A program made the position numbers and the translations under genes. This document shows, one piece after another, positions 1 through 64,000 of a stretch of 64,000 nucleotides of DNA. The stretch is taken from NCBI GenBank assembly GCA_037176725.1, contig JAZBRS010000049.1, forward strand, positions 35,890,001 through 35,954,000. Direction: 5' to 3'. The stretch comes from Posidonia oceanica (Eukaryota > Streptophyta > Magnoliopsida > Alismatales > Posidoniaceae). A model generated the notes under the pieces. It did no database searches, was not told the DNA's origin, and saw nothing but the letters and a program-made list of their open reading frames with translations. Within the stretch, counting starts at the first letter, position 1. The number at the start of each line of letters is the position of its first letter.

Positions 1-2003
1 TACCATTTGTTTAACATATATTAAAACCTTTTTCATTCAAGTGGGGGCAAAAGCTTGTTCTTAAGCTTGTGAATGACCCTGGTTGCTGATCTCGCCTCTT
101 TCGATCGCACTGCACTGTTAGCTGGTTCTAGGTTGATGTGTTGGTGGAGAATTGCCGAAGAGTTGGATGGCAATTGAGCTAAGATGGTTAATCTATAAGG
201 AGTAGTCTACGAATAGGAAGAGAAGACAGTTAGAAGACGCCCGATCGCTTGGCCAAAGGCACTCCAATGCCTAAGTTAGAGGGGAGATCAAGTTTTAAAA
301 AGAGAGAACTGAGACCCTTGAGGAAAAGATCCCAGTCCCCTCCACTATTGCACTCTAAGTGATGCTTTTATACCTGAGTGGTAGCGTAAGATATTCACTG
401 AGTTGTAGAGCTGGTCCACAATTTGAGATATTTTGGGAAGCGTGTTGAGCTCTTAGGAGAGCCATGTGTTGCACCGACTAAGGCAAGTGGCGTTGTTAAG
501 AGAAGAGCATGGTGGGATATGCAAAAGATCTACTGGTGCACTTTACGAGGTGTAGTGTGTTGACCATAGGCTACTGTAGGTGGTGTCAGATGCAGAAGAC
601 TCTAGCAGGCAACTATTAGGTGTAGAAATCTCTTCCAAACATGGCTTCTGGCAAGAAATGATCTTGTGGGTGCATCTTCTTGTTAGATGCAGAAGACTTT
701 TGTGGGAAAAAGGTGTTTGGGAAAGGCATGCCCGCATGAAGATCTTGTAGGTTTGCAATGAGTCATCATGCCTTTGTGAAGATCCTCAAGCTATGTGCAA
801 CACTTGGAAGTTCAGAGCATTTGGTGGAGGCCATGTTGTTAGCTGCTCGACGCTCAGTAGGTTCCAGAGTTTGACTTGGAAAATGTCTAAGTGTTGTGTG
901 TTCTTGGTGCTCAATGCTGCTGCTAGAGTGTCATGGTGCTGGTCGCTCGATTGGCAATGAAATTGGGCGTCCGATTGGCGTTGTAGCTATGCGCCTGGTT
1001 GATACAGAAGCTGTTCGCTCGGTCGACAATGAAATTGGGCGTCTGGATGGCAGAGAAGTTGATCGTCTAGCCGACATGGAGATGGGCATCTAGCCATCAC
1101 TAGAGCTGCTCGCCCGGGCAACACAGTTGTAGGGAAGTTGTATAGGGTGCTCAGTCGCACCTTTACTGAATGGTGCTCGGCATTGTCGCTCGTTTGGCAC
1201 TTTACCTTGGCGATCACTAGCCTTAGTTTGAAGTGTTACAAGCTATTCGCCTCTTGATTCCTTCTTGGCAAGGAACTTTTGAGCCTAAGTTTTCCATAGG
1301 CCAAGGGCTCATTTATGGGGAATTTTCTAGGCTGGACCGAACAAATTATGCATCATCAGCTACGTTGGTCCAAGGTTAGGTTGGGTTGAAGTTTGCAAAG
1401 ATCTTATCCAAATCTGACTCATGGCCTAAGATAATCCTAGATAGGGTAGGTTGGTTGAGTCATATCCAAGTAGCCAAGGCCTAGGCTCAACCCAAGCACA
1501 AATCGACTTTGAAAAAAGTAAACCAAGTAAATTTTCATCTAAACTCAAATTAATGTTATATTAAAAATCATGAAAGAAGAAAGAAAATGAATACCTATGC
1601 GTGTTGGCATGAGATAGTTTGATTTTAGAATTTGGTTAGGTTTAGGAATTATTATTATTATTTCATCTAAACTCAAGTTACTATTATGTTAAAAATTAAG
1701 TACTTGCATATGGTAAAGCTCAAATACACGATCCAAACTGTTGGGATTGGAGAGAGATAGAGAGATAGAGATATAGATCAAGGGAGTTAGAAAACCTCCC
1801 TTCTCCACATACAATATAATTTTACTCCACGGCATGGCCACAAAAATGAAAGAGCAGTTGACTTCCTACGCTAACGAATGTGTCTCCAAATTTGATACAG
1901 GTCAGGCCTAAATAGGTAGAAAGCCTAAAAGTGTAGTTTTAAATGCGATTCGATCAGATTTGTAAAGCTTATGACCCAATCTAGCTCGAAGTTGTTGTAC
2001 TGA
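1..2003. other. Intergenic region, no gene recognised
   Basis: No coding region with recognisable domains is visible. The short open frames on both strands have no protein-like composition. The stretch holds one 72-bp-spaced direct repeat (about 941-1055) and a GATA/GAGATA-rich simple repeat near 1750-1780. Because the LINE at 2022-4811 is flanked by a target-site duplication, the sequence just before 2004 was originally contiguous with the RNR2 upstream region now at 4830, so part of this region is probably the displaced distal upstream sequence of RNR2. Confidence 0.5.
941..1055. repeat. Two-copy imperfect direct repeat, 72-bp spacing
   Basis: The segment starting at cgctcg (944) with the core aatgaaattgggcgt recurs at 1016 with a few substitutions, giving a 72-bp spacing. 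The unit is G/C-richer than its surroundings. No function is evident. Confidence 0.5.
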
Positions 2004-2021
2004 ACTCTGTGGGTCAGTTCT

Positions 2022-3791
2022 AAATATTCAAGGGATTATATTCCCTAATGGAGGATCTATAGTTCTAAATATTCAATATGCAGATGATATATAACTATTT
2101 GTTTCCCCATCTATGGAAGGTCTTATAAATTTAATTAGAATCCTTTGCTGGTTTTAAGCTTGTTCATGCCTCCACATCAATTTCAACAAATCTTTTATTA
2201 CTAGTCTGGGTATTCCTAATGAAGACCTTACACTCTATTGTGTTATTTTGGGCTACAAAATAAAGATTTTACCTATTTCTTACCTAAATCTGCCATTACA
2301 TTGTAAGGTAGCTTCTGCAAATGACTAACCACCTATTATAGACAAGTTGACTGCGATGTTGGAGTCCTAGAAAGGAAGTATGCTATCTATTGGGGACTGA
2401 GTCACTCTGTTAAATTATGTTCTATCTACAATCCCTACATACTATCTTTTGGTGCTTTATCTCCCAATCAGTATTGTGAAAAAAACTGATCAGCTAAGGA
2501 AAAAGTTTCTCTAGAAGTCAGGAACCATGCACTCAGGATATCATCTAAATAGTTGGGAGCAAATATGTAGAAATAAACTCCAAAATGGATTGGGTATAAT
2601 TAATATAAATACCTTTAATTTAGCAGTCAAATGTAAAATGGTCTGGTTGTTGTTCTCTCTAAAAACCCAAGCCATAAATGGTGTAAACTCATCAATGCTA
2701 GATATCTCTCTTCTAGCAAATGGGGGCTTTCCTCAACTCTAGCAATAGTCATATTTTTCCCTTTTGGAGAGAAATCATACATCTTTGTTCCATTGTCAAT
2801 ACATTTAGCACAATGACGATTCGAAACAGCATCTCTACCTTATTTTGGGAGAGCAAATGGATTAGATTCACTCCTCTTAAATACTTGTATCAAGACCTCT
2901 TTCATATTGCAAAAAACAAAAAAAAAATCTCTTACGAAGATTGCATCCTATTCCCAAGCAAGATTAGAGAATGCTTTTGGAATAGCCCTTAATTACTCCC
3001 TTGCTAATTTCCATCACCTCTCGGCAATCATTAATTCATTTATCCTAGAGAATGATGAGGACTTAATTCACTAGCCCTTGAATCAAGATAGCCTATTTAC
3101 AGTTAAGAGCTGCTATAATATACTCAATGATGGTGGTCTAAGGTTTTCTTTATACTCTTGCATTTGGAAAGCTTGTGCACCTCTTAAAATAAAAAAATTT
3201 GTCTGGTTGGAAATTAAAAACAAAATTCTTACTAAGGAAAATCTCCTTAGAAGGGGATGGGTTGGATTCAATTTGTGTGTGCTTTGTGAATCTCATGCAG
3301 AATCCACCTTCACATCTCTTTTTCAATTGCTCATGTACTGCACTTGTTTGAAATTATTTTATCAATCAACATCTCAAATGATTACCAATGATAGCTTGGG
3401 TCAAATCTTTTCTTTGAAACAAGTTTGCAAATACAATTTACATTCAAAAACTTCGAATTCTCTGGTTTTGGCATTTCTTTGGATTATTTGGTTAACCCGA
3501 AATGATATAATTTTCAGGAATATTAGATTACCTCTCTCTACATTGTTCAATAAAATCATTTACTTTACTAGTTTCTGGATTGATCGTCTACAGTTAATGG
3601 TGGAGCTCACTCCTTACATTTGGTTAACATTCAAGATATTCAAGCCTTTTGGGATAATAATGCAGGTTCTACTCATGTCCAAGGCTAGTAAGCCAGATCT
3701 GAATCTCAGCATCCAAACAATTTAGATTCAGTATAGGCCAAAGCTATAGTAGAGCTTGAAGCCTTTACCATAGAAGAAGGAGCTAAAATAG
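2022..3791 (+). pseudogene. LINE reverse transcriptase C-terminal half, zf-RVT and start of RNase H (decayed)
   Basis: The catalytic-core motif QYADD of non-LTR reverse transcriptases is encoded at 2074-2088. Downstream, the frame reads as the conserved post-catalytic region of plant LINEs, including TIPTYYLLVLYLPISIVKK near 2430-2490. The zf-RVT-type region (IWKACAPLKIKKFVW, then LLRRGW and CVLCESHAES) lies at 3160-3310. The reading frame is broken by several stops and at least one frame change near 2720-2760. The coding sequence ends at the first target duplication (3777-3791) and continues in frame after the third copy of that site, at 4484-4561, with VVEWDLVEDG up to a TAA. This is a dead copy; no endonuclease or ORF1 is present. 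Confidence 0.75.
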
Positions 3792-4279
3792 ATCCAAACA
3801 ATGAGGGCACACCTTTTCTTTGGATGTTCCTTCTCTAGGCAGATGGCGTTGCTAGCTGCTGGTACATTTCATCTTGATTTCAGTGGTTCGTGATGAGGTT
3901 TCATGGGCTGCCCTTCTCTCCCTTGCGGTGCCGAGCTCTATTTATCTTGGAGGCTTTCGTCTACTACATTTGGCAAGAGCGGTGTGCTAGGATTTTTGAT
4001 GAGGATCATAGACCGAGGTGTCCAAGTCAGGTGTGGGAGTTTATTTTGGGGATTCTGCGTCTCCGTGCTTACGGTTGATCCTCTTTGTTGTTGAGGTTTG
4101 ATGTCGGGCACTTGTGTGTGGGTTGTGGTCTTTATTGTTTTGATGTTGTGGATTGTCATGTGTAGTTGTTGTTGTTTTGGTGTTTGCTCTCATCTTCAGA
4201 TTGCTCAATGTATCTTGTATATGATTTGTTGATATTTATGTACTACACTGGAGGGTGTGTCGTCCTTTTGCTCTAAAAA
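3792..4279 (+). mobile_element. Second LINE 3'-end fragment nested in the first LINE
   Basis: The insert is bounded by aaggagctaaaatag at 3777-3791 and 4280-4294. It encodes a different LINE C terminus, with ALFILEAFVYYIWQERCARI at about 3930-4000, the usual end of a plant LINE zf-RVT region. It has a short untranslated tail and a short A-run before the second target copy. It is extremely 5'-truncated (about 490 bp). Its tail differs from that of the host LINE, so it belongs to another family. Confidence 0.7.
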
Positions 4280-4296
4280 AAGGAGCTAAAATAGTG

Positions 4297-4483
4297 CAGT
4301 TGGCATTGTGGAGGTCATCCCACTCCTGAAGGTCTCAGATTTGACCCCCTATGCTTGAAGATTTTCAGGGATTTTCCCTCCTAGATTGTTTGCCTAAACT
4401 TTCGTGGTTGTGGCAATTGCGGAGTCTCGTCCTGACCCAGGGTTTACTGGGCCAAGTCTATCAGGTTCCTCGTTGGTAAAAAA
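4297..4483 (+). mobile_element. tRNA-type SINE nested at the same target site
   Basis: The insert lies between the second (4280-4296) and third (4484-4500) copies of aaggagctaaaatagtg, a perfect target-site duplication. Its 5' part contains RNA polymerase III-like promoter boxes: A-box-like tagtgcagttgg at 4292-4303 (overlapping the target copy) and B-box-like gatttgacccc at 4338-4348. The body has no coding capacity and it ends in an A-run. About 190 bp is a normal plant SINE length. Such elements are mobilised in trans by LINE enzymes, which fits the neighbouring LINEs. The exact 5' end is uncertain by a few bases. Confidence 0.65.
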
Positions 4484-4829
4484 AAGGAGCTAAAATAGTG
4501 GTAGAATGGGACTTGGTGGAAGACGGTATGATGAAGGAAGCTGCATCTTAAAACGTGAAGATCTTCTTACAGACAAGATGGCATATTTTTGACTAATAGA
4601 CTTGGACTGAAGCTGATGGTTGTTGCTCTTCGCAATCCTTTTTGCATGCTTCAGATAGTTGAATTTTCCTTGTAAATCCTTGTCTGTGATCAATCCTCAT
4701 GCTATTTTCTTAAAAAGTCTCTTTTTGTAACTAAACCTTTATTGCTTGGTGGTGATTTCATAGCCAAGTCTCCTTAATCTATCGATATTATTACTATTTT
4801 AAAAAAAAAAAATTCTATGGGTCGGTTCT

Positions 4830-5193
4830 GCATTCTGCACCACCGGATTTAAACCCAATGCGGTCTGTGAACGTTATCCCTGCTTTAAATAGATAAAATC
4901 CGCCACATCCCATGGCCCACGGACCACTCCAGACACGTGAATTAAATACCACGTCACATGACGACACTCGATCGCCAGCAAAAAACCACAAACACGTCCC
5001 GCCCGAAAAATTTCCATCCCTTCCCGGACAAGATTCGTTGCTCCCAAAATTCGAATCCCCCGCTTCCTCCACCAACACCCCACCTTCCCCCGCCTCAATA
5101 AATCCCCTCCTCTTCCCCCCCCCCCACAATTTCCCCCAACAAACACAACCAAAACCCTCTTCCTCACTCTCCTCCTCCACCACCGCTGCCGCC
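4830..5193 (+). promoter_or_regulatory. RNR2 promoter and 5' leader
   Basis: Between the LINE end and the RNR2 ATG lie candidate elements: TATA-like tttaaatag (about 4884-4892) and attaaata (4941-4948), a G-box CACGTG at 4934-4939, and ACGTCA at 4951-4956. A pyrimidine-rich leader (5090-5190) runs up to the start codon. The RNR2 frame stays open upstream to an ATG at 4912, but that part has the composition of leader rather than protein. No exact E2F consensus was seen; gcccgaaaaa near 4991 only resembles one. Confidence 0.4.
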
Positions 5194-6189
5194 ATGCCTG
5201 GGATTCCCGACGAGCCACTCCTGGCCCCGAACTCTGATCGGTTCTGCATGTTCCCGATCCAGTACCCGCAGATCTGGGAGATGTACAAGAAGGCGGTGGC
5301 CTCCTTCTGGACCGCTGAGGAGGTCGACCTCTCCCAGGACATCCGCCACTGGGACCACAGCCTCACCGACGGCGAGCGGCACTTCATCACCGACGTCCTC
5401 GCCTTCTTCGCCGCCTCCGACGGGATCGTGCTGGAGAACCTCGCTGTCCGGTTCATGAAGGAGGTCCAGGTCGCCGAGGCCCGGGCCTTCTACGGGTTCC
5501 AGATCGCCATCGAGAACATCCACTCCGAGATGTACAGCCTCCTCCTTGAGTCCTACATCAAGGACTCCGCCGAGAAGTCTCGCCTCTTTCGCGCCATCGA
5601 GACCATTCCCTGCGTCGCCAGGAAGGCCGAGTGGGCCCTGCGCTGGATCGACGGCTCGGAGACCTTCGCGGAGCGCCTCCTCGCCTTCGCGTGCGTCGAG
5701 GGGATCTTCTTCTCCGGGAGCTTCTGCGCCATCTTCTGGCTCAAGAAACGAGGCCTGATGCCGGGGCTCACCTTCTCCAACGAGCTCATCTCGAGAGACG
5801 AGGGCTTGCACTGCGACTTCGCTTGCCTTCTCTACGAGCTGCTGAACCAGAAGCTGAGCGAGGAGAAGGTCCGGTCGATCATCGCCGACGCTGTGGATAT
5901 CGAGAGGGAGTTCATCTGCGACGCTCTGCCGTGCGCTCTGGTGGGTATGAACAGCGCGTTGATGAGCCAGTACATCGAGTTCGTCGCCGATCGGTTACTT
6001 GGGGCGCTTGGGTACGGGAAGATGTACGATGTGGCGAACCCGTTCGATTGGATGGAGCTGATCTCATTGCAGGGGAAGACCAACTTCTTCGAGAAGAGAG
6101 TTGGGGAATACCAGAAGGCGTCTGTCATGTCTAACCTCAATGGGGATGGGGCAAGTAAATTTGTCTTCACTCTGGATGAGGACTTCTGA
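5194..6189 (+). CDS. RNR2: Ribonucleoside-diphosphate reductase small subunit (R2), intact and intronless
   Basis: The product (331 aa) is the small subunit of class Ia ribonucleotide reductase. It houses the diiron-tyrosyl radical cofactor that the large subunit needs to reduce ribonucleoside diphosphates to deoxyribonucleotides for DNA synthesis and repair. The expected metal ligands are visible: D76, E107, H110, E169, E203 and H206. The radical tyrosine is Y114, in [11 protein letters not shown]. The C terminus FTLDEDF matches the tail that docks on the large subunit. Length and absence of introns are normal for plant R2 genes. I chose the ATG at 5194 because it sits in a strong context (gccgccATGcc) and begins the conserved N terminus; the same frame is open upstream to 4912 but reads as leader. 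Codon use is strongly G/C at third positions, unlike the A/T-rich flanks. It is the only complete host gene in the window and looks functional. Expression is normally S-phase linked; this is family knowledge. Confidence 0.97.
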
Positions 6190-8289
6190 TGGTATTGGAG
6201 TTGGGATGGGTGTTTTTTTTTTTTAATTTAGAATTTTCTTCCTAGTTTCTTCCTTGTTATGGTGATGTTGTTCTTCTGTTTGGGGTTTGTTTGTTCTTGT
6301 TTAACGTATAAAATATGAAAAAAGTTGTAAATATTTCTCATGGTTCTGTGATGTTATTGGTGAATTGGTTTAGCAGTGGGGGGAGAATTGGAGAGACAAC
6401 CAGCACTGGCAGATGACAGCTATCGTTTTATCAGGGATTTAAAGCAAGCTTTCCCATTTGAACAATATCAACACTCTTTCTACTTGTGTTACTCTGTTTA
6501 AATGGTTTCAGTTTTTACAGATAAATTGCCATAAGTTACATGCAAAGGACAAATCGTTGCCCTGCTTAAACTTTATGCCGGCATAAATTTCAGATGATAA
6601 CTGAGACTACTGGCAAGTGGTAAATCGTTGCCCTGCTGAAATTGTATGATAATAGCGATTGATGATTGCACAGGGAACACTGGTGGAAATATATAACTTA
6701 TGTCAGCGTAAAATTCAGAGGATTGATGAGACTACTGACAAGTAGTTTCAAGGAAAATTAGAAAATGGCCAATTAATTTGAGGAAATACATTAACCCATG
6801 CTTTTATTTAACAATAAGCAACGTGGATTAATAGCTTGATGATTTCTATGTTCAACAATACTTAATGTCACGGGAATTTTCTTGCCTCTGCGTAAAATCC
6901 TGTTGGCACTAAGGAACTCCGAACCATTGAGGCAAGAAAATTCTTGTGACATTAAACATGTTAATAGATTTGACATGATCCATTAATAATCCTACTTGCT
7001 CTATTGCATTCTCTATTGCTTGCTTGTTTTATTCTGCTACTATGTATGTATATACAAACATATGTGCACAAGTTCACATAGCTCGTGCCATTAAGTCAGG
7101 ACTTGATTTTTGGCCTTTTAACTCCACTTAAAGCTCAACCATTACTCCCGCACGTATGTACCTCCTTAATGTCCGTTTGACCGTAATGTAGCAGTTAAGC
7201 TGCGCATATATCTACACGGTGTTACTGTCCTGCAACGCCTAGTCACATGTCACCATGCCCGCGCACCACTCCACCTGAGTGTTAATGCCCGCTCCACATG
7301 TCACCTCGTCCGCGTGTCACTCCACCTAAGTGCTTGGTCAACCTATGCATGATCCACCACAATCAATGCTCTGCACAGCCCGTGCAATCAAGACTTGGGC
7401 ATGACCTGCTTGGTCTCTCTCACGCACAACCTACCTTGGTTAATGCTTGTGTATAACCTACTTGGTCTCTCTCGCACATTCACTTGGCTGCATGTGTTAC
7501 GGATGCTACCTGTGCACTATTTAAGTAGTGCGTGCCACCACTCTTGTAACACATTGCTTCCCTTTGATTCGACACAACGAGTCTAAGCCTCCTTGCTCCC
7601 GTCACATGGATGCCTCTATCATCTTCTCTTGGTTCAATCCTTGCACACTACGCCTTACTGTCGAGGATTCTGTCGCACTCCACCTTTGACACACAACTCC
7701 TGATGGCTAATCACGAGGTAAGGGTGTGACACTTAACGCATTGCAATGACCTGAAATAAACAAAGGAAATTTTCAATAATATTGAGAAGGCATCTACACA
7801 TTATTGAAGCTTATTAAAACATGTTGATCCATTTGAATGTTCCCAAATCTCCTTCGTCTGATGCATTTGCTACATTTTATAGTTTGGCAAAGTTCGCATG
7901 TTCCATAAAAAAGAACATTAGTTTCAAAAAACTTGCAGTATGAAGGATTAATACCTGTTTTCCTTGCATCTTATCAATTATATATAAGCACTAGCATCAT
8001 CCTGGGTGGACTTACCATGAATGATATTCTTGGTTATTTTTTACCCTTTTTTGAAGTGAATTATCATTAATATACATGTCTTGCTCCTAATGCAATCACC
8101 TTGCACTATTTAATCAAATTTCCTTGCAATACCACAAAAGACACATTCCATTTTCAATTTTTCTCGTAAAGACCAAAAGACTCCAATATCATCCCAAACC
8201 TCCTTTTTGGCCAAATATAACTATAGTCATCAATGCCTAAAGAGATAGCAAAAGCATGAAAAACCACTTTATGAGAAATACTCTTAAGC
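6190..8289. other. RNR2 3' region and intergenic sequence
   Basis: The first 150-200 bp after the RNR2 stop is a T-rich probable 3' UTR. The rest has no recognisable gene. A hairpin lies at 6863-6954. A block at about 7100-7740 is richer in C and contains short internal repeats (acctgcttggtctctctc near 7408 and 7459; cactccacct near 7268 and 7318), a TATA-like tatttaagtag, and a terminal gggtgtgaca. It could be a decayed solo LTR, but I could not find matching ends. Confidence 0.4.
6863..6954. repeat. Near-perfect inverted repeat, 26-bp stem and 40-nt loop
   Basis: taatgtcacgggaattttct (start of 6863-6888) is the reverse complement of the arm at 6929-6954 with two mismatches in 26 bp. The loop is 40 nt. 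Transcripts from either strand could fold into a stem. It may be a small foldback element; homology does not continue beyond the arms. Confidence 0.75.
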
Positions 8290-9985
8290 TTCCTCTTAGA
8301 CTTGAAAATTAGGACAAGGCTGCGGCCCGACGACCCAACCTGAAAAAAAATCAGGCTGGGCTAAGGTTGGAGATTTTCTATTGCGGCTCGCAGCCCAGCA
8401 TGACTTGATTTGGGCCTAAACATGGCCCGACCCGAGCCTAAACTCGGCACAAACATGGCCCGATCTGGGCCTAAATTTATGGCCCAGTTTAGGCCCAACC
8501 TGAAGTTGGCCCGAAATAGGCCTAAAATAAGAATATGGAATTTTAAATATAAATATTAATTTTTAAGTTATAATAATTATTTTATAATGTATTTTAACTA
8601 TATAAAATAAAACATGGATGTCCATTTTAAAACTAGAAAGAAGAATAAGAAGAGGAATACAATGAAGAATATGAAGAATAAGAAGTACAAGTCCAAATGC
8701 AACTAGACAATATTTAATACAAGGTGAATAAGTTCAAAGAAGATCTATTCAATTGAGGGTTGGAATATCGACGAGACATACAATACATATTAACATCAAT
8801 GTCTCGTATTATAATTGTACTCAGATCAAATCCTCCTCCTCCTCAATAGATTTTGTTTAGTTTCTTCTTTATATTTCATGTAATTTTCAAACAATTGTGA
8901 ATTTTGTAATGAATTTTGTAATCTTCTTAATAGAATTTATGAATGAATGAATTTTGCTCTTATGGATAATGAATATCCAATTTGTGAATCAGTGAATGAA
9001 TGTGAATGAATGAATATGAATGCAAATTGTTTGATACAGAACTTACTGTATTTTGTAAAACGGACGTCCAATTCTGGAAGCAGATGTCCAATTTTTGACA
9101 TGGAACTTACTATGTAAAAAACAAACGTCCTCTTTTGGAAGCAGACGTTCGTTTGCAAGTCAAAACAACCAAACGTTCGTTTTTTGACACAAATATTATT
9201 GTGTCAAAAGTGGATGCCTTATTTTGAAAGTAGACATCCGTTTTCCTTTTTTCTTTTTTTTAACTAACCGTTACACTAGAAAAATATCCATTAGATTCAC
9301 TTTTTAACACACTTTCGCCTATATACATGACTTTTCCTTCAATTCTTCTCCATTCATCCAAGTCTCCAAGAACTTCTAAGTTCATGTTTTCCTTTACTTC
9401 TTCATTACTCTTCTTTCTCTTTTGAATTTTAATATTTCTTTAGTTTTTGTGACGGAATCAAAATGACATTCAAATTTAATGCGTCTTTAGGAAATATGAA
9501 AACAAGATATTCTATTACTTTTGCAACTATTACAATCATAAACTTTAGTTTAAACCTCTTACTCCAACAACTCATTTACATAGACATGAAAAGTTGTGTA
9601 GAGCTACAACCTACAGAAAACACATGATCTCGAACACTACAACTCCATTTTGTCTTCAACGACCTGGAACGTAATTAGTTATTTTTTAATTTCAATGTAA
9701 TGTTATTTTCTTTCTTTTATGTATTATAGTATTATCAATGTATTTAAGTTATTAAATAATATTTTTTTTATTTTTAAATTAACATAAATTAATTAGAACC
9801 AACCCGATGTTGGCATGGCCTGAACTAATTTAAGACTGTGGGCCGTATTAGGGTTGAGGGTTTCTTATTTCTGACCCAGCCTGAAATAAAGTAGGGTCAA
9901 ACCAATCCAACCCGAAATGACCCTAGGCCCTGATAATTTAGGGCCGAATCGAGACCCAATTCGGCCCGATTTCTAGGTCTACCTA
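8290..9985. mobile_element. hAT-like non-autonomous element with CCCGA-rich subterminal repeats
   Basis: Both ends carry clusters of gcccgacc/gggccta-type repeats in opposite orientation (8325-8540 and 9785-9980), the pattern seen in many plant hAT derivatives. tagacttgaaaat near 8297 and the inverted tagacctagaaat ending near 9982 look like decayed terminal inverted repeats. The A/T-rich interior encodes no transposase and includes a cluster of gacgtccgttt-like repeats. I found no convincing 8-bp target duplication, so the borders are approximate. Confidence 0.5.
9060..9243. repeat. Degenerate repeats of a gacgtcc/gaagcagacgt motif
   Basis: Variants of ggaagcagacgtccgttt recur about four times, each near a tgacac or tgacatgg segment, with roughly 50-60 bp spacing. 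They lie inside the hAT-like element and may be internal repeats of it. Confidence 0.4.
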
Positions 9986-12853
9986 CTTCAGGTTTAAATT
10001 CTTTTATTTCTTGTAAAAAAACCACATATCAAACTAGTAAAAAAACACACATAGCAACATAAATCTTAGAAGTTGTTCTTATTATTAAAGTACGAAAAAC
10101 AACATCAATGAGATCTCAAAATTCAATGCCCTGTGCAACCATAGCGTCCTAATTACGAGTCTCACTTAAACATCATCCTCACTTGTGGCCCAACCACGAA
10201 GCCCCTAGCAATTGCGGAACCACTTTGACTGGAAGACCTGTGGGAAAAACCATTATTCAACATAGTTTAATATCATACAGTAAGACTTATCCAACATCAA
10301 CAACTCCCTCGTCTACAATGAGGTGCACTCTCATAGAGTTACTTCTGTCATGTTAGTAATTTGGTCATCAACTTAATTGAAACATTTTAATGGTTTATTG
10401 AGTTTTATTATTGTAGTATGCCTTCATATTTATCCGGATAATGACTCATGGGACAATAAAATGATTCTATCATGTTAGTAATTTGGTCGTCAACTAATTG
10501 AAACCTTTTAATGGTTTATTGAGTTCTATTAAATCTATAATTCCTTTATATTGATGTGGATAATAAGTCATGGGATAATAAAATGATGCTTAAGAAAATT
10601 AAACATAAGTCTAGACCACTCTACTCTAGACTTCACCTAAGAAATCAAACACACATCACCTTACATCTAGGCCTTTTTTCAATTCATGTTGGTACTTGAA
10701 ACTTTATTATGATTAAGTTAGCCAAAATTATTGGAAAATAAAAATATTATTTGAAGGTAGTAGATATGTAAGTAGGTTGATCCATCAAACTTGAAAATTT
10801 TACATGCCTATTTTTTAAATATTAGTCAGCCATGTCCCTTGACTTTGTTCTTACATGAAAATAAGAAGATAATAACAAAAACATCATTAGTTATGCAAAT
10901 TTTCAAATATAGTGAAAAAACTTGAGAGCATTTATGCGGTTTATTTCGAAAATATGAAAATAAGTGACTTGGGATTTAGGCTAACTGAGGCTGTAACAAA
11001 ATGAAATTAGAATTACGTATTTAAATATTCTGGACAACATTGTGCTCTATTGTATTATAGTTATGAAATCAAGAATTTTCAAACCCGCATTCCATTTTGT
11101 ATTTGCTCATTTACACTCTCAGATTACACATATTTGCAATGGTCAAAGAACCAAACAATTAGAGGGATTGTTTATAGCATTTTATTAAATAGAACATATG
11201 CATGTCAAGATAGCACTAAGATTGCAAAAGGCCTTATGCTAAACAGAAGAAAAGTTGAAGCATTTACTAAACAGAAGAAAGTTGAAACAAGGTAGAGTGA
11301 AGGGAGAGAAAACTCACCAAAAGATGATCTGAAATATTGATTAAGAACCCAAATTGTCCATGTTTATTACCTTTAGAAAATTAAAAAAAACCAGTAAAAT
11401 TTCATACATTTTCCTTTCCCTTATTAGTGTATGAGGTATTCACTTCATGTGTGTTATCTATATAATCCAAGAGCTAAAACCAGGTTCATACAGTACAAAT
11501 ATTTAAAATTTAACCAACAAAATGATCCTTATGTGATCACTAATCATCGAACACCAAATAGGCATCCTTGCCAACGAATAATTACTGCCTACAAATCAAT
11601 GGTCTATTTCTTATTTCCATGACTCATATGCTTGCCAAATCCAATACAATTGCAGATTACCTATAATCAAAATATTTGTGTTATTGATAATGTCAAACGG
11701 GTTCTACGTAGGTTAGAAAAATGACACTGTAAATATTTGAACTTCAAATCCAAAATTAGAATCATCTTCAAGGGTACCAAATAAGAATGGAATATAACCA
11801 TCCTTATTTCTACTAAGAAGTTCACTATTGAAAAACCTTTTTCTTAACCATCCTTCGGTAATTGTATATATGTATAAGAGTGTTTTATTCCAGAATTCCA
11901 TTGACAAAAAAAAGAAAATAAATTTACCCAGTATAACTCCATCTAATATATCAATTCCAAATCTTGGGACTAAAAATAGGAATTCCGTATTCCAAGATGT
12001 TCGGATACATCTATAGGAAGAATAGGAAATTTATCCCATGCAGTCAGACCGCACGAGATTAACACTGCATTTCCACCCCCCATGTTTCTGTATCACAGCC
12101 ATGGGAAGTGACAGGTGAGGTCGGATGGCTTCTCATGAAGAATAATTACGAAGGAACAATAATAAAGATTCTAAACTTTTATGCACATCCACGTTCAATC
12201 TTTCTGAGATGAATCCGGTCCAAAGCTTTTGCTAGCATGAATTGCATTTTTTAATTCTGTTTTGAAAATGGCATATAATTATATAACTGAAAACAAACAT
12301 GTAATAGATCTAATAAAATGTATCATAAAAGATTACTAAAAAACAAAACGAAGACCATGTAGCTCAACCTTTACCAATGAAGAAAAAACACTTTTGGACT
12401 GACATCACTACAATTATGACATACAAAGTGTATCATAATTGGCAACTTTACTATAAAGGGTGAATGATTTTATGGTCATAAGTTATAGTTGGTTGTTATG
12501 GTGTCAACTCATTTTTTATAATTATATTTGTGAATTTATGATGCATTTTTCGTATCCATGCCTTCGATCTTTATTATTCATCGTTTTCGTCTTTAATGGA
12601 CTGTACTTTATATGAACCGATGAATAAGTTGCCTACGTCCTTTCCATGATCATCTTGGAGATCATTTGTAGTAAGAAATAAGTAATTAGTAGTCTCAAAT
12701 AAACCAAATGATTATTTTGAATGAACTTGATCAGAGCTTACAAATTCTCATATAACAAACTGCATATAAGAATTGATGAATAACATTGGGGTGAATGAAC
12801 GAAGATGCCCATATTGTGAAATGAGAAACTAATGTACCTATTAGAAGTAGGAA
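9986..12853. other. A/T-rich intergenic region without a recognised gene
   Basis: No ORF with recognisable domains is seen on either strand. A two-copy tandem duplication lies at 10344-10590. Confidence 0.45.
10344..10590. repeat. Two-copy tandem duplication, about 122-bp unit
   Basis: catgttagtaatttggtc begins at 10349 and again at 10471. Similarity continues through attgaaac, aatggtttattgag and the gataataaa region, with scattered substitutions and a small indel. Confidence 0.7.
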
Positions 12854-14116
12854 CTTAAGCTTCATTTGGAAGTACTTCTGGATGACTTCTGAGTGGTTAG
12901 CTTCTGGCAAACCACGAAAAAAGATAAAAACAGTTTCAAACAAGGTCTCTTCATCTCACTTCTCACAGAAACCATAACTTCTGGATGAGAGTATTTATGT
13001 GTAAACCCATGTTTTTGTAGAATCTGATTGGAAGGAACTTCTGATAGAAACTAGAAAAATAATTACACAATTACTATGTTACCCTAATTGTTTTTTTAAT
13101 TTTACAACAAAATACCATTATTATTTACGTCTTTGCCGCCAACTTTTCTTTCTCTCACCTCTCGTCTCTCTCATCACCATTTTCTTTCTCTCGTCTCTCG
13201 TTCTCTGTGATGGACAGCCCGCTGACTGCAGCAAGGGGGATGGGAGGTAGACTCCGCTGTGGGTGGGTCGCGAAGGACAATGCGGACGGCCTGTACCTAC
13301 GCATCGACATGCCAGGGCTAGGGAAGGCGGACGTGAAGGTGATGGTGGAGCAGAACACGCTGGTGATCAAGGAGGAGAGCGAGAAGGACGCCGAAGGTGA
13401 GGACAATGGGCGTGGCAAGTACAGAACCTGGTTTGACCTCCCCGCCAAGGTCTACGAGAGTGAGCAAATCAGGGTTGAGATGAAGAATGGTGTGCTCAAG
13501 GTGTTTGTTCCCAAGGTCAAGGAGAAGAATGATGCTGTCGAGGTTAACATTGAGTAGGGTTTTTGCTGGTTCTTTGGGTTTGTTTGTTGTATGTGATCTC
13601 TGAGAAAAAGAATGGTATATAGTGGTTTCTCTGCTTTGGCTGGGCTTAGGGTTTAAGAATCTTTACTCTGGTTTTGATTGTTTTCTCCTACTGAAAAGAA
13701 TGGAAAATAGTTACTCTGCTTTTGAGCCAATTCCTCTATTGTTCTTGTCTTCTGCTTGCCTAAATCAACCATCTAAGATTACATTTCTTTATACAAGTTT
13801 AAGTTATTTATCTGCATTTCGCCGTAGTGCCCATTCATGGCGACGGCAGAGGATTTCATGGTGACGGTGCAGGCAGAGGACGGCACAGTGAGATGATGAA
13901 AGGAAGAGAATGGAAGTTGTATTTGGACTTGACAATGGGCAAATATGTAATTAAACTATTTGTAGAATCTAATTTCTACCAATGGAATCTTTATTTGTCA
14001 AACAAGATTTTACAAGTAACTTAAAATCTAACTTCAATAAAAACTCTCAGAAACCAGTTTCTAGAAAAAACTCAGAATCTAACTTCTGGATTTAGGAGGT
14101 TTTAAACAGAGCCTTA
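12854..14116. mobile_element. Possible captured-gene (Pack-type) transposon around an HSP20 exon
   Basis: The G/C-rich HSP20 fragment is embedded in A/T-rich DNA with aacttctgga-type repeats on both sides (12870-13050 and 14040-14100). The ends are weakly inverted: taagcttcatttgg at about 12856 against the reverse complement of aaacagagcctta ending near 14117. The form AAGGCTCTGTTT is common at plant DNA-transposon ends. The repeats are imperfect and no target duplication is certain. Borders and class are tentative. Confidence 0.3.
13210..13557 (+). pseudogene. HSP20 alpha-crystallin domain fragment, organellar small heat-shock protein type
   Basis: The 115-codon open frame encodes the alpha-crystallin domain of a plant small heat-shock protein of the mitochondrial/plastid class. 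The signatures are GWVAKDNADGLYLRIDMPG, then VKVMVEQNTLVIKEE, and the C-terminal MKNGVLKVFVPKVKE. Family members are about 210-240 aa, with a transit peptide and N-terminal arm encoded before an intron; both are missing here. The fragment therefore matches the second exon only. The ATG at 13210 follows a pyrimidine-rich stretch and gives a short artificial N terminus. The reading frame is intact, so the capture is fairly recent or the ORF is maintained. It lacks the N-terminal oligomerisation arm and any targeting signal, so normal chaperone function is doubtful. Confidence 0.8.
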
Positions 14117-14835
14117 GACTACGACTGGAAATTACATTTTGATTTTCTATTAAGGCTTTCATATTCAGAGGCAAAAGGAAAACTTCCATGAAAATCATCT
14201 TATTATACCTAATTGTACCTTAAAATACATGGAATACAACTATAAAAAGATGTTTGAGTGGAAAAAAAAATAAAAAACTAAAAACTGTAAAATGAACCAG
14301 ATTCTTAAAGAAATGCATACCTTTTTCATGGAATTCTACTTCCAAATCAGAGTGCATTTAAGACAATTAGCCACTCTAGAAGTAGGAGCCAATAGACGTC
14401 TATCAAGAGCTTAGTCTTCATTTTAGTATACTGAAATCATGAAATCAGACACCACTACATCAGGATACAAAAAATATTCGAGCCAACCATTGAACACAGA
14501 TGATTGGGAGAACAATCTGAACAACATGTTTAATGAACCAGTAATTATGTAATATCTTTTACATCCACCAGTTCAATATATTGCTCTACTTTAAATGAAG
14601 TGAAGCGCAACTCCCTTTTGTAAGTTTACTTAAGGAATTCTGAATAGCAAAAAAAAAGAAGTTAGTAGATGTGTCAGGTAATCAAATAAAGGAAATAATT
14701 ATTAATGGCCTAAAGCACAACTTATACAACATTTGTAAATAGTGAACCTTTTTACATTAACGAAATTTTTTCATACTTAACACTGCATGATATTTATAAT
14801 TAACTATTCTTTGTTCAGAAATATATATATATATA
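14117..14835. other. Intergenic region before the MULE
   Basis: A/T-rich sequence with no recognisable gene. It ends in a (TA)n run at 14821-14835 that abuts the left terminus of the giant MULE. Confidence 0.5.
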
Positions 14836-15470
14836 GACAAATTTTCTAGTAGGACACGACCTTAAATAGCTTAAGTAGGACCTTCAATCTAGACTGTTTG
14901 ATCTGTTTCTGACAGTTTTGGTTATTTTGAGTTTAGTAATTATTTTATTAATTTTTCATATTGTATTGTTGAATCTATCGCATGAAACTAGCAACAAACG
15001 TGGGTAACTGTTTTCAATTTTTTTTTTTTAGAAATAATTTGATTTAATATCCTCGAATTTTCGAGAACCAGTTATGGAAGTTTTGAAACCGTGTTGGTTG
15101 GTTGATTTGATAACACGTATCTCACAGCAACACATACTACCATCTCCCTCTCTCGCTTCTTCGCCGTATACCGCATCATCCGCTCCGTCCGCTTCTCCAC
15201 CGACGACTCCCCCAACTCCATCCCCCTCGCCCGACCCGCGTCCAACACTCCGCCGCCGCCGCCGTCCCATCCGACCCCCTCCCCTATTTCGGCATCAGCA
15301 ATTCTCTCCAGGAGAGGGCAAAGGACATCCTGATCGTCGTCGTGGGGCTGCTGTTCGAAGTTGGATAAAAGAAGCAAAATAGGATTTGATTTACTTTCCA
15401 GATTTGGCTAGATGTCATGCTAGATTTTGAGATTTACATAAGAACCTAATACTGCATCTTGAACTTCTTT
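14836..15470 (+). repeat. Left terminal inverted repeat of the giant MULE (635 bp)
   Basis: It matches the reverse complement of 29902-30727 from the terminus through to the inner end gaacttctt (15461-15469). The G/C-rich middle (15140-15350) contains one copy of the unit that is tandemly repeated in the right TIR, plus a (CCG)n stretch around 15245-15275 that the right TIR lacks. Confidence 0.85.
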
Positions 15471-16165
15471 GCTTCAACAATTTTCGCATAAAAATTGAAT
15501 TTGAATTAAATAGATGAATAATTGAAGATGTGTGTACCAAGTGGTAAGACATTGTTTGGAAACCCTTTTGGGATTAGAGATTCTATTGTTTCCCCTTGGA
15601 TGATTGATGTAACATTCGTAATTACTATTTTATTACTATATACACATATACAAACAATAGTATATATATAAGTTTCTATTTGTTTCTAGTAAATATTGAT
15701 TGAATCAATGTAAAAAATGATACATTCTAATCTAATTTTTAAAATATGTTATAAAAATACTTGATCAAAATTCAATTATCTAGTGTGCATGTATCAGTAA
15801 TCATTTTTTCAGTAATTACTATTTTTTTATAGTATGCATGGTTCAGTAATTACTGTGTTATAAATGTATTGTTATTACTGAATTATGCATGTATCATTAC
15901 TTTTTGGTTCTAAATTACGCACTCTAGTAAATTACGGATTTTAAATCTTTTAAATTTCGTAATAACCTTCAGTATGGGGATTCAATTTCTAGAATGCGAT
16001 ATTCGCAATTATGATTTTTTTTTAATTAAAGGATTTTACAACTCAGTAGTAACATTTTTGTTTTATTTAAGTAATTACTATTTTGTATGTTGATATTGTA
16101 GTTTTTATTTCTAGTAATTAAGATTGTAATAGATCCGTTTTTGTTTATGTTCTTTATTTCTCAGG

Positions 16166-18742
16166 ATGAAAAAAAAAAGAAAAGCTGTAGTTGTAGTTGA
16201 TGAATGTTTAGTTAGTAGTGAAAGTTTACAAGACAATACCATTGAAATTTATCAAGATAGTGATAAACCTTATGTTAGCAAGACATTTGAGAATTTGAAA
16301 GATGTGAAGAATTTTTATTTGTCTTATGGTGGTCGAGTTGACTTCTTTGTTCGTTCTCATACCACGAAGTTTCGATTAAACAAGAATACTAAGCAGAAGT
16401 TTTGTTCGCAAAAGTTATATGTATATTCTAAGGAAGAATTCTACAAGAATGTTGATGAAGGTCATAATGAGAAAATTATTGTTAAATATAAGAGAAAGAT
16501 TGCTCTTACAAGGGTTAGCTGTCAGGCAAAGATAAAAGTTCAGCTAGATACAAATTATGAAAAATAGGTAGTGGTTGAATTTGTTGAGGATAATAATTAC
16601 CAACTTGTATCCCCGTCGAAGTTGCATTATTTGTCTATAAATAGGTCTATTTCAGTTGCCAAATGATTGAAATTAGAAGATTTACAAACCTTTAGCCTAC
16701 GAATATTTCGGCAAATTAATGTTTTGAGCCAACAATCGGGTGGGTACAATAAGATGGGATCTACTGAAAGGGATATTCGTAACTTTCAGCGAAATTATAG
16801 AAAAGAAACAAATGATTATGATGTTCAATTTGTCTTAGATCATTTCCAACTGCAAAAGGATGCTGATGATAGATTGTTTTATGCAGTAGAGAAAGATGAT
16901 CATGGACGATTGAGATATTGTTTTTTGTTTGATGCTATATCTAGACAGGATTTCGAGATATTTGGTGATGCAGTTACTTTTGATACTACATATCAAACTA
17001 ATACTTATTGTTTAGTATTTGCTGTTTTTTATAGTGTTAACCATCATTGAAAAACCACAAGTTTTGATTGTGCATTTATATCAAATGAATCTCAGTCGAC
17101 ATTTGAATGGGTCTTTTCTAAATTTATTAAATATATGCGTCAAGCAACCCCAGCAATCATTACAGATTAGGATCCAGCAATGAATGCAGTAATTACTAAA
17201 ATTTTTTCTTGTACTGTGCATAAGTTTTGTGCATGACATATTATACATAAAATTTGTGATAAGCTTGGTGGTATTGCTACAAAATTTGATGCCATTTCTG
17301 AATTCAATTCAATAGTATATGATTCAGAATTTTCTGATGAATTTGAGGAAAGATGGAATGCATGCATTGAGAAGCATAATATGACCAAGAACAAGTGGTT
17401 GTCTATTTATAACATTAAAGAAAAGTAGGTACCAACTTATACAACAAACTCATTCTTTGCTAGCATGACAACACAAAGAAGTGAAAGTTTACATGCTTTC
17501 ATTCAAAGTGTAATATCTCACCACAGTTCTTTACTAGAGTTTGTGACTCGTTATGAGGATTGTTTAAAGAAGCAACGTGAAACAGAGAATATTTGTGATT
17601 TTGAGTCGAAACACAAAAATGTCAAGTTGTGTAGTGGTATTCCAATAGAGGAACAGATTCATGGTTTGTATACAAGGAGAATGTTCAATTTCTTCCAAGA
17701 AGAATTGAATCGAAGCTTTATGTATAATGTATATCCTTTCAAAGCAAATAATCCACATGCTGAGGTAAACTTTCTAGTATTTCTACCATATTATGCATGA
17801 ATATTGTGTTAATACGTTACTAAATTCCTTATTAGAGATATTTTTTCACTTTTATGTACTGTTGTAATAATTACAGAATTTTCGTTTTTATAGGGAAAGG
17901 ACACATTTATAGTATCGAAGAAGGGTGATGACGACAATTGCAGGCTTGTTTTTTCTGAATCAGATAAGACAAAGTCGAAATGCAGTTGTTGTATATTTGA
18001 ATTCAAAGACTACTCATGCAGACATTTGATTGTCTTCATGATATATTTCAAAATTAATCTCCTATCAGAGCATATTATTTTGAAGAGATGGTTTCATTCT
18101 ATTAAGGATGGTATAAAATTGGACATATACTTAAACAATAATAGTTTGAGTAAAGGTTCTCAATCCATGGAAGTCATGGAGTTGGGGAAACAAGTTGCTA
18201 ACCATGTTGTTCATGGTAAGGAGTTCTATAAATATGCCAAGCAACACATGAAGCTGATGATAAAGGAGATGGATAAGATACAAATTTCCGCAATTATTAA
18301 GTTGAACGATCATAGCAAGAGATCAGAACATCGTTCAATTACTCGATCTTTCACTCATAACATTAGACCTTCTACAGACTTAATTATTTTACCTCATTTG
18401 CATGTCAAAACCAAAGGAAATGGTAAAAATAATAGGCCTAAGGGTGAAGGTGTGCCACGCATTCAATCTGATCCAGAGAAGCGTGCGAAAGGAAAGCAAT
18501 GTAAGACATGTGGAAAACACAATATTAACCATAATTCTAGAAATTATCTTGACAAAAGCATAGGTTTGTCAAATGTTTCATTAAGATATTTAATTGTTTT
18601 TCGTGTCTATTGTATTTATTTTGAATCAATTCATATTTTTGACAATTTTGTTTGTATCATGTTTCGCAGTGTTGGACCTAAAGAAGAAGGCACAAGCAAT
18701 GGCTCACGGACGGATAATAGTGATTTGCAACATTCTAATTAA
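16166..18742 (+). pseudogene. FAR1-type MULE transposase (FAR1 domain, DDE core, SWIM, zinc knuckle), six in-frame stops
   Basis: The transposase cuts and joins the element ends in the nucleus. One frame runs from the ATG at 16166 to 17764. It begins with a FAR1-like DNA-binding region (KTFENLKDVKNFYLSYGGRV at about codon 37). The MULE core follows, with catalytic-site-like Asp at codon 273 (VTFDTTYQTN) and Asp at codon 334 (ITD before DPAMNA). An intron (17765-17893) separates a SWIM zinc finger (CSCCIFEFKDYSCRHLIVFM, near 17980-18040) and a terminal zinc knuckle whose last Cys is Tyr (CKTCGKHNINHNSRNY). A possible second intron is 18564-18669; that stretch can also be read through. The premature stops are at 16565, 16664, 17048, 17168, 17234 and 17426. 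There are no frameshifts up to 17764. The FAR1/FHY3 transcription factors derive from this family, but the stops and TIR context identify a transposon. Confidence 0.85.
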
Positions 18743-18885
18743 TTTCATTTATTTCAAACAAACTTTAATTTAGCAAATTCTTTATTCATAGTTGTTTTTG
18801 TAGACTTTTTATGTAAATTAAGTTTTATAATATATGATGGTAATTGCAGTGTAGCATGTATTTTTTGTCTACAATATGATATTGA

Positions 18886-19165
18886 ACTGAGTAAGAATCA
18901 TTGATGTATTTATCATGATAATAGTATAGAAGAATATCAAGGTTTACAATCGATAAATTACTGAATGTAACAGTGATTTATGAAAAATAATTACTGAAAT
19001 ATGAAAACAACTAATAAAACGCAAGTTAGTAATTACTGGTGTTAGTTGTCTACTTACGGTGATATATGATTGCAAATCTGGTTGCATGTTTCAAGACATG
19101 TGATGTCATTATATTTTTGTCTACTATTCCACTCAAATAACAATTTATCACCTATATGAAGATAA
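18886..19165. repeat. Direct duplicate of 21838-22130 (ULP-gene 3' segment)
   Basis: Both segments start with gaactgagtaag and share tcattgatgtatttatc, ttactgaatgtaac, a GTAATTAC-rich part, ctacttacggtgatatatga and tccactattc-type sequence, in the same order and orientation. The duplicated part includes an exon of the minus-strand second gene with its donor (gtaagtag on -). The first copy is decayed. Confidence 0.75.
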
Positions 19166-19386
19166 TTACAGTATTATTTCTTCCATTTATTTCTTCCATA
19201 ATCTCACTTCTTAATTTTCTTCAATTGTAAATCGACTGTCATTTATTGTTTATCATCAGTAATTTACTGAATGTAATAGTGACAAATGAAAAGTAATTAC
19301 TAAAATGTGATAATAACTAATAAAACGCAATCTCGTAATTACTGATGTACATAAATTCAGTACATACAAATATTATATATAACACA

Positions 19387-19470
19387 CAGCATTCTGCTAT
19401 TATTAGGTTATTATATGTTAATGCAACACAGCATTCTGCTGTTATTAGATTATTATATGTTAATGCAGCC
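19387..19470. repeat. Two-copy 42-bp tandem repeat
   Basis: cagcattctgct followed by ttattatatgttaatgca begins at 19387 and again at 19429, with two or three substitutions. Confidence 0.75.
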
Positions 19471-20343
19471 AAACATAAGCCAATGCATTGTAAGCCAATG
19501 TATGTAACATTTAAGAGAGGTTAAGTAAATAACGACATGGATATATCAGCAGAACAAAAAACTTGATGAAAAACGACTGGTTTAGTCACTAGGGTAAATT
19601 GAGGCACAATTGGACCTTATAGTCTTAAAATAAATAATGCAAAGGATGACTATCTACACTGGGAAAGAGAACATAATTATGTTTAGTGAGAATAATTTAA
19701 TTTCCAGTGACACACCTAACATAGGGAACTATTTAATGTTAGACGAACAACAAACGAAAAAAAATTTTCACTTAAAAGAAGTCAATGGCTCAACAGTACA
19801 TCAGACAGACAAAAAAAGGAACTTTGAATAGTCTAATTGTGTTTAAAAAAGATGGGGAAAACCTTAAATGTTACTATTTCTTTTTCCACAGTAGAAAAGA
19901 GCTTGGATAAAGAGGTCCAGGGCACGGGAAATTTTTAGGCAATAAATATTGAGGTGCTTCAAGTTATTTTATATAAAACGTAATTCAGAGGTTTTTTTCC
20001 CTTTCGTTACAGTAAACAATCCCCAAGTGTAACACTAACAAAATCTCAAAATGGTCCTCCTTATCGTTGACACAAAATAAAATTAGGCAAAGTGTCGGTC
20101 CTTTTTTGAACAATAAAGCGAGATATCATTTCGTTAAAAACCAAAAGAAAAACGAACAGGAACAAGAAAAAAACGGGTCTATCCATCATATAGGCTTAAA
20201 TATATGTACGCCCGAGGGCAATGAATGCCATGCCATGATGAGTGCTTTAATATATGCTTAAATACCATGATGCATGATAGAAACAAAACCATGCAAGTGG
20301 GAAAAATGGCCTAATAGAACAAAATCGACATACTGAAATAAAA

Positions 20344-20560
20344 CGGTCTACCGAATTGTCCGATACTAGACACAAAACAGAGAACCCGGTCGACCATACA
20401 AAAACGATAGGCCAAGTCAAGGAAATTCGACCGATCGGTCCAAAACGGTCAACCGAATCAAGGAATATCGGTCGACCGTTTTGTATCGATCGACCGAACC
20501 AAGGACTTCTGAGGAGGCCTCAGGGTACATTTCGGTCGAACGGTCGACCGAACAAACCGA
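20344..20560. repeat. Cluster of cggtcgaccg palindromes
   Basis: Perfect cggtcgaccg occurs at 20469-20478 and 20541-20550. Degenerate forms (ccggtcgacca, gaccgatcggtc, acggtcaaccg, gatcgaccg, cggtcgaac) fill the rest of a roughly 215-bp stretch. It is CpG-rich in an otherwise A/T-rich element. Confidence 0.65.
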
Positions 20561-21588
20561 GAAAACTACAATGAAGAAGAAATCGCCGGAGGAAAACAAA
20601 CGAATCTATGCAAACAATGATCGGTAAAACAAGAAGGAATACCCACGACCAAAACAAGACAAACTGGATGCAAAATGGTGGAGTGGATCGATCCACCCAC
20701 CTCCATGCCACATCGCCGGAAACCAGTGGATTCGCCGGTCACCGCAAGGGTTGGGAACTCGCAAAGCACGGTTGTGGTTCATTGTGGAGGCTAGAGGAGA
20801 CCCAGAGGATGCCATGGATGCAAATGCAGCAATAAAAGAAAAACGAACAGGAACAAGCCAGCATATAGTCTCCAAAGAGAAACACAAAAAGTTTACAACA
20901 TGTAACACAAAGAAACAAAAACAAACAAAACAAGAGAGAGTATCTTAAGCCTCATCCATCAAATTGCAACTAAAATCTCCAGCCATGCAGCTAGGCAGAG
21001 TCTGGTTCTGATAATTGATAAGCTTTTAATCCATGAAATCACTAACTGTGCTAAATGATTGAGCTGCAGTTTTTCCACTGCTAATCAATGTTCTTTTGGT
21101 AGGTTCCCTACGAATACAAATTCGTCAAAGGACATCAAGTTCTGAAAAAGATTTTATACTCTGTAAATCCATTCAGCCAAACCCATAAAATGATTACTTC
21201 TGTAGACAACGTAATAAATTTTGTTTAACTCTAATTGATAAAAATTCTGTCATTGCCGATCATTTTCAATTCCTGTCTTCTTCAAGATTTCTACAACCAT
21301 CTCTGTTCGTATTCTCGACATGTTTGATCTCCAAAATGTAAAAGGCTTCTTTAAGGCAATACACTCACATACTTTCAGAAGAAATATCCCACAGTCTAGA
21401 CTTTCTAGAACTTACTGAGAGTAATCAGAAACGAATGTAAGATACCAATCGTCAATGTCCATGATAAGATACTTTAATCTCTGAAAGAACACCTTTACCC
21501 ACATAAATACATCATAGTTTGTAGTTTGTTAGTATATAATGTAATTTGTATTTATATATTTCAATCATAGTATACACAATAATACTGA

Positions 21589-24500
21589 TTACATAATTGT
21601 TTCTTGTATTAACATTAAATGAAGGAATATTTTACTTACCCATCTTCTCACTTCAGTGTTGTGTTTTCTTTTATCTTTTATTGAGTTGTATGACTTGAAG
21701 ACTTTATTGGAGATGTTTACATCCAGTAGATGCCAATGAGTACCTGAGTGGAGTGGAAACAACCAATGGTCTACCTTTTTTATGTCTTCTTGTAGTACAT
21801 TCATTTCTTTATCAACTTGTTTCCACTCCTTTAGGGGAACTGAGTAAGGATCAATGGATCATTGATGTATTTATCTTGATAACATTTTAAAAGAAAATCA
21901 AGGTTTTTCTTCAGTAAGTTACTGAATGTAACTGTGAATTATGAAAAGTAATTACTGAAAATTAGAAATAATTAATAGAACTCAATAAAATAATTACTGA
22001 TGTTAAAGGTCTACTTACGGTGATATATGACAAATTTGATTGCGTCTTTCAATACAGGTGATGTCATTATCTTTTTGTCCACTATTCCACTCATAACAAT
22101 TTATCACCTAAATGAATATACTATTAGCAATATGACATTTATATTTTTTGAAATAACTCATTATGTATTTATTCGTACCAATCCTTGTATTGCTTGCCCA
22201 AACAGTAGTTTCTTTATATCATTCCCCATGACATTGTCATCTCCAACGTCGAAGTAATTCTTCCCACTATAGATAAGATAACTTACACATATGAGTATAT
22301 ATGATTGTTACTCAGTAGATATGTAATTACTGAGAAAACAGAATTAATTCTTGTTGTTATACTAATGGAAAGGAAAATCAGTAAATATTAACTTACAACT
22401 TATTAACATGAGAAAGAAAATACTCCACCAAGCTGGATTCCTTAATAGCAATCTGTCATTTTTTCCCTAGTTTGCTGCAAATAAGAATAATAATTTTAAA
22501 AATTATTAATGTTATAGTTATGTAGGTGTGTAAGTTAAATGATTACCTTCTTCTTTGTGTCGTTTTGTGGCTTTGAACTTGTTGCCATTCTTTTGTTGAC
22601 TTTCACTTTGTTGCATAACGAACTGATGAATGCATCATCGCTATCTTCTTCAACTTTCTTTTTTCCTTTTTCTATTTTCTCAACAGTTTGCTTCTTATCT
22701 ATAACTTCATTTTTAACAATCACAAATAGTTGTATTGCTAAGCACTCTTCATATCTAATTGGCATGGAATCTTTCTTCGCATAATTTTTCAGGATTTCTA
22801 CTTGTTTTTCCAAGTCTTTGTTTCTTTCTAGGTGCTTCTCATTTTGCAAGTTCAAATTATCATTTTTTTTGTTCTTTTCCTTTAATTGTTCCTCCAAGTT
22901 CTGGATTCTATTGTCCTTCTCCATCATTGATTCTTCGATCATTCTATGTTTGGTTTCAAATTAGCAATTTTATTTTTCATCTCATCAAAAATTTCAGTAT
23001 TCACTGAAGAATATATTGATGTTTCTCTAGTCTTGTAGTTTTCTAGAGGACCGGTAATAATATTACTAATCAGTGATCCGTCTAACAATGTTGTCACCTA
23101 CATTATAAATACCAATTAGTATATGAAATTGTTTACAATGTCATACATTTGTATAGTGTAATTCAGAATGTTAGACATTTGTTGTAACTTTATTGATTTC
23201 ATAAACATCATAGATTAAATTCAGTAAAATTGATTCCAGTAAAACTGTTATGTAAAACTTACTTGTGCTAGTCTAAATATATGACGCTTTTTGTCTTGCG
23301 TCCATCTCTTTATTAATGGCATTTCAAATGATTGATTGGAAATACACATACCCATGATTTCCCACACCCAAACCTATAAAAAAAACACAATATATGGGAA
23401 ACAATGTCAATAGAGCAGCATTTCCTAATTTAAAAGCAATGTAAAAGATTAGAATCAATTGAGACTTACGTAAAATGCCATTGTACATACAGTTACATAA
23501 CTGAACGCCTTCTCGCTATGCTTTCTCTTTCTCTTTCACACAACCTCAGAACATCTACTCATATTTGCGAAAATCTTTTTCAGAATTGTTTCAACCCAAT
23601 TGTACTTCTCTAGGACTTCTCCATCCTTAATATACCCGATCAGATTCGAGCTCAAAGTGTATCCAAATTGTGGAAGTAACAAGGTAGCAAATAACAGTAA
23701 AACCCAAAGCATGACTATATCACTAGTATTGTTATTTCCTTCTTCAATAAGTTCTTTTATTTTTGCCACAAGATCATCTCTTTTAATTGTTGCTTTTTCA
23801 TTTCCAAATATCCTCAATTTGAATTTGTTTCCTCCTTCTATCTTGTCATCTTTTGATTTTATCTCAATTTGTCCATTTGAAACTCCCAATATTTGCACAA
23901 TATTTTCTATGATGAGCTGAACTGCTACACCACCTATCCTAAAAGTCTCATTCCCTAAATATGACATGTACAGATCATCAAGTAATTGATTGTCTACATA
24001 CATATAGGGAAATTTTAGGAAATGACCAAAAGAAGTCCTTAAAATGCAGTGGACATGTTCTTCGTTGAGGTTAAGACCTCGGACTGAATCTCTATACCAT
24101 TTGGGAAAACATCTTTGCCGAACCCAATAATATGCTGCATTCATAAATCAGTAATTTACTGATATGTAAATAACTAAAATAAGATAATAATATTCACATG
24201 TTTTTTTATGAAGATTTGTTCTTACCATCGGGTTCTCCTCTTCCTTCCTCTATGGATTGTAGTCTCAAAATTTTATGAATTAAGAGGTAGTAAGTGTAAC
24301 ATGTTAGTATCAGTAATGTTTTATTTATTCAGTAATTACGTATGAAATTATTATTCAGTATGTCGAATGTGATTACTTACCTTCTGTTGCCTTTTCCTTC
24401 TCCTCTATTTCTATACTTGAAGGCCTTTTTTATGTTAATTTCTTAAGCCGCAAGTATGTACCTTTCTAGGAATGACTTGGTCCTTTTGTTTCATATAGTA

Positions 24501-25503
24501 TGTTAATAACACTGATTTTACTGTAAATAGTTGTAGATTTAATTAAATGAGATTTACTAGAAATAAATTTTCACCTTCTGTATTTTTTGATGATTGAACT
24601 GACTCTTGTGTCAATCTAAGACTGAAGGTTGGATTGACAGTTGAAGCTATTTTTAAAACAAGAATCATTAACGTGTTAGTATTTATTTTCAGTTGTCTAC
24701 TGAATATTACTTTTTCAATGTTTACAGTTTTTATAATAACATACCACATTATTGAATTTATTATATTCATCATATACTCTTATGATTGTCATTACATAAA
24801 TATGTAATTACTGATAAATATGTTTTTTTTTACTGAAAAAATATACCTTTCATTTAAATATAAATTTCTTGTAATCAATGACTCCTTTTTTTTGAAGTTA
24901 TAAGAGTTATTTACTGATTTTTATACACATAGATTTACTGAGCTTCTTTGTACTCAATGCCTTTATATAACAGTTATTTACTTATTATTTTATACATGGA
25001 TTTACTGAAAATTTAATATTCACGCTTTGTAATATAGATCACTGATTTACTTGATTTTTTACGTATTATAATCAAAGGAAAAGGAATGGTTACCTTCCAC
25101 CGTGTCTCGAACATTTTTAGTGTCATCGATCGATCTTTTGCTTCGATGGCGAGGGTGTCTGGCATCTTTGAGATGTTTTTCTACATTTGTTGTCGACGGC
25201 GATGCTGTTTGTAGTCACAGGAAAGTCGACGGAGATGCTGTGGATGCCGATTCTTTGTTGCAGGGAAGAGAGCCGGCGAGCACCACCCTGTTTGCCGTCG
25301 AAGGCAAGTCGACGAAGAGTGACGGCGTAAGGGAAAGTGAAGGCACAAGGGAGAGTGGCGACGAACAATGGATGAAATAAGGAAGGAGTAGGTGGAAAAG
25401 AAAGTAAGATAAATGATGTAAAGATTACTGATCGACTTAATATGGTTTTTACGAGATTTTTTGGGAGAAATACAATCATACTGTCTAATAAAAAACAACC
25501 CAA
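21589..25503 (-). pseudogene. MULE second gene, left copy: mobile-domain-like / coiled-coil / ULP1-like, multi-exon
   Basis: Reading on minus, a putative first exon (25503-about 25083) is followed by short exons ending in GT donors near 24572, 24384 and 24229. A 202-codon open frame follows (24144-23536). Its start (VRGLNLNEEHVHCI) and middle (FRIGGVAVQLIIENIVQILG) resemble the N-terminal region of plant transposon proteins joined to ULP1, DUF1985 or plant-mobile-domain type. Next come an exon at about 23372-23262 and a charged coiled coil at 22942-22535. ULP1 (C48 SUMO protease) like exons lie at about 22262-22150, 22105-22020 and 21804-21625. The last contains GTHWHLLDV, with the catalytic His. 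The position of the catalytic Asp reads Asn (SYNSI), and I could not place the catalytic Cys. A TGA interrupts the frame at about 23541, where the right copy has AGA. Exon borders are my estimates. Confidence 0.6.
22237..25481 (-). repeat. Left arm of a large inverted duplication inside the MULE
   Basis: This 3.2-kb segment is the inverted copy of 25588-29892, about 3.3 kb after subtracting the nested hAT. Homology runs from catctccaacgtcgaag (outer end) to gagattttttgggagaaat (inner end). The arms are separated by a unique spacer of about 105 bp (25482-25587). Introns and exons are both duplicated, so this was a DNA-level event. Confidence 0.9.
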
Positions 25504-25587
25504 GACATCTGAACCATTGTTTTTTAAAAGAATGAAGTTTTTATAACAGCGCTATTTTCAAAAATGAGTAGATTTCGTCATTAAAGG

Positions 25588-28500
25588 AAACATGTGATTG
25601 TAATTCTCCCAAAAAATCTCGTAAAAACCATATTAATTCAATTAGTAATCTTTACACTATTTCTCTTACTTTCCTTTCCACCTACTCCTTCCTCATTTCA
25701 TCCATTGTTCGCCACCACTCTCCCCTGTGCCTTCACTCTCCCTTGCGTCGTCACTCTCCGTTGACTTGCCTTCGACGACAAACAGGGTGGTGCTCGCAGG
25801 CTCTCTTCCCTGCAACAAAGAATCGACATCCACAGCATCTCCGTCGACTTTCCTGTGACTACAAACAGCATCGCCGTCGACAACAAATGTAGAAAAACAT
25901 CTCAAAGATGCCAAACACCCCTCGCCGTCGAAGCAAAAGATCGATGGACGACACTAAAAATGTTCGAGACACGGTGGAAGGTAACCATTCCTTTTCCTTT
26001 GATTATAATACGTAAAAAATCAAGTAAATCAGTGATCTATATTACAAAGCGTGAATATTAAATTTTCAGTAAATCCATGTATAAAATAATAAGTAAATAA
26101 CTGTTATATAAAGGCATTGAGTACAAAGAAGCTCAGTAAATCTATGTGTATAAAAATCAGTAAATAACTCTTATAACTTCAAAAAAAAAGGAGTCATTGA
26201 TTACAAGAAATTTCCGATATTTAAATGAAAGGTATATTTTTTCAGTAAAAAAAAATACATATTTATCAGTAATTACATATTTATGTAATGACAATCATAA
26301 GAGTATATGATGAATATAATAAATTCAATAATGTGGTACGTTATTATAAAAACCATAAACACTGAAAAAGTTATATTCAATAGACAAACTGAAAATAAAT
26401 ACTAACACGTTTATGATTCTTATTTTAAAAATAGCTTCAACTGTCAACCCAACCTTCAGTCTTGGATTGACACAAGAGTCAGTCCAACCATCAGAAAATA
26501 CTAAGCCTGGCAACGGGTCGGGTTGAGTCTACCTATATCTAGACCCAGACCCATCTTTTTTCACGAGTCCGGGTCTAGATCTAGACCCACAATCTAAAAT
26601 CAAGACCCAGACTCAGACTCATGAAGATAATGGATGTGGTCCAGTCTCGAGTCTAATGGATCCTCCAACCTATAATTGATTTTCTTGAGTTGGTATGTGG
26701 CAAAACCATTTGTAGTTAATTAACTTCATAGTTCCAATGATCTCTCCTCAAAAGTCGACAACGAATATCCTCATTATGACTATCTCAAACTCTTGAGCAG
26801 AAGAAAACTTATTTGTTTACACAAAAAAGAACTGAAGCATACCTATAAGTGCAAATTGTTTCTTTGCTTGGACAATACAAAAGAAAGATTATTGGTATTA
26901 GTTTGATTTTATGGTAAAAGAAATCAACATAATGGACCGATGCAAAATGAGGCTTCCATGTGTCTATAAATCCCATGAACTTATTCATCCTTACAGCCAC
27001 AAGATCACACAAATTAAATATAGATGGTAAAAAAATACCATTTTCACTAGCAACAATGAAACACTAATGCTTACACTATTGCTGTGACACGAAGGTAAAC
27101 TTGTACTTTTGACAAAAGACTAATGTAACACTCTATGTGAAACAAGTCCCAATAATATTCATAACCTCAAAGATTTTAAATAAAGTCTCCTGATGACCAA
27201 TAAAAAGAACAACCCATAGTATTTTCAAGAGAAAAATATTAGAAAATCCACCAATAATGGGCACAACACTAACACCAATCATCCTCATCCAAATCAACCT
27301 CCACTAAACCTTCAATATCACTACCAGAATCATATAATATATTATATATATCGGATCCATGGGTTTGAGTATTTTTGGACCCAGACCCACCCGATAAATG
27401 AGCAAGTCTAACAGGTCTGGGTCTATGGGTCTCATTTTCAGGACCAGACCCACACTTCACGGGTCGAGACCCACGGGTCTTGGTCCAAACCCGACCCATT
27501 GCTTCGCCTAGAAAATACAAAAGGTGAACATTTATTTCTAGTAAATCTCATTTAATTAAATCTACAACTATTTACAGTAAAATCATTGTTATTAACATAC
27601 TATATGAAACAAAAGGACCAAGTCATTCCCAGAAAGGTACATCCTTGTGGCTTAAGAAATTAGTATAAAAAAGGCCTTCAAGTATAGAGACAGAGGAGAA
27701 GGAAAAGGCAACAGAAGGTAAGTAATCGCATTCGACATACTGAATAATAATTTTGTACGTAATTACTGAATAAATAAAGCATTATTGATACTAACATGTT
27801 ACACTTACTACCTCTTAATTCATAAATTTTTGAGACTACAATCCATAAAGGAAGGAAGAGGAGGAACCCAAGAGAACCTGATGGTAAGAAGATCTTCATA
27901 AAAAATATGTGAATATTATTATCTTAATTTGGTTATTTACATATCAGTAAATTACTGATTTATGAATGCAACACATTGTTGGATTCAGCATATATGTTTT
28001 CCCAAATGGTTTATAGATTCAGTCCGAGGTCTTAACCTCAACGAAGAACATGTCCACTGCATTTTAAGGATTCCTTTTGGTCATTTCCTAAATTTTTCCT
28101 ATATGTATGTAGACAATCAATTACTTGATAAACTGTGCATGTCATATTTAGGGAATGAGACTTTTAGGATAGACAGTATAACAGTTCAATTCACCACAGA
28201 AAACATTGTGTAAATATTAGGAGTTCCAAATGGGTAAATTGAGATAAAATCAAAAGATGACAAAATAGAAGAAGGAAACAAATTCAAATTGAGGATATTT
28301 GGAAATGAAAAAGTAACAATTAAAAGAGATGATCTTGTGGCAAAAATAAAAGAAATTATTGAAGAAGGAAATAACAATACTAGTGATATAGTCAAACTTT
28401 GGATTTTACTGTTATATGCCACCTTGTTACTTCCACAATCTGGATACACTTTGAGCTCGAATCTGATCGGGTATATTGAGGATGAAGAAACCCTAGATAA

Positions 28501-29892
28501 CTACGATTGGGCTGAAACAATTCTGAAAAAGATTTTCGCAAATATGAGTAAGTGTTCTAAGGTTGTGAGAAAGAGAAAGCATGGCGAGAAGGCGTCCAGT
28601 TATGTAACTGGATGTACAATGGCACTTTGCGTAAGTCTCAATTGATTCTAATCTTTTACATTGCTTTGAAATCAAGAAATGCTGCTCTATTGACATTGTT
28701 TCCCATATATTGTGTTTTTTTTACAGATTTGGGTGTGGAAAATCACGGGTATTTGTATTTCCAACCAACCATTTGAAAGACCATTAATAAAGATATGGAC
28801 ACAAGACAAAAAGCGTCATATATATAGACTAGCACAAGTAAGTTTTACATAACAGTTTTACTGGAATAAATATTATTGGAATCAATTTTACTGAATTTAA
28901 TCTATGATGTTTATGAAATCAATAAAGTTACAACAAATGTCTAACATTCTGAATTACACTATACAGATGTACGACCTTGTAAACAATTTCATATACTAAT
29001 TGGTGTTTATAATGTAGGTGACAGCATTGTTAGACGGATCACTGATTAGTAATATTATTACCAATCCTCTAGAAAGCTACGAGACTGGAGAAACATCAAC
29101 ATATTCTTCAGTGAATACTGAAATTTTTGATGAGATGAAAAATAAAATTGCTAATTTGGAAACCAAACCTAGAATGACCGAAGAAGCAATGATGATGAAG
29201 GACAACAGAAAGCAGAACTTGGTGGAACAATTAAAGGAAAAGAACAAAGAAAATGATAATTTGAACTTGTAAAATGAGAAGCTCCTAGAAAGAAACAAAG
29301 ACTTGGAAAAGCAAGTAGAAATCCTGAAAAATTATACGGAGAAAGATTCCATGCCACTTGGATATGAAGAGTGCTTAGCAATACAACCATTTGTGTTTGA
29401 AAAAAATGAAGTTATAAATAAGGAGCAAACTGTTGAGAAAATAGAAAAAGGAAAAAAAAAAAAGTTAAAGAAGATAGTGATGATGCATTCATCAGTTCGT
29501 TATGCAACAGAGTGAAAGTCAACAAAAGAATGCCAACAAGTTCAAAGGCACAAAACGACACAAAGAAGAAGGTAATCATTCAACTTATACACCTACATAA
29601 CTATAACATTAATAATTTTCTGAAAAAATATTATTCTTATTTGCAGCAAACTAGGGAAAAAAATGATTCATTGCTACCAAGGAATCCTAGCATACCAGCT
29701 TGGTGGAGTACTTTCTTTCTCATGTTAATAAGTTGTAAGTTAATATTTACTGATTTTCCTTTCCATTAGTATAACAACAAGAATTAATTCTGTTTTCTCA
29801 GTAATTACATATCTACAGACTAACAATCATACATACTCATATGTGTAAGTTATCTTATCTATAGTGGGAAGAACTACTTCGACGTTAGAGAT
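25588..29892 (+). pseudogene. MULE second gene, right inverted copy, 3'-truncated and broken
   Basis: Reading on plus, this repeats the gene of the left copy: first exon (25590-25980), short exons, the mobile-domain-like region (27962-28645) and the coiled coil (29018-29515). It stops after a GKNYFDV-like segment (about 29873-29892), where it joins the right TIR directly, so the ULP1 catalytic exons are missing. Lesions include TAA codons near 28211 and 28232, where the left copy reads CAA, a stop near 29270, a frameshift in an A-run near 29452-29462 and a hAT in a coding exon at 26502. The right copy reads AGA where the left copy has its TGA, so the two copies carry different damage. Confidence 0.65.
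25588..29892 (+). repeat. Right arm of the large inverted duplication
   Basis: Counterpart of 22237-25481. The outer end gacgttagagatgac is immediately followed by the TIR inner end, which shows that the duplication replaced or abuts whatever lay inside the right TIR. Confidence 0.9.
26502..27510. mobile_element. Non-autonomous hAT element, 1,009 bp, 8-bp TSD gaaaatac
   Basis: The target duplication gaaaatac is exact at 26494-26501 and 27511-27518. The termini taagcctggcaacgggtcgg and (inverted) taggcgaagcaatgggtcgg form decayed TIRs, followed by subterminal gggtctagacccag-type repeats at both ends. No transposase is encoded. The homologous site in the left arm (24580-24587, gtattttt on +, i.e. 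aaaaatac on -) is uninterrupted, which proves the insertion and its borders. Confidence 0.92.
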
Positions 29893-29901
29893 GACGCTAT
29901 T

Positions 29902-30727
29902 AAGAAGTTCAAGATGCAGTATTAGGTTCTTATGTAAATCTCAAAATCTAGCATGACATCTAGCCAAACCTAGAAAGTAAATCAAATTCTATTGTGCTCC
30001 TTTTATCCAACCCCGAACAGCAACCCTACAACGACGACCAGGATGCCCTTCGCCCTCTCTCAGAGAGAATTGCTGATGTCGAAATAGGGGAGGGGGTCGG
30101 ATGATGCGGTATACGACGAAGAAGCGAGAGAGGGAGATGACAGTACAAGGGGGATGGAGTTGAGGGAGTCGTCGGTGGAAAAGCGGACGGGGCGGATGAT
30201 GCGGTATACGACGAAGAAGCGAGAGAGGGAGATGACAGTACGAGGGGGATGGAGTTGGGGGAGTCGTCGATGGAGAAGCGAACGGGGCGGATGATGCGGT
30301 ATACAGTGAAGAAGCGAGAGAGGGAGATGACAGTACGAGGGGAATGGAGTTGGGGGAGTCATTGGTGGAGAAGTGGATAGGGCGGATGATGCGGTATACG
30401 GTGAAGAAGCGAGAGAGGGAGATGACAGTATGTGTTGTTGTGAGATACGTATTAGCAAATCAACCAACCAACACGGTTTCAAAACTTCCATAACTGGTTC
30501 TCGAAAATTCGGGGATATTAAATCAAATTATTTCCAAAAAAAAAACTGAAAACAGTTACCCATGTTTGCTGCTAGTTTCATATGATAGATTCAACAGTAC
30601 AATATAAAAAATTAATAAAATAATTACTAAACTCAAAATAACCAAAACCGTCAAATACAGATCAAACAACCTAGATTAAGGGCCCTACTTAAGCTATTTA
30701 AGGTCGGACCCTACCAGAAAATTTACC
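29902..30727 (-). repeat. Right terminal inverted repeat of the giant MULE (826 bp)
   Basis: Inverted copy of 14836-15470, about 190 bp longer mainly because of a four-copy tandem expansion at 30098-30435. The outer end atttacc (30721-30727) is followed by (TA)n. Confidence 0.85.
30098..30435. repeat. 95-bp tandem repeat, about 3.5-4 copies, in the right TIR
   Basis: cggatgatgcggtatac begins at 30098, 30193, 30288 and 30383, exactly 95 bp apart, with few substitutions between units. The left TIR has a single equivalent unit. Confidence 0.92.
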
Positions 30728-31651
30728 TCTATATATATATATATATATATACACAATCCTTACAAATCCTCCTCTACAGTCCTTGCTAATTTCTTATTAA
30801 AATTCAGAAATTCAATTTTATAGAGATTACCTTTTTAGTTGATCTCCACTCTCAATTTTACAGGACAACACTTATTCTCAATCATTTATTTTTCTGATGA
30901 ATTCTCAATCATTTGTTGATGAACCTGAAAGTGTATTACAAATTAAGGTTCATTACATACATATATCATGAAAAAAAAATGTGAGATTTATAAATATTTT
31001 AGCTGAGCAAATAAATATTCCATTTTATAAATTTACTCTAGCCATGAAAGCAAAAGGCAAAAAGAAGCTAGTAGTGTATCTAATAGTGGAGGCAAAAAAG
31101 TAAGAGAAATAACTATAAATAAACTAAAAAGCAATATCATTTTGCAGTAATAAACCTGGTTCTTAAACCTCTGAAGTTCCAATCTCACATCCACTACTAT
31201 TTATATGCAGATCCTGCATAAGTAAATCGATTATGATAAAGTCTAACCTTGGTACTTTTATTAGAAGATCCTAAGAGATCTTCATACTTTACTACTCTTG
31301 GGGGCTTGTATCATAGGATTCAAGAACCACAACTAAATTATTCTCTTCGAGGTAAGAAATAAATAAATGTATTTTTCTAGAGAGTGTAGAATAAGTTAAT
31401 GTAAGCACTAAATAGCGGATCATACGAAAATCATTGCATGCATACAAATCTACAAATAGAAATAACATAAACACACCTGCTAGATATGAGTATGAATCAT
31501 TAATATAAACACACCTGCTTGACACATATCAGATGGACTTCTAATGATTTTTTTCAGCTTGGTGTATAAACATACCTGCTAGATATGAGTATGAATCATT
31601 GAATTTATGTCTGATTACATAAAATAAATTATCATTACATAAAATAAATTA

Positions 31652-32287
31652 TCATACCATGGAAATGATCAAAGGACCGCTGTAAAAAAAACCTATACAA
31701 CGGATTTCACATAAAATAGCAAAGCCAGCAAAAGAGACACTTTTTGGTATCTTTTCATGACCAAACAATCTAAAGGACACGAATTCCCAAAAATAAAAGC
31801 ACATAAAGCAAGCAAAGCATTTCAAATGACCACAGACAGGAATCCGAATATGCTGCAAAAAGTAACCCAAGCTGGAAAACTTATTAAGGAAAGGGAGAAC
31901 ACCGACACACCTGTCAACAATAGAGATGCCACGAAAGAACTGGGTCTCTGCCCTTGTACCATTGATATGCCAAGGAAAACGATAGACACAATAGGCAGGA
32001 GAAGTAACCCAAGCTGCATCTGCCATGGTTTCCATTATATCTAATCGTGAGAAGAACAAAAGGTGGGTTCTTCTCATATACTCATGATGTGAGAGTAAGT
32101 GGTCGTAGGAGAAGTATGTTAAGTTTCCTCTTTGGACTGGAAGGTAAAAAGGAGGAGAAGTTGACGACAACAGTGGTTGAGGAGAAGAGCAGGTGAAACA
32201 ATGGCTTAGAAGGAGGTTGACTGCGATGAGGTTGAGATGGGTCTCGTTGATGGTTGTGGGGAAGGAATTTGTGGTAGTGGTGGACAC
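31652..32287 (-). CDS. Hypothetical ORF, 211 codons, not recognised
   Basis: The open frame on minus is fairly long for A/T-rich DNA and includes METMADAAWVTSPAYCVYRF, followed by a possible splice donor at GTTGACAG|GTGTGT (about 31914 on minus). The real coding part, if any, might start at the internal Met and end at that donor. I recognise no domain. The C-terminal part is hydrophobic and looks like translated intron. It may be a first exon of an unrecognised gene or chance. Confidence 0.2.
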   Translation of the reverse strand: MSTTTTNSFPTTINETHLNLIAVNLLLSHCFTCSSPQPLLSSTSPPFYLPVQRGNLTYFSYDHLLSHHEYMRRTHLLFFSRLDIMETMADAAWVTSPAYCVYRFPWHINGTRAETQFFRGISIVDRCVGVLPFLNKFSSLGYFLQHIRIPVCGHLKCFACFMCFYFWEFVSFRLFGHEKIPKSVSFAGFAILCEIRCIGFFYSGPLIISMV

Positions 32288-33148
32288 CAGAGAGTAAAAG
32301 AGGAAGAGGAAGAGGGGTTGTTGCAGAGAAGGAAGAGAAAGGGGAAAGGAAAGAGGAGGGGCGGGTGAAGTGCTCGAATAAGAGTGGACACGAATAAGGT
32401 TTTTTTTTTTTTTTGAGTTGCATTTTTATTATTGAAACGTGTCATTAATCTATTGGCCAAACACAGAAAAAACTGCCGTTTTTTTTTTTTAAACGGTAAT
32501 ACAATAATATAAATATGAAAATATACTTAGACTGCAAATGTCACTGTCAAGTATATAATATCCATATATTCTTTTTCTCAAAATATATAGAGTTAAATAA
32601 GTTTTACAAAAATTCTATAAAGCCGCAATCCAAACTAATGTCAAAATTTTAGAATAAACATAACCATAGGACTCAAACAAACAATCTAACTGTCAGCATT
32701 TTTCGAGTCTAGAGCAGCAACCGTCAAATTGGTCAACGGTTGAAAGGCACTTGCAGGTGCAGCATTCTCAGTAGGTCCCAAGCCAGCTATACCTGACGAA
32801 TTATTTGAACCATGGAGGCAGTGCTCTATCCAGTAATAAAAATATTATCTGTCCAACAAGAAGTTAGATGCAAAATTTGGTGAAATATAAATGATATATT
32901 CCTATCATGACTTTTAAAAATAAGATTATTCCTGTTCAACTAAAACACCAAAGAACTGCAAGAACAAGTGTGTTCCATTCACGCCGATCAAAGTTAAATT
33001 TAAGGAGATGAAATAAAGATAAGATTTTAGAGATTTAGTGATATTCAAATGAAAATTTGAATTCTCCCAGATAGATGTGGTACAAGACAACGTAAATGTA
33101 TAATAAATGTCACATATGAACTGCTAATTCAGTTTCAAACCATAGGAA

Positions 33149-34060
33149 TCACAATAAATGCATAATAAATGCCTCGTTTCTATCAATTAGATTTGGATTC
33201 TTAAGCATTGTGATTTGAGGCAAAGCATGGCTAAAGGAATCATTAACAGGGGATTTTATTAAAGGAGGTATAATTAAATATAGAATTCGTATTTGAATTT
33301 TAATTTTTGGTAACCGGGACGTTTGGAAAATCCAGATGCAAATCGACGGCCTCACCTTGGGTCGCAAGCACCATTAATAAAGGAAGACTTTCCAACTCCG
33401 GTGACTCAGAGCAATCTCCGATCGACTGTGACATGTCAGAATATCAATCACCTGTTTGCTTAGAGTCATCACCAAATCGCAACCAGGAGAGCGCAAGAAA
33501 CCTCCCAGTGTATCTAAAGATTTTGCCTCAGTGGAACCAGTAGAACTGAACTTAACTGGACACACATGATCTTCCACCAATGAATCAAAATTAGAAATAG
33601 AAGTAGAAGCTGAACAGCTATCCTCAGTTAGATTTTTATCGGCCAATGGAGAAGACAATGGAAGACAGGATACAAGTATTGCTTGTTCTTTATTATCGAT
33701 ATCGCAAGTAGTGTCAATATCACAAATAATGGCTATATATATGTCATCTTGTCTGAATTCATTCAAGCAATCAGTTACTAAATGAGGATCAGCCTTCTAG
33801 AAGTTAGAAGGCAAAAGAGGGTAAGACATAGAAGAGTCTATGCCCAAATAGTTAGGGAGTTGCCTTGTGGCTTTACCGCTGCCCGAATCCTTAAGCGAGG
33901 AAGGATTTGAAAGAGAGGTAAGGTAGGAGGGCACATCGTCCGAAAAAACTAGGGCACAGTCCTCTGAAGAGGGAGAAAGAGTATTCAAGGAGATAGTGTC
34001 CCCAAAGTTTAGAGGAGAAAGAAGACTGGATAAGAAAGAGGGGTCTACCTTTCGGAGCGG
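33149..34060 (-). pseudogene. Broken minus-strand coding remnant, family unknown
   Basis: On minus, a Ser/Pro-rich frame from about 34060 (SLLSPLNFGDTISLNTLSPS) continues through a TAG near 33799 into a 130-codon open stretch (33766-33374, ending WKVFLY). The frame continuity across the stop and the amino-acid composition suggest decayed coding DNA, perhaps the linker region of a retroelement polyprotein. No conserved motif identifies it. Confidence 0.25.
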
Positions 34061-34291
34061 AGGTTGAACAATTTTTAGATTACCTCGTGATTTAGCCTAA
34101 ACTTGAGAGACCAGTCCAGTGTAGCAGTCTGCCAGGAGAGGAGACAGAGATTCAACGGCGCAACATCAAATATCCTGAGGGGGGGAGACTGGTAAACGCC
34201 TCAAAGAGACTGATCTGGAACAACAAGCTTCCAGGAGAGGGAGCAAGGTTGCAACACAGACTCTGTTCAAGAGAGGAGACAGAGTTTCAAC

Positions 34292-34615
34292 TTGCATATG
34301 ACACCCCTCCTGGAAACCCAAACTTGCATGACATGGGAAGATAGCAGAAGCGGCGGTAGCTCGATCCCTGAATCTGTGGTGGTGGATGCGGGACAGCTGG
34401 CAGGCATGTCGCTCAGGATCAAGGTGGTGGTGGACAAGTTCGTTAGGGAGCTGCAAGAGGCACTAGACGTAGACATCATGGACAGGATCATGAAGGAGAG
34501 GGAGATGCAGCGCTACATCGATGAGAGGGAGTGGGAGGTTGCCGAGAGGGAGAGAAAGAAGGAGAGGGAGATGCAAAGCTACATCGAGGAGAGGTAGTGG
34601 GAGGTCGCCGAGAGG
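34292..34615 (+). CDS. Short ORF with charged helical repeats, unrecognised
   Basis: The frame encodes a segment rich in Glu, Arg and Lys with two copies of EREMQ-YI-ER-WEVAERE. The DNA shows a 66-bp tandem repeat (units at 34496 and 34562). The second unit carries a TAG where the first has GAG. Predicted coiled coil; family unknown. It is probably a fragment of a transposon-associated or captured gene. Confidence 0.25.
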
Positions 34616-35239
34616 GAGGTCGCCTCTCTTGCACCTTTCCAAAACTCCTTGCTGGCCAAAAAAACTACCCTCTTTTCAATAATATAAAGAGAGATAAGTA
34701 CTAAGGTTCAATCCAACCTATGCTACATTTGGTATAGTAAAATGAAAATACGTAGGAGTGGAATGAAATGAAATTTAGGATATGTTTGTGCATAAAATTT
34801 AACAAGAAATGGAATTTTAGAGTCAACATGAATTATTTTTTTTGCAAACGATAGTGGGGTTATTCTCTTTAATATTTTTCCTCCGCGGTTCATAAGATTC
34901 GAATTCGAGAGGGAGGTGTGCGTTCCACTCCCCCTGGCCAACTACATCATGGTAGTTGGTTGTCGACAGGAATTGTTAGGAATTAGAAAGTAAAGGAAAT
35001 TGATTTCCTATTGACCAAATTTTCTGTTGTTTATGTCTGTTCAGGAAAGCAAAGGAAACTGAAATATGGGTATTTGTGCTTATCAACAGATTTCAAAGGA
35101 AAGTAGACATTGTTAATCTCATAATTGTTAACTTGAAAATAATCAAATATCCAACTTCAAAAAATAAATTTGAGTCATACAAAAGTTCAAATAACATTAC
35201 AAGTTCTTAAAAATGAATTACAATTATCGACTATGCTAC

Positions 35240-35730
35240 ATAGAATTTAATGATATTTTCACGCATTTGATCTGTTATTTCTTTTTTTTCTTAAGTTAAT
35301 CCAATACCATTATATATTTCTTATTTCTCATCCAGTTCTTGAGGAACTTCTGATAGATTGGCTTCCTAGTTTTCTTCTAATTTATTCTCAAGATTTTCAA
35401 ATAAATCTTCTCGATCTGCTTTACAAATAAAATTATAAAGTAAAAAACATGCTAGGACAATCTTAACTTGTGTTTCGAAAGAGAATGGCATGTAACCTCG
35501 AAGAATAGTAAAACGATGTTTTACCACTCCAAATGTGTACTCGATCATAGACCTTAATTGTAAATATCTATAATTGAAGTTCTTTGTGGCATGAGTTGGT
35601 AGTCGATCAGCATCATACTCACTCAAGTGATATCTAACACCTCAAAATGGACATATAATTCATGTCGATTTGGATAGTCAACATCTATCAAATAAAATTT
35701 GCCAAAGTATAATTTAAATATCCTAGTGGG
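35240..35730 (-). pseudogene. PIF/Harbinger transposase C-terminal fragment
   Basis: On minus, the open part (35626-35366) reads LRSMIEYTFGVVKHRFTILR and FETQVKIVLACFLLYNFI, the conserved end of the DDE_Tnp_4 nuclease of PIF/Harbinger transposases, which includes the third catalytic acidic residue (Glu of MIEYTFG). Upstream a YHLSEY-type motif is in the same frame, but a FYLIDVDYPNRH segment is out of frame, so at least one frameshift separates them. The first two catalytic Asp residues were not found in an open frame. The product would be non-functional. Confidence 0.8.
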
Positions 35731-35767
35731 GTGAGAAACATCAAGCCAAAGTATAATTTAAATATCC
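35701..35767. repeat. 23-bp direct repeat, 44-bp spacing
   Basis: gccaaagtataatttaaata (plus tcc) occurs at 35701 and 35745. It may mark a small tandem duplication in the transposase remnant. Confidence 0.7.
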
Positions 35768-36990
35768 TTCATCTTCTTGAATATTGATGCGAGTTTACCA
35801 ACCAATTGCAAAAGTCTACATCAACATATCTAGAAACATCAGTGACCTCTCTTTGTTGTCATCAAGGACATGCACATCACCATATCTACATTTGCTTTTA
35901 TTTAGTTTTAGAGCAGACAGGAATCATACGTACAAAATGAAACTAAAGCTTTTGTGCAAAGTAATGGAATCCATAAAGGATGTATTCGCTTTCAACTTTG
36001 CTTTCACTACTTTGTACTTTTTCGATCTCATCTTTATCTGGTTGTATACATAGTACTTACCAATCTGCCACATATACAATTGCCTCAATAAGATCACATC
36101 CTATATTACTTTTGCCGTGGCAAAGTCTACATTTTTTTTTGCGAAGTCTACATTTGAAAATAGAAAATTATGCAATTCAGTGTTGAGAAAGGGCTTGTGG
36201 CATATGGTTTGCATGCCGGATGACTATAAATTTATTGTTCTATTTCTGCAAACCTCTAAAATCTTTCCAATTTGGAGTACAGATCAACAATTTTTTTATC
36301 CAACTCATAGTAGTAAACAATCTTTTTCAAGGGTTTCACGTCCACATCAATGAAGTCTACCTGCAAAAATATACAGAACAGACAAGCTCTTAATATCATC
36401 TCATGGTTAACTCACATGAGCACAAAGTGTAAATAAGAAATCTTTCCAAATTTCCATCAATAGCTTTTGCATAATTGGAACATTAAAAAAATCAATGGCA
36501 TTATATGTTTGGAATAGATAAACATGCCAGAAAGTAGATATGCACACAAACTTAGATTTTATTGAAAATGAATTGATTTTCCTTCACCTGGAGTGGAAAT
36601 GAGATTTAAAACATGTACACCAACAAGAAACAAGTTACTTAAGAAATAATTATTGAGACAGGGATGCTTTTTTCGAAGGGTGCATTTGATCTAAGTTGTA
36701 CTCTGAGATTTGTAAATGCTACAATACAGAGGAAGAACCCAACAAGAAGTATAACTAGAAGGAAAGGAAGGAAAACCTCTATGGCCGGGGCCGAACCTGT
36801 GTGAGCTGCGTGGGTCAGAGCTATGTGTGATGCGTTAACCGGAACTAGAAGGGAACTAGGTGGAGGGGTTGTTGCTATGGAAGGGAACTAGGTGTCGGGG
36901 CAGAGCTGTGTGAGCTGTGTGGGCGAGTTGTTGAGCTACGTGAGCCAGAGCTGTGTTGAGCTGTGTGGACAGGTTGTCGCTGTGTCGACG

Positions 36991-37105
36991 GGTTGAGGAG
37001 GAGGAGGACGACGACGATTTCTGTGTCAGCTGGTTGAGGAGGAGGAGGACGACGACGATTGCTGCGTCAACGGGTTGAGGAGGAGGACGACGACGATGAC
37101 GATGC
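36991..37105. repeat. 41-bp tandem repeat, about 2.7 copies
   Basis: ggttgaggaggagga followed by cgacgacgat starts at 36991, 37032 and 37073. The unit is purine-rich. Confidence 0.8.
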
Positions 37106-37399
37106 GGTGAGGATCGTGGCACCGAGGAGAGGTGACGATCGTGGGAGAGGAAGAGGGATGGGATGCGAGGAGGAGAGGTGACGATCGTGGGTTAATTAGG
37201 GCTTGGGAGGAAGAGGGATGGGGAAATTCCATTGAAATTCCAAGGGAAGATGTGAGAAATGAATTCCTTTTTGGCTTTTATACTTTGGAATCAAATGGAA
37301 TTCATTTTCTGTTAGTTTCATTTCCAACCATTTGTACAAACAATAAGATTTTACCTGGTCAATAGGAATTTACTTTATATCCAAATCATTTCCACTACT

Positions 37400-37715
37400 T
37401 TCCATGTGCGCAACCAAGGTCGAAAAGATTGAAAAAGTCAGTCATTCACAACCACTGATGAAGGATTCCTCGAAAAGTTAAGGATTAGTAATCCTTTTTA
37501 GAAATTGAATGGATTCAGTCTTATACATACGCGAGGAAGGTAATTAAAAAGAAGAAGAAGAAGAGTTCTTCTTTCTTTTATCACTTAGGAGCCGTGTGAG
37601 ATGAAAGTCTAATGCACGGCTTTGAATGAGAGAAAGAAGAGAGGAATCCTCTCTTCGACTCTGACTCCCCCACTCTAGTCATTGCTTTTCTTTCTATTAC
37701 TTTGAAAGTAGTTGC
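37400..37715 (+). other. Nuclear plastid DNA insert (NUPT): ndhB intron 3' end and start of exon 2
   Basis: The segment matches what I know of plastid ndhB. It contains the 3' part of the group II intron with domain V (gagccgtgtgagatgaaagt, then aatgcacggct, 37590-37620), and then exon 2, encoding a decayed SDSPTLVIAFLSITLKVVAS (37665-37710). Plastid ndhB codes a subunit of the NAD(P)H dehydrogenase-like complex. Here it is a nuclear fragment with substitutions, some of them C-to-T or G-to-A as usual for ageing plastid inserts. It abuts the inner PIF element at 37399. Confidence 0.85.
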
Positions 37716-39185
37716 TTCAACTTTGGAATAGTTTTATTCTATTCGTGTATTTGATATGCAATCAAAATGTATAGTGAAATTGGTAAAGAAATTTTGTCCA
37801 CTATTTGATATATAAAAATAGAATCAGAATGAAAATACAAAATTCATATATTAACATCTATATATTAACAAAAATATCTTATCAACTTGGAAAAAGTTTT
37901 TTCAAAGAGTTTTTTTTTCAGACAAGTAGAATAAAAAGGACAAATTCATGTTTTTTCATACAAAAGAACAAATTTTTATCACAATTCCCCAACACCACCT
38001 ATTCTTCACCACCACCGGCTTCACATGATCCTCCATTACAACCTCCCCCTTCTTCTCCCAATCCAAAGAACTAGAAAAATAATTTACCACAAGAGCAAAA
38101 TCTACACGAATCCTCTTCCGTTTCTTTACCTCCTCCTTCTCATCCTCCCCCTCCTCCTGCCTTTTCTTAATCTCTGACTTCCCCTTCCTCTTCCCTCACT
38201 CCTCATCAGACTCCTCCCGCTGCAATTCCCCCAAGTTTTTGGTATCGCAGTAGAAGCTAAGCCAATCAGGCGAATCCGACCCTATTGGGTTCCTCAGTCG
38301 CCGCCACACTGGAGTCTCTAGCGGAAATTTCGTGGGCCGAGGGTTGACAGCGGTGGACTCCAGGACCGAGATCGGAGTTGAGTCCTTCCTTGTCATGGAT
38401 GCATACGAGCTTCTCTCTCTTGATTTTTTGCCTTTTTCTCTGGTGGTGCCACTAGTGATGTAAAGGTTGCCACTACTGCCAATGCCCTTCATTGTTGTCA
38501 TGTGAGGAGGAGGAAGGTGTCGAAGGAGGGTTGCAGGAAGGGGTTTGGACGAGGGCTATAGCTGGGTTGGTGCTTTGAAAGAACATGTGAGGAAGACAAG
38601 CTGGGTGTCGGGGTTTCCTTTTTTTATTCCTAATAAAATGGGAATCAAATTCCTTATCTCTTAGGAATGAATGAAATTCTTATGTTCAATGGAAATTTGA
38701 TTCTCAAGAAAATGGCTATTCCAAAGTTATTTTTGTACCAAACATGGGAATTCTATTTTGATCCACTTTTTTTATTCCATTTTAACCCATTTTGGCCCCC
38801 ATTTCAGTGTATCAAACGCTACTCTAGAGTATGCAGTAGAGTATATGTGGTTGCATATCTTATCCTTTTGCTGCATGATTTCAATATCCTCTGCTGCTCT
38901 AATTTGGATTAAACCAACCTTGCAGCACATTCATTGATGATCTATAATGATTCCTTCATTGATATATATAAAGCGCACACACCATAACAATGAAAGATGT
39001 GAGGCTCCCGACACTAAACCGTTATGCTACCTCTTCATCTTCTTCATTTCCTCCTCATCACATGTTTTTGTAGTTCTTCACTTAGATTGCATGTTTTCTA
39101 TTAATCAATGAGACAGTCACTAACACATGTTTCGTCGAGTTGACGAAGAATTGAGAAGGAAACACTAAAATAATAGGAATGCAAA
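37716..39185. other. Intergenic / element interior, no gene recognised
   Basis: A/T-rich sequence with a pyrimidine-rich block (38000-38220) and a minus-strand open frame at 38196-38501 without recognisable domains. The right end of the putative outer PIF element lies near 38826. Confidence 0.4.
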
Positions 39186-39378
39186 CCTTGTTTGTGTTGT
39201 GAATTATGTAATTTCCACATCATTGACCAACATAGCACAAGAGCATTAGCGAACATCCTCTACATTAAAGGCATAATGATATTCATAACATCACTAACTC
39301 ATAGTGCCACATGATGTGGAAATTATACAATTCACAACACAAACAAGGTTAATGCTCTTGTGCTATGTTGGTCAATGA
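39186..39378. repeat. MITE-like double inverted repeat in A-B ... A'-B' order
   Basis: Arm A (39186-39223, accttgtttgtgttgtgaat...) is inverted at 39312-39349. Arm B (about 39222-39250, ttgaccaacatagcacaaga...) is inverted at 39350-39378. In a simple hairpin the order would be A-B ... B'-A'. Here both arms are inverted but keep their order, so a rearrangement or two overlapping insertions must have occurred. Confidence 0.75.
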
Positions 39379-39826
39379 AGTGCCTAGTCTCAATGCAAGG
39401 TAAATCTAATGATCAATGGTTATGTATTCCTTAAGAAATGAACATTATCACGTTGTTGACTCATGAAGGTATAAGAAAAGGGAAATAAGCCTTTGATAAT
39501 ATGGGTGGAGAGAAGAGATTTAGATTAGGTTTAGCTTATTATGTTCAAAATTCAAATGGTAATAGTCATCAGGATCTAGTGTGGACTCATTTCATTTGAA
39601 ATGTCTCATTTGCTATAAAAATATTCAAAAATTTAGGAGCTAAATCACAGGAACGAACAGTTCTTGCTGATGTAAGCTCAAAACCTACCTAATTGCATAG
39701 AAGCTTGAACCAAATTACAAATTATGTTATTAAGAACCAACTATGGAGAAATGATCAGGTGAGGTCAAGACTTGTAATAACATCCCAATATGAAAAAATT
39801 CACCAATTAATCTTCTACCCATGGTT

Positions 39827-40230
39827 TTTTTTGTAAACATTAGTAGGAATATCTATTAATTATACTTGACTATGAATTCTACCACCAAGCAACAAAAAAA
39901 CTATATAGTATCCAAAGACTAACAAAAAGCCAAGGAGATAGACACCTGACCCAAAAAACCACTGGTGCAATAAAAAATACAGACACCAGCAAAAGCCAAG
40001 AAAGAAAGTAGATTATGTCCACAGCCAAATAGTATAAAACCACTTAAATTACAGTCCTCAATAGAATGAAAAGGAAAGTATTGAAAAAATACTAATTTTC
40101 CGAGTCAACTATCGATGCATCAGGGACCAGAAGCAGGAGATCTAATTCAACAACTCGAGAGCCAGCCAAAGCATCTTCAGCAACATATTCCTCAGTATTC
40201 AACAAATGCCTCCCCAGTTCCTCAGCAACA
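39827..40230 (-). pseudogene. 5'-truncated processed pseudogene (retrocopy) of an unidentified mRNA
   Basis: A 17-bp direct repeat atcttctacccatggtt flanks the insert (39810-39826 and 40231-40247). On minus, the insert starts in coding sequence, VAEELGRHLLNTEEYVAED (about 40230 down), runs open for about 45 codons to a TAG at 40092-40094 (ending DSEN), continues as about 260 nt of A/T-rich 3' UTR-like DNA and ends in an A-run at the left repeat. This is the structure of an LINE-mediated retrocopy: target duplication, 5' truncation, no intron, poly(A). I do not recognise the parent gene. The preserved frame suggests it is young. Confidence 0.7.
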
Positions 40231-40705
40231 TCTTCTACCCATGGTTGACATTAAACTCCTGTATAATCTGAACTAGAGCCAATGATCATCATATAGAGTA
40301 AAGTTTGATGATGCTTAGAACATTACATTTACTCATTAAGCTTGTATTATTTACAATGAGAACTTATCTATAGCGATACCAAGTACGACGTACAATAGTA
40401 ACTGCTAGACTCACAACGGAAGATTTTTTTTTCTTCCAATTTTCAATGATTTCGGTTTTTTCTTATTTTTATATTATTTTTAAAAATAATTTTTCAATAA
40501 TTTCCGTTGTTTATTTTTTATTTAATTCATTTTTTCTATTGCGGGGCTGTGTCTGCCGTTGTGGAAAAAAGTCCTATTTACAATTGTTCGTACACATACT
40601 ACATGAAATGGAGCTCTCATCAAAAGAGTTAAAAAAGGAGCCGTATGATTTCGACTGATATCTCGCCAGTCAGTTCACTTCTCCTCCCGCTTGCTCGATT
40701 CTGCC
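40231..40705. other. Upstream region of the conserved plant gene
   Basis: A/T-rich with T-runs near 40427 and 40460-40540, then a short leader before the ATG at 40706. No clear TATA box or other element could be assigned. Confidence 0.35.
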
Positions 40706-41171
40706 ATGGCATCGTCAGCTTCTGCTGCTCCCCCGCCACCGCAGGAAACAGGGATGCTCTCAAGGGAGCAGCTCATCCACGTCTTCCATCGCTTCGCGTT
40801 CCTCATCTCTCAACCAGGTTGTACTCCTTTCCCCCTTTCCCACCTCTTTCTGTTTTGTTTCTGTCATCGAGTTCGCTGATTTCTGGTGATCTTTTTCATC
40901 TTGTTTTTTGCTCAGATGTTAAGAAGCGGATAGCTGATGCTGTGAAGGACAAACAGGTGCGGAAGGAATCTAGTTGTTTCTTTTCCTTCATGAAGAAATC
41001 ATTGCAAACGTTTTCTCTAGGATTTCTGGTCGTTTCTGTTGATTTATGACCTATTCGGGGCTGTGGATGTGCATGTGGTCGTCTAATGGTGCTTCTGCTT
41101 CTGGTTTGCACAGGAGCCAGTCGCCGTGACCACAGCTATCCAGGAGGAGATTCTTGTGGAGATGGGAATAG
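40706..41171 (+). CDS. Conserved plant protein of unknown function, exons 1-3 (gene incomplete)
   Basis: Three exons join in phase: 40706-40817 (MASSASAAPPPPQ then GMLSREQLIHVFHRFAFLIS), 40916-40956 (DVKKRIADAVKDKQ) and 41114-41171 (EPVAVTTAIQEEILVEMGI). All splice sites are GT-AG. I know this N terminus from a small (about 170-180 aa) protein conserved in land plants with no established function; the Ala/Pro start is followed by helical segments. The remaining exons are not found before 41957, where a 20-kb LTR-retrotransposon nest begins, nor recognisably after 61833. Either intron 3 exceeds 22 kb and continues beyond the window, or the gene is broken. The intact frame and splice sites favour a gene that is or recently was active. 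Confidence 0.8.
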
Positions 41172-41956
41172 GTGAGTTGATTTCTGTTTTTCTATCTTAA
41201 ATCGGGGAATGTGATTGTTCTCAGATGGACATACTCAGGATTTCTACTATTTATTGTTATTGCGATCTTATCCACGGGAGTCATACTACAAGAGTGTGGA
41301 GTGCACTACAGTACTACTGCACCCTCTCATGCTTGTGGATCTCAATAGTGAATAAACAGCTTGGATTAAAGTAGTAGAAAGGAATAGTAGGCAGCTACTT
41401 CGCGTAATGCACCTTCAGCTATTGTAATTGTGAAAATCTGTTAGATAGTAGACTTTGGGATACCTAATGTCTGGTGAAATGGAAATCAACCTCTATATGT
41501 TTAATGGCTGTGGAGTGTGGTATTTTTAAAGAGAAAACAAACCTATATCATCACTTATTCACTACATAATTTAGGAATTGAAGGGAAATGTAACGCACGG
41601 AGAAGGACTGTTGCCCAAATGAATTCAGTGGCGACATTGAATTTTTCTATATGGGTTTTTGCAACTACACTTTGGGTTCTCCTCATTGAACCAGACTTCT
41701 ATCCAATAAGAGTTGGATTTTTTCTGTCTGTCTTTATTTTTTGTGCACGTGTGTTTCCATGGGTATAAATGGCTTATTTTATGAATTTTTGTTCTCAAAA
41801 AACAAGAATATTTCTTCTCCCTATTTGATAAATTATACAAAAATCTATTGTCACTGCATGACTTGATTTAGGGAGGATAAAGTACTTAAGTATAGTGATT
41901 TACTCTTGGTACTATAATTACATGTTAGGTTTTATTCAGGTTTTCTTTAAACAATA
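41172..41956 (+). other. Intron 3 (start) of the conserved gene
   Basis: It begins with the donor gtgagtt and is A/T-rich. No further exon was recognised before the copia-1 LTR. Confidence 0.5.
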
Positions 41957-42225
41957 GGAAAGAGTTTGTTATATATGTAGATTAGTTGCTGAGTTTGTTA
42001 TAGCTGTTAAGGTTGTTATAAAGTTGTTGTAATCGTGTGACGTGGCGTCTTGTTATTGGTGTTTGATGTAATATAAGTAGCAGCTACAGTGGCATTACGT
42101 GAAGGAATAGAAAGAGCCTTTCAGTTTTCTCTTCTTCTTTCACTTCTCTGGTTACTGTTCCTCTCTCACAGCTTCCACCATTGCTGAAGCTTCATACCTT
42201 CTTGTCACCTCTGTTAATGTCAACA
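41957..42225 (+). repeat. 5' LTR of copia-1
   Basis: It matches 61573-61833 through gtagattagttgc, gtgacgtggc, taatataagtagcagctaca and ends in aatgtcaaca. A TATA-like taatataag lies at about 42070. The 5' edge differs from the 3' LTR (aggaaagagttt against tgttaagagtt), so the start is approximate. Confidence 0.85.
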
Positions 42226-42237
42226 TGGCATCAGATG
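42226..42237 (+). other. Primer-binding site of copia-1
   Basis: tggcatcagatg follows the LTR directly and resembles the usual initiator-Met tRNA site tggtatcagagc, with a few changes. Confidence 0.6.
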
Positions 42238-42297
42238 TGAGCGCTCCGCTCTTCTTTGTCATTTTCTCTTGATTTCTGTCCATTCCGCACATTCATG

Positions 42298-43190
42298 GCG
42301 TCTTCATCGTCAGCTGATGAGTTTATAGGTTCTGCTGCTATACTGGGGATGTTGATTCCACTGGCTGTCATTCAGCATAGTGTTTCTCATCAACTAACCA
42401 CGTCAAATTATTTGCTATGGAGGTCACAGTTTGTTCCACTCCTTCAAGCATATGATCTTATGGGAATTGTTGATGGTTCCCGTCCAAGGCCTCCGTCATC
42501 GGCGCCGGTGGAAGAAATCTCAGTTGGAGATAGTGGAATTCACCAGACGACTGCAGTTTATCATCACTGGCATCGTTTGGATCAGCTCACTGATTTGATG
42601 ACGTCCGAAGAGGTGCGGTCTTTTCTTGAAAGTTTTTTTGCTACATAGTCTCGAGCTAAAATTTTCCATTACAAATCTGAATTGAGCTCTCTGCGTAAAG
42701 GAGATAAATCAATTATTGAGTATGTTCATCATGCTAAATCTCTTGCCTCTAATCTTGCCACGGCTGGACGACCAGTAGAAAATGATGACCTTGTTTTAGC
42801 TATTCGAAATGGTCTTGGTCCTGAATATGATCCAGTTGTGTCTTCTGTTGCTAGCAAAGTTGATCCAATGCAATATGATGATGTGGTTGGCTTATTGCTT
42901 GGACAAGGACAGAGGTTGCAGAAGAATCAACCGAAGGTTGAGTTCTTTGTTAATAATGCTTCTAAGGAAGTGAAATCTGGTCCTGGTTATTGAGGTAAGG
43001 CTAAACATTGAGGTGGTGGCCGTTTTGGAGGTCGTTTTGAGTATGATCCCTCCAAGAAGTTTGCAAATTCTGGGAAAAATGGTCGCCTTTCTGTTGCTGG
43101 TGTTCAATGTCAGATTTGTGGCTGTTTGAACCACTCAGCTTTAACCTGTTACCAGCGCTACAACCATGCATCTCCTACTGGCTACTGCTA
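42298..43190 (+). pseudogene. copia-1 gag (decayed)
   Basis: The frame opens with MASSSSADEFIGSAAILG and has the UBN2/retrotran_gag pattern (NYLLWRSQFVPLLQAYDLMG). It continues through a TAG at 42646 into a region that includes LRKGDKSIIEYVHHAKSLAS. A CCHC zinc knuckle, CQICGCLNHSALTC, lies at about 43110-43150. In-frame stops near 42646, 42991 and 43009 inactivate it. Gag would form the virus-like particle in the cytoplasm. Confidence 0.85.
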
Positions 43191-45061
43191 AGGTTGCTGA
43201 ATCTTTTGGCAATCCTCAAGGATGGTATCCGGATTCAGGTGCAATGCATCACATTACCAATTCACTACAAAATCTTGATATTTCTCATGAATATAGTGGT
43301 CAAGATGAGGTGCGCACTGCTAGTGATAACTAATTCCAAGTTTTATCTTAGAAATCTTCTTGTTGTACCTAGTGTCACTAAGAATTTACTATTTGTTCAA
43401 TGTTTCACTCGTGATAACTCTGTTTTTTTTAATTTCATCCTGATCATGTCTCCATCAAGGACCGAGCAATGAAGAGCCTTCTGCTTCGAGGCTCCACTTA
43501 GGATGATCTGTATCATCTCCACTTCAATGCTAAACCTCCAAGCTCTTCACTTCAGCAACCAACATATCTAGTATCAACTACTGCCTCTCCTAGTACTTCT
43601 GCCTTTTTACTTCAAAAATCTTCTCCTTGTGGCATTATAGATTAGGTCATGCAAATTCTACTGTGGTTAATAAGGTTCTGTCTGAGCTTTATATTTCTCA
43701 TTCTTCTTTCAGTAAAAATACTTCTCTTTGAGAAGCTTGTATGAAGGCCAAAAGTCATAGACTTCCACTATGCACAAGTGATTCAATTAGTGAATATCTC
43801 CTTTTGATATTGTATTCTCAGATGTGTGGACATCACCAATGCAGTCCATTGAGGGATATAGATATCTTGTGTCATTCATTGATGATCATACTAAGTTTGT
43901 TTGGCTGTTTCCACTCTTTCTCAAATCTGATGTTTACTCAGTCTTTTTGAAGTTTCGGGCTCTTATTCAAACACAATTCAAATGTCAGATTAAAGCCATT
44001 CACTCTGATTGGGGAGGTGAGTATAGATCACTTCATGAGAAATTCAAAGAATTAGGTATTCACCATAGAATCTCTGCACCATATACTCCCCAATAGAATG
44101 GAACAGCTGAAAGAAAGAATAGGCATCTCACTGAAATGGCCTTAGCTTTATTAGCTCACAGTGAAGTCCTACTGAAATATTGGGTTCATGTATTTCAAAC
44201 AGCTGCTCATATTATCAATATGCTTCCCATTTCTTCTCTTAAGTTCGTGTCTCCTTTTAAAAAATTATTCAAGAAAATACCTGATTATAAATTCCTTAAG
44301 GTCCTTGGTTGTACATGCTACCCTCTACTAAGATCTTATAATACTCATAAGTTGCAATTCAGATCTCTCAAGCATGTCTTCCTTGGTTATAGTGGTTATC
44401 ATCATGCATACAAATGTTTGAATTTGACAACAGGTAAAGTTCTTATTGCCAGGCATGTCTTGTTTGATGAATCACATTTTCTTTTCTAAAACTCTACCTC
44501 AATATCGTCCCCTGTTGCTTTTCATCCTACTTTTCTTTCTATCCCTTCTTTTGTTAATCAAAGTTCTTCCCTCAATTCTGATCTATCCATATTTGAATCT
44601 ATCAGTCATCCTTCTTCTTTTTCTAGTCCAATTCTTTTCCTTCTTCCTCCTCTTCAATTCCCATTACTTCAGATAATAATGTGCCTCCTATATCTGATAA
44701 ACCTTAAAAATATTCTGATAAACATCTTCACCTTGCTACTGTTCCTCCTATATCTGATGCTTTTGGTGTGAATAATAGAAAGCATCAGATGGTTACTCGT
44801 TCCATGAATAACATCTTTAAAAAGAAGGTGTTGTCTACTACCTTGCATCCTCTTCCATAGCTTCTTGAGACCACAATGACATAATGTGAACCCACTTCTT
44901 ATTCACAAGTTGCTAAGAATATTCACTGGAGAGAAGCCATGGCTAATGAATTTAATGCATTGTTACAAACAAATACCTGGACATTGGTGCTTAGAACCTC
45001 TACTATGAATGTTATTGGTAATAAATGGGTACTCAAAATCAAGAGGAAGGTTGATGACTCC
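43191..45061 (+). pseudogene. copia-1 pol, first part: protease remnant, integrase, start of reverse transcriptase
   Basis: A protease remnant at 43220-43480 (WYPDSGAMHHIT in a broken frame) is followed by the integrase zinc-binding start (HYRLGHANST, about 43635). The catalytic core is at 43824-44100 (FIDDHTKFVWLF, IHSDWGGEYRS), with a TAG at 44094. The downstream core is at 44136-44489. Reverse transcriptase starts near 44930 (WREAMANEFNALL) and is cut at 45061 by copia-2. Several stops and frameshifts are present. Confidence 0.85.
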
Positions 45062-45222
45062 TGTTAAAGATAATGTATATATATGTGTGTAGTAAGACTA
45101 TATGGGTAAACGGGTTGTTGGATATCCAGTAAAGTCTAGGGTATCTAATATACTCTATATATATGTACCTACACATGATCAATAATATGTACTCTTTTTC
45201 TCCTTATTCTCTATCTTCTACA
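45062..45222 (+). repeat. 5' LTR of copia-2
   Basis: 161 bp, from tgttaaagataatg to ctatcttctaca, with TATA-like tatatatatg tracts. About 94% identical to the 3' LTR by eye. Confidence 0.93.
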
Positions 45223-45234
45223 TGGTACCAGAGC
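45223..45234 (+). other. Primer-binding site of copia-2
   Basis: tggtaccagagc, one mismatch to the initiator-Met tRNA complement tggtatcagagc, immediately after the LTR. Confidence 0.85.
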
Positions 45235-45264
45235 AAAGAAGATAAACCTTAGTCGTCACAACCA

Positions 45265-45530
45265 CCCACTGCCGCCGTTCAGGCCTTCCGGCCACCTTCC
45301 GCTGCCGTCCAGGCCCTCCGGCCACCTTACCCGCCGCTGACCAAGCCCTCCGGCCCCCTCCGGTCGCCGTCCAGCCTTCTTCGGCCAGTCCAGGCCTCCC
45401 CGGCCCCTCCAGGCCGCCGTCCAGGCCTTCTGACCCCTCCAGGCCGCCGTCCAGCCACTCCAGGCTGCCGTCCGGCCAGTCCAGGCCATCCGCTGGCCTT
45501 CCAGTCCTCTTCCGGTGCATGTCTTGCTGC
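45265..45530. repeat. GC-rich minisatellite-like repeats in the copia-2 leader/gag region
   Basis: Variants of ccgccgtccaggcc, tccggccacc and ccctccagg recur about eight times with irregular 24-33-bp spacing. The block is far more G/C-rich than anything around it and encodes only low-complexity Pro/Arg or Gly/Trp runs. Confidence 0.75.
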
Positions 45531-45639
45531 CGGTGAGGGCTCCCATCTTTCTCCGTCTAGTGTAGGGGCAGTCCAACCCCTCCCGTGCCGCCGTTTCGCG
45601 ATTCAGGCCATGTTCTAGGCCCTTCCTCCGTCTTCAGTC

Positions 45640-48105
45640 TTCGTCGTGTATGGATACGTCACATTCACACGTATTGGTGAGCAGTTCGGTTCACATCTCT
45701 GTATTTTCAGATCGTATAATGGTGTTATTTTCCATTTGCAATATAGTATGGTCTCTCGGGAGTCATTAGTTAAGCATCTTAGTGGACGTCTTAAGTGCAC
45801 ATATTATGGCAGACTAGGACATCGAGCCGACTGATGTTGAGATTTGATTGGCAGACCATAGACAGCGTATGTTACTACAGAGTCTACACCTATCGCTTCG
45901 ACCAGTGATGATCAGACGTTTACTGTTTCTCGGACTGACTATGAGTGGTTCTTACAACTAAAGGTCACTGATTCTGCTGTCACTGCAACGCAAGCAACTT
46001 CCTCAGGTACTAGTACTTTCCTTGCATCTAGGGAGTTTTCCTGGATTATTGATTCCGATGTCTCCTCACACATGTTAGGTACAAAAAGTTTGTTTACTAG
46101 TTTCTCTCAATTTTCTAATGTTCGATCAGTGGCAATTGCTGATGGTTGGTCTTGTCCTGTCTCTGGTGAAGGGGTTGTGCAAGTCTCTTTACAACTGTCT
46201 CTTGAACATATTTTTTTTGTGCCTGATTTCCTGTTAATTTGCTATCAATTAGTGCCATTATTAAACAATTATATTGTTTTGTCACTTTTTTCTCTTTTCA
46301 TTGTACATTATAGGATTTGCAGACTGGGAGAAGGATTGGTTTGGACCGTGAGCGAGGAAATGGTGTGTACCCGCTGTTCTGCGATGATATACCTCGAGGA
46401 TTAGTGTCTGTGGCATCTACATCTGAGTCTTCCTCCATTTGGCACTATCGGTTAGGTCATCCGTCTCATCAGAAGTTACAACAGGCTTTACTGTGGTATT
46501 GTGTGTCTCATTTTGCTTGTGAGTCGTGAGTTAGGTAAGCACTATCGTGCTTCCTTTAAAAATTTGCGTCTTGTTTCGAGTCTAACTTTATTTGAGTTAG
46601 TTTATTGTGATGTCTGGTTTGTTAGAGTTCCATTAGTGTCTGGTCATAGATATTATATAGTTTTTATTAATGATTTCTCGAGAGCATCTTGGGTCTATTT
46701 GCTTAAAGATCGTGGTCATATTTATGATGTACTTCAAACCTTTCTTTCAGAAATAAAAAATCAGTTTGATGTTACTCCAAAGTTTTTACATACTGATAAT
46801 GCTCTTGAGTTTGTCCAAACAAAAATTGCATCTTTTTGTGCTTCGTTAGGCATTATACATCAGACTTCGTGTCCTCATACTTCACAACAAAATGAGGTCG
46901 CAGAGCGTAAGCATAGACATAGTTTAGATGTTACTCGTACTATTATGTCATATATGCATGTTCCAAAATATCTGTGGTATGATGCTGTCTTACAACTACA
47001 TACCTCATAAATAGGATGCTTTCTGGTCCTTTAGGGGGTGAGATTCCTATTCGTCGTCTTAAGTCTGACACATGTTTGTTTCCTGTAACCCTTTGAGTTT
47101 TTGGCTGTGTGGCTTTTGTTCAGGATCTATCCCTTGGATTGGATAAGTTGTCTTCTAGGTCTATAAAATGCATCTTTATGGGATATTCTAGAACTCAGAA
47201 AGGTTATCGATGTTTTCATCCTTCCACTCGGTGGTATTTTGTCTCCGCCGATGTCACATTTTTTGAGTCTATGCATTATTCTGATGTGTCTCCCACTTCA
47301 GTTGAGTCTGTTCCCCTTCCATCTGTTGTTGAGTGTAAGGATGTCGTATCTCTAGAGATCTCCACTGTGCATACACAAGTTTTATAGGTAGATCGCCTCT
47401 TGCAGGTATATCGCTGTCGCTAGAGCACACCAGCACCTCTCATGACTGAACAAGACTCCTCTGCAGTTGTAAATCTACCCCCACTCCCTCAGACATTCCT
47501 ATTGCCCTTCGAAAAGGTATTCGCTCTTTCACTGCTCATCCCATCTCCAATTGTGTCTTATGCTTCTCTTCACCTTAGATTCCGTAGTTTTACCTTGTCT
47601 CTTTCTTCAGAATCCATTCCCAGGAATCATCAGGAAGCACTGTCCCTTCCTCATTGGAAGGCTGCAATGGATGAGGAGATTGCTGCATTAACCACTCGTA
47701 GTACTTGGGAGTTAGTGATCCGCACTGTTGGAGCTACAGTAGTCACCTGTAAATGGGTATACACTATCAAGTATAAGGCGGACGACAGCTTTGACAGATA
47801 CAAGACACGATTGGTTGCTCGAGACTTCACTTAGACATATGGCATTGACTATGTAGAGACCTTTTTTCCTGTCGCCTGTCTTAATGTTATCAGGATTATT
47901 TTGTCTCTAGTTATCAACTACTCTTGGGAGTTATGCCAGTTGGATGTCAAGAATACCTTCTTATATGGGGATCGGACCGAGTCTGTGCTTATGGAGTAAC
48001 CCCCGAGTTATGTTGCTCAGGGGGAGGATCGCGTGTGCAGACTGAAGAAGGCGATTTATGGCTTCAAACAGAGTCCCCGGGCATGGTTTGAAAAGTTCAG
48101 TCAGG
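45640..48105 (+). pseudogene. copia-2 gag end, protease, integrase and first part of reverse transcriptase
   Basis: A zinc-knuckle remnant (CTYYGRLGHRAD) lies at about 45798-45833, with the second Cys mutated to Tyr. A protease remnant at 46036-46080 reads IDSDVSSHM in place of DSGAS. The integrase zinc region is at 46439 (HYRLGHPSHQKLQ). The core is at 46585-46960, with catalytic-site-like D and E residues in VYCDVW-, LHTDNALEF- and NEVAERKH-type segments. Reverse transcriptase runs from 47640 (WKAAMDEEIAAL) to QLDVKN and MEQPPSYV-type segments near 47940-48010, and is cut at 48110 by the gypsy insertion. There are many stops. Confidence 0.85.
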
Positions 48106-48110
48106 TGGTT

Positions 48111-51086
48111 TGTAACATCCGGGAATTCATTTCCTTGTAATTGTGTTTGTTTAATGAATTCCTTAACTTTGGTCAGGTGTTATTGGCCTCGCAGGCCTCA
48201 CTTGAGTTGTTATGGGTCCCATCTGTGGTTTGTGTAGGTTTTCACATGTATTGTTGTGGTGGATTCCCACTTGTGGTGGTTGGTGGGACAGATTGTGGTC
48301 TGGTCCTGTGTTTCTCTCTTTCTCTCCTTTCCTCTCTCCTTTTCTTTCTCCCTCTCCCTCCTTCCCTCTCTCTCTCCTTCCCACCCCCTCCTCACGTCCC
48401 TCCCCCTCCTCTTTTCCTTCCCCCTTCCCCCGACGCGTGCGGATTCTTCTCCTCCTTCAGCCGACTCGTGCCCTCTCTTCCTCCCTCTCGTGCCGATCCT
48501 CCTCCTCCCCCTCTCCCCACCCGTCTCTCGCCCCCTCCTTCCTTTCCCTTCCTCCTCCTTTCCCCCTTCCTCTCCCTCCCGTCCTCTCCTTTTTCCTCCT
48601 CTTCCTCTCCTCTGTTGGCAGCGGAAGCGTGGTGGTGGCCGGCGTGCGGTGGCTGGCGGTGGTGCGGCGAGCGAGCTCCGGTCGTCGTCCCGGTGGAACG
48701 GCGTGCCCGTGTGCGGCGTGTGGAGCTTGGTGTGCGCGTGGATCGCCGGTAGACGGAGGTTGTCCTTCTGTCCTAAGGTATATGTCTCGCCTTAGGAGTC
48801 TATTTATTTAGAATTTGTCTTGTATGTGTTTCTTGTCATGATTTGTATGTTATATTTGAGTTTGACAATTTTTAGAGATTTATATGCATTTAGGCGAATT
48901 TAATTGGCTTCAGTTAGTTTATAGTTTGAATGTGGTTTCTGTCGTTTGATGAGGTTGAATACTCTCAAATGGTTTGAATATGATTTAATTGTGTGTCTTG
49001 CCATATTTATATGCTATGGTAGAGGTTTGGTAATTTTTAGAGATTTATTGTGGTTTTTGGCCGAATTTATGGTCTGAATGACTTAAATGCTAGAATTGTG
49101 GTTTCTAGTGGATTTCGGTGTTTTGGGCTTCGGATTGAGGCATTTGTGATATATTTGTGTTACTTGAGCTGAGACGTTCGTTTGTATGTGTTGCACGCTT
49201 GGTTTGGCGTGGATTTATAGTGTTTTGGGGTTTTTATAGAAATCGACTAGATTATTGGATTTTCGGTATTTTCTCGTGTTGTGTGTCTCGGAATGCCATA
49301 TCGAGGGTATGGTTGCGTTCCTTGTTTTATTCCTGAGATTCCGGTATATGGCACGCTCGTTTTAGAGTGTGATTCGGATATTTGGGGTTTTAAGTCGGTT
49401 CTTTAAATTTTCTGAATTGGCCTGGAACGGAGCCCTGTTGGTAGAATGAAGTTCCATTTTTCCCTTGTCCGGAGCACCGTTTTTGGAACGGAGTCCCGTT
49501 TTCCCCTGGTCTGGAGTGTCGGTCCAAAACGGAGCGCTGTTTCAGTGCTGATTTGTGAACGTCTGTCTTGATCCGACACTCCGGTGAATGGTGTGTCGAA
49601 TCAGAGGCTGAGTGTTTTCTCAGTAAATGTTTTCCAATGTGGTTTCCCTTGGTTGATTTTTGGGCTTTTTGTGCTTTAGCCCATGATATTTGATAAATGT
49701 TTTTAAAGAGATTTCTGAGGAAAAATATGAATGGTTTGCAAATGATTTTGTCGAGGTTTTCCGTGGTCGAAAATTTAGGAGTTGTGTTGGCTGGACCCGG
49801 GAATATGACGGCGTTCCTGGTGTGTCGCACACTTCGCTTGGGTTGACGTTTGGGGGTCAGAGTGTCGGCCGTACCTAGCGGTATCGTAGTAGCGGACTCG
49901 GGAGGTATGATATTCCTGCGTAGCTGGACGTGATATCCTAGTTGTTACGGGCACCGGGACTTGTCTTATTTTGGGTGTCGGTTGAGCCTAAGGGTTGGAG
50001 ACTCTAGTGGTTCGGGGCACTGGTGCTGGTTGAGCCTAGGGGTTGGGGCCTCTAGTGGTTCGGAGCACTGAGTTGAGGTCGCTGTATATTAGGCGTGTCC
50101 TGTGGTTTGTCCTGAGTGAGGACAGCTTGTCTAGTTGGGGTGAGTAGCTTTTCCTAGTGAGGGATCGCTTTTGAGGCGTCTCTAGTGACGAGATGTCGGG
50201 ACGGATACGCTCCTTCACAGGGCGGGTGTTCGTGGTAGTGCAGTGAGCTGCAGGGGTGAGTTCTTGGCTATTGTTTGAGGCCAGATCGGTTGCTTGACGC
50301 CAGGCAATACGATCAGTTGTGGTTTTGTGTCCGTAGGGCTGTGTTTTGTTTGTTGCTGGCTGTATTAGGCCTTGAGCTTTGCTTGAGCTTGGTTTTTGTG
50401 AGTTTTGCTGTTGTTTAGGCCATATTGGGCAAGTTACTTTCCGCCTGTGTATGGTGTGAGTTTGTGGTTTGTGTTTTGGATTGTATTAGGCCAGATGTTT
50501 TTCCCGCCTAGTTGTGGCGTGTGGCTTTGGTTTGAGCTTTGGGCCGGTGGGTCATTATATTGATTGTGATTTAGTTTTGCGAAGTATTTCCGCATTGTCT
50601 TGGCCGGTGGGTCGAGTGTTTTCCCAGCCTGAGGGGTTGGAGGTCTTTGAGTGGTTTTGAGGTTTGGGTCGGTGGGCTGTGGTTTTGTATATATATTTTT
50701 GTAAACGTCTGTCTTCCTCGGTTTTAGCTTATGGACTTTGGGAAGGGTGTTTTATTGATTATATTGTTTATTGTAGACCCAGATTTTGGGGTTTTATCGG
50801 TTGTGCCATATTTAAGGTTTTACGTCGTTTCTCGCTTGGTTTTTGTGAGGTGTGTGCTGGGTGACGATTTCTAGGTCACTCACGTGTGCTTTGTGTGGTT
50901 TGCAGGTGCAGATGATTAGCTGGTTTGAAGTATAGTGCATATAGTGGGGGTCACGTAGTTATCCACTGCAGGTTCCTAGCATTGATATTTGTTGTTAGTC
51001 CAGTAGTTTGTTGTAAATATTGTATTTAATTAAGTTTTAAATTTGTTGGACTTTTGGTTTTATTGGTAGCGACTTGGGTCGTTACA
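48111..51086 (+). repeat. 5' LTR of the gypsy element (2,976 bp)
   Basis: Starts tgtaacatccgggaattc and ends gggtcgttaca. It includes a roughly 300-bp pyrimidine-only-like tract (48300-48610) and a G/C-rich part after it. Long open frames across the tract are compositional, not genes. Confidence 0.93.
48300..48612 (+). repeat. Long pyrimidine (CT) tract in the LTR
   Basis: Nearly uninterrupted C/T-rich sequence (tctctcctttcctctctcc-like) on +. The homologous tract in the 3' LTR is at about 56175-56510, with length and unit differences. Confidence 0.85.
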
Positions 51087-51090
51087 GGTT

Positions 51091-51104
51091 TGGTATTAGA
51101 GTCC
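51091..51104 (+). other. Primer-binding site of the gypsy element
   Basis: tggtattagagtcc, similar to the initiator-Met tRNA site, a few bases after the 5' LTR end. Confidence 0.75.
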
Positions 51105-51259
51105 AGGTTCACTAGGTTGCACTAGCCCAGGAGTGGTCAGTCTAGTGACTCCATAGGGAATTGCATATTATGGTTGAGTCTGCACCTGTTGTTTGGCATA
51201 TATTGCTGCTTGTCTTATTGGCTGTGGTACAGGTTTTGTTGCTTCTCTCCCGGTTCAGC

Positions 51260-52430
51260 ATGTCTCGCCGTGGTCGCCGAAAGGATAAGGTCCTTGCTGA
51301 GGAACCTAGCTTTCAAAAGGAGAGTGGTTGGCAGGACGTGCGGACGGAGTTGCGAGGCTGGATGTGCAGGATCTCTCAAGTTTTTGGCAAGAGTGGCCCT
51401 GGTAAAGCGTCTGAAGGAGATCCGTGGCTGCACCAGTTGAGCAAGCTCCACCCGCCGACGTTCAAGGGTACTGGTACTCTTGAGGAGAGCGAGGCATGGC
51501 TGCGAAGGATTGAGAAGTTGTTGGATAGTTTGGCGTGTCCATAGGAGCACTGGGTGCGGTTGGCTGCCTTTCAGCTCGACAGCGATGTCGATGAGTGGTG
51601 GAGAGTCACCAGGCGGTTGAAGTTCCCGGATTCTATAACGGTCGACATCAAGTGGAAGGACTTCAAGGCTGCATTCCATAAGAAGTACTTCTCGAGCCAT
51701 GTGAGGAATCGATTCGACCGAGAGTTTCGGAGTTTGCAACAGAGCAGGATGTCTGTGGCTGAGTATGAAGTTTCTTTTGCCCGGTTGGAGAAGTTCGCCC
51801 AGGCCTTTGATTCTGAGGAAAGGCGGACGAAGAGATTTCTGGAAGGCCTTCAACCCAGCTTGAGGGTGAAGGTGATAGGCTGCTGCTGTGCGACGGTGGC
51901 TGAGGTTGTTCAGATGGCTTCTCGCTTTGAAGAGGAGTATAATCAGTATGTGAGTGGTCACTTCAAGGGGAAGACCAAGTTGCCCTTCACTTTCCGATTT
52001 TCTGTCTCTAGTCCACCGAGTTTTAGTGGTATGAGTAGCCTAGGAAAGAGAAAGAAGGATAGATCTGGTAGTGGTTCTGGTGTAATTTTGCTCGAGGTGG
52101 TGGTGGTGTTAGTCCTGCCTCTAGCGCCTGGCACAGTTTTACAGGAGTTGGTAGCACCGGTCCGAGTCAGACTGTTTCGAGTGGACAGAGTAACGCCCAG
52201 TGTTTCTAGTGTGGCCAGGTGGGTCACTTTGCAGCGAACTGTTTTTGAGCACAGTAGGTGACGAATCGGAGTGGTGTGTTACAACTGTAGGAGATCGGGA
52301 TATGTGCAGAAGATGTGCCTGGATCCTTCCAAGCGAGCCGGGAATGTGCCACAGCAGCCGACCCGGGGGCGTGTGTTTACTGTTTCAGTTCTCGACTGTG
52401 GACCTTTTGGTAATGTTATAGAGGATAAGT
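51260..52430 (+). pseudogene. gypsy gag (decayed)
   Basis: It starts MSRRGRRKDKV (ATG 51260). The retrotran_gag core is at 51440-51850 (LHPPTFKGTGTLEESEAWLR, then FKAAFHKKYFSSHVRNRFDR). A TAG at 51542 and a frame break near 52060-52260 disrupt it. Zinc-knuckle remnants (QCF-CGQVGHFAA- and CYNCRRSGYVQKMC-like) lie at 52197-52318 across frames. Confidence 0.85.
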
Positions 52431-52539
52431 CTCCGTAGTTTCCTTTGGGTGGTGTGACCTATTGTTACTGTTGTTGTTGTTGCATCTTTCCCCCTGTAAT
52501 ATGAACCTTGTTGTTTAATAGGAATGTTGCTGGTTGTGT

Positions 52540-54300
52540 TTTGGCCTTAGGTTCTTATTTTGTGGCGGGCCGAATGGCCAAAATTCTGTTTGACTCAGGG
52601 AGCACTTTCTCTTTTGTCTCCGAGTCTTTTGCGGCGGAGCTGATGATGTACCAGCTAAGTTAGCTTTCCACCTGGAGGTGGTAACGCCGCTGGGTGAGCA
52701 CAGTTTGGTGTGGAGATATCTGTCTTCTGTCGATCTGGACCTGAATGGCCGAGAGTTCGATGCCACTCTCATCCTCATGAGCATGAATGAGTATGATGTT
52801 ATTTTGGGTATGGACTGGCTGGGCTAATATTCTACTTTGATCGACTGTACTCGTAGGAGGATTTTCTTTGATGCTGCTGGGGTTGGTTCATTTTTTGTAC
52901 AAGGTGTGCGTCAGGGTGAGCCTAAGTTTGTGATTTCTGCTGTGAAGGTTTACAAGTCTTTGGCTCGGGGTTGTGTGGGGTACCTTGCTAGTGTGGTTAT
53001 CTCCTCTTCTCCAGAGTCGGGTGTTCACAACATATCTGTTGTGTGTGAATATCCCGACGTTTTTCTGGATGATTTGCCTTGCATGCCACCTCACAGGGAA
53101 GTGGAGTTCTTTATTGAGCTGACTCCGGACAGTGGTGCTGTTGCGAAGAATCCTTATTGGATGGCGTCAGCTGAGTTGCGGGAGCTCAAGGCCCAACTGC
53201 AGGAGTTGCTGAACAAGAGATTTATCAGGCCAAGTGTGTCTCCGTGGGGAGCGCCTGTCTTGTTCGTTCGTAAGAAGGATGGTTCACTCCGGTTGTGTAT
53301 AGACTATCGGATGTTGAATTAGCTTACAGTGAAGAACAAGTATCCGTTGTCCCGTGTGGAAGACCTGTTTGACTAGTTGCAGTCTGCCTCCGTCTTCTCG
53401 AAGATTGATCTGAGATCAGGATATCACCAGTTGAGGATCCATGATCCAGACATTCAGAAGACTGCTTTTCGGACGCGGTATGGCCATTTTGAGTTCGTGG
53501 TTATGCCATTCGGCTTGAGCAACGTCCCTGCCATATTTATGAAATTGATGAATCGGATCTTCAGGCCTTTCTTGGACCAGTTTGTGGTGGTCTTTGTAGA
53601 CGACATCTTGGTCTACTCCTCAGATGAGGCAGCTCATGTCCAACATCTGAGGGCGGTGCTGGATGTTCTGAGGCAGCACCAGCTGTATGTCAAGTTCTCC
53701 AAGTGTGAGTTCTGGTTGAGGGAGGTTATGTTCCTCGGCCACCTTATCTCTGGAGACGGTGTTAGAGTTGATCCTGTCAAGGTTGAGGCGGTCAGCAATT
53801 GGCAGAGACTCAGGAGTGTGTCTGAGATTAGAAGTTTCCTGGAGTTGGCAGGTTACTACAGGAGGTTTATCAGGAATTTCTCTTCTATTGTTTCATCCCT
53901 GACAGCTCTCACCATGTAAGGGATTTCGTTCATTTGGGACCAAGGTTGTGAGGCGAGTTTCAATGAGTTGAAGGCTTGTCTGACTTCTGCTCCTGTTTGG
54001 ACATTGCCTTCTGGTAATGGTGGCTTCACTGTGTATAGTGATGCTAGTGGTATTGGTTTGGGTAGTGTTCTGATGCAGCGTGGCAATGTGGTGGTTTATG
54101 CCTTTCGTCAGTTGAAAGACCACGAGAAGAACTACTCTACCCATGATCTTGAGATGGCTGCTGTGGTGTTCGGGCTGAAGTTTTGGCGATACTACCTGTA
54201 TGGGGAGCAGTTTGAGGTCTACACGGATCACAAGAGTCTGAAGTATATATTTACTCAGAAGGATCTCAACATACGGCAGCGGAGGTAGGTAAGTATCTCA
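52540..54300 (+). pseudogene. gypsy protease, reverse transcriptase and RNase H (decayed)
   Basis: Protease motif AKILFDSGSTFSFVS lies at about 52574-52620. Reverse transcriptase runs 53080-53920 with [31 protein letters not shown] and the catalytic [10 protein letters not shown] (53590-53625). RNase H is at 53940-54290 ([28 protein letters not shown]). Stops include those at 53323, 53374, 53917 and 54286, mostly in otherwise conserved sequence. Confidence 0.9.
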
Positions 54301-55950
54301 AGGACTATGATTTCAGTTTGTCCTACCACTTTGGGAAGGCCAACGTGGTCGTCGATGTTCTGAGTCGGCGTACGCACGTTATGGCTAGCCTGATGGTCAA
54401 GGAGTGGACTATGTTGGAGGATCTGGTTGACTGTGGACTCAAGAGACTACATCGGGGAGCAGACGGTGCCTATGTGGCGAGCTTGTCTGTTCGTCCCAAG
54501 CTAGTGGAGTTCATTATTGCTTGTCAGCAGACAGACCCTTTCTTTCAGGCGACTGTTGAGAAGTTGCGTGCTGGGGAAGCGTCGGACTTTTCTCTTGGCG
54601 TACATGGGGAACTGAGGTTTGATCAGCGTTTGTTTGTGCTCCAGTACGAGGAGGCCAAGCAGAGGTTACTGGATGAAGCTCATAGATCCAAGTACACCGT
54701 CCATCCAGGATCCACGAAGATGTATCGGGATTTGAAGTAGAATTTTTGGTGGCCTAGCATGAAGAGAGAAGTTGCTGACTATGTGGCAAGGTGTGTGACC
54801 TGCCAGTTAGTTAAGGTAGAGCACCAGTCAAGGTAGAGCACCAGAGACCTGGAGGAACTCTACAGCTTTTGAGTATATCGGAATGGAAATGGGAGCACAT
54901 CTCTATGGATTTTGTGACTGGGTTGCCGCGTTCTCTGAGGAAGAACGACACCGTGTGGGTGATCGTTGAGCGGCTAACCAAGTTAGTTCATTTTCTTGCT
55001 ATCCGAGTGAATCTTTCTTTACGGCGGTTGGCAGAACTGTACGTATCGGAGATCGTTCGGCTGCATGGTGTTCCTGTATCCATTGTGTCTGATAGAGACA
55101 TGTGGTTTACCTCGAGGTTCTGGAGGACTCTGCAGGAGATTTTTTGCACGGTACTCAATTTCAGTACAGCTTTCCACCCTCAGCTGGACGGTTAGACAGA
55201 GAGGACTATCCAGACTTTGGAAGATATGTTGAGAGCTTGTGTCCTGGATTTGCAAGGTAAGTTGGGAGGACCACCTGCCGTTGGTTGAGTTTGCTTACAA
55301 CAATAGCTACCACTTTAGCATTGGGATGGTACCATACGAGGCTCTGTATGGTAGGTCCTGTAGATCCCCGATTTGCTGGAGTGAGGTAGGTAAGCGGCAG
55401 CTTCTTGGTCCAGAGTTTGTGCAGCAGTATGCGGACAATGTGGACTTGATCCGCAGAAGGTTTCTGACTGCACAGAGTCGGTAGAAGAGTTATGCTGACT
55501 AGAGGCGGAGACCGTTGGAGTTTCTGGTGGGAGACTTTGTATTCTTGAAGGTTTCACCGACTAAAGGCGTGGAGGTTTGGCAAGTGTGGGAAGCTGAGTC
55601 CCCGTTATATTGGCCCGTACCAGATCACGCAGAGGGTTGGTGAAGTTGCCTATAGGTTGGCCCTACTACTAGAGCTGTCGGCAGTGTACAGCGTGTTCCA
55701 CGTCTTCATGCTGAGGAAGTGGCTGGCTGATGTTTCACAGGTGATTCCTGTTCAGCCGGAGGTGCTACAGGAAGATCTCTCCTTTGTTGAGGAGGCTGTC
55801 CAGATTGTTGATCGCAGAGATCAGGTGTTGCGGAATAAGGTGATTCCGCTGGTTCTTGTGAGATGGCAGCATTATAGAGCAGAAGAGGCAACTTGGGAGC
55901 GTGAGGATGGCATCCTTGTTCGGTACCCGCACCTTTTCGTTTACCCTTGA
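54301..55950 (+). pseudogene. gypsy integrase and C-terminal chromodomain (decayed)
   Basis: The integrase H2C2 zinc region (HRSKYTVHPGSTKMYRDLK, then CVTCQLVK) is at 54680-54820. The core is at 54880-55490 (ISMDFVTGLPRS, VSDRDMWFTSRFW), with breaks at 54738, 55193 and 55484. A short duplication (gtagagcaccag at 54818 and 54834) shifts the frame. The C terminus (55795-55935; VQIVDRRDQVLRN, VRWQHYRAEEATWERE) is a chromodomain, which in chromoviruses guides integration to heterochromatin. Confidence 0.88.
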
Positions 55951-55984
55951 TTTCAGGGGTGAAATCCTTTTTAGATGTTTATGA

Positions 55985-58900
55985 TGTAACATCTGGGAAT
56001 TCATTTCCTTGTAATTGTGTTTGTTTAATGAATTCCTTGGCTTTGATCGGGTGTTATTGGCCTCGTGGGTCCCACTTGAGTTGTTGTGGGTCCTATCTGT
56101 GGTTTGTGTGGGTCTCCACCTGTATTGTTGTGGTGGACTCCCACTTGTGGTGGTTGGTGGGACAGATTGTGGTCTCGTCCCTGTGTTTCTCTCTCTCTCT
56201 TTCCTTTCCTCTCTCTCTTTCTCTCTCTCTCTCCCTCTCACTCCTTCCCTCTCTCTCTCTCCTTCCCACCCCCTCCTCACGTGCCTCCCCCTCCTCTTTT
56301 CCTTCCCCCTTCCCCCGGCGCGTGTGGATTCTTCTCCCCCCTTCAGCTGACTCGTGCCCTCTCCTCCTCCCCCTTGTGCCGATCCTCCTCCTCCCTCCTC
56401 CTTCCCTTCTCCCCACCCGTTTCTCGCCCCCTCATTCCTTTCCTTTCCTCCTCCTTTCCCCTTTCCTCCCCCTCCCGTCCTCTCCTTCTTCCTCCTCTTC
56501 CTCTCCTCTGTTGCCAGCGGAAACGTGGTGGTGGCCGGCGGTGGTGCGGCGAGCGAGCTCCGGTTGTCGTCTCGGTGGAGCGGCGTGCCCGTGTGTGGCG
56601 TGTGGAACTTAGTGTGCGCGTGGATCGCCGGTGGACGGACGTTGTCCCTCTGTCCCAATGTACACGTCTCGCCCTAGGAGCTTATTTATTTAGAATTTGC
56701 CTTGCATGTGTCTTTTACCATGATTTGTATGTTATATTTGAGTTTGGCAATTTTTAGGGATTTATATGCATTTAGACGAATTTAATTGGCTTCGGTTAGT
56801 TTATAGCTTGAATGTGGTTTTTCACCGTTTGATGAGGTTGAATGCTCTCAAATGGCTTGAATATGATTTAATTGCGTGTCTTGTCATCTTTATATGTTAT
56901 GGTAGAGGTTTGGTAATTTTTAGAGATTTATTGTGGTTTTTGGCCGAATTTATGGCCTGAATGACTTAAATGCTAGAATTGTGGTTTTCCGGTGGATTCT
57001 GGTGTTTTGGGCCTCGGATTGAGGCGTTTGTGATATATTTGTGTTGCTCGAGTTGAGACGTTCGTTTGCATGTGTTGCATGCTTGGTTTGGCGTGGATTT
57101 GATAGTGTTTTGGGGTTTTTATAGAAATCGACTTGAATATTGGATTTTCGGTGTTTTCTCGTGTTGCGTGTCTCGGAATGCCATATCGTGGGTATGGTTG
57201 CATTCCTTGTTTTATTCTGGAGATTTCGGTATATGGCACGCTCGTTTTAGAGTTTGATTCGGGCGTTTGGGGTTTTAAGTCGGTTCTTTAAGTTTTCTGA
57301 ACTGGCCTGGAATGGAGCCCTGTTGGTAGAATGGAGTTCCGTTTTCCCCTGGTCTGGAGTACCGTTTTTGGAACGGATTTCTGTTTTCCCCTGAAGCACC
57401 GTTTTTGGGCGGAGCCCTATTTCCTATAGTGAAAAGGAACGCCGGTCCAAAACGGAGCGCTGTTCCAGTACTGATTTGTGAACCTTTGCCTTGATCCGGT
57501 ACTCCGGTGGATGGTGTACCGAATCAGAGGCTGAGTGTTTTCTCAGCAAATGTTTTCTAATGTGGTTTCTCTCAGTTGGTTTTTGGGTTTTTTGTGCTTT
57601 AGCTCATGATATTTGATAAATGTTTTCAAAGAGATTTCTGAGGAAAAATATGAATGGTTTGCAAATAGTTTTGTCGAGGTTTTCCTTGGTCGAAAATCTA
57701 GAAGTTGTGTTGGTTAGACTTGAAAATGCGACGGCGTTCCTGGTGTGTCGCACACTTTGCTTGGGTTGAGGTTTGGAAGTCGGGGTGTCGGCCGTACCTA
57801 GCGGTATCGTAACAGCAGACTCGGGAGGTATGATACTCCTACGTAGCTGGACGTGATACCTTAGTTGTTACGGGCACCGGGACTCACCTTGTTTTGGGTG
57901 TCGGTTGAGCTTAGGGGTTGGAGCCTCTAGTGGTTCGGGGCATTGGTGTTGGCTGAGCCTAGGGGTTGGAGCCTTTAGTGGTTCGAAGCATTGAGTTGAG
58001 GTCGCCGTATATTAGGTGTGTTTTGTGGTTTGTCCTGAGTGAGGACAGCTTGCCCAGTTAGGGTGAGTAGCTTTCCCTGGTGAGGGATCGCTTTTGAGGC
58101 GTCTCTAGTGACGAGATGCCGGGACGGACACGCTCCTCCACAAGGCGGGTGTTCGTAGTAGTGCAGTGAGCTGCAGGGGTGAGTCCCTGGCTACTGCTTG
58201 AGACCAGATCGGTTGCTTGGTGTCAGACAATACGATCAGTTGTAGTTTTGTGCCTGTGGGGCTATGTTTTGTTTGTTGCTGGCCATATTAGGCCTTGAGT
58301 TTTGCCTGAGCTTGGATTTTGTGAGTTTTGCTGCTGTTTAGGTTATATTAGGCTAGTTGCTTTCCGCCTGTGTATGGCGTGAGTTTGTGGTTTGTGTTTT
58401 GGGCCGTATTAGGCCAGATGTTTTTCCCGCTTAGTTGTTGCGTGTGGCTTTGGTTTGAGCTTTGGGCCGGTGGGCCATTATATTGATTGTGATTTAGTTT
58501 TGCAAGGTATTTCCGCCTTTTCTTGACAGGTAGGCCGAGTATTTTTCTAGCCTGAGGGGTTGGAGGGTTTTGAGTGGTTTTGAGGTTTGGGTCAGTAGAC
58601 CGTGGCTTTGTATATATATTTTTGTAAACACCTGTTTTCTCCGATTTTAGCTTATGGACTTTGGGAAGGGTGTTTTATTGATTATATTGTTTGTTGTGGA
58701 CCTAGATTTTGGGGTTTTACCGGTTGTGCCATATTTGAGGTTTTACGTCGGTTTCTCGCGTGGTTTTTGCGAGGTGTGTGCTGGGTGACGATTTCTAGGT
58801 CACTCACGTGTACTTTGTGTGGTTTGCAGGTGCAGATGATTAGCTAGTTTGGAATATAGTGCATATAGTAGGAGTCACGTAGCTGTCCACTGCAGATTTC

Positions 58901-59010
58901 TGACATTGATATTTGTTGTTAGTCCAGTGGTTTGTTGTAAATGTTGTATTTAATTAAGTTTTAAATTTGTTGGACTTTTGGTTTTGTTGGTAGCGACTTG
59001 GGTCGTTACT
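55985..59010 (+). repeat. 3' LTR of the gypsy element (3,026 bp)
   Basis: Matches 48111-51086 along its whole length with scattered, mostly transition, differences and small indels. The last base is T in place of the A at the 5' LTR end. Confidence 0.93.
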
Positions 59011-59015
59011 TGGTT

Positions 59016-60063
59016 CTAGCTGGTGGGTTCCCGAAGTATGCTGTTGATCATTCAGTTTTCTACAGGAAGACTACTGGTGGCTGTATTATTCTGGCAGTAT
59101 ACGTGGATGATATATTGGTGATAGGTAGTGATGTGAAGGACACTGCAGAAATCAAACAACACCTTCACACTCATTTTGTCACAAAGGATATGGGGAAGTC
59201 ACGCTATTTCCTTGGGATTGAGTTCGCCTATGTAAATGGAAAAATAGCATTATCACAGAGGAAGTATGTCCTAGATCTCCTACAAGAAACAGACCTTCTG
59301 GGGTGCAAACCAGAGAGCACTCCTATCGAGCAGACACTGGCATTTTGGGATGCCAGCTCAGACTTGTTAGAGGATCCTAGTCAGTACAGATGATTGATCA
59401 GGAAGTTCATCTATCTGACAGTGACTCGACCTGATATCTTATATGCAGTCAGTCTTTTGAGTCAGTTTATGCATGAGCCTAGGAGAGTACACTGGACTGG
59501 AGTCTTTCGTGTCCTATCTTATGTTAAAGGTGTTCTAGGAAAAGATCTAGTTTACCGAAGGAATGGTCACACAAGGATCATGGCTTATTCAGACTCAGGA
59601 TATATAGGAGATCGTGGGGACAGAAAATCCACATCTGGCTTCTGTACTTATGTAGGAGGCAATCTTGTCACCTGGCGAAGTAAGAAGCAGAATGTGGTGT
59701 CGAGGTCCAGTGCAGAGGCAGAGTATAGGTCCATGGCGTAGACAGCTTGTAAGATGTTATTGATCAAGTCACTCTTGGAGCAGCTTGGTTTCGATGTTGA
59801 GCTTTCCTTGTCCATGTGGTGTGATAACCAAGCTGCTATATTCATTACTAACAATTCCACATTCCATGAGCGCACGAAGCACATTGAGGTTGACTGTCAC
59901 TACGTGAGAGATCTTGTAATGAAGGAGGTTATTTCTACACCTTATACTCAGTCTTCAGAGTAGTTGGTAGATATCTTCACCAAAGGCTTAAGTGTTGGTG
60001 TTTTTTAGTTTTTATGTATCAAACTGGGCATGATTGATATGTATACTCCAGCTTGAGGAGGAG
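59016..60063 (+). pseudogene. copia-2 reverse transcriptase end and RNase H (decayed)
   Basis: It resumes the copia-2 frame after the gypsy TSD. The catalytic YVDDILVIGSD motif is at about 59100-59130, the RT tail at 59190-59390 and RNase H at 59580-59980 (STSGFCTYVGGNLVTWRSKK, EAEYRSMA). TGA or TAG codons at 59391, 59739 and 59961 break it. Confidence 0.88.
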
Positions 60064-60224
60064 TGTTAGAGATAATGTATATATATGTGTGTAGTAAGAC
60101 TATATGGGTAAACAGATTGTTGGATATCTAGTCAAGTCTAGGGTATCTAATTTACTCTATATATATGTGCCTACACATGATCAATAAGATATACTCTTTT
60201 TCTCCCTATTCTCTATCTTCTACA
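60064..60224 (+). repeat. 3' LTR of copia-2
   Basis: 161 bp, tgttagagataatg to ctatcttctaca, directly preceded by the polypurine tract and followed by TSD actcc. Confidence 0.93.
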
Positions 60225-60229
60225 ACTCC

Positions 60230-61510
60230 ATTGATCGTTATAAAGTCAGGTTAGTGGCTAAGGGTTTTCATCAAAGAGATGGTGTGGATTACTTTGAAAC
60301 CTTCCGTCCTGTTATTAAAGCTACAACAATTAGATTGGTGTTGAGCATTGTTGTGGCTAACAACGTATATGCACCAATTGGATATTCAGAATGCATTTTT
60401 ACATGGCTATCTCTCTGAAAAAGTTTACATGAATCAACCTGCTGGTTTTGTTGATTCTAACTTATCAACTCATGTTTGCAAGTTACAGAAGTCGTTGTAT
60501 GGGCTCAAACAATCACCCAAAGGTTGGTATACCAAATTGAGTGAGTTTCTTATAGATTTTGGGTTTCAAATGTCTAAAACGGATACTTCTCTATTCATTT
60601 TCAGAAAGACAGGAGTATGCATATATTTTTTGATCTATGTGGATGACATCTTGGTCGTCTCAAACAACTCATCCGGTGCTGCTAAGCTTCTTCATTCTCT
60701 TGGGCTTGCCTTTCTTGTTAAGCACCTGGGTTTCCCATTTTACTTTCTAGGCATTGAAATAACCAGAGTTTCTAATGGGTTATACTTGTCACAGCAGAAG
60801 TATATTCTTGATTTGCTCACTAAAACAAAGATGACAGGAGCTAAACCTGATGCTACTCCCATGCCGTCGAACACAATTATTTCTAGCTTTATTCTGATCC
60901 ATTTCAAGATCCTACTCTCTTCAGGCAGGTGGTTGGCAGCTTACAATATCTGTCTTTAGCTAGACCTCATGTTGCCTTCTGTGTTAGTAAGCTTTGCCAA
61001 GTTATGTATTCACCATCAACTACACATTGGCTTGCTCTTAAAAGAGTACTTCGATATTTTAAAGGCACACTGAATTATGGGTTGTTCTTTGATAAACAAT
61101 TATCGTTTAACCTCACAGCATACTATGATGCTGATTGGGCAAGTTGCCCTGATGATAGGAGGTCAACCACTGGCTTTGTGATCTTCTTTGGTAAGAATCC
61201 TATCTCTTGGTCTTCTCGGAAGTAATCCACAGTAGCAAGATCATCCATAGAATCAGAATTTAGAGCTCTGGCTAATGCTACAGCAAAGCTTACATGGCTC
61301 CAGAGCTTGTGTGGCAAGCTTGGTATCTTTCTGTCACAGGCTCCCAAGCTTTATTCTGCCTGACAGCAAACCCGGTGTTTCTTTAAAAAATGAAACATAT
61401 GGAGATCGATTTCCATTTCGAGATAAAGTGTCAAAGAAAGATCTCCATGTTCATTTCATCCCAACCAAGGAGCAAATTGTTGATTTTCTCACAAAGGCTT
61501 TATCATGATC
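60230..61510 (+). pseudogene. copia-1 reverse transcriptase end and RNase H (decayed)
   Basis: It continues the copia-1 RT interrupted at 45061. RT has [20 protein letters not shown] (60370-60430) and catalytic IYVDDILVVSNN (about 60635-60670). RNase H has STTGFVIFFGKNPISWSSRK (61165-61225). Two frameshifts (near 60890-60930 and 61330-61400) and a stop at 61223 are present. Confidence 0.88.
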
Positions 61511-61572
61511 TTCATTTTTTACTTTCAGGAGCAAACTGCAGGTTTCTATGTTGCCTACAGTTTGAGGGGGGA

Positions 61573-61833
61573 TGTTAAGAGTTGTTAAATATGTAGATTA
61601 GTTGCCGAGTTTGTTATACCTGTTAAGGTTGTTATAAGGTGGTTGTAAATTGTGTGACGTGGCATCTTGTTATTGGTGTTTGATGTAATATAAGTAGCAG
61701 CTACAGTGGCATTACGTGAAGTAATAGAAAGAGTTTCTCTTCTTCTTTCACTTCTCTGGTTACTATTCCTCTCTCTCAGCTTCCGCCATTGCTGAAGCTT
61801 CATACCTTCTTGTCACCTCTGTTAATGTCAACA
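61573..61833 (+). repeat. 3' LTR of copia-1
   Basis: Starts tgttaagagttg right after the polypurine tract and ends aatgtcaaca. It lacks a roughly 10-bp segment (around cctttcagttt) present in the 5' LTR. Confidence 0.88.
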
Positions 61834-62399
61834 GCTGCTACCATTATGTACTGAATGAAAAATGACGTCACAACGGAGTGAGACATCGAGGCTATCCATT
61901 TTTTGATCCTTTAAACGAGCAATCATTTTGTCTAGCCCAGACAAAGTGAACCTTCTTCCAAGCAATTGCCTTTGGAAGGCCTCGTGCTGCAGATGGTTTA
62001 AGCTGATGTCTTTCTTAAGCTTAAGCAGCTTTTAGTTTAAATAAATTCAGTTGAGTGTGAAACAATTGTATCAGTAGTCTTCAAGCCTCATAGAAATGTA
62101 GTCATAACTTTTTCACAATCCTGATTCCTTCCTTGGTGGGAGTCAAATCAGACAACCAATCCTGGCTTTTGAGTGGGGGACTCGTCTTTGCTCTTCCCGC
62201 ATGTCATGGAAGAGTTGGGGCTTTGACTCCCAGCAAGATGAAAAACAAAGGGTAAGAAAGTAATCATGGTGTGCTATTAGCTGGTTGGATCCTTTGCTTG
62301 CTGGATGCAAGTAAGAAAGCTCTCAATAGCTATCGCTGTAACTCGTTGGATTCAAAGTATCAAGGGTCTAAGAAAGTTGCTTTAAGTATATGTTTTGAA
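61834..62399. other. Flank of the LTR nest, no gene recognised
   Basis: No exon of the conserved gene was recognised here. Parts from about 62250 may already belong to the mitochondrial-like insert. There are several aagcttaagc-type short palindromes near 62010-62030. Confidence 0.35.
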
Positions 62400-63590
62400 T
62401 CTTGGTAGGCGTTTATAGTTTAATTGGTTGACACGTACCGCTCATAATGGTTCGACCCCTACTAAGGCTACCACCCCTACAGTACAGTGGAAGTCCCTGT
62501 CACCCAGCGGATCTCAACGACACGAGAACACATGGAACCACACTACAACCGTTGCTCTTTGGGCATGCCTCCTACGCTTACCACTCACCTACGCTATGCT
62601 CTTGCATCAAGCATGCCCCCTTTGGGCAATATTACTTTTGGGAGACATGAAGTAGTTGAGCGAGGGAACAAATTACTTCTTCCTTGCGACGAAGAGGGCG
62701 ATTGAAGAATGAAGTGAGTTCCAGTGGAGAAAACCCTCCTCTTGTTTTGTTCCTGAACAACAATCTTTCATTACAATCGGCCCGATCAAAGATTTCGACG
62801 TCTGGTCCGATTGGAGCGAGGGGGGGCACTCCCTCATGTAAAGCCGATCATGGATAGAATGAGACGATGGAAGGGTTGGCAAGCCAAAGAGCCCCTCCCG
62901 AGGCCCCAGGTTGAGGAATAAAGAATGTCTCCCTTGCACTATCGACGGAAAAGCAACGGAATGCTGCAGAGGAGAAGAACGACAAGCATGGAAAAGGGTT
63001 GAAGTGACTCTCTCCTAGTATCGGAGGGTCTGGAGTTCTATGGCTTAGTTTCAATAAAGAGCGTCACTTAAAAGAGCTTCTTTGACTACGGAGAAGGTCA
63101 AATGAGATATGAATTGACTACAACCCTTTTGGCCCTCTATTGGGAGGAAATAGGATTCTCTCTTTTTTGATTCCTTTGCCCTGTTTTTTTCTACCACTTG
63201 GGGGATGGACTCCAATTCTCAGAGCAAAGGTGCTTGCTTCCAAAATGAAAAAACAAAAAGCATTGTCCCATAACAAGAACAAGGATTAATATGACCTTCC
63301 CTCGGGATGGAATTGTAGACCTCAAGCAAACAACATGCTCCATTGACTTCACTGAACTTTGCCCAAGAGCTGGCATGGAGGGTTTGCTATCTGATTTGTA
63401 CATCAGATGAAAGGGTAAAGGCTTTGGAAGTACCTCATCTCTTTCCCCGCCCTTCTTGTTGAGTGAATTGAGCAATCCACCTTCCCTTCATCTTTATCCG
63501 CTTACTGAAAGTACCAATGATCTTTGATCCTTTCGGATGAAAAGATGGAATTGAACCAGTGAGCAATGATATACTCTTGGAAATGAAAGC
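62400..63590. other. Probable nuclear mitochondrial DNA insert (NUMT)
   Basis: The base composition rises to near-balanced G+C and the sequence style is that of plant mitochondrial intergenic DNA. A broken mitochondrial-type trnI-CAU lies at its left end. No mitochondrial protein gene was recognised. Borders are estimated from the change in composition. Confidence 0.5.
62407..62470 (+). pseudogene. trnI-CAU: tRNA-Ile(CAU) pseudogene, mitochondrial type
   Basis: ttatagtttaattggtt and the anticodon-arm region accgctcataatggt (CAT at 62443-62445) match the plant mitochondrial trnI-CAU as I know it. The variable loop and 5' half of the T stem are deleted, so ttcgacccctactaaggcta follows the anticodon arm directly. 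It cannot fold into a functional tRNA. Confidence 0.6.
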
Positions 63591-64000
63591 TAAAATCCTT
63601 TGACTAATTTTGTTTTAAAAATGTCTTAATGGGAGAGATGAAGAACAACCTCCAATGTCATGTGACATCTTTTCTTAATTCATCAACTTCCTGTTGCCAT
63701 GTCTATATTCAATTACATAGTTTACGTATCGTATTTAGTACCTTGGCTGCAACACTAATGGTACTTGTTAAATATGATGCTGTGTGTCTTTCTATATTGG
63801 CAATACTTGCATGAAGTGTTGTCTTATGTGGAGATAATCAACTAAGAACTTAATTGAGAATTCTAATAGCTACAAGTGTATGAAAATCAAGTATGGAAAG
63901 GACCGGGCTTATAATTCTTCATGTTTCAGGAAGTTTGAAATTTTGAATTAAATGGATGACCCTCTTGGATTGTCATATTCGTATTTGAACAAAGGATTGG
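63591..64000. other. A/T-rich sequence to the window end, no gene recognised
   Basis: Nothing recognisable. It could be a continuing intron of the gene that starts at 40706, but no evidence supports this directly. Confidence 0.35.

Follow-up and report, generated by a model that had tools for sequence, protein, structure and literature searches.

VANC anti-silencing proteins of Arabidopsis carry DUF1985, which is shown alongside DUF287 in their description (PMC5735166). According to the same account, VANC21 binds the motif YAGTATTAY, its sites being reported in one orientation, and VANC targets are dense motifs in the noncoding DNA of the protein's own element, partly arranged in repeat units (PMC5735166). 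A meeting report from 2022 refers to an unpublished crystal structure of VANC21. VANC genes with Ulp1, termed KIU, have already been described together with motifs of their own (review PMC13317346). FAR1 has been tabulated for Jittery and not for VANDAL, and the terminal inverted repeats (TIRs) of the VANDAL group have been tabulated as 46-174 bp where present. Two Jitvine families are given as 11.9 and 14.4 kb (Benjak et al. 2008, PMC2528002).

Here we compare with these systems a MULE within a contig of Posidonia oceanica; the window, i.e., the whole stretch of DNA analysed, comprises 64,000 nucleotides. The element is a broken copy that unites a noncoding-biased, clustered enrichment of a short motif with repeat units and with the domain content described below. 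On the basis of these sequence features, the best reading, to which we assign a probability of about 0.55, is that a MULE outside the VANDAL group carries a VANC-like array for self-recognition, with predicted binding of the motif by an element-encoded protein.

RESULTS

Architecture and classification of the element

The features of the element are listed in Table 1. Its TIRs, about 670 and 860 bp long and 86-89% identical, pair as inverted matches between 14801-15229 and 30762-30336 (88.8%) and between 15135-15469 and 30240-29902 (85.9%). TIRs of VANDALs are absent, or short and degenerate, whereas those found here are long and set the element apart from typical VANDALs. A Pfam scan of the transposase listed MULE (68.5 bits, cut-off 27.6), ZSWIM1-3, FAR1, and SWIM, the latter two scoring just below their thresholds (26.8 against 28.1 and 16.7 against 19.6, respectively), and no MuDR-type N-terminal domain. 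FAR1 precedes SWIM, the former being N-terminal and the latter C-terminal, which is the order in Jittery-like MULEs, at sub-threshold scores. With domain scores just below cut-off, the transposase appears to be FAR1-type and Jittery-like, and by this protein the element is probably not a VANDAL. No relative of the transposase was found in the PDB by sequence at an E value of 1. Six in-frame stops interrupt the first exon of the transposase (16565, 16664, 17048, 17168, 17234, and 17426), and this MULE copy is dead, unable to make intact proteins.

Table 1. Features of the MULE, in positions of the window
Feature	Positions	Strand	Remarks
MULE, about 16 kb	14801-30762		Rest of window is the other 48 kb
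Left TIR	14801..15469	+	Outer edge uncertain, near TA run
Motif cluster, 5' of transposase	15618..16118	.	GTAATTAC at 15618, 15812, 15846, 16071, plus TCAGTAA halves
Transposase pseudogene, FAR1-type, MULE and SWIM domains	16142..18742	+	Pfam
Two repeat units	18884..19370 (18884-19217; 19235-19370)	.	GTAATTAC at 19029, 19293, 19335; three motif positions in each unit, spaced about 33-34 and 42 bp
Second gene, C-terminal exons, Ulp1 protease (Peptidase_C48) domain	21253..21860	-	Pfam PF02902
Third copy of motif-bearing repeat unit, within second gene region	21837..22170	-	GTAATTAC at 21948
Left palindrome arm (N-terminal second-gene part and introns)	22236..25478	-	GTAATTAC at 22323, 24332, 24804
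202-aa ORF, weak DUF1985 match, candidate motif reader	23536..24144	-	Pfam PF09331
Tandem repeat, period 67, 2.4 copies	24899..25062	.	TTACTGA half-sites at 24911, 24935, 25002
Right palindrome arm (second, broken copy of N-terminal second-gene part)	25595..29895	+	GTAATTAC at 26269, 27759, 29801
Later nested insertion in right arm, without motif	26502..27509	.	Missing from left arm; flanked on both sides by AGAAAATAC (read from the sequence)
Right TIR	29902..30762	-	Inverted matches to left TIR; 95-bp tandem repeat at 30081-30430, 3.7 copies

Motif counts and enrichment

An exact count over the whole window yielded 15 occurrences of GTAATTAC in the 16-kb MULE and none in the other 48 kb. This agrees with the preliminary description, in which 14 of the 15 coordinates were exact and one was off by one (21948, not 21949). 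In 100 dinucleotide shuffles of the whole window, the motif occurred 0.90 times on average and at most 4 times, and none reached 15. The zero in the 48 kb is not itself surprising because about one or fewer would be expected; the signal is the enrichment inside the MULE rather than the absence outside. As the sites at 29801, 27759, and 26269 are palindrome-arm copies of those at 22323, 24332, and 24804, 3 of the 15 are redundant, and 12 are therefore left in the non-redundant region 14801-25540, some of them within repeat units. Markov simulations of this region (300 each for orders 1, 2, 3, and 4) gave means of 0.31, 0.26, 0.60, and 1.62 and maxima of 3, 2, 4, and 7, respectively, against the 12 observed, and 63 composition-matched palindromes reached a mean of 0.27 and a maximum of 3. 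One-mismatch matches of GTAATTAC number 12, compared with a mean of 7.6, a median of 8, and a maximum of 16 for the 63 matched palindromes, so that there is a modest excess of decayed forms at most.

The most over-represented 8-mer of the non-redundant region is AGTAATTA, with a z of 16.9; the top 8-mer of each of 120 simulations did not exceed 9.3, and four equally long segments of the flank gave 5.3-8.1. The degenerate form YAGTAATTAY occurs 23 times in the element versus twice in the 48-kb flank. Within windows of 68% AT, the element (12,500 bases) holds 15 GTAATTAC and 38 TCAGTAA, the flank (4,500 bases) none of either. Enrichment extends to TCAGTAA by itself (z 14.2), whose observed number of 27 is reached by order-4 simulations (mean 15.3), models that absorb the motif itself. 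The known VANC motifs as such were unfit as candidates, YAGTATTAY occurring twice in the element and once outside, and AGTTGT[CA]C not at all in the element and once outside.

Form and placement of the sites

YAGTAATTAY, with the half-site TCAGTAA, is a better consensus than GTAATTAC and mostly noncoding; Y is found at -1 in 20 and at +8 in 22 of the 23 sites. The longer palindromic setting previously claimed for most sites held only in part: the exact 14-mer TCAGTAATTACTGA does not occur and CAGTAATTACTG occurs once, while one full TCAGTAA half is present at 10 of the 15 GTAATTAC sites (read from the listing). Exact half-sites lie on both strands, 10 on the plus and 17 on the minus strand. 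Zero-gap inverted pairs of half-sites with no more than 2 mismatches in total number 4, which exceeds order-1 and order-3 simulations (maximum 1) and does not exceed those of order 5 (maximum 6).

With exons drawn by eye, 14 of the 15 GTAATTAC sites are noncoding, as had been noted before, and the sole coding one, at 17189, is inside the transposase pseudogene. Between 15470 and 25540, and again with exons drawn by eye, GTAATTAC occurs 11 times in noncoding DNA versus 0.21 expected and once in coding DNA versus 0.08; the corresponding values for TCAGTAA are 25 versus 1.25 and 2 versus 1.11. The sites are clustered, 14 of 29 gaps being shorter than 60 bp versus 7.6 by chance, a value reached by 0.15% of 2000 placements in a test that counts repeat units too. 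Helical periodicity of the sites is a feature of VANC targets; phasing was not significant here, with 9.5% of jitters reaching the observed value. Aligned sites share little outside the motif. GTAATTAC is present in neither TIR and is distributed through the interior of the element, and one AGTAATTA is located in each TIR (14935 and 30621). Comparison of CpG content by region revealed no clear pattern.

Conservation of the motif within this copy is mixed. The palindrome arms are inverted repeats with 219 mismatches in 3288 aligned positions, of which 2 fall in the 106 motif columns versus 217 in the 3182 others. By counts other than the arm columns, conservation is weak: 10 of 12 sites are identical between the arms, but so are 796 of 1089 background 7-mers, and between repeat copies A and C the motif is not conserved (10/46 versus 55/280).

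The second gene

In the region of the second gene, Pfam detects an Ulp1 domain (52.5 bits, E 7.8e-14, cut-off 20.7) downstream of the DUF1985-like part, on the same strand as that part and opposite to the transposase; the two parts were assigned to one gene by strand and order only. The DUF1985 match of the 202-aa ORF is weak (13.8 bits, E 0.057, cut-off 35.1) and is outscored in this ORF by DUF4342 (18.9 bits, cut-off 25); all six members of the ORF alignment match DUF1985 weakly (best E 0.00058). None of the pieces scanned, taken from some of the exons and from the Ulp1 part, matched DUF287. Searches retrieved five protein relatives with the 202-aa ORF and eight, including those five, with the alignment, the longest contig measuring 3,063 bases; a search each of viral_contigs and genome_contigs found no relatives, nor did one with the joined second-gene model. 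Two AlphaFold models were of low confidence (mean pLDDT 56.1 and 42.6), and a fold search of the former against the PDB only gave no significant match. A PDB sequence search with the ORF alignment likewise found no relative (best E 0.15, apoptosis-inducing factor).

DISCUSSION

In this reading, the element is a decayed long-TIR MULE of FAR1/Jittery type whose second gene may be related to the Ulp1-bearing VANC genes and whose noncoding DNA may have gathered putative binding sites for the DUF1985-like part of the second-gene product. These sites would take the form YAGTAATTAY, with the half-site TCAGTAA single or in inverted pairs 0-1 bp apart. In a living family, the second-gene protein would bind the arrays in every family copy, host DNA methylation would be lost there, and the element genes would be kept on, as by VANC21 on VANDAL21. 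Both the binding of the motif by this protein and demethylation as its consequence are steps that we infer.

Several observations favour this VANC-like reading: the enrichment of GTAATTAC, AGTAATTA, and YAGTAATTAY, also in the AT-rich comparison; the noncoding, clustered placement of the sites, partly in repeat units, as in VANC targets; the presence of Ulp1 and a weak DUF1985 match; and the smaller arm-to-arm difference of the motif columns. Moreover, YAGTAATTAY is YAGTATTAY plus one inserted base, a relation that, in this post hoc comparison, holds for about 0.1% of random 10-mers with the same base composition, and because of this close resemblance to VANC sites the array is probably a relative of the VANC trick, here used by another type of transposon. 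Against the reading stand the sub-threshold DUF1985 score, the higher-scoring DUF4342, and the low-confidence models; the nonsignificant helical phasing and the order-4 simulations that reach the TCAGTAA count; the weak conservation by other counts and the half-sites on both strands; and its derivation from one dead copy, with DUF1985-like and Ulp1 parts joined by strand and order. The self-recognition proposed in the preliminary description is partly supported, by Ulp1, the weak DUF1985 match, the motif near the VANC21 site, and the dense, mostly noncoding placement, and is weakened by long TIRs, a transposase that is probably not of the VANDAL type, a DUF1985 score below cut-off, and a copy without intact proteins.

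A functionless spread of the motif, in which a small number of AT-rich noncoding units multiplied through tandem and segmental duplication, appears unlikely. Three sites are indeed palindrome copies, the three related repeat units and the 67-bp tandem repeat contain others, and the conservation tests are mixed; however, the aligned sites have little in common beyond the motif itself, and the exact GTAATTAC sites (12) are not swamped by their decayed forms (12 with one mismatch). Slightly less credible is the use of the sites by a host factor, e.g., a homeodomain protein, as enhancers for the element genes. TAATTA is the homeodomain core, the motif, in which this core is palindromic and its flanks are fixed, presumably resembles a homeodomain dimer site, and one motif cluster is positioned directly 5' of the transposase, but specificity extends beyond TAATTA to Y at -1 and +8, sites occur all along the element, including introns, and TCAGTAA is enriched by itself. 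We consider least likely that the element's own FAR1-type transposase binds the sites, for excision or autoregulation. Ac/Ds and En/Spm carry subterminal motifs bound by their own transposase, and a short, repeated, element-specific motif together with a FAR1-type DNA-binding domain, just below the Pfam cut-off, would be compatible with such a role; yet a transposase would be expected to have its sites close to the termini, whereas GTAATTAC avoids both TIRs and is spread through the interior.

If the VANC-like reading is true, a rare, well-defined transposon counter-defence extends past the VANDAL group, one more testable protein-motif pair is gained, and motif density offers a sequence-only route to anti-silencing systems in plant genomes; it would also raise the question of how a gene could switch transposon lineage along with its dozens of scattered DNA sites. 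Tentatively, and at somewhat less than even odds, VANC-type anti-silencing may operate beyond VANDAL, with a DUF1985-Ulp1 gene and its motif acting on a FAR1/Jittery-type long-TIR MULE, gene and array having moved together or evolved twice, and YAGTAATTAY being homologous to or convergent with the VANC21 motif. Among the matches listed, no literature title or abstract opening mentioned a Jittery-like MULE with an array of motifs. VANC genes that carry Ulp1 and have motifs of their own were known before; what appears to differ is the combination with a long-TIR FAR1/Jittery-like MULE.

Compared by description only, the grapevine ULP-containing Jittery-like MULEs (Benjak et al. 2008, PMC2528002) share the Jittery-like transposase and, in some families, a downstream ULP, but are presented there without a motif array or anti-silencing role. 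The VANC systems of VANDAL21 and VANDAL6 (Hosaka et al. 2017, PMC5735166) resemble this locus, as judged from sequence, in a second gene that encodes DUF1985, here as a weak DUF1985-like match, and in a dense short motif in the element's own noncoding DNA, partly in repeat units. As described there, they differ from the FAR1-type transposase, long TIRs, and Ulp1 domain seen here, where DUF287 was not found in the parts scanned, and the present motif, unlike that of VANC21, is palindromic, one base longer, and has half-sites on both strands. The Ulp1-bearing VANC genes of KIU/Kaonashi (PMC13317346, PMC2528002) likewise encode Ulp1 in the orientation opposite to that of the transposase and have element-specific motifs; they are described from VANDAL-type non-TIR MULEs, whereas the Posidonia element combines long TIRs with a FAR1/Jittery-like transposase.

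Distribution and form of the motif

All 15 copies of GTAATTAC in the window lie at positions 15618 to 29808, inside the inverted repeats that mark the edges of the MULE at about 14801 and 30762. This bears out the preliminary description, which had claimed 15 copies within the element and none elsewhere; its site list was correct apart from a single coordinate that was shifted by one. In 100 shuffles of the whole window, GTAATTAC occurred 0.90 times on average and at most four times. Because three of the 15 sites are palindrome copies of three others and further sites lie within three related repeat units (A, B, and C; residues 18884 to 19217, 19235 to 19370, and 21837 to 22170), most tests were confined to positions 14801 to 25540, a stretch that still contains these units. 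Here, GTAATTAC was found 12 times, whereas 63 palindromes of the same composition reached a mean of 0.27 and a maximum of 3, and Markov simulations of order 1, 2, 3, and 4 (300 each) gave means of 0.31, 0.26, 0.60, and 1.62 and maxima of 3, 2, 4, and 7, respectively. The exact sites are no leftover of a far larger decayed set, given that one-mismatch forms number 12 (63 matched palindromes: mean, 7.6; maximum, 16).

The longer palindromic setting described earlier as usual was not found in its exact form: the 14-mer is absent, the 12-mer occurs once, and the full TCAGTAA half is present once at 10 of the 15 GTAATTAC sites. When no word was preset, the most overrepresented 8-mer at 14801 to 25540 was AGTAATTA (23 versus 1.16 expected; z, 16.9), compared with top z values of at most 9.3 in 120 simulations and 5.3 to 8.1 in four flank segments of equal length. 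Alignment of these 23 sites showed a Y before 20 and after 22 of them, i.e., YAGTAATTAY, with no strong preference farther out. One may view this consensus as two TCAGTAA halves in inverted orientation, 0 or 1 base apart; pairs with a one-base gap and both halves exact occur three times (19256, 21911, and 24148) versus at most twice in 180 simulations. TCAGTAA itself was counted 27 times at 14801 to 25540 (2.5 expected) and 38 times in the full element versus 4 times in the 48-kb flank; simulations of order 1 to 3 reached at most 16, and those of order 4, a model that largely absorbs the motif itself, a mean of 15.3 and a maximum of 27.

The claim of mostly noncoding placement was confirmed with exons drawn by eye: at 15470 to 25540, GTAATTAC occurs 11 times in noncoding (0.21 expected) and once in coding sequence (0.08 expected), and TCAGTAA 25 (1.25) and 2 times (1.11), respectively. 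The sites are clustered, with 14 of 29 gaps below 60 bp versus 7.6 under random noncoding placement (0.15% of 2,000 placements; repeat units included). The motif is absent from 4,500 bases of AT-rich flank within the window and from the nested insertion, and GTAATTAC is absent from both TIRs. The region from 19370 to 21200 of the element lacks GTAATTAC and TCAGTAA and by eye contains repeated GGTCGACCG-type words; TCGACCG occurs eight times at 14801 to 25540. This region is perhaps an insertion or captured sequence.

The evidence for motif conservation is mixed. The palindrome arms show 219 mismatches in 3,288 aligned positions, motif columns differing at 2 of 106 and the remainder at 217 of 3,182 (simple Poisson, ~0.03); viewed as whole sites, 10 of 12 motif sites are identical versus 796 of 1,089 background noncoding 7-mers, which is no clear difference. 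Between repeat units, the motif was favored over the rest in A-B (7/39 versus 33/97 differing) and B-C (4/39 versus 36/95), and not in A-C (10/46 versus 55/280).

Coding parts and neighboring features

Features of the element and the surrounding window
Feature	Position	Strand	Remarks
Ribonucleotide reductase small chain ORF	4912-6189		425 aa, uninterrupted; Pfam, 381 bits
Transposase pseudogene		plus	MULE domain, 68.5 bits
Second gene, 202-aa exon		minus	Weakly matches DUF1985 (13.8 bits against a cut-off of 35.1)
Second gene, coiled-coil-like exons		minus	Judged by eye
Second gene, Ulp1 protease domain		minus	52.5 bits
Large palindrome	22236-25478 and 25595-29895		Arms inverted
Nested insertion, ~1 kb	26502-27509		Later; breaks right palindrome arm
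95-bp tandem repeat	30081-30430		3.7 copies, in right TIR
Direct repeats, ~3 kb	48111-51085 and 55985-59009		88.7% identity; flank gag and reverse transcriptase ORFs

Strand and order are the basis for treating the three parts of the second gene as one gene. The 202-aa exon has homologues with 61 to 85% identity, and the weak DUF1985 match recurs in all six alignment members (best E, 0.00058). A 25-residue DUF4342 match outscores it in the window's ORF (18.9 bits; E, 0.0017; cut-off, 25) and is present in four of the six (best E, 0.0013); we judge it to be due to chance. Structure prediction was uninformative. A distant match to the DUF1985-like region, P0008 (identity, 35%; query coverage, 33%), carries an unrelated precomputed Pfam label, PF00252; this sequence is perhaps chimeric or organelle-inserted.

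The N-terminal part of the second gene is present twice, once in each palindrome arm, and the two broken copies point outward from the center. Transcription through the palindrome, should it occur, would produce a hairpin RNA directed at the second gene of the element itself, a case comparable to maize Mu killer. The nested insertion, with GGGTCGGGTT near each end and AGAAAATAC flanking both sides, looks hAT-like by eye, and the left TIR seems to contain one copy of the 95-bp unit. The first transposase exon has six in-frame stops. Outside the element, the ~3-kb repeats and intervening ORFs (48111 to 59009) probably represent a long-LTR element of the Ty3 type, and the ribonucleotide reductase ORF is likely a host gene.

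Comparison with VANDAL and Jittery elements

Degenerate TIRs, commonly together with VANC-related genes, are described in a 2023 paper as a unique VANDAL feature. The present element differs in its long TIRs (about 670 and 860 bp) and probably in its FAR1/SWIM-type transposase, a lineage call made from domains, with the FAR1-type domain (26.8 bits; cut-off, 28.1) and SWIM finger (16.7 bits; cut-off, 19.6) just below their thresholds. The same domain set is tabulated for dicot and monocot Jittery MULEs. ULP regions are known from Jittery-like MULEs of grapevine, and the available sections of that study mention no motif array in these ULP-bearing elements (Benjak et al. 2008, PMC2528002).

From the single dead copy in this window, we consider it most likely that the second-gene protein of the family recognized the motif arrays and kept family copies unmethylated; both binding and demethylation are what we infer. 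According to Hosaka et al. (2017, PMC5735166), Arabidopsis VANC proteins are depicted with DUF1985 and DUF287, the VANC21 binding site YAGTATTAY is dense in noncoding VANDAL21 DNA, often in tandem repeats, and VANC21 expression leads to loss of methylation at VANDAL21 target sites. AGTTGT[CA]C is found in VANC6 targets, and a 2026 review (PMC13317346) states that KIU, i.e., VANC genes with an Ulp1 domain in some VANDALs, act on their own motifs. The VANC21 site with one inserted base gives the YAGTAATTAY of our element, a post hoc comparison made with the motif already seen; random 10-mers matched in composition come as near in ~0.1% of cases. The element resembles VANC and KIU systems in combining DUF1985-like and Ulp1 coding parts with a private, mostly noncoding motif.
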